A DNA stretch of 42,142 bases from the IMG/VR virus record IMGVR_UViG_3300042485_000684, positions 1 through 42,142 of that record; one strand, 5' to 3'. The translations under genes and the position numbers were made by a program. This stretch comes from a virus. A model generated the notes under the pieces. That model made no database searches, was not told the DNA's origin, and worked only from the letters and a program-made list of their open reading frames with translations. Below are positions 1 to 42,142 of the stretch, piece by piece. Each line of letters starts with the position of its first letter. Position 1 is the stretch's first letter.

Positions 1-175
1 GTTCAATGTCATAGGCAAAATTTTCAAGTAATGATACTAGGTTATCAGTCATTATCTGACCGTAGTTACTGTAGTTACGACCAACTAATGTTAAACTAGT
101 CTGCGCAGTATCTACAGTACCATCTAAGATAGTACCTAGTGTTGTTCCGTTTGTTTTTCTTATTATATACGCCAT
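1..175 (-). CDS. Phage tail fibre-like protein, N-terminal part (cut by window edge)
   Basis: Only the first 58 codons lie in the window; the gene continues past base 1. It begins MAYIIRKTNGTTLGTI and continues with the pattern TSLTLVGRNYSNYGQ and LVSLLENFAY. This N-terminal block is one I recognise from fibre or baseplate-attached proteins of aquatic T4-like phages, where it probably anchors the fibre to the particle. The ATG at 175-173 is preceded by AGGAT, a reasonable ribosome site, 13 bases after the stop of the upstream gene. It is the last visible gene of the leftward structural block. The distal, host-recognising part is outside the window, so its specificity cannot be judged. Confidence 0.72.
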   Translation of the reverse strand, partial: MAYIIRKTNGTTLGTILDGTVDTAQTSLTLVGRNYSNYGQIMTDNLVSLLENFAYDIE

Positions 176-188
176 TTTATTATCCTAG

Positions 189-896
189 TTATGCAGTAGT
201 ACTTAAATTAGTCAGTGTTTGTATGCGCACCGTGTAATCAATTTGAATCAATCTGTTTAGTGATTTTTGCACTGGGCTAAAAATCACGTGTGTTAATAAT
301 TTACCAAGGCCTTCACCTGATGCATTAAAGCCTTTTAAGCCAAGTTCGTCAAATACAAACTGTCCGTTTAGGTCTTGACTATTATCAAATACAGCTTGCC
401 CATTTGGTTCACCGTAGTCTAGTAGACAACTTACAATGATATCACTGTAAATTTGTCCAGGTACGTGTGTGATTACCATTTTATTTCTTAGCGGGTCGCC
501 ATTGGCAGCGTTTGTGTCATCGATAATCTTAAAATATTGTGGACTATACAAGTCGGCATTTTGTACGTTGGTATTAGTTGGCAAGTATGTAATAACACCA
601 GTCGGGTCAACTGTAGTACCACCGTTGCCAAAATGCATTTCAGTAATAAATTGTGTGCCTTTATTACTTAAACTTTGTGCAATTGCTTCACTCATGTTTT
701 CATAATGAATAGCATTGCGTTTGTTTACAAACACTTCATTAGTTTCAGGATCAAATATTTTAATATGACCTTGAAGATGTATGCCACCACGCTCATCAGG
801 TTGTTTAGCTGGTGTAGCAGTTGGTTGTGTGTTGATTGTTGAATCTTGCATTTTTTTATCCATATACTTATTTATTTCATTATCAATCATAGTCAT
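189..896 (-). CDS. Conserved virion structural protein of unknown role (fibre/baseplate cluster)
   Basis: A 235-residue protein. Residues 1-36 are polar and probably flexible (Q/T/P-rich). A compact domain follows, starting near RGGIHLQGHIKIFDPET and NAIHYENMSEAIAQSL. I see no signal peptide, membrane segment or catalytic motif. The domain resembles proteins found beside fibre genes in aquatic T4-like phages, but I cannot assign a T4 counterpart. The ATG overlaps the TAA of the preceding fibre gene by one base (TAATG), which suggests translational coupling. A second in-frame ATG at residue 12 is an alternative start. A fibre adaptor or fibre-tip accessory role is inferred from position only. 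Confidence 0.62.
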   Translation of the reverse strand: MTMIDNEINKYMDKKMQDSTINTQPTATPAKQPDERGGIHLQGHIKIFDPETNEVFVNKRNAIHYENMSEAIAQSLSNKGTQFITEMHFGNGGTTVDPTGVITYLPTNTNVQNADLYSPQYFKIIDDTNAANGDPLRNKMVITHVPGQIYSDIIVSCLLDYGEPNGQAVFDNSQDLNGQFVFDELGLKGFNASGEGLGKLLTHVIFSPVQKSLNRLIQIDYTVRIQTLTNLSTTA

Positions 897-2200
897 TATG
901 CGCCAGTGCCGCCATTCAATGCTTTAACCACAGTTGCTAATCTATCAATGGCGGCTTGTATTGTTGTTGGTGCAGTACCTGCCCAGTCGCTTGATGTTGT
1001 TGGTGTGTACGATACTGTTCCATTTGCAGGTAAAGTTAATTTGCCATCATTTGTAAGTTGCCAGGTATGCGTTACCGCAGTATTGGCATTATAGACCACT
1101 ATATTAGCATAGGTTGGATCAACTGATATATAATTAGAAACAGCAACATTGGCGTTTGCAGCAACCATTGCTATACTCTTATCAGGGCTAGCTATTAACA
1201 AAGAATAATCGATTCCACTAACTGTTCCTCCGGTTATTCTGCCAAGTGTCAAGTTTATATCGTTAACATATAAATTATTCCATTGATTGCTTATATTACC
1301 TAAATTATATGTAACATTTGCTGTTGGCGCAATATTACCAAATGTTGCTGTTCCGTTAGTAATATTATTAATTGAAGTTAATTGCGATGTATTGTTAGCA
1401 TCAACATAGCCTTTCATTGCAGTGTTAGCTGTAACTATAGCGGCATTTGCTCCTGTTACTGAATTACTGATAATAGTATCTTGTGCATCAACATAACCTT
1501 TCATTGCGGTGTTAGCTGTAACTATAGCGGCATTTGCACCTGTTACTGAATTGCTAACAGTGGTTATTTGGTTTGACTGTATTGTATTAGCCGCATCAAC
1601 ATAGCCTTTAAGTGCGGTATTTGCAGTTACGATAGCCGCATTTGCACCAGTTACCGAATTGCTAATAGTAGTAATTTCATTTGACTGTATTGTATTAGCC
1701 GCATCAACATAGCCTTTAAGTGCTGTATTTGCAGTTACGATAGCCGCATTTGCTCCTGTTACTGAATTACTGATAATAGTATCTTGTGCATCAACATAGC
1801 CTTTAAGTGCTGTATTTGCAGTTACGATAGCCGCATTTGCACCAGTTACTGAATTGCTAATAGTAGTATCCTGTGCATCAACATAGCCCTTCATTGCTGT
1901 GTTGGCTGTAACTATCGCAGCATTGGCGCCTGTGATTTGACCTAGTTGTGTTGTTGCGTTTGCTTGCCAAGCAGTAGTAACATCAGCAATAGCGACACTT
2001 TGTACCGCGGCATTAGCCGTAGTTGACGCAGTTAAATTTGCTAAATCTGTAACTACCGTACCAAGGATGTATGTTTGTAGCTGGGCGACATTACTTCGCA
2101 ATGTTGTTAGTGTTCCTGCAACATTACCAACTACAGGTACAATTGTGTTCCCTAGTACTGTAGTTAAATTTCCTAATTCGCTAATCTTAATCGTCGACAT
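896..2200 (-). CDS. Repeat-rich tail fibre protein
   Basis: A 434-residue fibre-like protein. The N-terminus (ISELGNLTTVLGNTIVPVV) matches the phage pattern in which a short 'SELP...DIVPVV' block precedes a fibre shaft. Residues of about 90-270 consist of six imperfect copies of a 29-36 residue unit built on NAAIVTANTA(L/M)KGYVDA and SNSVTGA. This is an alanine/threonine-rich repeat suited to a trimeric coiled or beta-structured shaft. The C-terminal part (SDWAGTAPTTIQAAIDRLA) looks like the end block common in such fibres. GAGGATTAAGA lies just before the ATG, and the gene starts only 3 bases from the end of the giant gene. It is probably a virion appendage that contacts the host; the receptor is unknown. 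Confidence 0.72.
   Translation of the reverse strand: MSTIKISELGNLTTVLGNTIVPVVGNVAGTLTTLRSNVAQLQTYILGTVVTDLANLTASTTANAAVQSVAIADVTTAWQANATTQLGQITGANAAIVTANTAMKGYVDAQDTTISNSVTGANAAIVTANTALKGYVDAQDTIISNSVTGANAAIVTANTALKGYVDAANTIQSNEITTISNSVTGANAAIVTANTALKGYVDAANTIQSNQITTVSNSVTGANAAIVTANTAMKGYVDAQDTIISNSVTGANAAIVTANTAMKGYVDANNTSQLTSINNITNGTATFGNIAPTANVTYNLGNISNQWNNLYVNDINLTLGRITGGTVSGIDYSLLIASPDKSIAMVAANANVAVSNYISVDPTYANIVVYNANTAVTHTWQLTNDGKLTLPANGTVSYTPTTSSDWAGTAPTTIQAAIDRLATVVKALNGGTGA
1390..1930 (-). repeat. Six in-frame tandem repeats in the fibre gene
   Basis: Six imperfect copies of an 87- or 108-base unit, all in frame. Each encodes NAAIVTANTA(L/M)KGYVDA followed by a variable linker (QDTIISNSVTGA, or NTIQSNEITTISNSVTGA in the longer copies). 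Because length differences are multiples of three, recombination between copies would lengthen or shorten the shaft without breaking the frame. Confidence 0.85.
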
Positions 2201-2202
2201 TC

Positions 2203-5200
2203 TTAATCCTCAATAATTGTGTTACCATCTTCAGTAGTTAGTGTATTTACCGCATCTTCTGATGTAATCATATCTTTAATTGCAGTAACTACAATATTCG
2301 ATGCTGTGCTGGCTTTTAAAAATAATACCGGTACTGTTGTTGAGCCATCAAATCCAGTACCATCTGTTGCTACCCCACTGCCTAAATTATACCATACGTT
2401 TGTTGTGTGTAATTCTATATTTGCCGCAATAGTCACGTTGCCGTTACTATCAACAAACGGAATTCCATCATTGTTTCTACCAACAGGAACAATACTCAAT
2501 GGGTAAACATTTCCAGTGCTATTACCATTTATTACTATTTCTGTATCAACAATCACATTACCAGTTACAGTAGTTGGGTATACAGCAACATTAGATCCAT
2601 TTATTGCAATATTGCCGCCGGCTTTACCTGTAGTCAATGTTGTAATACCGTAGTAACTTACAGAAACGTTACTAATGTTAGCACCACTAGTCAATACTGT
2701 TACATTAGCACCTGTTGATGCTTGCGTTATGTAATCACCACTGGATACTGTAATATTTCCACTTAGTTCTAAGTAATTATCTTGGAACGTTAGGCTGTTT
2801 AAGTTATTACGCACTACTAACAACACTCTTGCTACAGAATCAATACCTGCTACTGTCAATGATGCACCAGATACAGTTTGTGTTATTACATCACCTACAT
2901 TAGCAGTTACACTGTCAGACAATGAAAGATAATATGACGGAGTCGATGTTACAGTATATGGAGTAGTTGTACTAAGGACAACATTAGCCACTGTTCCTGG
3001 AATAATTTGATCAACACTACCATCAGTTACAACCGTACCAGCAAGTTGAATTACTGGCGTTGCTGTACCTTGTGTGCCTCGACGTATTTGTCCTAGTGTA
3101 TTAGTCATTAAATCACGAGTGTAATAAGTTATGCGTTCACCGTTAATGAATATTACTCCAGGGATAGCTATCTTAGCTATGCCAATAGCATCCACAAAAG
3201 GTTCTGCCAACTTGCTAGCATCTGTTACAACAATTTCAGTATCAGTCAAGCTCAATGGAGCCGCTAAGGTTGTTGCATGTGCATCGGCAATACGTAAATA
3301 ACTTTCTTCACGCATCATGTTACTAAACATTCTGTAGGCAATTACATCAACATTGCCATTAATTTTAGTATAGACCTGCATGTCTAAAGTATCAAATACA
3401 ATACCAGGAACCATTTCTTCTGGAGCATGACTTGAATATGTATCAACATACGCACCGCCCACAACATCAATATCTTCAGCACGTGTGCCTAATGCCAAGT
3501 CAGTGTAGCTGCTACGAATAATTGTGTCTACCGTTGCATCATCTAACAATGGTAAACCATCTGCATCATATTGTATTTGGTCAAACAATCCAGTATCAAA
3601 TGGCGTTGCTCCGCTGAAACCAGGTGCTTGGTCAAATCCAAGGCCTTGTACTTTTACTCCTGGATAATCAATACCGCGTAGTAATTGTGTTAAATCACGT
3701 GCTGGCATCGAAGCACCCGGCTCGTAGTATCCTACAATACGATCATTTGCATTGGTAAAATTAGCTGAACTGTAGCGTGTATAATCCTCTGTGTGTACAA
3801 AAGTAGAACCCGATGTTATGTTTGCATTTACTATAAATGCATGACGAACAGCACCAGCCAGTGAACCTATATGAGTTACAATATCACCAACAGTATAAGC
3901 AGTATTAGCTGTCCATTCTTGTACACTACTTGTGTAACTGATTCTGTCAAATTTTAGTGTTGTATCAAATGTTCTAATTTGATTATTTTTAAGTACAGCA
4001 TAAGCAGTTGCTGGTGTTGTATTTGTACCATTGATTAACACAGTTGGAGTTAAGAAATATCCAGTACCACGAGTTAAAATCTCAATGCTAGTCACCGTAC
4101 CTAAATCAAAGTCGATGATTGCACGTGCAGTTGCTCCTGTGGCAGCTAGTCCGCCGCCTACAATAGTAACGATTGGTTCGGCTGTGTATCCGCTACCACC
4201 ATACTCTACTACAATGCTTTCAACTTGATGATTTCTGTTTGCATACCATTGACTGTAAGTATCCGTTTGCCATAGTGCTTCATCTTTTACTACATTTTCA
4301 CCACTTGGACTACGGAATACTTTTGTTTCTGTATCATAGTATGGTGGTAAATCAAAGTCCGTTACACTACCCGCAAATTCATCATTACTATCGTAGTTAA
4401 TAGAATATTCACGTATTTTAGTTGAATACGGTTTAACTTCTGTAATGTAATCTTCATAATATGTTTGATTATCTTTGATATAATTAGGATATTGTAGTAG
4501 TGATCGCAATTTATGTGATACACTAATGAAGCTAGTTTTAAATATCCAATCAACATATTTTTGTTCATTGAATAGATAGTTAATCATTACAAAGAATAAT
4601 TTATTAAATTCCGTATCTAACTCGCCAACAAAAATATCATCTTTAAGTGCATTAATTATATAACGAATTTCAGTAGTTGGAGTTTTATTATTAATAAAAT
4701 TACCAGATGATGTTTTTAATTGTATAGTCCCGTCTTGTATACCCACTACATCGAATTGACCATCACTGTTAAGAACTAATAAGTTCCAACCACGATTGCC
4801 CCCACTGCTTACTCTAACAAGTACATCATCGCCAACAGCAACTGGTAATTTTAATGCATCTGTTAGTGTGTCAACTACATATTCAAGTTGTGTATCTATA
4901 CCATAACCTGGTGCATACCAATCAACATAATCCCAATACAAGTCAGTTTTATAACTTTGTACTTGAATAACTTCCCAAGTTTTATCCGTAGATAGTTCGT
5001 ACAGAACCCACAAATTATCTCGGGTAGTATCTTGATTTACTAAAACTTTGTAGCCAACAGCTAATACCGCTACATCGATATATGCTAATTCTAATTCTGT
5101 TGCTATTTTTAAATCATATTCGCCTAATTTAATATTAGGTTGTGCTTCAGAAGAACTGATAGTAGTTAAATCACAATTTCTAGCAATTGGTTTAGTTATC

Positions 5201-8200
5201 AACACACTATTAACATATTCTACTAGGTTAGCATAAGCTGCAATTCTATCAGCAAAAATTGCTTGACGTGGTCTTGTTCCTAGGCCAAATTTATCAGCTG
5301 CACTTAGAGTAGGATCAGGTACTTCTGCACCTAGTATATCGATACCAGCTAAACTATCAATTAATTTATTAATAATTTTAGGAGATATTATACTATTTGC
5401 ATTACCTTTTTCTACTAACTCATATTCGCTGTGAATAATATTGGTATTCTTAACTGTGTTATAGTCAAGGTGCAATATAGTATTTTGCGCAGAAAGATAA
5501 CTACCCACGTTGTATAAAACAAAGGCATTGTTTTGTATAATTGCTGCATAAGGTGTGCCTTGATTTTTAGGATTTTCAATTATGTCCTGTATTGCAGCAA
5601 GCGGCAAACGTCTAGTAGTATTATTTGGATCAACAGTTGTTTTATTTTTAACCCAGTAAAAATATTTAATACTAATAATATTAGTAACTGCATCAACATA
5701 CGCAAGTTCAACATACGCACTGTCGTCTTCGTATTTTGGAATACCCTCACCACCACTAGCAACATACGCACTTGGTAGGTATGAACTTTCTACCCACTCT
5801 AATACCTCAACTGTTGAACCAGGGAATAGTCGACCCCAATTAATACTACGATATGTTAATGTATCTTGCTCGTAGTCAATATAACTAAGTTGACTTAGAT
5901 TCCACCATACTTGTCCAATTTGTGTACTACTCCAAAATATAGAATCATTTAAACTAACTGCACTATTCGTGCCACGATTATATACAGCTGGATCGTAGCC
6001 AGTTTTGTATGCTATTTCTTGTTCTGCACGACCAAGTATTTTACCTTTTACAGGATCAATAAATTCTAATGTTGTTAGAATAGTGTTTGACAGATTACTA
6101 TATAGATACATTCTATTAACTGATTCTATATCCACTGTTGGTTGTTGATATCTAATCAGACTCCATCCACGACGACCTGTTGGATTGTTAAACAAGTAGA
6201 TGCTACCACCATCAGTAATTGTAGTATCATCGCTCGGTGCACTTACTATAATATATCCGCCAATTATATCAATGGCTGTACCAAAGCCGTCACCTGTGTT
6301 TAAATCAGTTGGATCAAGTTGTTGACAGAATGCATAACGTCCGGGATGTTCAACCATATCACGAGGGTCATCATATAATTCATATGTGTACACACTACCG
6401 CTGGCTTTAACACTATCAACGAACGATGTAGAATCATCATCGATTACTGTAGTGTCACTATCAAAGGTAGTAAACGTATTGGTTGTTCCTCTGTCACTAC
6501 TAATAACCAACATATATGCGTTACGAGCTAATATAACTTTAGTACCAAAATATTCATCACTACTATTATATGGATTAACAATAATTTGCATGAATGCAAA
6601 TATAGCCAAACCTGCATCAGCATACACTGTGCCACTACCTGATAAGACACGTAAACGATTTTTAGCTACAGTTTTATCACTGTCTAATCTTAGGTATCCA
6701 TTTTCATTAACTGCCGTAATACCCAATAGATTAGCATCATTGATATCTTCAATTAAACTATCTAAACTTGTACCAGTTACAGTAATTTGGAAGTTATCTA
6801 AACGAATTGTATCGCCTGGAGTAAATGTTGGGTTCTTTGTAAATCCTCTGTTAATGCCATATAGTGTACCTTTGTTATGAAATTTCCATACAGCACCAGT
6901 ATTATAAACTGTACCTGCATTATAGAATGGGGCACCAATGTAGAATGCACAATTATTTGAACAGATAGTTAATGATGATCCAAATCGTGCGCCTTGTTGA
7001 ATAGCACTTAAACTTCCGCCTAGACTGTCAATTCCAATTAATCTTTCTAATAGAGTAAATTTATTAGTTTCAATTTTTACGTTTTTACCCACGCCAAGCG
7101 GCACAAATAAGGTTATTTCGTTTGCGCCAGTCACTGTGTAATCACGTGTTTCAATATCATCAATTGTTACTGTATGTACATCAGCAATTGTTTCTTCTGT
7201 AGTATATATTGTGCCATTTGTACTATTAAATGCTTCTATAACACGATCATAAACATAAACAGCACCCGCATTTGAATTTTCAACATATGATATGCGCGGT
7301 AATACATTACCATCCACTGTAATTGATGCAGTATTAGTTCCTACAGGAATTGATCTGTCAACTGTTGTTATTCCATCGCTAAACACTGCTACGTTAACAG
7401 TATCTGCAGGTGCACCTACACCAAGTTGTGCACCATTTAAACTTGCATCAATGCAATAACCAAATTCACTGCCCACTGGTCCATCGATAGTTTCAACTAA
7501 TGCATAATACGGACCTTGTGAAATTGTCAGTGTAGTAGCATTAGGTATATTAGCTGATATTGAAAAATCTAAAGTTGTTCCAGATAAGGTGTAATCAATA
7601 TTTGGAATATATGTACGTGTTGCACTTGTAACTACTAATGAATTAGCATCATCAGTAACTTCTGGTGTGAATGGCACTGTTACAGATGACACAGAACTTG
7701 GTGTAGTAACTGTTCCAATATTACTTGTTACAAATCGTTTTAAGCCGTAGACATAAACTTTAGGAGTTGATTCGTAAGGTGCACCAACATATAACCAGTG
7801 ACCTAATTCATCAAATGCAAAGCCGTAGCCAAATTGTCCGTCGGTGGCAATAACATTACCTACAATAACCTGTCCTCTATTCCAAACAGTTTCACCTTCA
7901 AGTTTATTATAGGTATACACTAGACCAACATTAGCAGCACCGGCTAAACCAGAACTTGTTGGTGCGTTAACTGCTAGACGTACCTGTTGGCCGTCAACGG
8001 CTGTATCGATATGCGAACCGTAATTAAATGTATTTGCGCCATCCGGTGTTATAGTTGTAGTTTCAACATATACATTATTAGTTATTGTGGTTGGATATAC
8101 AGCAACATTAGATCCATTGATGGCAATATTGCCATTGTTAATGCCTGTAGTTAATGTCGTAGTTCCATAATAGCTCAACGAAATATTACTAATATTAGCA

Positions 8201-11200
8201 CCACTTGTTAACACAGTTAAATTAGCACCAGTCGATGATTGTGTTATGTAATCGCCGGCTGTTACAGTAACATTTCCACTTAATGCCACTGCCATAACTT
8301 TGTCAAACACATTTACTGCACCTGTGTTAGTCGAAACGGATAAGTTTGCATACAATGTAGTACCAACAAAAATATTTTGCTCAGCATTGTCAATCATTTT
8401 TAATGCTTGGCCATAGCCTATGTTTGCCGAGTATTCGCTAGTTGGTTTTACTAAGCGTTGACCTATCTCCCATGGGTGTGTTTTTTCGTATACTTTCCAT
8501 GTACCGCTTGGTTGCGTACCAAATGGTTGACCTTGTACCGCTGTTGTTTCAGCGTCGTCATCAATCCAAATCTTTTCACCAACTTTCCATTGATGTGGAG
8601 GAGTATATAAACGTGCATCTTCCATGTACTGGAATCGTATGCTGTCTAGCATAAACAACATACCGTCACCGTCGAGTGTGGTTAATTGTGTTGTATCACC
8701 AGAGTACTTGACTAATATATTATTAAGGTCAACTACACTTTCAACTTGATAGAATCCATCAAATTCTGTAGCAAAGCTACGAATTAAGAATATATCACCT
8801 GCAGATAAACCATGCGGTTCATCTGTGGTAAATGTCACAAATCCATCAAGTGAGTTAGATACTAAAAACACATGATTGTCAGTTTCTGATACTCGATAAA
8901 CATTCCAGTTTTGTGAAAAGTCTTTTGCACACCATATAGTGTAGCCAGTACCGATAGCATCTAATTGATTATTTAAATCTGTAAAATTAGCAAGATCAAA
9001 TATAGTAGTATCGACGTCGTCAATATTCACATATCCAGCAGTGGCGATATCATTATTATAATCACTTTGCGCATTTCTATTCAACGCAATAGTACCCGCA
9101 TATTGTTCAGTTGATTTATATAATTGTGATTTATTAAATGTAGTTACACCGTCACTACTTGAATCAGTTACAAATTTAGCAATCGCAGGATTGACTGAAA
9201 ATGCTTTTTCATCAAGTGCAATTTCAACGTATGGGTTAGTATCTAACGCACCGTATTCACCAACACGAATCGCCCATTCTTCGTAGAAATTTATAGCACT
9301 GCTTAAATTATTAAATTCTGCATTGGTTAATTGGTTAATTGCGTTGGCAGAACCTTTTTGTTTAATAAATCCTTTATACAATTCAATTTGCGTAGTGTCG
9401 CTTAATCCAAGATCTGCCAGATATTGACGTGGTTTAAATCCAATTAAACCATGGCTGTATTTGATTTGATCCGCATCTTTAAAGTTTGTATATGAATCAT
9501 AGTATACTTGAGATTTAGCAGCAATAGTAGCAAAGTTTGGTAACAATCCTTTTTTAATTTCACTTGTAGAAATTTGTTTCCAGTAGGCAAATTCAAATTC
9601 AATTGTTGCTGAAACATTTTGTAGTGCAACATAATATTGATTTTTATATTGTACTAAGTCGCCTTTTAAATAATCCTTGTTACCAGTCCATGCATCTATG
9701 TCACCAGAATTGTAAATGAAGCCCGGCGCACTTAAACTGCCGTCCCAGTCGGCTGTTTTTTGTCCAATTAATTTTAATCTAAATTGTCTATTACCAAGTT
9801 CTGGTTTGTATATAATATCATTGAACACTGTTGTATTATCAAATATTAATACATGTTCGTATTGCACTAGATTTAATTCAATATAGCCAATAACTGCATC
9901 GTTGGTTAATGTTAATTTAAACGCAGTCGGACTACGTAATACATTATAGTTTGTGGTCTTAACTAGTGCAAAATTTTGATCCAATACTTTAGAACCATAT
10001 TGACTATCTGTAATAGCATCAGTGATTGCACCAACAGTAATGGCATTTATCACATTGGCTACCGGACTTAACACTAAGATACTGCCGGGTGCCCAACCTT
10101 GTTGTGCCCAGAATAAGAATTCTTTAGTCGACAATTTCCAATTACGTGTTTCACCTAGTTGCTCATCAGTATCATTAAATGTGAAACCTTGCGCCATTAA
10201 ATGTCTTTCGTAACTAATTAAGAAATCAGCTACCTGTTGTTGAGTATTAAATTCGTAACCATATGGTACTGTTAGTTTTAAGTTTTGATAATCTCTAAAC
10301 ACAGTTACTGAATTGTTTAACACAGTAATTTTATATGCGTTTGTGTTTATAACACTTGGAATAATAGTGAAATATGGATTAGATAAATTATAGCCACGTA
10401 CACTATATCCGTTGGTAGTTTTTTCAACAATTACACCACTGTAGGCTATTTTATCAACCGGAGTTGATTTATACAAATGTACATTGTAGTTTTCGTTTGG
10501 TATAATAATACTATCATTTGTACTTGTTGGTGAACTTTGCTCTGCTAATACCTGTAGATATTTTTGGTCACTGAACCCGGCCATTTTATATGCAAGGTTA
10601 ACTTCGTAATTTTTCAATAACGGTGTAATAATAGTAGAAGGATTGATACCTTGATTCACTAGGAAATCAGCAATCCAGTTTATATAACCTGCTGTTCTAA
10701 CCACTGTGCCAGATGACGTGTCGCCATTGAAGGTCAATGATGTTTGTTTAATATGGTCATTTGTATCAGTTATATATTGTTCTAATACATTATTTTTTGA
10801 ATAACGTGATACATCCATTAATAAGCCAAAGTATCTAGCTGGTTTAGCCAATGCAAGTGCTTGTTGTGCAGCAAATGGATAATCACTACTATTGCGCCAT
10901 GCAGTTTCAACTGGTCCTTGTTGACCTACTGCCCATGCTGTTGCGGCTCTAGTAGAATTGAAAGACGCAGTTAGAATTGCTGCTGGACTTAATAAAAGTC
11001 CATTTACGTCTACAGGGATAACTGCTGATAACCCAGGACGAGCAAAAATAGTATCTATACCAGCACGCTCGCCATATTTAATTAACCCTAGTTCTAGGTC
11101 ATCCCATAGTAGTTTGTTACCACCTGTATAAGGTGCAGGGCCATATTCTTCTATCCACCATGATGGCATAGTAGAAAAACCTAACATTTCCCAAGGAGTC

Positions 11201-14200
11201 AAATGTGGACGTATTGTATCGTAGAAATATTGATAACAAGCTCTCCAACTACCAGGCAATATTTCACCATCGATTCTATCAACAAAACGACCATAGTTCC
11301 ATGTAAATGGATCATTACTTTCAAATGTATCATTGACTGTGAAATCAATTTTATTGTTACCAATCCAATTTAAGAAATTCTTAGACAATAATTGATTAGC
11401 ATCAGCTAACGAGTACTCACTTGTTCTAAATTTACCTGGCATAACTGCATATATGTCTCGATAACTATTATTATCGCGCAAGGTAATATTATTGTATATA
11501 CGTTTTTCTAATTCTAATACAAAACTATCTCTATAATCATCAAATGCTGGAGTTATGCTACCATCGTGTCCACGGATAACATTAATAGGTGTACGATACG
11601 TATCGTCTAAAAAGACCTCAGGAATAAATTTAGGATATAACCCTAACTTAGTTGGAGTTTCTGGTACATAAGATCCGTTTGTATCTTGATATTCTACAAT
11701 TTTAACATTGTCATCAACTTCTAATGTAACAGTATCTGTAAATGTTATTGCTGGACGATCTGTATCAAATGTATAATCTCTACCTAGTATCAATTGTACA
11801 TCATTTAAATAAACAAGTATTGCGTTATTGCTTAATGCAGACGCATCGAATACTGAAGTAATTTCATATGAACGTACCAATGGGTCAAATATTGTATAAC
11901 CAGTACCGTTAACAATATTTTTTAATGTACCATACGGTACCATATCACTGTAGAACCATGGGAATGTTTTGTTTTTAATCTTGTTAATTTCTGTTAAGAT
12001 TAAATCAACACTGGCCACAGGCTCAGTTGGTTGTATGCCTGATAATGTAGCACTCAATTCTAAGAATTTATTTTTAAATCTAGCGTATTCTTGTTGCGCA
12101 TAACGAATTGCATCGATAAAGTTTGTGCTGTCGTTTAATAAAAATAATGCAGCATTTGATATTGGTGCACTATGTTGCAGTATGTTGCCGCCTTGTGATT
12201 TAATCTCAATATCTCTAAGATTACTATCACTAAGAACATCACCTACTAATTCTGTACTATTTTGACTAAGCTCCACTAAGTGGTTTCTAATTTGCCCTAA
12301 TGTCAATGATGCTAAATCAATATTTTGCGCATTTAAATCTAAGTTTTGTGGCACTTGATATTGACCAAGCGCACTAATTTCGGTGCTATAAACTAAGATG
12401 TCAATCTTATCGCCAATCGCCGGCGCAGTAGACAATGTTAATGCATTATTTGTTAAAGTCCATTGCGTTGTTTTTAAGAATGTATTATTTTTATAAACTT
12501 TAACATGAGGAACAGATGCTGACGCTACAGGAGTAACATCAATTTTAAACGGACTATTAATACCATCATAGATGTATGTGATCAATTGATACTGTTTAAG
12601 TGGCTCAACTACTGTATTCCAATTATTTTTTGGAATCAATGTATTTCTATCTACGATTTGTTGTAGGAAACCAGTGGCAATTCGATCTGTGTATGCTACT
12701 CTATCACGTACATAGCTAAATGTATCTGTATCAAAATAGTTAGAAAATTCAATGTCGCCTTGCGCACGGAATGTTCTGTATTTTAATGGAAAGTACAGTA
12801 CAGTATCTGCTGTTGTACTTGTGCTGGTTCTATTGTAGCCAAATAATCGTGTACCTGCAAATGTACTTGATTCATATTCAGCCAAGCGTGTGCCGGCGGC
12901 ATCATACACATCAAATAACGGATCTTGTTGTAGACTGGTCTTTGTTTGGCTTTGTGTCCAAGTATCCCCGTTGTACCACCATGCTGTTCCTTTATACAAT
13001 CCTGCTTTTACTACTACAGTATCATAAATTTCATTGTTGGCATCGTCGGCAGGATTTAAATTTACGTACACAGGGCCTGTTAACAATCCCTGTTCATCAA
13101 GTTGAGTTTGTACTAAATTAATTACATAGATATTATCACGCACCACTGGATCAATATCGTTAGTAAATAGAATTCGCATGCCGTCGACTAAAGTAACTCC
13201 GCCTATAACAGTTAATACTTGTCCATTTAATTCGTTAAATGCATCTCGAGTAGTAGTATCTAAAATATCAATGGGACGTTTACCAATTCTACCAAAATTA
13301 AATAGTTGTAGGTCTGCTTCAAATTGTACAATTGGACGTTGGGCACGATATGTTTGATCATATGTAACCACTACGTTATTGTATTCAGCAGTTAATTTAA
13401 TCACGTCACGGTGAAACCAGCGATTACCTCGTGTCCACGGATTCAAATCTTTACTAGCACGATTAATTGTAATATATTCTGCATTAGACACATTACCCGG
13501 TAGACCATCTGGATAATTTAATGCTAGCTCATCATTGTATAACTCAGGAGTAACTAATAATTCTACATCAATTAGTTGTATACCAGTTGGTGCTCCTACG
13601 CCTTCAACATAATATTCTTTATTTTGATATGCAGCAGGAGTAACATCAGAGCCAAAACTTACTTTTAATCCACTGGTAAAAATTACTCCGTTGGGGCTAG
13701 TGTAGTTAGGTTTTCCTAATATGTCATTTTCAATATCAATTTCCCAACCAGCGATGTCAACAAGTTTAATTGTACCGTAGATAGAAGGATCACTACCGTC
13801 TTGAAAGTATAACGTATCTTGTATACTTGAAATTACAGGAACAACATGAAAAAATTCATCGTAATCTTTAAAGAATTCTTTATTAGCATTAACAAACCCG
13901 GATCTAATGTAGACTTTTTCGTTAAGTAATACATCCTGCACATGCACTAATCGAATTAGTGGATCGTCAATGTTGCCAATGTCATTAAACTGTACTCTCC
14001 ACACTCCGTAACGTTGATCAGTTGGGATTACTGTGCCAGCATCGTATCCCGATACAACTAATCCGGTAACTGGGTCAATAACTTCAGGCATGGTCCATGC
14101 TTCTTCGCCGCGACTTGTTAATAAGTTTTGATCGATGAATATTGCAGTCTTGCCATTTAGTTGACCAGTAATTCCTGCGTATGCCGGAAACTCTGCAAGA

Positions 14201-15021
14201 AATTGACTAACAGTACGATTTTGTATATCTGAATAAGCAAGAGGAACAGCATATTCCACATTGGCCACTACATTCATTAATACATATCGTTCTTGCGCTG
14301 TTGTCTGCGGAACATTAAATGTAATTGTACCTGTTTCTGCACCATTGTTAGTGACACCAAGTACATCGCGTGTGCTAATTGTTGGTGTTGCATTTACTAG
14401 GCCATCAACGCCAAGTTCAGTCTGTATCCAAAAGCCTGCACCAAGTTGATCAACTTCAAACGTATATTGTCCGCCACGTGCCAAGGTAATTGTATTTTTT
14501 ATTAGTCCGCCAGTAGTGAAATCGTAACGAGATATGTTTGCATTACGTGTAACTGTAAATGTTTTTTCTAAGTCTACTCCACTTGTATTAACATCAACCG
14601 GGTCCGGACCATCTTTAAGCCAGTAGTATTGGCTGAAGTTAACAAACTTATCAAAAGAGATCTGCGGATCAAAACTATAGTACTCGCCATCAAATAGTCT
14701 ATCATGATTTGAAGTTAATCCACTATAGTATTCAATTTTATTTAATATGTCATTATAACCAGCAAAGAATGTAATTTCTTTTTGTTCATTTCGAACTACT
14801 ATGCTTGGCTCAAGTTGATACTTTTGTCTGTTAGCTGAATTTTCAATTACGTAACTGTCTTTGTTTTTATATGTTGGCGCAAATGTTCTTCCGATATATC
14901 CATATATATTTCTTAAATTTGGTTCAGTGACTAACTGATCCATAGTAGCCGACAAGAACTTATTGTTAACGTCGGTTTGAAATATGGTAGGAAGAAAATT
15001 TGAAGTCTTTTTTGTCGCCAT
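2203..15021 (-). CDS. Giant (4272-aa) baseplate/tail-fibre-type structural protein
   Basis: One uninterrupted ORF of 12.8 kb. The N-terminus (LPTIFQTDVNNKFLSATMDQL, then KFVNFSQYYWLKDGPDP) is a block I associate with very large virion proteins of aquatic T4-like phages. Around residue 1790 (KGDLVQYKNQYYVAL) and again near 3710 (TANTAYTVGDIVTH) there are short modules resembling the chitin-binding type 3 / CBM5-12 fold. Residues of about 2380-2950 hold roughly five FG-GAP-like repeats (GYGFAFDELGHWLYVGAP, GSEFGYCIDASLNG, GARFGSSLTI, GDGFGTAIDIIGGYIIVSAP), which suggests a seven-bladed-type beta-propeller. Near 3640 there are GSGYTAEP-type repeats. A module of about 65 residues is duplicated at about 2245-2310 and 4085-4150. 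Its place directly after gp6 is where T4 carries gp7 and gp8, so it may combine wedge anchoring with an adhesive arm. That role is inference. Confidence 0.75.
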   Translation of the reverse strand: MATKKTSNFLPTIFQTDVNNKFLSATMDQLVTEPNLRNIYGYIGRTFAPTYKNKDSYVIENSANRQKYQLEPSIVVRNEQKEITFFAGYNDILNKIEYYSGLTSNHDRLFDGEYYSFDPQISFDKFVNFSQYYWLKDGPDPVDVNTSGVDLEKTFTVTRNANISRYDFTTGGLIKNTITLARGGQYTFEVDQLGAGFWIQTELGVDGLVNATPTISTRDVLGVTNNGAETGTITFNVPQTTAQERYVLMNVVANVEYAVPLAYSDIQNRTVSQFLAEFPAYAGITGQLNGKTAIFIDQNLLTSRGEEAWTMPEVIDPVTGLVVSGYDAGTVIPTDQRYGVWRVQFNDIGNIDDPLIRLVHVQDVLLNEKVYIRSGFVNANKEFFKDYDEFFHVVPVISSIQDTLYFQDGSDPSIYGTIKLVDIAGWEIDIENDILGKPNYTSPNGVIFTSGLKVSFGSDVTPAAYQNKEYYVEGVGAPTGIQLIDVELLVTPELYNDELALNYPDGLPGNVSNAEYITINRASKDLNPWTRGNRWFHRDVIKLTAEYNNVVVTYDQTYRAQRPIVQFEADLQLFNFGRIGKRPIDILDTTTRDAFNELNGQVLTVIGGVTLVDGMRILFTNDIDPVVRDNIYVINLVQTQLDEQGLLTGPVYVNLNPADDANNEIYDTVVVKAGLYKGTAWWYNGDTWTQSQTKTSLQQDPLFDVYDAAGTRLAEYESSTFAGTRLFGYNRTSTSTTADTVLYFPLKYRTFRAQGDIEFSNYFDTDTFSYVRDRVAYTDRIATGFLQQIVDRNTLIPKNNWNTVVEPLKQYQLITYIYDGINSPFKIDVTPVASASVPHVKVYKNNTFLKTTQWTLTNNALTLSTAPAIGDKIDILVYSTEISALGQYQVPQNLDLNAQNIDLASLTLGQIRNHLVELSQNSTELVGDVLSDSNLRDIEIKSQGGNILQHSAPISNAALFLLNDSTNFIDAIRYAQQEYARFKNKFLELSATLSGIQPTEPVASVDLILTEINKIKNKTFPWFYSDMVPYGTLKNIVNGTGYTIFDPLVRSYEITSVFDASALSNNAILVYLNDVQLILGRDYTFDTDRPAITFTDTVTLEVDDNVKIVEYQDTNGSYVPETPTKLGLYPKFIPEVFLDDTYRTPINVIRGHDGSITPAFDDYRDSFVLELEKRIYNNITLRDNNSYRDIYAVMPGKFRTSEYSLADANQLLSKNFLNWIGNNKIDFTVNDTFESNDPFTWNYGRFVDRIDGEILPGSWRACYQYFYDTIRPHLTPWEMLGFSTMPSWWIEEYGPAPYTGGNKLLWDDLELGLIKYGERAGIDTIFARPGLSAVIPVDVNGLLLSPAAILTASFNSTRAATAWAVGQQGPVETAWRNSSDYPFAAQQALALAKPARYFGLLMDVSRYSKNNVLEQYITDTNDHIKQTSLTFNGDTSSGTVVRTAGYINWIADFLVNQGINPSTIITPLLKNYEVNLAYKMAGFSDQKYLQVLAEQSSPTSTNDSIIIPNENYNVHLYKSTPVDKIAYSGVIVEKTTNGYSVRGYNLSNPYFTIIPSVINTNAYKITVLNNSVTVFRDYQNLKLTVPYGYEFNTQQQVADFLISYERHLMAQGFTFNDTDEQLGETRNWKLSTKEFLFWAQQGWAPGSILVLSPVANVINAITVGAITDAITDSQYGSKVLDQNFALVKTTNYNVLRSPTAFKLTLTNDAVIGYIELNLVQYEHVLIFDNTTVFNDIIYKPELGNRQFRLKLIGQKTADWDGSLSAPGFIYNSGDIDAWTGNKDYLKGDLVQYKNQYYVALQNVSATIEFEFAYWKQISTSEIKKGLLPNFATIAAKSQVYYDSYTNFKDADQIKYSHGLIGFKPRQYLADLGLSDTTQIELYKGFIKQKGSANAINQLTNAEFNNLSSAINFYEEWAIRVGEYGALDTNPYVEIALDEKAFSVNPAIAKFVTDSSSDGVTTFNKSQLYKSTEQYAGTIALNRNAQSDYNNDIATAGYVNIDDVDTTIFDLANFTDLNNQLDAIGTGYTIWCAKDFSQNWNVYRVSETDNHVFLVSNSLDGFVTFTTDEPHGLSAGDIFLIRSFATEFDGFYQVESVVDLNNILVKYSGDTTQLTTLDGDGMLFMLDSIRFQYMEDARLYTPPHQWKVGEKIWIDDDAETTAVQGQPFGTQPSGTWKVYEKTHPWEIGQRLVKPTSEYSANIGYGQALKMIDNAEQNIFVGTTLYANLSVSTNTGAVNVFDKVMAVALSGNVTVTAGDYITQSSTGANLTVLTSGANISNISLSYYGTTTLTTGINNGNIAINGSNVAVYPTTITNNVYVETTTITPDGANTFNYGSHIDTAVDGQQVRLAVNAPTSSGLAGAANVGLVYTYNKLEGETVWNRGQVIVGNVIATDGQFGYGFAFDELGHWLYVGAPYESTPKVYVYGLKRFVTSNIGTVTTPSSVSSVTVPFTPEVTDDANSLVVTSATRTYIPNIDYTLSGTTLDFSISANIPNATTLTISQGPYYALVETIDGPVGSEFGYCIDASLNGAQLGVGAPADTVNVAVFSDGITTVDRSIPVGTNTASITVDGNVLPRISYVENSNAGAVYVYDRVIEAFNSTNGTIYTTEETIADVHTVTIDDIETRDYTVTGANEITLFVPLGVGKNVKIETNKFTLLERLIGIDSLGGSLSAIQQGARFGSSLTICSNNCAFYIGAPFYNAGTVYNTGAVWKFHNKGTLYGINRGFTKNPTFTPGDTIRLDNFQITVTGTSLDSLIEDINDANLLGITAVNENGYLRLDSDKTVAKNRLRVLSGSGTVYADAGLAIFAFMQIIVNPYNSSDEYFGTKVILARNAYMLVISSDRGTTNTFTTFDSDTTVIDDDSTSFVDSVKASGSVYTYELYDDPRDMVEHPGRYAFCQQLDPTDLNTGDGFGTAIDIIGGYIIVSAPSDDTTITDGGSIYLFNNPTGRRGWSLIRYQQPTVDIESVNRMYLYSNLSNTILTTLEFIDPVKGKILGRAEQEIAYKTGYDPAVYNRGTNSAVSLNDSIFWSSTQIGQVWWNLSQLSYIDYEQDTLTYRSINWGRLFPGSTVEVLEWVESSYLPSAYVASGGEGIPKYEDDSAYVELAYVDAVTNIISIKYFYWVKNKTTVDPNNTTRRLPLAAIQDIIENPKNQGTPYAAIIQNNAFVLYNVGSYLSAQNTILHLDYNTVKNTNIIHSEYELVEKGNANSIISPKIINKLIDSLAGIDILGAEVPDPTLSAADKFGLGTRPRQAIFADRIAAYANLVEYVNSVLITKPIARNCDLTTISSSEAQPNIKLGEYDLKIATELELAYIDVAVLAVGYKVLVNQDTTRDNLWVLYELSTDKTWEVIQVQSYKTDLYWDYVDWYAPGYGIDTQLEYVVDTLTDALKLPVAVGDDVLVRVSSGGNRGWNLLVLNSDGQFDVVGIQDGTIQLKTSSGNFINNKTPTTEIRYIINALKDDIFVGELDTEFNKLFFVMINYLFNEQKYVDWIFKTSFISVSHKLRSLLQYPNYIKDNQTYYEDYITEVKPYSTKIREYSINYDSNDEFAGSVTDFDLPPYYDTETKVFRSPSGENVVKDEALWQTDTYSQWYANRNHQVESIVVEYGGSGYTAEPIVTIVGGGLAATGATARAIIDFDLGTVTSIEILTRGTGYFLTPTVLINGTNTTPATAYAVLKNNQIRTFDTTLKFDRISYTSSVQEWTANTAYTVGDIVTHIGSLAGAVRHAFIVNANITSGSTFVHTEDYTRYSSANFTNANDRIVGYYEPGASMPARDLTQLLRGIDYPGVKVQGLGFDQAPGFSGATPFDTGLFDQIQYDADGLPLLDDATVDTIIRSSYTDLALGTRAEDIDVVGGAYVDTYSSHAPEEMVPGIVFDTLDMQVYTKINGNVDVIAYRMFSNMMREESYLRIADAHATTLAAPLSLTDTEIVVTDASKLAEPFVDAIGIAKIAIPGVIFINGERITYYTRDLMTNTLGQIRRGTQGTATPVIQLAGTVVTDGSVDQIIPGTVANVVLSTTTPYTVTSTPSYYLSLSDSVTANVGDVITQTVSGASLTVAGIDSVARVLLVVRNNLNSLTFQDNYLELSGNITVSSGDYITQASTGANVTVLTSGANISNVSVSYYGITTLTTGKAGGNIAINGSNVAVYPTTVTGNVIVDTEIVINGNSTGNVYPLSIVPVGRNNDGIPFVDSNGNVTIAANIELHTTNVWYNLGSGVATDGTGFDGSTTVPVLFLKASTASNIVVTAIKDMITSEDAVNTLTTEDGNTIIED
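2573..2764 (-). repeat. Duplicated module in the giant gene, copy near the 3' end
   Basis: About 192 bases, closely similar at DNA and protein level to 8090-8282. Both copies encode GDYITQ(A/S)STGAN, VLTSGANISN, SYYG and GNIAINGSNVAVYPTT. The two copies lie about 5.5 kb apart in the same reading frame, which indicates an intragenic duplication. Confidence 0.8.
8090..8282 (-). repeat. Duplicated module in the giant gene, central copy
   Basis: Partner of the repeat at 2573-2764. The frame is kept and many differences are silent or conservative, so both copies appear to be under selection. This copy lies just before the FG-GAP-like propeller region. Confidence 0.8.
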
Positions 15022-15047
15022 GTTATTATAATCTCAAGTGTTATATA

Positions 15048-15055
15048 GTATTTAA
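15048..15055 (-). promoter_or_regulatory. Possible weak late promoter upstream of the giant gene
   Basis: The minus strand reads TTAAATAC followed by TATATAAC, overlapping the gp6 stop codon. It keeps the TAAATA core of the T4 late element (TATAAATA). The expected start site, about 10 bases downstream, would leave a short leader before the ATG at 15021. The match is imperfect and the region is AT-rich. Confidence 0.3.
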
Positions 15056-18000
15056 GCCAATACAGTTTGGTTGATTTGCGCCGCGGTAATTGCACTAATA
15101 ATCTGTACATTGTCCACAGTTGCTGCACTTACAATAATTTCGTTATAGTTTGCATTGATTTGTAACAAGCTACCAAACGTACTAGATTCGCTTGATGGCA
15201 CAATTGTTATACTTGCAATATTAGGTGCAAGTACACTATGCAAATATGCACTCAATTCACTGAAGTAAAATGTTTCACCAAAGTCCCAATTTGCAACATC
15301 AAAATAACTGTTGATTGCATCGATAACTCTAGTTTTAACATCATTATCGCTGACAATGATACTTGCATTTTTTACAACTTTAAATGTTGCTTGCAACGAA
15401 GCTGGCGCTTTATCACCAAATATTGGTTTAAATTTAGCAGGGTTATAAATGATAGTATCTGTTAAATTTTTATAATTTTCTAAACTACTAAATTCCGTAC
15501 TTAGTGCATCAACTGTTGGTGCCGTTGGTTCAGTAACAGTACCGGTACTATCTTGTATCCATGCTGTATAATCAGTTGAATATTGTTTCGTTAATAGATA
15601 CAAATCAATAATATTATTCGGACTTGGGTCAATACGACGATAGTTAGGACTATTATGTCGATATTGGAAATATAAATCTTGACGTCCTACCTTAGCAGTG
15701 TAATCAAATACTTCATTTAATACATATGATGCACCAGTAACAGTTAGTTGATAGAATTTATTTTCTGGAGCAATATAAAATAATTTGCTAGACGTATACA
15801 AGGTTGCATCGGCTTGCGCCGCAACTAAGGTAGTGTAAGTTGATTCAACAAGACTATTACTTACTAAAGTTTGTGTAACAAAATTATCATATCCATACGT
15901 TGATTGGAAAAATACATACTTACTATTACTATTAGTATCGGGGCTAACAATTAACTCAAATAACTCCGGATTATCTAAAATACCATTATTATCTATATCT
16001 GAAAAAGTAACTAAAATTTTACTAGGATTTTCGTATCCGTCAACTTCGATAATATTTTTATAAATGTACCACGTATAATCTAATGCCAGTGAATTTACAT
16101 CATCTGGATTGCTATTAACTTTTAATATTTTAATATTATCATGTACAGTAAATCCAGTTTTAGGATCAAACACTTTAACTGTATTATCAAAGTAGAAGTT
16201 AGTTTCTTTTACACTTTCAAATACATAATTTAATCCGCGATATAATACCGTATAGGTTTGACCAACTGTTTTAAAGCGTATCATCCAGCTAGCATCTAAT
16301 CCTGTACTGCTGGTGTTACCTGCATAGCCTAGACTAAATTCACCTGTATCTAAATCGCCAGGTAATATTAATTTCCATGATGTAGTATCAATATCATATC
16401 GTAGTCCAAAATCTTCATAGGCCTGCACATAACTCACAATAGAATCTACTAGTGATGTTGAAAAGTCAGTGTCAAATACTGCGTACACTGCAATGGCCAA
16501 TGCACCGTTAGGTACTTGTTCACCTAATATAATTGGTCCAGACCCATTGGCTAAATTGCCGGCGCCGCCGTTGGTGCCATCACCAATAACCTGTTGAACA
16601 CTTGCGTAGATAAAGTACTTGTCACCTGACTTGCTAGGTGTACCTGTTTGAATAGTATTACGTGCATCAAAATAGTTGCCAGTACCTGCACTAAATTTAA
16701 TTATAGAACTTTGTTTAATATATTTGTTATTTGTAGATACTACATCGCCAACTTGTAGTATAGTATCATTTGCATCAATGAAATATCCAGTAGACCCGTT
16801 GGCCACAGTGGTTGAATAATTCCAGTATGCATTAGTGATAGCGATTGTTGGGTACTTGCTGTAGAAAAATTGTATTGTTTCCTGTGCCGATGCTATTGGT
16901 TTTACTTTATTGTAGATCGCTTTGTAAATATCATTTCTTGTGTTATAATCAAAAGAGAATGTGTTAACAAATGGATCACGATATAGCACACCGTCATCTG
17001 CAAAGATGTTAGTGCTTGAATATTTTCCAGTTGTATCAATAACATCTAAGTAACGACTAATACCAGAACTGGTACGGTTGACTGCTTTAACTTTGAGTAT
17101 GTTACTGAACAATGTATAAGGCAAGATGTTGTAGTCTTCGCCTGTCACCATACGATCTTGTGTGTAGTATTGTTGTGGTGCTTTTTGACGTATTTCGTCA
17201 AGTGTTTCACGTGAACTAGCGTTAGCTACTGTATAGCGCAAACTTGCACGAAGGGTAAGTGTTTCAACTCGACCACTTCGACTGATGTAATTAACTGGTA
17301 CAACTATACCTTGCATTTCATCTGGAGTAATTTTATAATCAGTACCATTACTTACACGGTAATACAGTCTATAATTACCTTGAGGTATATTAGCAAAAGA
17401 TCCATCACCAAATACTAGATCAATTTGATCGCTGGCTCTAGTATTAACTTGGAATATAGATTTATTAGTACTTTTATTGTAGATAACATTGGTATTGTTT
17501 ACTGTTGCAACCTGTGTCCATATTGCATTAGGTAAACCTTGTGCATCTAAACTATATAGCCAGATATCAGTATTATTAATGTTGTCTACGTTAACACTGT
17601 ACACACGATTTGGCGTACTTTCCTGGAATGTAAAATCAAGTGATTTTAATTCGCCCTGTTTGAAATAGGTAAAGAACCCTGTGTTTGTACTTGTATTACC
17701 TAAATTATCGTTACGGTAAAGTAGATTGAATGGTTGATTTTGACGTGGCGCACTTTCATATATAAAAGTTTTACCTGCGCTTGTAGGGCTAGTCATTTCA
17801 AATTTAGTTGTAGTGCCTTCAATTTTAGTTGTAAAACTGTAGGTTGCAATAATACTTGGTACTAAATTTATTTGATATTCGTCGTTAGTTACACCATTGA
17901 TTAATTGTGAGTTACTGGGTTTACCTATAGATTGAGTTGACAATAATCCTGCATTAATCACTGCTGTAAACTGCTCATACCAATTATCATTTGCCGAGTC

Positions 18001-18435
18001 TGACCATGAGATTACTAAGCCAGCTAGATTAATGCCGTTACTATCGTAAATAGTTTCAGTTGTACTTACACTGTCAACTTTTAAAAATCCACTAGCTGGG
18101 ATATTACGTTTAGGATTGTATGATATTAGTTTAGCAAGTTTAAGTATACTATCGCGACGTTGCGCAGTGTCAATAAAGTTTTCACGTGCATTTAAATCAC
18201 CACGGAAAGCAAGACTTTGACCTAAAAACGCAATCAAATCAATTAAGGCAATGAATTCACTTGATTCAATAAAGTCGTTAAAGTCCTCTGGATAATATAA
18301 GCGCAAATAATCAATCATTGACTTACGAAGTGTTTCGTAGTCGTAGCTTTGAAAGTCCGCATTACGGAAGGTTTGATAGACTCGTGTCCAGTCTTCTGCA
18401 ACTAATAAACCTGATTGTCTTGTGGTAGTAGCCAT
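15052..18435 (-). CDS. 6: Baseplate wedge subunit gp6
   Basis: A 1127-residue homologue of T4 gp6, the wedge protein that dimerises around the hub to form the inner baseplate ring and links gp25/gp53 to gp7. The diagnostic block is at residues of about 60-120: FIESSEFIALIDLIAFLGQS, then DLNARENF and ISYNPKRNIPASG, closely matching the T4-family signature. The protein is much longer than T4 gp6 (660 aa). The extra length lies in the middle and C-terminal half. The C-terminal segment (DVANWDFGETFYFSELSAYL) resembles the end domain shared by gp6/J-like wedge proteins. It follows gp25 by 51 bases and precedes the giant gene by 30, an order that keeps wedge genes together. The ATG is preceded by AGGGAA. 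Confidence 0.93.
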   Translation of the reverse strand: MATTTRQSGLLVAEDWTRVYQTFRNADFQSYDYETLRKSMIDYLRLYYPEDFNDFIESSEFIALIDLIAFLGQSLAFRGDLNARENFIDTAQRRDSILKLAKLISYNPKRNIPASGFLKVDSVSTTETIYDSNGINLAGLVISWSDSANDNWYEQFTAVINAGLLSTQSIGKPSNSQLINGVTNDEYQINLVPSIIATYSFTTKIEGTTTKFEMTSPTSAGKTFIYESAPRQNQPFNLLYRNDNLGNTSTNTGFFTYFKQGELKSLDFTFQESTPNRVYSVNVDNINNTDIWLYSLDAQGLPNAIWTQVATVNNTNVIYNKSTNKSIFQVNTRASDQIDLVFGDGSFANIPQGNYRLYYRVSNGTDYKITPDEMQGIVVPVNYISRSGRVETLTLRASLRYTVANASSRETLDEIRQKAPQQYYTQDRMVTGEDYNILPYTLFSNILKVKAVNRTSSGISRYLDVIDTTGKYSSTNIFADDGVLYRDPFVNTFSFDYNTRNDIYKAIYNKVKPIASAQETIQFFYSKYPTIAITNAYWNYSTTVANGSTGYFIDANDTILQVGDVVSTNNKYIKQSSIIKFSAGTGNYFDARNTIQTGTPSKSGDKYFIYASVQQVIGDGTNGGAGNLANGSGPIILGEQVPNGALAIAVYAVFDTDFSTSLVDSIVSYVQAYEDFGLRYDIDTTSWKLILPGDLDTGEFSLGYAGNTSSTGLDASWMIRFKTVGQTYTVLYRGLNYVFESVKETNFYFDNTVKVFDPKTGFTVHDNIKILKVNSNPDDVNSLALDYTWYIYKNIIEVDGYENPSKILVTFSDIDNNGILDNPELFELIVSPDTNSNSKYVFFQSTYGYDNFVTQTLVSNSLVESTYTTLVAAQADATLYTSSKLFYIAPENKFYQLTVTGASYVLNEVFDYTAKVGRQDLYFQYRHNSPNYRRIDPSPNNIIDLYLLTKQYSTDYTAWIQDSTGTVTEPTAPTVDALSTEFSSLENYKNLTDTIIYNPAKFKPIFGDKAPASLQATFKVVKNASIIVSDNDVKTRVIDAINSYFDVANWDFGETFYFSELSAYLHSVLAPNIASITIVPSSESSTFGSLLQINANYNEIIVSAATVDNVQIISAITAAQINQTVLA

Positions 18436-18455
18436 ACTAATTCCCTGTTATAATG

Positions 18456-18463
18456 TATTTATT
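18456..18463 (-). promoter_or_regulatory. Candidate late promoter for gp6
   Basis: The minus strand reads AATAAATAC in the short gap between gp25 and gp6, one change from the T4 late box TATAAATA. It is about 21 bases upstream of the gp6 ATG, which leaves room for a start site and the AGGGAA ribosome site. Confidence 0.4.
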
Positions 18464-18486
18464 TAAGGAAAAAAGTACGTAGTTTA

Positions 18487-18864
18487 TTAATTTGCTGTGA
18501 GTGTACGGTTTTGATTATTGAATCTAAGATTCATTAGATTTGTTTGATTTGTCTGTAGATAGCGTAATTCGAGTTCAATTTGAATGCCAGTTTCATACTC
18601 TGTAACAATAACATTATCGATAGAAACTCTAGGATCATACGCAGCAATTGCTTTAATATCAGCTATGATTGCACTCTTAAGTTCAGGAGTAAATGGATCA
18701 TATAAGACGTTCCATATAATCGTGCCAAAATTTGGATTCATCAGTTTCTCACCTTTACGGATCTGAAAGTGATTTATTAAATCTTGCTTAATTAACTCAA
18801 AGTCAGTTAGACGAAACTTTTTGTTTCTGCCTACTGTTGAGAAACCTTTATATAAAATAGCCAT
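18487..18864 (-). CDS. 25: Baseplate wedge subunit gp25
   Basis: A 125-residue protein matching T4 gp25 (132 aa) in length and in the family pattern: DFELIKQDLINHFQIRKGEK, NPNFGT, DPFTP and a C-terminal stretch of beta-strands. gp25 is the baseplate core component conserved in contractile systems (also as TssE and GPW). It joins the gp6 dimer at the inner ring and initiates the sheath. The start codon lies 8 bases after the gp5 stop. The gene sits between gp5 and gp6, so hub and wedge proteins would be produced together. Confidence 0.93.
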   Translation of the reverse strand: MAILYKGFSTVGRNKKFRLTDFELIKQDLINHFQIRKGEKLMNPNFGTIIWNVLYDPFTPELKSAIIADIKAIAAYDPRVSIDNVIVTEYETGIQIELELRYLQTNQTNLMNLRFNNQNRTLTAN

Positions 18865-18872
18865 AATAATAT

Positions 18873-21011
18873 TTATCCGTCTCTAAGTGCCTGTACTTTT
18901 GGTGCCATTACTGCAATAGCATATTTTCCTTTCTGATAGTAACTTGCACCAGAAGTTCCGTTATTAATATCAGCACCAACACCGGTACGTGCAAATGTAT
19001 TTGCTCCGCCTGCGCCTAACATATGAGCTGTCATTAGTAATCCACCAATTTCTTCTTTTGAAGTTTCTGTTGTAATTGTTTTTTTGGCGACCAATGTATT
19101 ATAATTGGCTTTAGTAAAGTTATAGATTGCCTGCTCTTGTAGTGCAGGTGTATTAAGAAACTTATCACGACTTAATCCGTTTAGCCACATTGAATCGTTG
19201 CCCAATGATGCTGTTCCTTGACAGTGACTAGCAACAAAACCAGCAGTTTGTAATGCAGCGTATCCCATCTGATACTTACCTAAAAATCCGCATTGATTAA
19301 TTGCTTCGTATCCTGCCTTACCGTTTTGCAGTCTCGGCGAGTATGAGCGCGGCACTTTACAATCTACGTTCATTGGAGTAGCCGCGCTGCTCTCACTTTT
19401 CGCAATTTGAGCCAATAATGCAATTACTTCATCTTTACTTAATGGGCCGATTGCACCTACACCGTCGGCATTAATAAGTTGATCTCTAATATTTTTTTCA
19501 GTTAATTGACCTGATACTCCTGTTAAATCTTTATATGCTGGTTTAAAGTTAGGACTGCCTATTGGAGTTGATATTACTAATGTTTCTGCGACTTTTTCAC
19601 CGCGATTAAATGGTTCGTGTGTCGGGGCGACAGCAACAATTGATGTTAATTTTCCCGAAGGCACATAAACTCCATTGTTATTAAGTGCTACATCGGAAAA
19701 AGTATGTGATGCTATCGGATTAGGTTTTTTAACCGTTTTTGCACCGCCACTATTCTGTTTAATTAGCGCACCTGTATGTGCTATGTCGCCTGTTGAGTTC
19801 ATTGATATACTACCAGTATCAACATTAACTTCAGTACTACTTTGTAAACCAATTGCGCCACCAGCGCCTACGGTAACTACACCATTAGATAACAGATTAA
19901 AACTAGCACAATCAATTTGAAATTTGTTGCCAGCATTTAAATTAATATTATTAGCGGCATTGAGATTTATGTTAGTATCCGAATGTAAATTAATAGATCC
20001 TTCGCTTCTAACATTGAATCCTGATTGTGAATATATATGTATTTGGCCATCACTAGACAACTCAACCCAACTTTGTCCAGTCTTATGCGAAATGTATAAA
20101 GTATTATTTGTATCATTCATCATTATTTGATGACCGCTGGCGGTGCGCAATCTTATTAATTGATTTTCAGCAATAGCATTGCCGTCATCCATAACAAACG
20201 TGTGGCCGCCTTTGCGAGTCGTATAACGATAATCGTCTTCGGTTAAGTTACCAGCTTTTACTTTAGCATTATATAGGTCAACGTTATCCGCAGGATCACC
20301 ATCATAAGGTCTTCCCGGAGTACTAATACCGAATACATTGCTTGGACTTTCGCGTTGACTGCTACTTGTAATAGTACCTCGAGCTGTATCTCTATCTAAT
20401 CCCTGCGCTTTTAATATAGAATACTGTTCTTCATGTATTGGTTTAGGATTATCAATAAAATTTGGTTTTGCTCTTGCAATAGGATCAATTTCGTTATATT
20501 CTGTTACCGGTGCAGTAATACCCGGTTGATATGATTTTTTAGTAGAATCGCTAGCTCCGCTTGGGTCAATCTTATTACTGCTGGCTAATCCGGGCATCAT
20601 GTGTCTGCTAACGTGTGAGTTAACACAGGCAATAAAATATCCACGTAACGGGTCACCTGCAATGAATATTACAATTACTTCAACACCGATGTCAGGTGGT
20701 ACCATCCACATACCATAAGTATGCGGTACATTTCTAAACTTATTATCACTGTTAGGTCTGTCTGCGTATTTTGATGCAATATCAGTTGTACCCATAAATG
20801 GACTTGCATAGCTTACTGTACGCCAATTTGACGATTCGTTTGGGTCACCACCCAAATCTGGAATCCATACCTGTAGTCTCCCTGCACGAGTCGGGTCAAG
20901 ATTGTTTTTAACAATGCCAATATATGGGTGCGGGTCAACTCTAGTTGCAGCAGCTTCTTCTCTGCGCAGACTTTTAATAACCTTATTACCAACTCTGTGA
21001 TCTATTGCCAT
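18873..21011 (-). CDS. 5: gp5-type baseplate hub spike with C-terminal peptidoglycan hydrolase
   Basis: A 712-residue spike protein. An OB-fold lies at about residues 28-135 (PYIGIVKNNLDPTRAGRLQV, WMVPPDIGVEVIVIF). A gp5/VgrG-type beta-helix lies at about 265-430 (INLHSDTNINLNAANNINL and similar repeats). The final 190 residues look like a lytic transglycosylase-type domain: a glutamate in IAKSESS near residue 537, GFLGKYQMG, and AHMLGAGGA near 663. In T4 gp5 the lysozyme domain sits between the OB-fold and the beta-helix; here the putative enzyme is after the helix. It would puncture the outer membrane and open the peptidoglycan during injection. AAGGAAAG precedes the ATG. Whether the chain is cleaved during maturation, as in T4, cannot be seen. 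Confidence 0.88.
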   Translation of the reverse strand: MAIDHRVGNKVIKSLRREEAAATRVDPHPYIGIVKNNLDPTRAGRLQVWIPDLGGDPNESSNWRTVSYASPFMGTTDIASKYADRPNSDNKFRNVPHTYGMWMVPPDIGVEVIVIFIAGDPLRGYFIACVNSHVSRHMMPGLASSNKIDPSGASDSTKKSYQPGITAPVTEYNEIDPIARAKPNFIDNPKPIHEEQYSILKAQGLDRDTARGTITSSSQRESPSNVFGISTPGRPYDGDPADNVDLYNAKVKAGNLTEDDYRYTTRKGGHTFVMDDGNAIAENQLIRLRTASGHQIMMNDTNNTLYISHKTGQSWVELSSDGQIHIYSQSGFNVRSEGSINLHSDTNINLNAANNINLNAGNKFQIDCASFNLLSNGVVTVGAGGAIGLQSSTEVNVDTGSISMNSTGDIAHTGALIKQNSGGAKTVKKPNPIASHTFSDVALNNNGVYVPSGKLTSIVAVAPTHEPFNRGEKVAETLVISTPIGSPNFKPAYKDLTGVSGQLTEKNIRDQLINADGVGAIGPLSKDEVIALLAQIAKSESSAATPMNVDCKVPRSYSPRLQNGKAGYEAINQCGFLGKYQMGYAALQTAGFVASHCQGTASLGNDSMWLNGLSRDKFLNTPALQEQAIYNFTKANYNTLVAKKTITTETSKEEIGGLLMTAHMLGAGGANTFARTGVGADINNGTSGASYYQKGKYAIAVMAPKVQALRDG

Positions 21012-21026
21012 TTATTACTTTCCTTG

Positions 21027-23831
21027 TTATACTGGTGGCGGAACAGCAACTGGTTCCGTTTGTGTAGTTATTGCAGTTTCTGGTGCAGTTGCATCTACTT
21101 TAGCCAATGCTTTTTCTTCAGCAGTTTGTAATGGTGGAGTAGTATCTTCAACAGGTGCGCTATCCGGTGCTTTGTCGTCGCTAGTTCTTTTCACTGTGAA
21201 ATCTGGACCAATAGTAGCAGCATCTACATTAACTGATAACGGGGTTGCAGCAGTTGCTTCGCGTGCATTATCGGTAATTTTTGGTGCTGCCGATGGTTCG
21301 AGTGATTGTTGGCGTGGTAACCGTACCATGTCTATAACTTGTTCAAATTTTCCGCCACTAAAATGATTTTCTACTCTTAAAACTCGATACATACCAGAAA
21401 ATAAACTTGTTTTGTACTTAGGATCAAAATTCATTAATCCTGTAGTTTCGTCTATATCAACAGGACTCTTAACTGTTACTTGAACATATATTTCTCCTTG
21501 ATCCATGTGTAGGCTGCCGTTGGCAATTAATCTAGGATCTATACCAGTATTATCAACTTGATCCGACAGAGCAGTTAGAACCGGAGGATAAAAAATATCA
21601 TCTTGCTTAATATATTGCGGGTCACCGATTATTTTTAATTTTGCCTGCAGCATATCACCACCAGCGGTAGTGTATAATGATGATTCAACATCAGCAAGTG
21701 TTATTGCTTCAACTGTTATTGCACCACCAGTTGCATGTTTTTGTGTGTCACCGATTATTGGTTTTTGTCCAGCCGGCGCTACTGCATTTGCTTGTTGTGC
21801 TTCTGCTGACAGTGGAGCATCAATAGTTTTTTCTATTAATAAATTTTGAACTTTAGACAAATTTTCTTTATATGCAGTTAGTCCGGTATAATATAATGCA
21901 TTAAATTCAACATTAAAATCAATTACATCATTATTTTTACCGGTGTACCAATAATTGTGTACCTTACAAGGATTCGTCCATACACCCTGTGGCGCACTAG
22001 GTATTTTTGTGTTATATACAGTATATGGTACTACGTGATAGGTAATGTCGCGTGCCCATCTTTCTTCTTTAATGTTATATTCACCTAATTTTACCACCGG
22101 AATAATTTTAAACCATTTTAAAGGCTCACCTTGTAACTTTTCAAGATATGCTTTATAATCTTTACCGTCGGCAGCAAATGCTGATGCCGGTTTTACCTGC
22201 CCTTGTAAATAATGAGTATGTCGCATAGCAAAGGAAATAACCTGATCTATACTTGTACCTGCATTAATTCCAAAAACTCGAGCATTATGATCTACACTGG
22301 TATTTGCACTGCCCCTTATAGTCATGCCGTTTTCTTGACTGGCCATCGGAGTTTGTGCTGTACTTAATGTTTCTGCGCTGATATTGAACCCGCCCTCTTT
22401 GATGATATCATCGTGAAATTTAAAATAATATCTATCAGCAACTGATGTCTTTCCAGTAGCGGCTAAGTCTGCATAATATGCGTTTATGGCGCCACCGTAT
22501 GATTTTACCTTATATACAGGATCTTTGCCTAGAACAATATTAGTTGTTTCTTTACTCATTAACAATGATGGAGCATAAAGTAACTGACCTTCTGGGCCTA
22601 TTAGATTGCCCGTACGGCCTGCGATAGTTGTTACACCTCTACCATCGGCTCCGGCAGTGGGTGCGGCACGTATAATAGTTGACGATTTTAATTCTCTGTT
22701 TGCTTTTAATTGTGCGGCGAGATTTTCTTCTTCATTACTTTTAAAAAAACTTTCAATTGAGCCTGCTGTTATTTCAAAGTTTGCAGGTGTACCACTTGAT
22801 GATACGTCCCACGCAGAATGACTATAAGGAGAAGCTTCAATTGAATATTCTGCGCCCTTGGGGCTGGCTTTTATATCCATTTTTAAAATACGAATAGGCA
22901 TGCGTTTTGTTTGATCGGGTATAATGCCAACTATTTCGCCGGCGTCGTTTGTACCAAAGAAATCAATTTGTAATAGATACGGTTGTGCTATATAATTCTT
23001 TGAACCTATCGATGCGCTGAGATCAATTATTCGATTTAATAAAGTAACCCCGTACGGCTCAATAATAGTAAATTTAAAAGTTATTGCATTAGTTGCACGT
23101 GAATGATCATTTAAGCCAATTACTGTAGTCATATCAAGATTTTCAAAATAAAAATCTTCAGCAAAGAATGGTGCACGTTTAAACATCGATACACCTTCAT
23201 CATTGTTGTATCTACCAGCACTGGCTATAATAACACGATTGGCTTGATAGTTTTTAGTATCATCTATTACTTTATTATATTCGTCAACTGTTAATAACGC
23301 TAAACTTAACCCGTATGTATACAACGGATAAGCAAGCAACGGATTAGGCAATGGTGGTTTCTTTTTATTAGAATCTGTGCCTGGCTTTATTGGCTCACTG
23401 CTTGTAACTTCTGATGCTGTTGATGTGTTAGCATCTACTACCGCTGGTGGGTTGTTTGCTATTCTTGCATCTTCAGTTTTTGAAACCTTAGGCACTCTCG
23501 CTAGTGCTGCATTTTGCTGTGCTAGTAATTTTTCAAATTCGTTTTGAAATTGTGTCTGCGTTATCTTCCCGCTTTTTAGATCATTTGCTAGTTTGACTTG
23601 ATATTGTGTGTATTGCTGATTAATCTGCGCTGCTGATCCTGCAGGCGCAGGTGGTGTAGATGCTAATTTATTTGTTACTGTATCTTGTGTCGGAGCTTGT
23701 TCTTTTAACAATTGTGCATTTATTTTTGCGATTCCGGCTTGAAATTGTGCTTGCGTTATAGTGCCAGCAGACAAATCATTTACTAATTTAAGTTGAGCTT
23801 GCTGAGCTATTTCAGCTTTTGTAAGTGCCAT
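21027..23831 (-). CDS. Large baseplate hub-associated structural protein (possible gp27 counterpart)
   Basis: A 934-residue protein. The N-terminus has two copies of a helical motif of about 40 residues (KLVNDLSAGTITQAQFQAGI and KLANDLKSGKITQTQFQNEF) that resembles SHOCT-type short helical domains. A Q/A/P-rich linker follows, then a long globular part from about residue 165 (LLAYPLYTYGLSLALL, ENLDMTTVIGLNDHSRATNA, WARDITYHVVPYTVYNTK). The C-terminus is proline/threonine-rich. I do not find a clear T4 family signature. Its place directly upstream of gp5, its size and its beta-rich body make a hub protein that docks the gp5 spike to the tail tube, the T4 gp27 role, the best guess. AGGATT precedes the ATG, and the gap to the upstream gene is 3 bases. 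Confidence 0.6.
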   Translation of the reverse strand: MALTKAEIAQQAQLKLVNDLSAGTITQAQFQAGIAKINAQLLKEQAPTQDTVTNKLASTPPAPAGSAAQINQQYTQYQVKLANDLKSGKITQTQFQNEFEKLLAQQNAALARVPKVSKTEDARIANNPPAVVDANTSTASEVTSSEPIKPGTDSNKKKPPLPNPLLAYPLYTYGLSLALLTVDEYNKVIDDTKNYQANRVIIASAGRYNNDEGVSMFKRAPFFAEDFYFENLDMTTVIGLNDHSRATNAITFKFTIIEPYGVTLLNRIIDLSASIGSKNYIAQPYLLQIDFFGTNDAGEIVGIIPDQTKRMPIRILKMDIKASPKGAEYSIEASPYSHSAWDVSSSGTPANFEITAGSIESFFKSNEEENLAAQLKANRELKSSTIIRAAPTAGADGRGVTTIAGRTGNLIGPEGQLLYAPSLLMSKETTNIVLGKDPVYKVKSYGGAINAYYADLAATGKTSVADRYYFKFHDDIIKEGGFNISAETLSTAQTPMASQENGMTIRGSANTSVDHNARVFGINAGTSIDQVISFAMRHTHYLQGQVKPASAFAADGKDYKAYLEKLQGEPLKWFKIIPVVKLGEYNIKEERWARDITYHVVPYTVYNTKIPSAPQGVWTNPCKVHNYWYTGKNNDVIDFNVEFNALYYTGLTAYKENLSKVQNLLIEKTIDAPLSAEAQQANAVAPAGQKPIIGDTQKHATGGAITVEAITLADVESSLYTTAGGDMLQAKLKIIGDPQYIKQDDIFYPPVLTALSDQVDNTGIDPRLIANGSLHMDQGEIYVQVTVKSPVDIDETTGLMNFDPKYKTSLFSGMYRVLRVENHFSGGKFEQVIDMVRLPRQQSLEPSAAPKITDNAREATAATPLSVNVDAATIGPDFTVKRTSDDKAPDSAPVEDTTPPLQTAEEKALAKVDATAPETAITTQTEPVAVPPPV

Positions 23832-23834
23832 TTA

Positions 23835-24140
23835 CTATAATCCTAGCGCCGCAATGATTGTTTCTTTTTTAGGAATGAATATTGTTGTGCCTGGTAAGAA
23901 ATCAAACACTGGGTCTTGTATAGTGTTAGGATTACGCATGGCAAACACCCACCATAACGCACTGTCTCCATATAAGTCATATGCCAATAAATCTGGACGA
24001 TGTTTATATGTTGCGGCAATTCTGTATACCACATCAGCGGCTAATGCCGGTATATCTCTAAATGTTGCAACATCTAAAAAGAATCCGTATGCATCTGTTT
24101 TGCTATATGGACTTGTTTGACTATAGGTAACTGCTGACAT
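23835..24140 (-). CDS. 53: Baseplate wedge protein, gp53-like
   Basis: A 101-residue protein with RIAATYKHRPDLLAYDLYGD, ALWWVFAMRNPNTIQDPVFD and LPGTTIFIPKKETI. This is the small domain shared by T4-family gp53 and LysM-like tail proteins: a 'YGD..LWW..A..N' core followed by a 'PG..I.IP' turn. T4 gp53 is about twice as long, so this is a short form. gp53 clamps wedge gp6/gp25 units together in the baseplate. The ATG overlaps the upstream stop (TAATG) and follows a strong GGAGGA ribosome site. T4 also has gene 53 directly before gene 5; here the 934-aa gene lies between them. Confidence 0.72.
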   Translation of the reverse strand: MSAVTYSQTSPYSKTDAYGFFLDVATFRDIPALAADVVYRIAATYKHRPDLLAYDLYGDSALWWVFAMRNPNTIQDPVFDFLPGTTIFIPKKETIIAALGL

Positions 24141-25375
24141 TATAGGAATCCTCCGGTGGTAGCAGTTTGTATTAATCTACCTGCTGAAAATGCATCAAGA
24201 TCAAAATTATCATGTAGATTTTTGCGACTGTACATTGGTTTCAATGTAATCGATATTGTGCTCGATGCTGGAACTCTTGTTGATGATGTTACTGTCTTAT
24301 ATGATGACATTTTTGTTTCAGCAGTGGCTTTTTTGCTACCCCATTGTGGCTGATATTTCATTCCTTGATTATCCAGTGTATTTACAACACTCATTGAGTC
24401 GGATGGGGCGACTATTGATTCAGTCAATGTAGTAGTTTCAACTGGAATCTGTATATAATCAACTTCGTTTGGCATAACATGTGTAAAGTTAGTTATCACG
24501 CACGGCACATGGGGGAAATAATGACTGCCGTAGCCATCTAAGAATACAATAGGCGGCGGATTGCCTGCGTTTGCTCCACCACCAAAAAACATTTTAGTAG
24601 CCGATCTAAAAAAGTAGATAGCGGCTAATAAGTATTTTCCTTCGTCTATGCCTTGTACAGTAAATTCGCCACTAATAGTAATATCACTCACCTCACTGTT
24701 AGTATAAAATTGTTGTGAATAGTTACTATGTGTTGGAGTAGTTGGACTGTAATTAGCTACATGTGATACTTGTATACTCGGTGTATATGGAAATACGACT
24801 CCATTGGTTTCTCTTAAAGGAGCCATAAGATTATTTGGATTTACTCCCGATGCTTTGTAAAATATAGTTGCTTTATCTGCTAAACTTATACGCACACGCC
24901 AATCATCATCTGACGGTGCGCCGCTGTTAGCATTTGCATCTTGTATTGCAATTGATGGTTCATTTTTTGTACCAGATTCTGCGGCATTAGTTGGCAATAG
25001 ACTACGTCTAGCATCCTCTGATTCGTATGAAGCAACATCTTTTGACGGATCGTAGCCGCCGCCACTAGCTTCAACTTGATCTCCGTAATAGCCACCACGG
25101 AAGTCAGCACCTTGATTATAATTTTCTGTTATAGCGGCTTGACCGCCAATTGAATCTGAGCTGGTTAAATATGCACTTGGGTTACTAGGATTGTATCCGC
25201 CGCCACTGCTTAATACTTGTTCGCCATTATATCCACCGGCAAAACTAGGAGCATAAGCACCAGTGTAGTTTTGTGGTGCATAAGGGTCGTATCCACCGTT
25301 GGTAGAATCAACCTGACCTGGTACGTATCCGCCTCTATTGTCGTATACTGGTGCATCTGTAGGATTTAGAGCCAT
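24140..25375 (-). CDS. Virion structural protein with N-terminal GGY repeats (tube-end/baseplate candidate)
   Basis: A 411-residue protein in two parts. Residues of about 1-130 are a low-complexity region with repeated G-G-Y units (GGYDPYAP, GGGYNPSNP, GGYYGDQVEASGGGYDPS). The remainder is a folded domain starting DDWRVRISLADKATIFY, with TNGVVFPYTPSIQVSHVANY, SEVSDITISGEFTVQG, FFRSATKMFFGG and HVPCVITNFTHVMP. I recognise the folded domain as common in aquatic T4-like phages; a tail-tube-like or tube-cap role (compare T4 gp48/gp54) fits but is not shown. It is the first gene of the leftward structural block, reading away from the divergent promoter region. The Gly/Tyr-rich head is unusual and could mediate flexible attachment. 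Confidence 0.6.
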   Translation of the reverse strand: MALNPTDAPVYDNRGGYVPGQVDSTNGGYDPYAPQNYTGAYAPSFAGGYNGEQVLSSGGGYNPSNPSAYLTSSDSIGGQAAITENYNQGADFRGGYYGDQVEASGGGYDPSKDVASYESEDARRSLLPTNAAESGTKNEPSIAIQDANANSGAPSDDDWRVRISLADKATIFYKASGVNPNNLMAPLRETNGVVFPYTPSIQVSHVANYSPTTPTHSNYSQQFYTNSEVSDITISGEFTVQGIDEGKYLLAAIYFFRSATKMFFGGGANAGNPPPIVFLDGYGSHYFPHVPCVITNFTHVMPNEVDYIQIPVETTTLTESIVAPSDSMSVVNTLDNQGMKYQPQWGSKKATAETKMSSYKTVTSSTRVPASSTISITLKPMYSRKNLHDNFDLDAFSAGRLIQTATTGGFL

Positions 25376-25397
25376 AGTAAAAACCTCTTTTATAGTG

Positions 25398-25405
25398 TAT
25401 TTATT
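25398..25405 (-). promoter_or_regulatory. Candidate late promoter for the leftward structural block
   Basis: The minus strand reads AATAAATACAC in the divergent intergenic region, one change from the TATAAATA late element. It lies about 23 bases upstream of the ATG at 25375, with GAGG as a ribosome site between them. The TAAATACAC string recurs at the gp20 and Hc1-like promoters. Confidence 0.5.
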
Positions 25406-25438
25406 GCCGGAGAAATAGTAGCAGTTAAAGATTATCTA

Positions 25439-25446
25439 CATAAATA
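25439..25446 (+). promoter_or_regulatory. Candidate late promoter in front of gp55
   Basis: CATAAATAGG on the plus strand, one change from TATAAATA. It would allow gp55 to be made late as well as from the sigma70-like promoter that follows it. Evidence is the motif and position only. Confidence 0.35.
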
Positions 25447-25448
25447 GG

Positions 25449-25478
25449 TTGTATAGTGCAATGCTATTATGTTATACT
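25449..25478 (+). promoter_or_regulatory. Sigma70-type promoter of gp55 (extended -10)
   Basis: TTGTAT at 25449-25454, an 18-base spacer, then TATACT at 25473-25478 preceded by TGT, an extended -10 (TGnTATACT). The expected start near 25485 leaves a short leader carrying AAGGAA before the GTG at 25500. Host-polymerase control of the late sigma factor is the expected logic. Confidence 0.6.
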
Positions 25479-25499
25479 AATTAAAAGGAACCAAAAACT

Positions 25500-26396
25500 G
25501 TGGCTCGTAAAATTAATTATCTCAACAACAAAGACATATTAAAAGAAATAGCAAAAAGTAAATTAGCATATTGTAGCTTCATTAATAAAGAAGTAACCGT
25601 ATACGATGCTATTGTATCAAATGTTAGTGCAATAAACAAAAAAACCGTAGCAGAAGCAAGGGCAACACGTGCAACTAGATTAGCTAAAGAAGCACAAGAA
25701 GCCGAGCTAGCTTTAGGTAACAAACGTAAATTAGATGAGTTTGCAATTCCTGTAGAAAATATTCCAGTTACTGACCTTGTATTCCGTGTCATGACTTGGG
25801 AACATATACCTATTGACGAAGTTAAACAGAAAAAGTCTGATGCTAAGGCTCAAGAAGCATACGATGAAGATTTGTTTGAAACTGAATACGATGAACCAGC
25901 AGTTAAGGTCAAAGGTGCTACTAAGTATGTTAAGGTAAATTTTCCTCCATTCTTTCATTATTCAGTGACTGAAGAATTAACTCCGGTTATTGTAGGCAAG
26001 AGTCATTGGAAAGGCGATTTAGAAACTGGTGCGTTTAGCAAGGATCACGGACAGATGACTGCTAAATTAGCTCATATGTTTGTTAAGCTATGTGAACGCT
26101 ATGCTACTCGCAGTAACTGGCGTGGTTATACCTATAATGATGAAATGCGCAGTCAGGCATTACTACAGTTAAGTCAAATTGGTCTACAGTTTGACGAAGC
26201 TAAATCAGATAATCCATTTGCCTACTATACTGCGGCAATTACTAACAGCTTTACACGTGTTCTAAACATTGAAAAGCGTAATCAAAACATCCGTGATGAT
26301 ATCTTAGAGATGAACAACTACGCACCAAGCTATACTCGTCAAAATCAAGGTGGCGGTTCATGGGGCGGTGGTGGTGGACATGGTGCAGACGAGTAA
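25500..26396 (+). CDS. 55: gp55-like late-transcription sigma factor
   Basis: A 298-residue protein, GTG start with AAGGA upstream. The N-terminus (KINYLNNKDILKEIAKSK) matches T4 gp55's NYVNNKELLQAI. Residues of about 180-265 correspond to its sigma region-2-like core (MFVKLCERYATRSNWRGYTY, QIGLQFDEAKSDNPFAYYTA, ITNSFTRVLNIEKRNQN). gp55 redirects host RNA polymerase to late promoters. T4 gp55 is 185 aa; this one has an extra segment of about 120 residues in the middle (FRVMTWEHIPI, FPPFFHYSV, VIVGKSHWKGD). It ends in a glycine-rich tail (GGGSWGGGGGHGADE) instead of the short hydrophobic/acidic peptide that binds the gp45 clamp in T4. It is the first gene of the rightward block. Confidence 0.88.
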   Translation: MARKINYLNNKDILKEIAKSKLAYCSFINKEVTVYDAIVSNVSAINKKTVAEARATRATRLAKEAQEAELALGNKRKLDEFAIPVENIPVTDLVFRVMTWEHIPIDEVKQKKSDAKAQEAYDEDLFETEYDEPAVKVKGATKYVKVNFPPFFHYSVTEELTPVIVGKSHWKGDLETGAFSKDHGQMTAKLAHMFVKLCERYATRSNWRGYTYNDEMRSQALLQLSQIGLQFDEAKSDNPFAYYTAAITNSFTRVLNIEKRNQNIRDDILEMNNYAPSYTRQNQGGGSWGGGGGHGADE

Positions 26397-26412
26397 TTTG
26401 GTTACATTCCAA

Positions 26413-26442
26413 TAGACTTCATAAGGTTAAGTAGTATATACT
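26413..26442 (+). promoter_or_regulatory. Sigma70-type promoter directly abutting gp47
   Basis: TAGACT at 26413-26418, an 18-base spacer, then TATACT at 26437-26442. Six bases separate the -10 box from the gp47 ATG, so transcription would start at or next to the ATG. The -10 lies within the perfect palindrome TAGTATATACTA (26432-26443). TATACTAATTA is shared with the gp55 promoter. Confidence 0.5.
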
Positions 26443-26448
26443 AATTAC

Positions 26449-27465
26449 ATGGCAAATTTATTTAAAAAAGCAGCAATTCTGACTGACATACATTTTGGCT
26501 TAAAGTCAAATAGTCAAACACACAACGATGATTGTTTAAACTTTGTTAAGTGGTTTATTAGCAAAGCTAAAGAAGAAGGTTGCGATGTTTGCTTTATGTT
26601 AGGTGATTGGCACAATAACCGCGCGGCAATTAATATCATTACGTTAAACTACAGCCTAACAGCCTTAGAGTTGTTGGGCCGAGCCTTTGAGCGTGTTATA
26701 TTCATTCCGGGCAATCATGATTTATATTATCGTGACAAGCGTGATATACAGTCAGCTGAATGGGCTAGACATATTCCTAACATTGAAATTATCAACGACT
26801 TCTATCAAGAGGGCGATGTTAGTATTGTGCCCTGGTTAGTAGGCGACGATCATAAAAAGATTCCTAAGATCAATGCCAAGTATATGTTTGGGCACTTTGA
26901 GTTGCCGGGCTACTATATGAATGCCATGGTACAGATGCCAGAGCACGGTGAGATTAGACGCGAGGACTTTGGGCATATTGATCATGTATACAGTGGACAC
27001 TTCCATAAACGTCAAACAGGTAAGAACATTACCTATGTAGGCAATGCGTTTCCGCACAACTATGCAGATGCAGGTGACGATGAACGTGGCATGATGATAT
27101 TAGAATGGGGCAATGAGCCAACGTTTCATGCTTGGCCAGATCAGCCTAAGTATCGTGTCTACACCTTAAGTGGCATACTACAAAGCCCAGAAGCATTACT
27201 GCAAAAAGGCATGCACTGTCGTGTAAACATCGATGTAGATATTTCATACGAAGAAGCAACGTTTATTAAAGAAACGTTTGTAGGCACTTACAATTTACGC
27301 GAGCTTACTTTAATTCCTGTTAAGCATACTGATATTGGCACAGATATTATGTTGGGCAATATTCAATTTGAAAGTATCGATACCATCGTAACAAGTCAAC
27401 TAACAGCTATTAACAGTGATCATTACAATCCGGCATTGTTATTAGACATCTACAGGAATCTATGA
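26449..27465 (+). CDS. 47: Recombination endonuclease subunit gp47 (SbcD/Mre11-like)
   Basis: A 338-residue calcineurin-type phosphoesterase with the metal-binding series in order: TDIHFG (about residue 12), GDWHNNR (56), PGNHDLYY (86), GHFELPG (146) and SGHFHKRQ (181). This is the Mre11/SbcD pattern and matches T4 gp47 (339 aa) in length. With gp46 it forms the nuclease-ATPase that resects DNA ends for recombination-dependent replication. The next gene starts inside its stop codon (ATGA). There is no convincing Shine-Dalgarno site at normal distance, and a -10-like box lies 6 bases before the ATG. Confidence 0.95.
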   Translation: MANLFKKAAILTDIHFGLKSNSQTHNDDCLNFVKWFISKAKEEGCDVCFMLGDWHNNRAAINIITLNYSLTALELLGRAFERVIFIPGNHDLYYRDKRDIQSAEWARHIPNIEIINDFYQEGDVSIVPWLVGDDHKKIPKINAKYMFGHFELPGYYMNAMVQMPEHGEIRREDFGHIDHVYSGHFHKRQTGKNITYVGNAFPHNYADAGDDERGMMILEWGNEPTFHAWPDQPKYRVYTLSGILQSPEALLQKGMHCRVNIDVDISYEEATFIKETFVGTYNLRELTLIPVKHTDIGTDIMLGNIQFESIDTIVTSQLTAINSDHYNPALLLDIYRNL

Positions 27466-28331
27466 AACGAGAATTACCGTTCTTAGAAACTATGATTACA
27501 CAATCTTGTAATCTAAGCTGTGAAGGTTGCACTAATTATAGTGATTATAATGTTAGTGGATCAGTACAGTGGGATAGTGCTAAAGAATGGATTTCGTCTT
27601 GGCTTAAACGTGTAAATATACCCGATTTTGGATTGATTGGCGGAGAACCGTTGTTAAACAAAGAAGCAGAACAATGGTTAGTTGGATGTAGAGAACTAAT
27701 GCCAGCTAGTCAATTAAGATTTACTACAAACGGGACTATTTTGTCTCAAAAAACTAGTATATTAGATACTATATTTGATGTAGGTAACTGTGTTTTTAAA
27801 ATAACTGTACATCAACCTGATCAATTTTATATTCAAGAAGCACTTAATAAAGTGTTCAGTTATGCAGATTGGGAGCCGGTAACAGAATTTGGTATACAGC
27901 GATGGCGTGCTAAAAATAATGTGCGCTTTCAAATTAATTTCCCTAAGACGTTTTATAAAACGTTTAAAGGTAATTATTCTAATATGCTGCCGCACAATTC
28001 TAAACCAGAAGATGCATTTGCAATATGTTGTCAGAAAACATGCCCGTTGCTGTATAACGGTAAAATTTACAAGTGCAGTTCTATTGCATTATTAGCTAAA
28101 ACATTAGCAGATTGGCATCAAACTCAATCTGAATGGGATCCATATTTAGATTATAAAGGAATCGATCTCAACTGCTCTGATATTGAATTAGATAACTTTA
28201 TTAAAGGATTTAATACACCAGAAAGTATTTGCCAAATGTGTCCAAGTATTAGCGATATTAGTAGTAAATTAGATCATGTTAATACAGTAACATCCAAAGC
28301 ATCGTGGATCAAATTAAATGTTATCAATTAA
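27462..28331 (+). CDS. Radical SAM protein with SPASM/twitch-like C-terminus (nested between gp47 and gp46)
   Basis: A 289-residue protein. The [4Fe-4S]/SAM motif CNLSCEGC (CxxxCxxC) is at residues 16-23. FGLIGGEPLL near residue 57 is the GGEP strand that holds the SAM amino group, and LRFTTNGT is the next strand pattern. The C-terminal cysteines CPLLYNGKIYKC (about 194-205) and CQMC (about 257-260) resemble the auxiliary-cluster region of SPASM/twitch enzymes. The fold is clear but the substrate is unknown; peptide or sugar modification are both common in this family. It overlaps gp47 by 4 bases (ATGA) and the next ORF by 14, so all four genes from gp47 look translationally coupled. Confidence 0.85.
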   Translation: MKRELPFLETMITQSCNLSCEGCTNYSDYNVSGSVQWDSAKEWISSWLKRVNIPDFGLIGGEPLLNKEAEQWLVGCRELMPASQLRFTTNGTILSQKTSILDTIFDVGNCVFKITVHQPDQFYIQEALNKVFSYADWEPVTEFGIQRWRAKNNVRFQINFPKTFYKTFKGNYSNMLPHNSKPEDAFAICCQKTCPLLYNGKIYKCSSIALLAKTLADWHQTQSEWDPYLDYKGIDLNCSDIELDNFIKGFNTPESICQMCPSISDISSKLDHVNTVTSKASWIKLNVIN

Positions 28332-28857
28332 AAATGAAGTGTTAGATATTGTCAATGATCGTTACGAGATTTTAGATATCATTGATCTAGTTAGTTACGA
28401 TTATCAACTAGATAAATTAGATCAACTATTATCAAAATATAATAATCATGTTTTTTTAAAAAACCAACGGATATTAATTCTCCATCACGATACTGATTAT
28501 TACATTACTGCATCTGCAACAGGATTTACTCTATATAATTTATGTGTATTATTAAATCGATATCAACTACCAGCAGAATGTCTAATTATGTTTACTAATC
28601 ATTATGGTATAAAAGACGAACTAGCGCACTTAATGGAACAAATATGTAATAGCAATCCGTTGAAGGTTGTATATACCTCACAATGGTACGACTATCCAGA
28701 TTCTGCAGTTGTACCCGCTAATCTCCAAGTAACAAATATAAAAAATTTATTTTGTTGTCTTAACGGAGTCAATCGAGCACATAGATTGCTTACTTTATGC
28801 TATTTTCAAAAATATAATTTACTCGACGCTGGCACAATTTCATATCACTTTACATGA
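28318..28857 (+). CDS. Upstream half of a split protein, unknown function
   Basis: A 179-residue protein with the block NQRILILHHDTDYYITASAT, FTLYNLCVLLNRYQLP and MFTNHYGIKDEL, and near its end FCCLNGVNRAHRLLTL. That last pattern (a short CLN.. HR..L string followed by the YNLL turn) is one I associate with a glycosyltransferase-like or exostosin-like family in phages and polysaccharide loci. The remainder of such proteins appears in the next ORF. It overlaps radical-SAM gene 1 by 14 bases and ends in ATGA, within which the next ORF starts. The function assignment is tentative; no metal-binding DxD motif is obvious. Confidence 0.6.
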   Translation: MLSIKNEVLDIVNDRYEILDIIDLVSYDYQLDKLDQLLSKYNNHVFLKNQRILILHHDTDYYITASATGFTLYNLCVLLNRYQLPAECLIMFTNHYGIKDELAHLMEQICNSNPLKVVYTSQWYDYPDSAVVPANLQVTNIKNLFCCLNGVNRAHRLLTLCYFQKYNLLDAGTISYHFT

Positions 28858-29402
28858 ATCTAAGAACCACTGTACCTTTTACTAGATTTAATAATTACCT
28901 TGATCTATCTGCAGATCAACGAAATGTAATGGCCATTCATTCAGGCCAGTTTATAGGGAAGTCATTTGTAGATCCTATTATAACCGGAGACACTAATGAT
29001 CCAGCAACTCGATTTAATGCAGAATTTTTAAATTATTCATTTGTATATGTTATTACTGAAACTGTTGGTGATTATCCGTATCCGTATTTTAGTGAAAAGA
29101 CATGGAAAGCTATGTCTACAGGAAGTCCTTTTATAATGATCAATGCTCAGAATAGTTTGTTAAAGCTACAAGAATTTGGTTTTAAAACCTTTAGTGAATG
29201 GTGGGACGAAGGATACGATACTAAAAACACAGTTGCTGATAGAATTGAGGCAGCAGTTAACATATTAAACGAGTTTTCACATAAATCTATATCAGAATTA
29301 CAAGCAATAAGAAACACAATGTCTCACGTTATTGATTATAATCGACATCATCTAACTACTTTTCAAAAGTTAGATTTAGAAAATATAACCAATCAGATTT
29401 GA
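28854..29402 (+). CDS. Downstream half of a split protein, glycosyltransferase-like C-terminal region
   Basis: A 182-residue protein. Key blocks are FVYVITETVGDYPYPYFSEK, TWKAMSTGSPFIMINAQNSL, LKLQEFGFKTFSEWWDEGYD and a C-terminal ...MSHVIDYNRHHL. The 'ETxxxx..FSEKTWKAMxxGxPFI.....SLxxLxxxGFKTFxxxWDExYD' pattern is one I know as the C-terminal part of a larger glycosyltransferase-like protein. It starts at an ATG overlapping the upstream stop (ATGA) in the -1 frame. Either the gene is naturally split and coupled, or a single indel has broken a full-length gene of about 360 aa. Confidence 0.62.
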   Translation: MNLRTTVPFTRFNNYLDLSADQRNVMAIHSGQFIGKSFVDPIITGDTNDPATRFNAEFLNYSFVYVITETVGDYPYPYFSEKTWKAMSTGSPFIMINAQNSLLKLQEFGFKTFSEWWDEGYDTKNTVADRIEAAVNILNEFSHKSISELQAIRNTMSHVIDYNRHHLTTFQKLDLENITNQI

Positions 29403-29426
29403 ATTATCAAGGATAGTTGCTATAAT
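29399..29426 (+). promoter_or_regulatory. Sigma70-type promoter directly abutting gp46
   Basis: TTGAAT at 29399-29404, a 16-base spacer, then TATAAT at 29421-29426 with a TGC extension (TGCTATAAT). Only five bases separate the perfect -10 from the gp46 ATG, so the transcript would begin at or near the start codon. It gives gp46 its own promoter downstream of the inserted cassette. Confidence 0.6.
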
Positions 29427-29431
29427 AAAGT

Positions 29432-31201
29432 ATGTTTAAAATAAAAAATCTCACAGTTAAAAACTTTATGAGCGTAGGTAATGCTACGCAAGCGGTTGAG
29501 TTTGACCGTAACGATCTCACGTTAGTATTAGGAGTCAACGTTGACTTAGGTGGTGATGACAGTGGCGCACGTAACGGCACTGGTAAAACAACTATCATCA
29601 ATGCCTTAAGCTACAGTCTGTTTGGACAAGCATTAACTAATATTAAACGTGATAACTTAATTAATAAAACCAATGGTAAGAACATGTTGGTTACTGTTGA
29701 GTTTGAACATAACGGACAAGATTATAAGATTGAACGTGGACGTAAGCCTAACATAATGAAGTTTTATGTAGGCGACGAAGAAAAAGAAATTACAGACGAG
29801 AGTCAAGGCGACAGTAGAGAAACGCAGGCTGAAATTGAACGCTTGTTAAGTATGTCGCATAATATGTTTAAGCACATTGTTGCGCTTAATACCTATACCG
29901 AACCGTTCCTTAGTCTTAAAGCTAATGACCAACGTGAAATAATCGAACAGTTACTTGGCATCACTGTATTAAGTGAAAAGGCAGAAAAACTCAAAGAGTT
30001 GGGTCGTGCTACCAAGGATGCAATACAGCAAGAAGAGTTCAATATTAAAGCAATAAACGACGCAAATGGCCGTATTCAAGAGCAAATCGACAGCTTAAAA
30101 CGTCGGCAAACTATGTGGACTACTAAGCATGCAGATGACACAGTAAAACTACAAAATGCCCTTACAGAACTACGTAAAATTGATATCGAACAAGAGCTAG
30201 CGGCACATACTGCGCTTACTGCTTACAATCAACAGCGCAAAGACCTAGATGATTTATCCAAAGCTATATTACGTAGTGAAGCAGATATTGCCCGTGAACA
30301 AAAAACCATAGACAAAGTTACTAAAGAAATTTCTGATCTTGAAGCACATACTTGTTATGCTTGCGGACAGCATTTTCATGATAGCAAGCATGAAGAAGTG
30401 TTAGCGGCTAAACGTGCATCACTTGAAACTGCTACGAATCAATATTTGTCAGATGAATCACAGTTGCTTGCACTTACTGGTGCTAAGGCAGAAATTGGCC
30501 CACTAGGTGCTCAACCTCGAGTATATTACGATAAAGAAGCAGATGCGTTTCATCACAAGGGTTCTATTACCAGTTTAGAAACACAGTTAGCCGCTAAGGC
30601 TACAGAAGTTGATCCATATGCTGAACAAATTGAAGAAATGACACAGACTGCCTTAGTAGAAACTGATTATACTACTATGAACGAGCTAGTTAAGTTAAAA
30701 GAACATCAAGACTTCTTGTTAAAACTATTAACCAACAAAGATAGCTTTATCCGTAAACGTATCATTGATCAAAACTTGTTGCATTTAAACGCACGTCTAA
30801 GTCAATACTTGGATCGTATTGGATTGCCACACACAGTAACGTTCTTAAATGATTTAAGCGTTGAGATTACAGAGTTAGGACGTGAGTTAGACTTTGATAA
30901 CTTGTCACGTGGTGAACGTAATCGCTTGATATTAAGTTTATCTTGGGCATTCCGTGATGTTTGGGAAAGTTTATACAATCCTATTAACTTATTGTTCATT
31001 GATGAACTTATTGATAGTGGTATGGATAGTAGTGGAGTTGAAAGTTCATTGAGCATACTTAAAAAGATGTCACGTGAGCATGAGAAAAGTATTTGGCTTG
31101 TTTCGCATAAAGATGAACTTGCAGGTCGAGTTAACAATATTATGACTGTAACCAAAGAGAATGGGTTTACATCATATAGCACAGATGTTGATGTTATCTA
31201 A
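29432..31201 (+). CDS. 46: Recombination endonuclease subunit gp46 (SbcC/Rad50-like ATPase)
   Basis: A 589-residue SMC-like ATPase. Walker A is GARNGTGKTT near residue 46. A coiled-coil arm interrupted by the zinc hook CYACGQ (near 308) follows, then the ABC signature LSRGERNR (about 490) and Walker B LLFIDELID (about 518) with a late histidine switch in WLVSHKDEL. Length and order agree with T4 gp46 (560 aa). It pairs with gp47 to process DNA ends. In this phage the two genes are separated by three inserted ORFs, and gp46 has its own promoter. The downstream radical-SAM gene starts within its last codons. Confidence 0.95.
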   Translation: MFKIKNLTVKNFMSVGNATQAVEFDRNDLTLVLGVNVDLGGDDSGARNGTGKTTIINALSYSLFGQALTNIKRDNLINKTNGKNMLVTVEFEHNGQDYKIERGRKPNIMKFYVGDEEKEITDESQGDSRETQAEIERLLSMSHNMFKHIVALNTYTEPFLSLKANDQREIIEQLLGITVLSEKAEKLKELGRATKDAIQQEEFNIKAINDANGRIQEQIDSLKRRQTMWTTKHADDTVKLQNALTELRKIDIEQELAAHTALTAYNQQRKDLDDLSKAILRSEADIAREQKTIDKVTKEISDLEAHTCYACGQHFHDSKHEEVLAAKRASLETATNQYLSDESQLLALTGAKAEIGPLGAQPRVYYDKEADAFHHKGSITSLETQLAAKATEVDPYAEQIEEMTQTALVETDYTTMNELVKLKEHQDFLLKLLTNKDSFIRKRIIDQNLLHLNARLSQYLDRIGLPHTVTFLNDLSVEITELGRELDFDNLSRGERNRLILSLSWAFRDVWESLYNPINLLFIDELIDSGMDSSGVESSLSILKKMSREHEKSIWLVSHKDELAGRVNNIMTVTKENGFTSYSTDVDVI

Positions 31202-32075
31202 TATTAAAGTATTGCATATCGAACCAACCGACGCATGCAATGCGGCCTGTCCACAGTGTGCGAGAGAAACAGATACAACGTTCAATAAGAATGTTTTGCA
31301 TCATCTTACTGTAGATCAAATTAAAAAATTAGTTAGCGAAGATGTTATTCGCAATCTTGATAAAATGTTTATGTGCGGCGACTACGGTGATCCAGCAGCT
31401 GGCAAACACACATTAGAAATTTTTAAATATTTTAGAAGTGTAAATCCTAAAATAATATTAGGAATGAATACAAATGGTGGGCTAAGATCTACTAACTGGT
31501 GGAGAGAATTAGCCACAGTTATGCATCAACCTAGTACTGCTCCGCAAGAATATGTAGTGTGGAGTATCGATGGGTTAGCTGACACTAATCATATCTATCG
31601 AATCAATACAGAATGGAATAAAATAATAGCAAATGCACAGGCATTTATACAAGCAGGTGGGCTTGCTCATTGGGAGATGTTAGTGTTTAAACACAACGAA
31701 CATCAGGTTGACCAAGCACAGCAATTAGCAAGAGAGCTTGGATTTAAATGGTTTCGCGCCAAGGTCAGCAAAAGATTTAACAGTACCCCAATATCATTCC
31801 TACAATCTCCGTCCGGGTGGGCAAATCCTACTGTGACTAGTGGTACTATAGAGTGTGCTGCACTTAAAGATCAAAGTTTATATATATCAGCTAAAGGTAT
31901 CATGCATCCGTGTTGTTGGCTTGGAACTACTTCACATACTATCAACGATTTTACTAATATACAGCAGTCGTGGTTATCGCTTAATCCCAATAATATTTGC
32001 GTTAATACCTGTACTAAAAATAAATTAGGTACAAGTTTTACAAATCAATGGCAGAGAGAAATAGAATTTAATTAA
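31191..32075 (+). CDS. Second radical SAM protein with SPASM/twitch-like C-terminus
   Basis: From the ATG at 31191 the protein has 294 residues and begins MLSNIKVLHIEPTDACNA. The CxxxCxxC motif CNAACPQC is at residues 16-23, the same spacing from the N-terminus as in the first radical-SAM protein. MCGDYGDPAAG takes the place of the GGEP strand, and LGMNTNGG and VVWSIDGL are further barrel strands. The C-terminal cysteines (IECAALKDQ, GIMHPCCWLG, ICVNTC) suggest an auxiliary cluster. ATGs at 31161 and 31185 are alternatives; I prefer 31191 because the family block starts right after it. It overlaps the end of gp46. The substrate is unknown. It is not a recent copy of the first enzyme, since the sequences are clearly different. 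Confidence 0.83.
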   Translation: MLSNIKVLHIEPTDACNAACPQCARETDTTFNKNVLHHLTVDQIKKLVSEDVIRNLDKMFMCGDYGDPAAGKHTLEIFKYFRSVNPKIILGMNTNGGLRSTNWWRELATVMHQPSTAPQEYVVWSIDGLADTNHIYRINTEWNKIIANAQAFIQAGGLAHWEMLVFKHNEHQVDQAQQLARELGFKWFRAKVSKRFNSTPISFLQSPSGWANPTVTSGTIECAALKDQSLYISAKGIMHPCCWLGTTSHTINDFTNIQQSWLSLNPNNICVNTCTKNKLGTSFTNQWQREIEFN

Positions 32076-32080
32076 ATTTT

Positions 32081-32100
32081 ACCACCCACTACAAGGTGGT
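32081..32100. other. Short GC-rich hairpin between the second radical-SAM gene and the Hc1-like gene
   Basis: ACCACC, an 8-base loop, GGTGGT. There is no U-run after it on the plus strand, so it is not a classic terminator there. AAAATTT follows on the minus strand. It directly abuts the TTAAATAC late-type element and may insulate the two transcripts or protect a 3' end. Confidence 0.45.
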
Positions 32101-32106
32101 TAAATA
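32099..32106 (+). promoter_or_regulatory. Candidate late promoter of the Hc1-like gene
   Basis: GTTAAATACACA, sharing TAAATACAC with the perfect gp20 late promoter. AAGGAG lies at 32118-32123 and the ATG at 32132, giving good leader geometry. The first two positions of the late box differ from consensus. Confidence 0.45.
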
Positions 32107-32131
32107 CACATAATAACAAGGAGAAGTAAAC

Positions 32132-32317
32132 ATGTCAATTCATGAAGATATTTTAGCAGCAGTAGAACTATACGTAGCAGAATCAGAAAAATTTGAAGTT
32201 AAGGGTGTTAAGGCCGCAGCGGCACGTGCTCGTGGTGCATTAGGTGATTTAGGTAAGTTAACTAAAGCTCGTCGTGCAGAAATCCAAGAGAAGAAAAATG
32301 CAGCGGCTGCAAAATAA
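32132..32317 (+). CDS. Small Hc1/histone H1-like nucleoprotein
   Basis: A 61-residue, Lys/Arg/Ala-rich protein. Its core EKFEVKGVKAAAARARGALG followed by KLTKARRAEIQEKKN matches the chlamydial Hc1-type (histone H1-like) small domain, which also occurs in aquatic T4-like phages. It probably binds DNA, either compacting phage DNA or helping take over the host nucleoid; which of these is inference. It has the strongest Shine-Dalgarno site in this part of the window (AAGGAG, 8 bases from the ATG), so high expression is expected. The GIY-YIG gene follows after 7 bases. Confidence 0.75.
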   Translation: MSIHEDILAAVELYVAESEKFEVKGVKAAAARARGALGDLGKLTKARRAEIQEKKNAAAAK

Positions 32318-32324
32318 ATAACGT

Positions 32325-32765
32325 ATGACATACGACTTCCCCTGGATCTATAATGGTACACCTTTCGATTCGGGGGATATTGGTGAATACTACGGTTTCA
32401 TTTATAGAATAACCAATCTTACTAACGGCTACGATTATGTGGGTCGTAAGTATTTTAAAACTATCAAAAAAAGACCACCGTTAAAAGGCAAGAAGAACAA
32501 ACGTCTAGAAACAATTGAAACTGATTGGAAAGACTATTGGGGTTCTTCGAGTCGACTAGTAGCAGATATCCTAGCTTTAGGCAAGGAACAGTTTAAACGC
32601 GAAATTATACATCTATGTCTAAGTCGTGGTGAAACTAACTACATGGAAGCGCATTATCAATTTATGGAAGAAGTACTGTTGAGGGAAGATAACTACAATG
32701 GTATTATACAAATTAAATTAGGCAAGGGTTCCGTAAAAGATTTAAAAATTAATAAAACCAGTTGA
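32325..32765 (+). CDS. GIY-YIG nuclease-domain protein (homing-endonuclease-like)
   Basis: A 146-residue protein. The GIY-YIG core is at residues 24-43: GFIYRITNLTNGYDYVGRKY, with GFIY and YVG as the two half-motifs and R41 as the expected catalytic arginine. DWKDYWGSSSRL and the glutamate in RGETNYMEAHYQF (about residue 104) complete the pattern. It is short, with no added DNA-binding domain visible, so target recognition is unclear. Such genes are common free-standing elements in T4-like phages. Its stop codon overlaps the -35 box of the RNA gene that follows, so the two are packed end to end. No good ribosome site is visible in the 7-base gap upstream. Confidence 0.8.
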   Translation: MTYDFPWIYNGTPFDSGDIGEYYGFIYRITNLTNGYDYVGRKYFKTIKKRPPLKGKKNKRLETIETDWKDYWGSSSRLVADILALGKEQFKREIIHLCLSRGETNYMEAHYQFMEEVLLREDNYNGIIQIKLGKGSVKDLKINKTS

Positions 32766-32790
32766 CCAACGACACTAAACGTATTACAAT
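32762..32790 (+). promoter_or_regulatory. Sigma70-type promoter of the large structured RNA
   Basis: TTGACC at 32762-32767, exactly 17 bases, then TACAAT at 32785-32790: five of six consensus bases in each box with optimal spacing. The expected start is an A near 32797. No ribosome site and ORF follow, only the structured region, so it appears dedicated to a non-coding RNA. Confidence 0.72.
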
Positions 32791-32796
32791 AAACAC

Positions 32797-33362
32797 ACAG
32801 CTCTCAGACACCAAGTCACTCTCATAGAAACAAATTCCAACTCCGTAGTAAAGTAGTAAATGTTTTAACAGCCCTATTGCAGATTAAGTTCTGTATTCAG
32901 AGGAGATCGTGCTCGCGTAATGGCCGCACGTGGAACGTGTAGACTAGACTACACACTGAATGGCGACCGTGTATTGTGCTATAAAAAGCGAATCAACAAT
33001 ATAAAAATTAGGTGTAAAAACCGAATGATTTGGGCACTGTGAAAAAGATACAACCCATATGATGACATAGTTTGGCTAACTACGGATTATGCATCAACCG
33101 TCGCAAGAAGCAAGAGTAGGGAGTACAGGGCGACCGCTTCCGTGTAAATGAATATAATCTCTTTTAGTTAGTATGATGAAGCACTCGGATGAAGTCGCTC
33201 TGTTTTACTTTGCCTGTAATGGGTGAAGTATGACTATAATCTGGATGAAGCAGTTCTAAAGTCAAAAGCAATACAGTAAGTATTAAAGTAATTTAAATTA
33301 ATTAGATTAGAAGAAAAAGCATTGAGCGATAGCGATAATGCAGATGTCGTTAGACATCTTTT
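32797..33362 (+). ncRNA. Large structured non-coding RNA (about 566 nt), class not recognised
   Basis: A gene-free stretch between a consensus-like promoter and an intrinsic terminator. From 32878 it can be folded into a chain of helices: 32878-83/32890-95 (hairpin); 32896-900/32956-60 enclosing 32908-12/32926-30 and 32937-42/32949-54 (three-way junction); 32963-67/33100-104 (GCGAC/GTCGC) enclosing 32971-77/32996-33002, 33031-34/33054-57 and 33061-69/33088-95 with one bulge; 33130-34/33194-98 (again GCGAC/GTCGC) with 33139-42/33186-89; 33206-14/33222-30 (nine pairs); 33231-35/33260-64; 33319-23/33337-41; then the terminator. By hand count 39 of 70 bases at 32901-32970 are G or C, well above the AT-rich neighbours. 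GATGAAG recurs three times, once as a whole hairpin loop. I see no tRNA T-arm, RNase P, tmRNA or intron core. Size and phage context recall the GOLLD and ROOL 'ornate' RNAs, but I cannot show homology. The fold is by eye. Confidence 0.72.
33342..33362 (+). terminator. Intrinsic terminator of the large RNA
   Basis: AGATGTC, loop GTTA, GACATCT, then TTT (four T in a row including the stem end). A further hairpin, GCATT/AATGC (33319-33341), sits directly before it. It ends rightward transcription ahead of the convergent gp26 unit. Confidence 0.75.
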
Positions 33363-33420
33363 AAGTATATTAAAGTTTTTGCTGTTATAATGACTTTGAC
33401 AGGTGTATATTATAGTCAAT

Positions 33421-33444
33421 AAAAAAGCACAATAAATGTGCTTT
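33421..33444 (-). terminator. Intrinsic terminator of the gp26 unit
   Basis: The minus strand reads AAAGCACA, loop TTTAT, TGTGCTTT, then further T residues (six in a row from within the stem end). It lies 10 bases after the stop codon of the -1 frame ORF. This supports that ORF being part of the transcription unit. Confidence 0.82.
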
Positions 33445-33453
33445 AGTATTCTA

Positions 33454-33690
33454 TTAGAAAAATGGCATCCCACTTTTTTTGGTTGTTTCCATATTTTCTT
33501 TAATTATTTTTGATATTAGTTCTCTTTCTTGTTGACTTAACATCATTGCATCTTCGTAACTTATTCCCCCTCGCATATACCAGGAAATTCGCAACGCATC
33601 ATCTTTATAGGCCCTTATCTCTTTTTCGTAGCCGTCTAACAGTTCTACGATTGCATCGTTGTCTAGTGTTAAGAGCCTACTGCGAAAAAA
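33454..33690 (-). CDS. -1 frame extension of gp26 (probably expressed by programmed frameshift)
   Basis: A 78-codon stretch in the -1 frame of gp26, open from a TGA at 33702-33700 to TAA at 33456-33454. It reads ...LLDGYEKEIRAYKDDALRIS, WYMRGGISYEDAMMLSQQER, ELISKIIKENMETTKKSGMP, FF. This looks like the conserved small protein found after gp26 in aquatic T4-like phages (the gp51 position in T4). There is no ATG, GTG or TTG before the conserved part; the first TTG falls inside KDDALRISW and the first ATG after WY. Translation could arrive by -1 slippage at 33690-33684, giving a gp26 fusion of about 359 residues. A non-canonical start (for example CTG at 33642) is the alternative. A terminator follows immediately. 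Confidence 0.7.
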   Translation of the reverse strand, partial: FFRSRLLTLDNDAIVELLDGYEKEIRAYKDDALRISWYMRGGISYEDAMMLSQQERELISKIIKENMETTKKSGMPFF

Positions 33691-34532
33691 CTTGCAAAAT
33701 CAAATTCAACCGTTACACTAAATTCTGCGTTACAGCTATGACAATTAACATCGATTGGCTTAATACCGCCTTGTTTACCTAATTCTGTTAATGTAGCCTT
33801 AATTGTTTTAATTACATTAGAATCACAATTACTGTAGAATTCATTGATAAATGCTTCGTCGGATACAATACTACCGTCGGGCATTTCAATATAATCAGTA
33901 CTACCTGTTAATAGTGATACATTTAAATCAATAATTTTAGATAATTGTTGATCAAAAACTTTTTTAAGTTCTTCTGGGTTATCGTTTAATTGACCTAACG
34001 TTTTCATTATTTGCTGTTCTTCGAACGCAATCATATTAGATTTATTAACATTGAAATATGCCTGTGGTTTAAGTTTAATTTTTAATTCATCAACTTTAAC
34101 CTTTTGTGTATATACAGGTGCAGTAATATTGCTTAATATAACACTTAAATCGATAGCATAGTCGCTAGTCTCACTACATTTTGGACAGGTAGCACCAAAA
34201 TCCATTTGATTACCGTAGCTGGCAATACGTATAGCAATAATAGCTGAATCAACATCGATGCTAGGCATCATCCATGCATCCTTAATATTTGGACAACAGC
34301 TTTCAATTACATTAACTACACCTTGCCCGTTAAGCAATGCATCTGGAGTTTTAAGTGTAATTTCATCTTTTGTACTCATAGGTAACACTGCAATTTCATT
34401 GTTTAACGGTAGGTCAATTGAGCCTTCAGGCCAATGTGCTCCGCCACTAGGCAATTTTAAATATAATGCAGGTTGCCGAAAGTGTTTAGCCAACGGATTA
34501 GTTGGTGCAAATGACTGAGTTTGATTCACCAT
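33669..34532 (-). CDS. 26: Baseplate hub/tail assembly protein gp26
   Basis: A 287-residue protein with the gp26 family pattern: LYLKLPSGGAHWPEG near residue 30, EIAVLPMSTKDEITLKTPDA, LLNGQGVVNVIESCCPNIKD. Two cysteine pairs (CPKC near residue 138 and CHSC near 267) probably bind one zinc. T4 gp26 is shorter (208 aa). In T4, gp26 acts in hub assembly with gp51, gp28 and gp29. Here it is the only recognisable gene of a short leftward unit flanked by a late promoter and a terminator, divergent from the tape-measure-like gene. The last codons AGT TTT TTC GCA contain a U UUU UUC heptamer, four codons before the TAA run-out. Confidence 0.88.
   Translation of the reverse strand: MVNQTQSFAPTNPLAKHFRQPALYLKLPSGGAHWPEGSIDLPLNNEIAVLPMSTKDEITLKTPDALLNGQGVVNVIESCCPNIKDAWMMPSIDVDSAIIAIRIASYGNQMDFGATCPKCSETSDYAIDLSVILSNITAPVYTQKVKVDELKIKLKPQAYFNVNKSNMIAFEEQQIMKTLGQLNDNPEELKKVFDQQLSKIIDLNVSLLTGSTDYIEMPDGSIVSDEAFINEFYSNCDSNVIKTIKATLTELGKQGGIKPIDVNCHSCNAEFSVTVEFDFASFFAVGS
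33684..33690 (-). promoter_or_regulatory. Putative -1 ribosomal frameshift heptamer in gp26
   Basis: The minus strand reads T TTT TTC in gp26 phase (X XXY YYZ). It lies inside the 31-base overlap between the opening of the -1 ORF (33699) and the gp26 stop (33669). A small hairpin ACGAT-GCA-ATCGT lies about 24 bases downstream, farther than usual for a stimulator. No upstream Shine-Dalgarno-like stimulator is obvious. Confidence 0.55.
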
Positions 34533-34543
34533 GATTTATTTCC

Positions 34544-34551
34544 TATAAATA
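34544..34551 (+). promoter_or_regulatory. Late promoter (TATAAATA) of the tape-measure-like gene
   Basis: Perfect TATAAATA on the plus strand, 55 bases before the ATG at 34607. The expected start near 34558 lies between this box and the opposing minus-strand box. Confidence 0.7.
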
Positions 34552-34571
34552 ATTGATAGTACCATATTATA

Positions 34572-34579
34572 TATTTATA
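34572..34579 (-). promoter_or_regulatory. Late promoter (TATAAATA) of gp26
   Basis: Perfect TATAAATA on the minus strand, 39 bases before the gp26 ATG at 34532. It faces the plus-strand box at 34544-34551 only 20 bases away, so the two transcripts would have complementary first bases and polymerases could not occupy both promoters at once. Confidence 0.7.
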
Positions 34580-34606
34580 GCGGTAAAAACATAGGTAAAA
34601 AAAGTT

Positions 34607-37162
34607 ATGGCTGATATTGATTTTACAACGATGCAACAAGAAATTCAGGCAATGGCCGAGAGATTTGGTACGACCACTGATGGGTTAAGTGATTTCATTA
34701 AAGTTACCGGCAAAGGTACAAAAGAATTTAAAAAGCAAATTGAAGATCTTAATAAAGAAATTAAGAAAGGTCAAGCTGGTTACGCCCAACAGAAAAAAGT
34801 ATTAGACGAATTAAATGATGCACTGTCTGAATTAGGTGATACCACCGATGATGCTGCAAAAACAAGCAAAAAACAATCATTGTTAGCTGAGCGTGATGCT
34901 TTAGCGCATTCTGCAATGATGCGTGGAGTTACGGAAGATGTAGCTGACGGAGTAACCAAATCAACAGTATCTATGGTTCAGGGTGCTGGTGCATTTGTTA
35001 AAGGTCTGCAGGCAAATCAATCAGCGGCACAATTATCAGGCGATTTATTTAAAATAGGAATTGATGTTGCGGCTGCAGGAATAAAAACTGCAGGTGGCGC
35101 CGCTGAGAAATTCGGTAGCAAAATGATGGACGCTAAAAACCCATTTGTTGCAGCAATTGGTATGGTTACCACTGGGTTGGGTATGGTTGCAAACGCAACT
35201 GCGGAAACTGCTGCCAAAGTAGCAAAATTTGCTGTTGACGTAGCACAGGTAGAAGTAGAAAAAACATACAAAGCATTTAATTCAATGAGTGCTAGTGGTG
35301 CTATGTTTGCTGATGGTATGACCGGTATGCGTAATGCTGCTGGTGCAGCAGGCATGACAGTTGATTTATTTGCTAATGTATTAAAGAATCAAAGCGCAAA
35401 CATAGGTGCTAGTGGATTGGGTATAAACGAAGGTGCTAAACGAATTGGCGGTGCACTAACCGCTGGTGGTGCATCAATGAAGAAAAATTTACTTAATCTT
35501 GGTTACGGGTTTGAGGAACAAGCTGAATTAGTTGCAGAAACAATGAAATCTATGCGTGGTAGCACATCAGGACCACTGAGAGCAAGTAATCAGCAAGTAG
35601 CAGAACAAACACAAAAATATGCAGAAAATTTACGTATCATTGCTGCTATAACCGGCGAAGATGCTAAGAAAAAAATGGCTCAAGTGCAAGATGAAGCAAA
35701 TCAACTTGCGTTTCAACAAAAATTAGCAAAAAAATCTCCAGAAGAACAAGCCGCAATTATGCGAGCTTTCTCAAACATGAATTCGTTACAACGTAAGAAT
35801 TTTATGGATATGGTTAACTTTGGCAGTGTGATTAATTCTCAAGGTGCATCTGCAGCAGCTTTAAGTGGTGGCCTGCGTGATAGTGTATCAGAAGCATATC
35901 AAAACTATCAACAAGGTACATTAGATGATGCAAAAATGCGTAATATTAATGCTCGTGAAAACGGGAGAATGCAAAAAGAATTCTTAGATCAAACTAGCAT
36001 TGGGTTGGTAGATGCTGCCGGAATACCTGGTCACGCAAGTGACTTAGCTAAATCGTTTATGCAATCAATTAATGAAATTAAACTAGCTACTCCTGAAGCA
36101 ATTAAAGCCGGGGAAAAAGCGGCTAAAGACCAAGAAAAAACTACCGATGGATTAACTAAAGGTGTAGTTGACGCAGAAACTGCTGCAATGGAGTTAAAAA
36201 AATCTCTACAAAACATATTAACTCCGGCAATCATGGATTTTGCTAATCTTTCTAAAAAGATGCTGCGTAGTGTTCAAGATACATTGGATGAGTATGGTTA
36301 TGGTAAAACTAAAGAACAAAAAGCTTCTGATGAGAAGAACACTAGAATATTAAAAAATCAATATACTAAAGAGTACGGCGGCTTTGGCGAAATGCGATAT
36401 CAACAAGATTTAGCCGCATGGAATAAAGAACAAGCACGAAATAAAGAACTACAGCAACTTAAAGAAGACGGTGATATCGAAGGATACAATGCAGAATTAG
36501 CTAAGATTGCTGATGAAAAGAAACGCATGGAAAATCTACGTGCTATGGGCATGGCTCAACCTGAACGAGCACCTAGCATGATAGAAAACTACATGAAAGG
36601 TATTAGTAAACATGCTAACGGTGGTTCAATACGAGCCGGCGCTACTGGAATAGTAGGTGAAGCAGGGCCTGAGCTTGTCAGCGGTCCTGCAAGTGTAATA
36701 AGTGCCGCAACAACTGAAAAGTTTATAACAGCCGCAAACACAACAAACACTGACACAGTTAAAGTCTTGCAAGGTGCTATACGATCTTTAGAAAGCATGA
36801 TGTCAGGGCTTAAAAGAGTTAAAGCTGAAGAAAGTGAAGATCTTGCAAGCATGCTCTACGAAGGAACTCTAGGAGGATCTGATTTTAAACCTGCAACGTG
36901 GGCAACAAACAGCAGCATAACCGCACAAGGCGGTGCACAAGGGATGGCTGAAATGATGAAGGGCTGGGTAGCTGACCTGCAAAATCCAGAAGAGCAGCGT
37001 AATAGTAGCGGTGCTAGCGTAGTGCAAGATTCTGCAAGTAACGAGCACATTAAGAGCCTGGCAGAAAATACTATTAGAATGGTTGAAGAAATGAAACGTA
37101 TGAATGAAGCTATGTATACTAATAACAAGTATACATCGGGAATTTTACAGAACAGCTATTAG
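34607..37162 (+). CDS. Tail tape-measure-like protein
   Basis: An 851-residue protein. Residues of about 30-80 are charged and helical (EFKKQIEDLNKEIKKGQAGY). Residues of about 110-300 are long Ala/Gly-rich helices with hydrophobic patches, and a charged coiled region follows. Near residue 680, HANGGSIRAGATGIVGEAGP followed by ELVSGPASVIS is the 'GEAGPE' signature common near the C-terminus of tape-measure proteins. In T4, gp29 fixes tail length and starts in the hub; this protein is longer (851 versus 590 aa) and shows no clear gp29 sequence match, so gp29 is the functional guess. It lies divergent from gp26 and just before gp20, with its own late promoter. Confidence 0.68.
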   Translation: MADIDFTTMQQEIQAMAERFGTTTDGLSDFIKVTGKGTKEFKKQIEDLNKEIKKGQAGYAQQKKVLDELNDALSELGDTTDDAAKTSKKQSLLAERDALAHSAMMRGVTEDVADGVTKSTVSMVQGAGAFVKGLQANQSAAQLSGDLFKIGIDVAAAGIKTAGGAAEKFGSKMMDAKNPFVAAIGMVTTGLGMVANATAETAAKVAKFAVDVAQVEVEKTYKAFNSMSASGAMFADGMTGMRNAAGAAGMTVDLFANVLKNQSANIGASGLGINEGAKRIGGALTAGGASMKKNLLNLGYGFEEQAELVAETMKSMRGSTSGPLRASNQQVAEQTQKYAENLRIIAAITGEDAKKKMAQVQDEANQLAFQQKLAKKSPEEQAAIMRAFSNMNSLQRKNFMDMVNFGSVINSQGASAAALSGGLRDSVSEAYQNYQQGTLDDAKMRNINARENGRMQKEFLDQTSIGLVDAAGIPGHASDLAKSFMQSINEIKLATPEAIKAGEKAAKDQEKTTDGLTKGVVDAETAAMELKKSLQNILTPAIMDFANLSKKMLRSVQDTLDEYGYGKTKEQKASDEKNTRILKNQYTKEYGGFGEMRYQQDLAAWNKEQARNKELQQLKEDGDIEGYNAELAKIADEKKRMENLRAMGMAQPERAPSMIENYMKGISKHANGGSIRAGATGIVGEAGPELVSGPASVISAATTEKFITAANTTNTDTVKVLQGAIRSLESMMSGLKRVKAEESEDLASMLYEGTLGGSDFKPATWATNSSITAQGGAQGMAEMMKGWVADLQNPEEQRNSSGASVVQDSASNEHIKSLAENTIRMVEEMKRMNEAMYTNNKYTSGILQNSY

Positions 37163-37164
37163 GC

Positions 37165-37172
37165 TATAAATA
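37165..37172 (+). promoter_or_regulatory. Late promoter (TATAAATA) of gp20
   Basis: CTATAAATACAC, a perfect match, two bases after the stop of the tape-measure-like gene. AAAGAGAA lies between it and the ATG at 37197. It is the clearest late promoter in the window and probably drives the head gene series. Confidence 0.78.
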
Positions 37173-37196
37173 CACTATCGTAAAGAGAATATAACT

Positions 37197-38912
37197 ATGT
37201 CATGGAAAAAGCACTTTCGAACCGCAAACACTGGCGGACAACTAAGTCCAATCAGTGGAATTAACAATTCAGCAGATCCAAGCTATCGCAACTATCAAAG
37301 CCAATTGCCCGAAGTGTATATTGGCCACCCAAATCGTACCGAGCGTTATAATCAGTATGAACAAATGGACATGGACAGTGAAGTTAATGCAGCTCTTGAT
37401 ATCATTGCAGAATTCTGCACACAGCCAAATACAGAAAACGGTACAGGCTTTGATTTATTCTTTAAAGAAGATCCAACAGATAACGAAGTTAAATTACTTA
37501 AAGATCAATTGCTACAATGGGTTAATCTAAATCAATTAAACAAACGTCTATTTAAACTTGTACGTAATACATTAAAATACGGTGATCAAGTATTCTTACG
37601 TGACCCAGAAACATTTAAATTATACTGGACAGAAATGGGCAGTGTAATCAAAGTTATTGTTAATGAAGCAGAAGGCAAAGAGCCGGAACAATACGTAATT
37701 AAAAATCTTAATCTTAACTTTCAAAACTTAACTGCGACAGCATTAAGCTCAAGCGACACTTATACGAATCACCCACAACAAGGTGGTAGTGGCGGTGCAG
37801 GTTCATACGTACAACCTAATGTTCCGTACAGTGGCGGTTCACGCTTTAGTCATGCACAAAACGAAGCAGTGCTAGATGCAGAACATGTAGTGCATATTAG
37901 TCTAACAGAAGGCTTAGATGTTAACTGGCCGTTTGGTACTAGTATTCTTGAAAGCATATTTAAAATCTTTAAACAAAAAGAACTGTTAGAAGACGCTATT
38001 ATTATCTATCGTGTACAACGTGCACCGGAACGTCGTGTATTTAAAATTGACGTAGGTAATATGCCCACACACATGGCCATGGCCTTTGTGGATCGTATTA
38101 AAAATGAAGTACATCAACGTCGTATACCTACACAAACAGGTGGCGGACAAAATATGATGGATGCTACTTACAATCCACTATCGACTAACGAAGATTTTTT
38201 CTTTCCAGTCGGCGCAGAAGGACGTGGTTCAAGTGTTGAAGCATTACCAGGCGGTAGTAACCTAGGTGAAATTACAGACTTACGTTTCTTTACTAATAAA
38301 ATGTTCCGTGGCCTGCGTATTCCTAGCAGTTACTTGCCTACAGGTAGTGATGACAGCGCATCTACATTTAATGATGGTAAATCTACAACTGCATTAATTC
38401 AAGAATGGCGCTTTAATCAATACTGTATGCGTTTACAAACTATGATAGTTGAAAAACTAGACAACGAGTTTAAAATGTTCATGCGCTGGAGAGGTATTAA
38501 CATTGATGGCCAGCTATTTGAACTACGCTTAAATGAACCGCAAAACTTTGCCAAATACCGTCAAGCAGAAGTTGATGCGGCACGTATACAAGCATTTACA
38601 TCATTGGAACAAACACCATATTTAAGTAAACGTTTCTTATTAGAACGCTACTTAGATCTAAGTGAAGAAGAAATGCAACGTAATGATGAGCTATGGGCAG
38701 AAGAACGAAATTCTACTCCGGATAATGTTGATACTGATGCTGGTTTACGTGCTGTTGATGTTACTCCAGCAGGTATAGAAAGTGATTTAGATAATTTAGA
38801 AATGCCTGATTTAACTGCTGAACCAGCACCAGGAGTAGAACCAGGTGCATTACCTGCAACAGGTGCTGAACCAGCAGTACCAGCAACACCTACTGCACCT
38901 CCTGGTTTATAA
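37197..38912 (+). CDS. 20: Portal vertex protein gp20
   Basis: A 571-residue homologue of T4 gp20 (524 aa), which forms the dodecameric portal that starts prohead assembly, docks the terminase and joins the neck. Diagnostic blocks are YEQMDMDSEVNAALDIIAEF near residue 55, VQRAPERRVFKIDVGNMPTH, SYLPTGSDDSASTFNDGKST and QEWRFNQYCMRLQ. The core scaffold around residues 60-500 is full length. An unusual Pro/Ala/Glu-rich tail of about 35 residues (EPAPGVEPGALPATGAEPAV) extends the C-terminus and is probably disordered. The gene follows a perfect late promoter and leads the head gene series in T4 order (20, core proteins, 21, 22, 23). Confidence 0.96.
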   Translation: MSWKKHFRTANTGGQLSPISGINNSADPSYRNYQSQLPEVYIGHPNRTERYNQYEQMDMDSEVNAALDIIAEFCTQPNTENGTGFDLFFKEDPTDNEVKLLKDQLLQWVNLNQLNKRLFKLVRNTLKYGDQVFLRDPETFKLYWTEMGSVIKVIVNEAEGKEPEQYVIKNLNLNFQNLTATALSSSDTYTNHPQQGGSGGAGSYVQPNVPYSGGSRFSHAQNEAVLDAEHVVHISLTEGLDVNWPFGTSILESIFKIFKQKELLEDAIIIYRVQRAPERRVFKIDVGNMPTHMAMAFVDRIKNEVHQRRIPTQTGGGQNMMDATYNPLSTNEDFFFPVGAEGRGSSVEALPGGSNLGEITDLRFFTNKMFRGLRIPSSYLPTGSDDSASTFNDGKSTTALIQEWRFNQYCMRLQTMIVEKLDNEFKMFMRWRGINIDGQLFELRLNEPQNFAKYRQAEVDAARIQAFTSLEQTPYLSKRFLLERYLDLSEEEMQRNDELWAEERNSTPDNVDTDAGLRAVDVTPAGIESDLDNLEMPDLTAEPAPGVEPGALPATGAEPAVPATPTAPPGL

Positions 38913-38932
38913 TATTTTAGGTAAATAATATT

Positions 38933-39157
38933 ATGAATCTACTTGAAATATTTAATTCTGAATTAGTGCAACAGCACCAAACTGAAAAGGATGATAACAC
39001 TTCTTTAAAGTTGTCTGATCTGCGTAAAACTAAATTAACATTAACTCAACTACATCGTTTACGTATTATGAACGATGTACGTAGATTAGAAAAAGAGCAA
39101 GACTTAGAACGAGTAAGATCGCAGTACAAGCCAGCCGAAGTCGCACCTCCGATGTAA
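38933..39157 (+). CDS. Small protein at the gp67 position, unknown
   Basis: A 74-residue charged protein with LKLSDLRKTKLTLTQLHRLR followed by IMNDVRRLEKEQDL, predicted helical, and a short Pro-rich end (PAEVAPPM). A similar small protein follows gp20 in other aquatic T4-like phages, as far as I recall. In T4 this place is held by gp67, a prohead core protein, but I see no clear sequence match. AGG lies 11 bases before the ATG. No enzymatic motif is visible. A role in core or scaffold assembly is inferred from position. Confidence 0.6.
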   Translation: MNLLEIFNSELVQQHQTEKDDNTSLKLSDLRKTKLTLTQLHRLRIMNDVRRLEKEQDLERVRSQYKPAEVAPPM

Positions 39158-39213
39158 TTATCAATCAAATTCAATCAAAAAACACGCATTTAACTTCGAT
39201 TTTTCAATAAACC

Positions 39214-39221
39214 AGTAAATA
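39214..39221 (+). promoter_or_regulatory. Candidate late promoter of the acidic core protein gene
   Basis: AGTAAATAAT keeps the TAAATA core of the late box. The predicted start, near 39228-39230, coincides with the first base of the hairpin at 39230-39253. Confidence 0.4.
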
Positions 39222-39229
39222 ATATTACA

Positions 39230-39253
39230 GAGATATTACGTAACGTAAATCTC
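39230..39253 (+). other. Hairpin in the 5' leader of the acidic core protein mRNA
   Basis: GAGAT, a bulged A, TTACG, loop TAA, CGTAA, ATCTC: ten pairs with one bulge. No U-run follows, so it is not a terminator. It lies upstream of AAGGAG (39273-39278) and could stabilise the mRNA or be a processing site. Confidence 0.6.
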
Positions 39254-39284
39254 ACCTAGACAGACACAATTTAAGGAGTTCTTT

Positions 39285-40055
39285 ATGAACAAGTATGAAC
39301 AGTTAATAGAACACATCATTAATGATGAAACTGATAAGGCTCGCGAATTATTCCACAACATCGTTGTTGAAAAATCACGTGACATTTATGAAAGCCTAAT
39401 CGACGAAACAGATTTAGAAGAAGTCGGCGGCAACAAAGTACAAGGTTACATGGATGAAGTTACTATCGATGAACAAGGTATCAGCGAAGAAGATGAAGGC
39501 GCTGGCGAATTTGAAATGGACAGCGAAGAAGGCGAATTAGAAAACGACTTTGATAACTCAGGTGATTTAGATTCACACGAAGAAGAGCACGGTGACGTTG
39601 AAACACGTGTTGATGATTTAGAGTCAGCATTAGACGAACTTAAAGCTGAATTTGATGCTTTAATGGCTGGCGAAGAAAATGAACCAGAACACGCTGATAT
39701 GGATTTTGGCGGCGATGACGAAGCTCCAGCTGAAGAAGAATTTATGGAAGCTGAAGAATGTGATACAGAAGAAGACGAAGAAGAAGAATTAGATGAAACT
39801 ATCGTTCGTGAATATGTAGAAAAAGTAGCTGCTCCAAGTAATACTGCTGCTAAAGCAACATCACCTGTAGCTAAGAAAAATGATATGGGCGGCTCTGCTA
39901 AAAATATTGCACAAGGTGACACTGGTGCAGATGTTACAGCTGAAAAAGCACAAAAAATGAATACAAAAAATATTAATGTTCCTGGTGGCAAAGCTGGTAA
40001 CGCTTTTTCAAATAAAGAAAAAGTAGCAACTACAGAGTCACGTAAAAGCAAATAA
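39285..40055 (+). CDS. Highly acidic prohead core/scaffold-type protein
   Basis: A 256-residue protein. A basic/helical start (MNKYEQLIEHIINDETDKAR) precedes a very acidic middle (residues of about 45-180) with long Glu/Asp runs and a coiled-coil segment (VETRVDDLESALDELKAEFD). The C-terminal 70 residues are Lys/Ala/Gly-rich. It sits between gp20 and gp21, where T4 has gp67 and gp68. Acidic core proteins of that kind fill the prohead and are cut by gp21, so a similar fate is likely, although cleavage sites are not proven. It follows an AAGGAG ribosome site and a leader hairpin. Its opposite strand shows a Ser-rich ORF that is a codon artefact. Confidence 0.68.
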   Translation: MNKYEQLIEHIINDETDKARELFHNIVVEKSRDIYESLIDETDLEEVGGNKVQGYMDEVTIDEQGISEEDEGAGEFEMDSEEGELENDFDNSGDLDSHEEEHGDVETRVDDLESALDELKAEFDALMAGEENEPEHADMDFGGDDEAPAEEEFMEAEECDTEEDEEEELDETIVREYVEKVAAPSNTAAKATSPVAKKNDMGGSAKNIAQGDTGADVTAEKAQKMNTKNINVPGGKAGNAFSNKEKVATTESRKSK

Positions 40056-40069
40056 TTTAGGATACTAAA

Positions 40070-40711
40070 ATGGCTTCATACTTAAAAGAAAACTTAACCT
40101 TTGACAATGCTAGAATGGAAATTCTAACAGAAGATAGTCATGACGGTAAAGGTAAGAATCTTTATATGAAAGGCATATTCATTCAAGGTGGCGTAAAGAA
40201 CCACAACGAGCGAGTGTATCCAGTAAATGAAATTAGCAATGCCGTAACAAATATTAACGAACAAATCAAGGGTGGCTACAGCGTTTTAGGCGAAGTCGAT
40301 CACCCAGATGATTTGAAAATTAATTTGGACCGTGTAAGTCACATGATTACAGATATGTGGATGGACGGTCCTAACGGCTTTGGTAAATTAAAGGTTCTCC
40401 CTACTCCAATGGGTAAGTTAGTAGAAACAATGTTGGAAAGTGGAGTTAAACTTGGTGTTAGTTCTAGAGGTAGCGGTAACGTTAGCGAAAGTAACGGCCA
40501 AGTGAGTGACTTTGAAATAGTCACAGTAGATGTAGTTGCGCAACCTAGTGCTCCTAATGCATATCCAACAGCGATTTACGAAGGACTGATGAATATGCGT
40601 GGCGGACACAAGGTATTCGAAATGGCAAAAGAAGCCAGCGCAGATCAAAAGGTACAAAAATATTTAAAAGAGCAGGTTACTCGCTTGATTAAAGATTTAA
40701 AATTAAAATAG
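40070..40711 (+). CDS. 21: Prohead core protease gp21
   Basis: A 213-residue serine protease, the same size as T4 gp21 (212 aa). The catalytic triad is visible: H78 in GEVDHPD, S131 (or S132) in LGVSSRGSG and D154 in VTVDVVAQP. The N-terminal strand MKGIFIQGGVKNHNERVYP is also typical of the family. gp21 cuts the core, scaffold and major capsid proteins before DNA packaging. AGGA lies 9 bases before the ATG, and the gene is 14 bases after the acidic core gene. Confidence 0.95.
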   Translation: MASYLKENLTFDNARMEILTEDSHDGKGKNLYMKGIFIQGGVKNHNERVYPVNEISNAVTNINEQIKGGYSVLGEVDHPDDLKINLDRVSHMITDMWMDGPNGFGKLKVLPTPMGKLVETMLESGVKLGVSSRGSGNVSESNGQVSDFEIVTVDVVAQPSAPNAYPTAIYEGLMNMRGGHKVFEMAKEASADQKVQKYLKEQVTRLIKDLKLK

Positions 40712-40720
40712 GAGATCAGT

Positions 40721-41821
40721 ATGTTAACAGCTATCAAGCCATTGTTAGATAGTGGCATCATTAACGAAGATACTCAAGCAGCTATTACTGAAGCTTGGGA
40801 ATCACAAATTAATGAAGCTCGTGAACAAGTTCGTGCAGAATTGCGCGAAGAATTTGCGACACGCTACACTCATGACAAACAAGTAATGGTTGAAGCTCTA
40901 GACAAAATGGTTACTGAAAGTCTTACTGCCGAACTTAATGAGTTCGCCAATGAGAAACAAGCTCTAGCAGAAGACCGCGTGAAATTTAAACGTCACATGG
41001 TTGAAAGCGCAAGCAAATTTAATAACTTTTTAGTTAATAAATTAGCTGAAGAAATCAAAGAATTACGCACAGATCGCAAAGTTCAAAACGAAGCAACTGC
41101 TAAGTTAGAAAATTTTGTTATCAAAGCGTTAGCTGAAGAAATCAAAGAGTTCGATGCTGACAAGAAAGCAGTTGTTGAAACTAAAGTTAAACTAGTAGCA
41201 GAAGCTAAAGAAAAATTAGCAAAACTACAAGAAGCTTTTGTTACACGTTCGGCTAAACTTGTTAAAGAATCAGTAGCACAAAATCTAGGCACAGAACTGA
41301 CCCAATTAAAAGAAGACATCCAAGCTGCTCGTGAGAATATGTTTGGTCGTCGCTTATTCGAAGCATTTGCTAGCGAATTCTCAGTAACTCATTTAAATGA
41401 GAACAAAGAAATTGCTAAATTGCATCAAACTATTGAAGCTGTTAAAGCTGATTTAGCTGAAAGCAAAAAAGTAATTGCAGAAAAAGAAGCTCTAGTTGAG
41501 TCAAAAAACCGTGAAGTACGTGTAATTACAGAAAGTGTTAACCGTAAGGACACACTTAATGGATTACTAAAAACATTAAATAAAGAGAAAGCAAGCGTAA
41601 TGGCAAGCCTACTCGAAGGTGTGCAGACAGCAAAATTGCAAGCTGCATACGACAAGTATCTACCAGCAGTTTTAAACAACTCACAAGCACCAGTAAAGGC
41701 TGAAAAGTCTGTACTAGCTGAGAGTCGTGTAGAAGTAACTGGTGATAAATCTGCTAAAACAGTAAATTTAGAAACCAACAACAACGTTGTTGAACTAAAA
41801 CGTTTAGCAGGGCTAAAGTAA
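40721..41821 (+). CDS. 22: Prohead scaffold (core) protein gp22
   Basis: A 366-residue, almost wholly helical and charged protein matching T4 gp22 (269 aa) in position and type: an N-terminal MLTAIKPLLDSGIINEDTQA and long coiled-coil heptads. A unit of about 37 residues is repeated in tandem near residues 100-150 (FLVNKLAEEIKELRTDRK and FVIKALAEEIKEFDADKK), which helps explain the extra length. NMFGRRLFEAFASEF near residue 207 is a family-like block. The C-terminus ends VVELKRLAGLK. gp22 forms the inner scaffold on which gp23 assembles and is degraded by gp21. AGGAGAT precedes the ATG. Confidence 0.9.
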   Translation: MLTAIKPLLDSGIINEDTQAAITEAWESQINEAREQVRAELREEFATRYTHDKQVMVEALDKMVTESLTAELNEFANEKQALAEDRVKFKRHMVESASKFNNFLVNKLAEEIKELRTDRKVQNEATAKLENFVIKALAEEIKEFDADKKAVVETKVKLVAEAKEKLAKLQEAFVTRSAKLVKESVAQNLGTELTQLKEDIQAARENMFGRRLFEAFASEFSVTHLNENKEIAKLHQTIEAVKADLAESKKVIAEKEALVESKNREVRVITESVNRKDTLNGLLKTLNKEKASVMASLLEGVQTAKLQAAYDKYLPAVLNNSQAPVKAEKSVLAESRVEVTGDKSAKTVNLETNNNVVELKRLAGLK

Positions 41822-41851
41822 TACAAAAACTTATAAAAGGAAAATAAAGAA

Positions 41852-42142
41852 ATGACAACCCAACTATTAGAAGGCCGTTGGAACGAAACTAAGGATGCCC
41901 TGTTAGAAGGTCTACAAGGTTCAAAACGTTCTACAATGTCCGTAATCTTAGAAAACACACGTAAACACTTGGCAGAAAACGCTTCAGCTGGTGCAACAGC
42001 AGTAGGTAACGTTGCTACACTAAACCGCGTAATTCTTCCAGTAATTCGTCGTGTAATGCCAACAGTTATTGCAAATGAAATCGTTGGTGTACAACCAATG
42101 ACAGGTCCAGTTGCACAAATTCACACTCTACGTGTGCGTTAT
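41852..42142 (+). CDS. 23: Major capsid protein gp23, N-terminal part (cut by window edge)
   Basis: The first 97 codons are present. The start MTTQLLEGRWNETKDALLEG precedes NRVILPVIRRVMPTVIANEI and VGVQPMTGPVAQIHTLRVRY, the well-known gp23 block near T4 residue 100. The first roughly 60 residues would be the delta domain removed by gp21 during maturation. AAAGGAAA is a good ribosome site 9 bases upstream. The gene continues beyond 42142. Confidence 0.97.
   Translation, partial: MTTQLLEGRWNETKDALLEGLQGSKRSTMSVILENTRKHLAENASAGATAVGNVATLNRVILPVIRRVMPTVIANEIVGVQPMTGPVAQIHTLRVRY

Follow-up and report, generated by a model that had tools for sequence, protein, structure and literature searches.

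The gp26 homologue of the virus record IMGVR_UViG_3300042485_000684 very probably undergoes programmed −1 ribosomal frameshifting close to its 3′ end (rough probability 0.9), with gp26 being the short tail-assembly chaperone TAC-N and its fusion to a −1 frame extension being the long form TAC-NC. The window analysed here is the entire record, 42,142 nt in length. Both parts of this reading had been put forward in the initial annotation of this DNA. Programmed frameshifting is supported because the slippery heptamer, the frame, the length of the extension and a predicted downstream stem are conserved, whereas the tail-assembly chaperone reading is supported by apparent collinearity with T4 gp51 and by a single PF12322 gene in place of the two found in T4. 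What the sequence itself provides is the frame, the heptamer, the absence of a start codon in the window, purifying selection on the extension, the covarying stem and the apparent collinearity with gp51.

The gp26 unit and its −1 frame

The features of the gp26 unit and its neighbour are the following:

33669..34532, minus strand: gp26 homologue, proposed TAC-N (short tail-assembly chaperone), 287 aa, ATG start with AGGA upstream
33684..33690, minus strand: slippery heptamer U_UUU_UUC (TTTTTTC), in gp26 phase, kept in 84/84 relatives
33669..33671, minus strand: unshifted gp26 stop (TAA), 4 codons past the heptamer
33454..33690, minus strand: −1 frame extension with its stop, proposed TAC-C domain, 78 aa from the shift site, FFRSRLL...SGMPFF
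33424..33444, minus strand: intrinsic-terminator-like hairpin closing the unit, AAAGCACA..UGUGCUUU, then UUUAUUG
34572..34579, minus strand: T4-type late promoter motif TATAAATA upstream of gp26, one of three in the window
34607..37162, plus strand: tape-measure-like protein, 851 aa, GIVGEAGPELV motif, divergently transcribed neighbour of gp26

As had been described, a stop-to-stop ORF of 81 codons (33454-33699, minus strand) lies in the −1 frame of gp26 and overlaps it by 31 bases. The first T of the heptamer occupies the third position of a gp26 codon, matching the X_XXY_YYZ requirement, and the 3′ end of gp26 reads ...GCA AGT TTT TTC GCA GTA GGC TCT TAA. After the slip the protein would read ...FDFASFF-RSRLLTLDNDAIVELL... 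to SGMPFF, for a fusion of 359 aa in total. The reported lack of a start codon was also confirmed for the window, where no ATG, GTG or TTG occurs in the −1 ORF ahead of its conserved part, the first possible start being a TTG located 35 codons in (32 codons after the heptamer) and the first ATG being the M of WYMRGG. The heptamer itself is common (TTTTTTC occurs 13 times in the window as a bare 7-mer vs 13.7 expected by chance), so that the evidence is carried by its phase and its conservation. The terminator claimed just after this ORF corresponds to a terminator-like hairpin with a T tail, about 10 bases past the stop of the −1 ORF.

The 851-aa tape-measure-like protein, a weakly supported candidate for the tape measure itself, gave no significant family match, and the RaK2 counterpart of its gene, found at the same position, is annotated as similar to tape measure protein. 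The initial annotation had likened this neighbourhood to that of the lambda G/GT chaperones; the adjacency stands, but the unit is not in the lambda gene order because it is divergent from the tape-measure-like gene. The heptamer of lambda gpG/gpGT is G/A-rich, in contrast to the U_UUU_UUC of the window, and neither a sequence link nor a fold link to the lambda proteins was found.

Only three TATAAATA late-promoter motifs are present in the window, vs 8.3 expected, and all of them are intergenic: 34544-34551 (plus), 34572-34579 (minus) and 37165-37172 (plus), each closely preceding one gene (tape-measure-like, gp26 and portal, respectively).

Downstream of the −1 ORF, positions 32766-33453 contain no convincing ORF and house, apart from the frameshift claim, a conserved structured RNA. 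This candidate new family, of about 224 nt (33026-33248, plus strand), lies between a segE-like gene and the terminator of the gp26 unit; it occurs as one strong copy per record and, wherever both are found, on the opposite strand and downstream of the gp26 unit, at distances from about 70 nt to more than 3 kb. An alignment of 12 sequences contained 46 pairs, 19 of them with compensatory changes, and 95% of the cells were paired (0/500 shuffles as high); invariant G-U pairs favour the plus strand, and the core GAGTAGGGGGTACCGGTCAACCGCCTCCG is near-invariant. No Rfam family matched the structured RNA, no blastn match was obtained in 50,697 phage records, and its covariance model, under strict filters, gave no hit in T4, S-CAM8, 121Q, RaK2, PA5oct, XbC2, Atu_ph07 or Phosso; at least 120 IMG/VR stretches, some of them contigs of about 340 kb, contain the exact GAGTAGGGGGTACCGGTCAACCGCCTCCG core. 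Elsewhere in the window, two radical SAM-like genes (27462-28331 and 31161-32075, plus strand; Cys motifs judged by eye) sit among the gp47-like (26449) and gp46-like (29432) recombination genes, and a single ORF of 4272 aa (2203-15021, minus strand) probably encodes a giant structural protein.

Protein family of gp26 and comparison with T4 gp51

The gp26 product matched PF12322 T4_baseplate (E=1.4e-18; 67.8 bits, cut-off 24.5) and phrog_150, named baseplate hub (E=1.1e-20). Its AlphaFold2 model (pLDDT 87) showed no match at E<=0.001 in a Foldseek search of the PDB, so that the search gave no link by fold to either lambda gpG or HK97 gp13; its named viral structure matches were nearly all baseplate/hub or uncharacterised phage proteins. 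The extension was modelled as helical (pLDDT 84). No match was found for this model among viral models by Foldseek, and none that was significant for the window's extension in Pfam, PHROGs and NCBIfam; the sequence search of the PDB returned no convincing match, its hits being chiefly designed proteins with weak E.

T4 gp26 and T4 gp51 both match PF12322, the TAC-N domain thus being common to the window and to both T4 proteins. In phrog_150, T4 gp26 covers positions 14-235 and gp51 positions 13-280, and in a profile alignment of the two (probability 96.6%) gp51 runs about 46 residues past the end of gp26. The fused family and the gp51 family gave one collinear alignment of 198 columns that reaches the C-terminus of gp51, with modest statistics (E 8.9e-5, probability only 60%), and within this same alignment the ...WYMRGGISYEDAMMLSQQERELISKIIKEN of the fused family pairs with a gp51 segment of 31 residues. 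The extension alone did not match gp51 significantly. The long form of the window would thus be collinear with gp51.

The baseplate and hub names carried by PF12322 and phrog_150 raise the question of whether the frameshift, although real, produces baseplate-hub or other structural parts instead of tape-measure chaperones. The gp26 model has no fold relative in the PDB, which is in line with such a role, and genetic work reported in PMC3004832 places T4 gp26 in the hub; the same source, however, also names T4 gp26 and gp51 among the hub assembly chaperones, and describes gp51 as required yet absent from the particle. Furthermore, a short and a long form related by a −1 shift, encoded beside a tape-measure-like gene, are typical of tail-assembly chaperones, and the published assignment for T4-like phages, in the accounts of it given by later papers, is TAC. 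We therefore regard a purely structural role of the pair as unlikely. The chaperone function of gp26 and its fusion is proposed because of their homology to T4 gp26 and gp51 and of the TAC assignment by Vladimirov et al. (2022).

Conservation of the proposed shift site and of a predicted downstream stem

A search of IMG/VR with the −1 ORF yielded 92 confirmed relatives, 80 of which were taken into the comparison; together with named phages they gave 84 loci with a readable gp26 end. T_TTT_TTC was found in phase within the last 20 gp26 codons in all of them (84/84), at gp26 identities down to about 32%. Among 29 representatives (below 60% gp26 identity), the two Phe codons are always TTT and TTC, in this order, and the base ahead of them is always T, whichever residue is encoded there (S, N, T, A, H, R or D). 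Calculated from the codon usage of the same genes, the joint probability of this conservation is about 10^-29 when the 29 lineages are treated as independent, which is an over-statement because they share ancestry. The extension, described earlier as a conserved phage protein, measures 72-79 aa in all representatives and 78 aa in most, and its conservation begins at the FFR of the slip site. It is under purifying selection, with identities of.556,.700 and.375 at codon positions 1 to 3, third positions being the most variable.

Jumbo phages have the same arrangement: RaK2, 121Q, PA5oct and Atu_ph07 encode the same gp26 family, with the in-phase TTTTTTC and a homologous −1 extension, and RaK2, 121Q, PA5oct and XbC2 have portal and tape-measure-like neighbours as in the window. 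They differ from it in the size of the extension, which is 72-75 aa in 121Q, PA5oct, XbC2 and RaK2, and in its annotation at the jumbo phage gp26 loci, either as separate hypothetical genes or not at all. The −1 extension has been missed, truncated or mislabelled in public genomes.

Annotation as a separate gene in 121Q, XbC2 and Phosso would correspond to translation of the −1 ORF through termination-reinitiation; the window would have to use a non-AUG codon for this, and the relatives ATG, GTG or TTG. In 21/29 representatives a start codon of some kind, mostly TTG, lies no later than residue 8 of the extension, and in 10/29 an ATG occupies this region or lies farther upstream within the overlap. 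Of the two junction features proposed for checking in related phages, the heptamer persists in all of the loci, and the missing start holds in the window and in part of the representatives. In three loci (L064, L081, L082) the heptamer coexists with an ATGA overlap whose ATG lies three codons past the slip site, and therefore a fusion and a free small protein could both be made; likewise, some separate translation may take place in other relatives with nearby start codons. As a general explanation, however, reinitiation is very unlikely. The window offers none of the three start codons for 32 codons past the slip site, conservation begins at that site, upstream of the candidate starts, and the heptamer, needless for separate translation, is kept even where an ATG is present. 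A separate ATG-started gene lacking the heptamer, the arrangement that the initial annotation had named as contrary to frameshifting, was found in none of the 84 loci. Among more distant relatives, a small ORF follows gp26 with no in-phase heptamer in Serratia phage Kevin and in Pseudomonas phage Cygsa01; the small gene of Cygsa01 begins at a TAATG overlap.

Downstream of the heptamer, an 11-bp helix is predicted within 84 nt in the window, starting about 5-6 nt past the heptamer:

33670..33680, minus strand: 5′ arm of the predicted stem, GUAGGCUCUUA, its core GGCUCUU starting 6 nt after the heptamer
33607..33617, minus strand: 3′ arm of the predicted stem, UAAGGGCCUAU

In 15 sequences of the window's clade, 87.9% of the helix cells were paired and 15 cells were compensatory (0/500 shuffles as high), as in the change from GGCUCUUGA/UCAAGAGCC to GGCUUUUGA/UCAAAAGCC in L015 and L026; sliding the stem partners by 1-3 columns reduced pairing to only 30-55%. 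The 84 nt past the heptamer folded with a mean z of −2.39 against a synonymous-codon null in the 29 representatives, in comparison with 0.02 for the next 84 nt, used as control; the downstream fold reached p<=0.05 in 21/29 representatives and was not significant in 8/29. Only a weak common stem was obtained with RNAalifold from all 24 same-length representatives because the clades use different stems at about the same place; the fold was tested per sequence and within the window's clade. The single Rfam match over the frameshift region (PK-BYV, E 0.58) was at chance level. In the window's clade, then, the predicted structure lies at the 5-9 nt spacing downstream of the heptamer, and the covarying stem makes frameshifting at this locus directly testable.

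The conserved T run just ahead of the gp26 stop might also generate the fusion through slippage of RNA polymerase on the six T, yielding a fusion mRNA in place of ribosomal slippage. A run of six T is generally too short for efficient polymerase slippage, and the run is usually only six T long. Moreover, conservation extends to the C at the seventh base and to the codon phase, and the stem covaries at the spacing expected for ribosomes, so that we give this origin of the fusion slightly less credit still than reinitiation. Finally, a sequencing indel or a decayed gene in a single clone, as an ORF without a start codon might suggest, is refuted by the identical junction in independent contigs, in cultured phages such as Atu_ph07 and RaK2, and in the nearest relatives (IMG/VR contigs, gp26 89-94% identical), where the gp26 stop is TAG instead of TAA.

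Under programmed −1 frameshifting, a single late mRNA would give rise to two proteins. Most ribosomes would end at the gp26 stop (287 aa, TAC-N), whereas a minority would pause at the stem-loop, which begins about 5-6 nt past the heptamer, move back by one base at U_UUU_UUC (Phe-Phe), bypass the stop four codons on and add a 76-residue helical C-terminal domain, producing a minor 359-aa fusion (TAC-NC). The shift event, its efficiency and the chaperone function are what we infer from the locus. The two forms would most likely act as chaperones that cover the tape-measure protein and bring in tail or hub proteins, as lambda gpG/gpGT do and as has been proposed for T4 gp26/gp51; if the division of labour follows that of gpG/gpGT, described in PMC5009743, the short form may coat the tape measure and the long form recruit tail subunits.

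T4, cyanophages and a possible origin of the two arrangements

PF12322 genes number two in T4 (26 and 51) and one in each of 19 other records, among them every frameshift-type record searched; these 19 comprise 8 named complete phage genomes, whereas the IMG/VR records and the window may be fragments. No heptamer was found at the gp26 end in T4 and its close relatives among the T4-type phages examined. The short and long forms of T4 are thus separate genes, in contrast to the single gene with an apparent −1 shift of the window.

Frameshifting is reportedly described, in the abstract of the Vladimirov study, as conserved in several T4-like groups, with genes 26 and 51 being a separate pair in T4. 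TAC genes of T4-like phages were identified by Vladimirov, Gautam and Davidson (2022; Virology 566:9-15, doi 10.1016/j.virol.2021.11.003), as cited in PMC10885494 and PMC12846349. According to the PRFect paper (PMC10885494), that study found one short and one long gene and no frameshift in some T4-like phages, and according to PMC12846349 it reported polyT slippery sequences in the TAC-N genes of T4-like phages, a likeness to the site in the window. Frameshifting of T4-like chaperones had thus been proposed for several groups by 2022, and the present data, on comparative sequence grounds, provide a well-supported case for it in a large environmental lineage; they usefully add to the known picture a covarying stem and a T4 arrangement that is likely to be derived.

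Cyanophage gp26 loci (S-CAM8 and relatives) resemble the window in having TTTTTTC in phase and, in the −1 frame, a conserved extension about 60-69 aa long; the heptamer and the open extension are present in 75/81 readable gp26 ends. They differ in that their N-domain forms a separate clade and their downstream stem is weaker (mean z −1.48 vs −0.80 in the next 84 nt).

The N-domain tree joins T4 gp26 and gp51 as sister groups (95/88) with the cyanophages adjoining, and midpoint rooting places the window's lineage on the other side from T4 and the cyanophages. If this root is right, frameshifting is represented on either side of it, and T4 acquired its arrangement through a later duplication. 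We lean towards UUUUUUC frameshifting being ancestral for the gp26 chaperone of the T4 superfamily, with the T4 pair as a derived duplication and the stem rebuilt by each lineage around a fixed heptamer. The G-T frameshift has been described as widely conserved "except T4" (PMC5009743); T4 has long been listed as the exception, the locus studied here points to frameshifting in a T4-related environmental lineage, and the midpoint-rooted gp26/gp51 tree suggests how T4 came to be that exception.

Two further observations concern the cyanophage-type sites. Cyanophage S-SCSM1 (L101, near 3670-3874) keeps TTTTTTC and has the conserved extension in the +1 and not the −1 frame, for which a sequencing error, a different shift and a separate gene are candidate explanations. 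Four other loci (L180-L183) carry T_TTT_TTG or T_TTT_TTA with the −1 extension still open and are, as read from their sequences, natural variants of the slip site.
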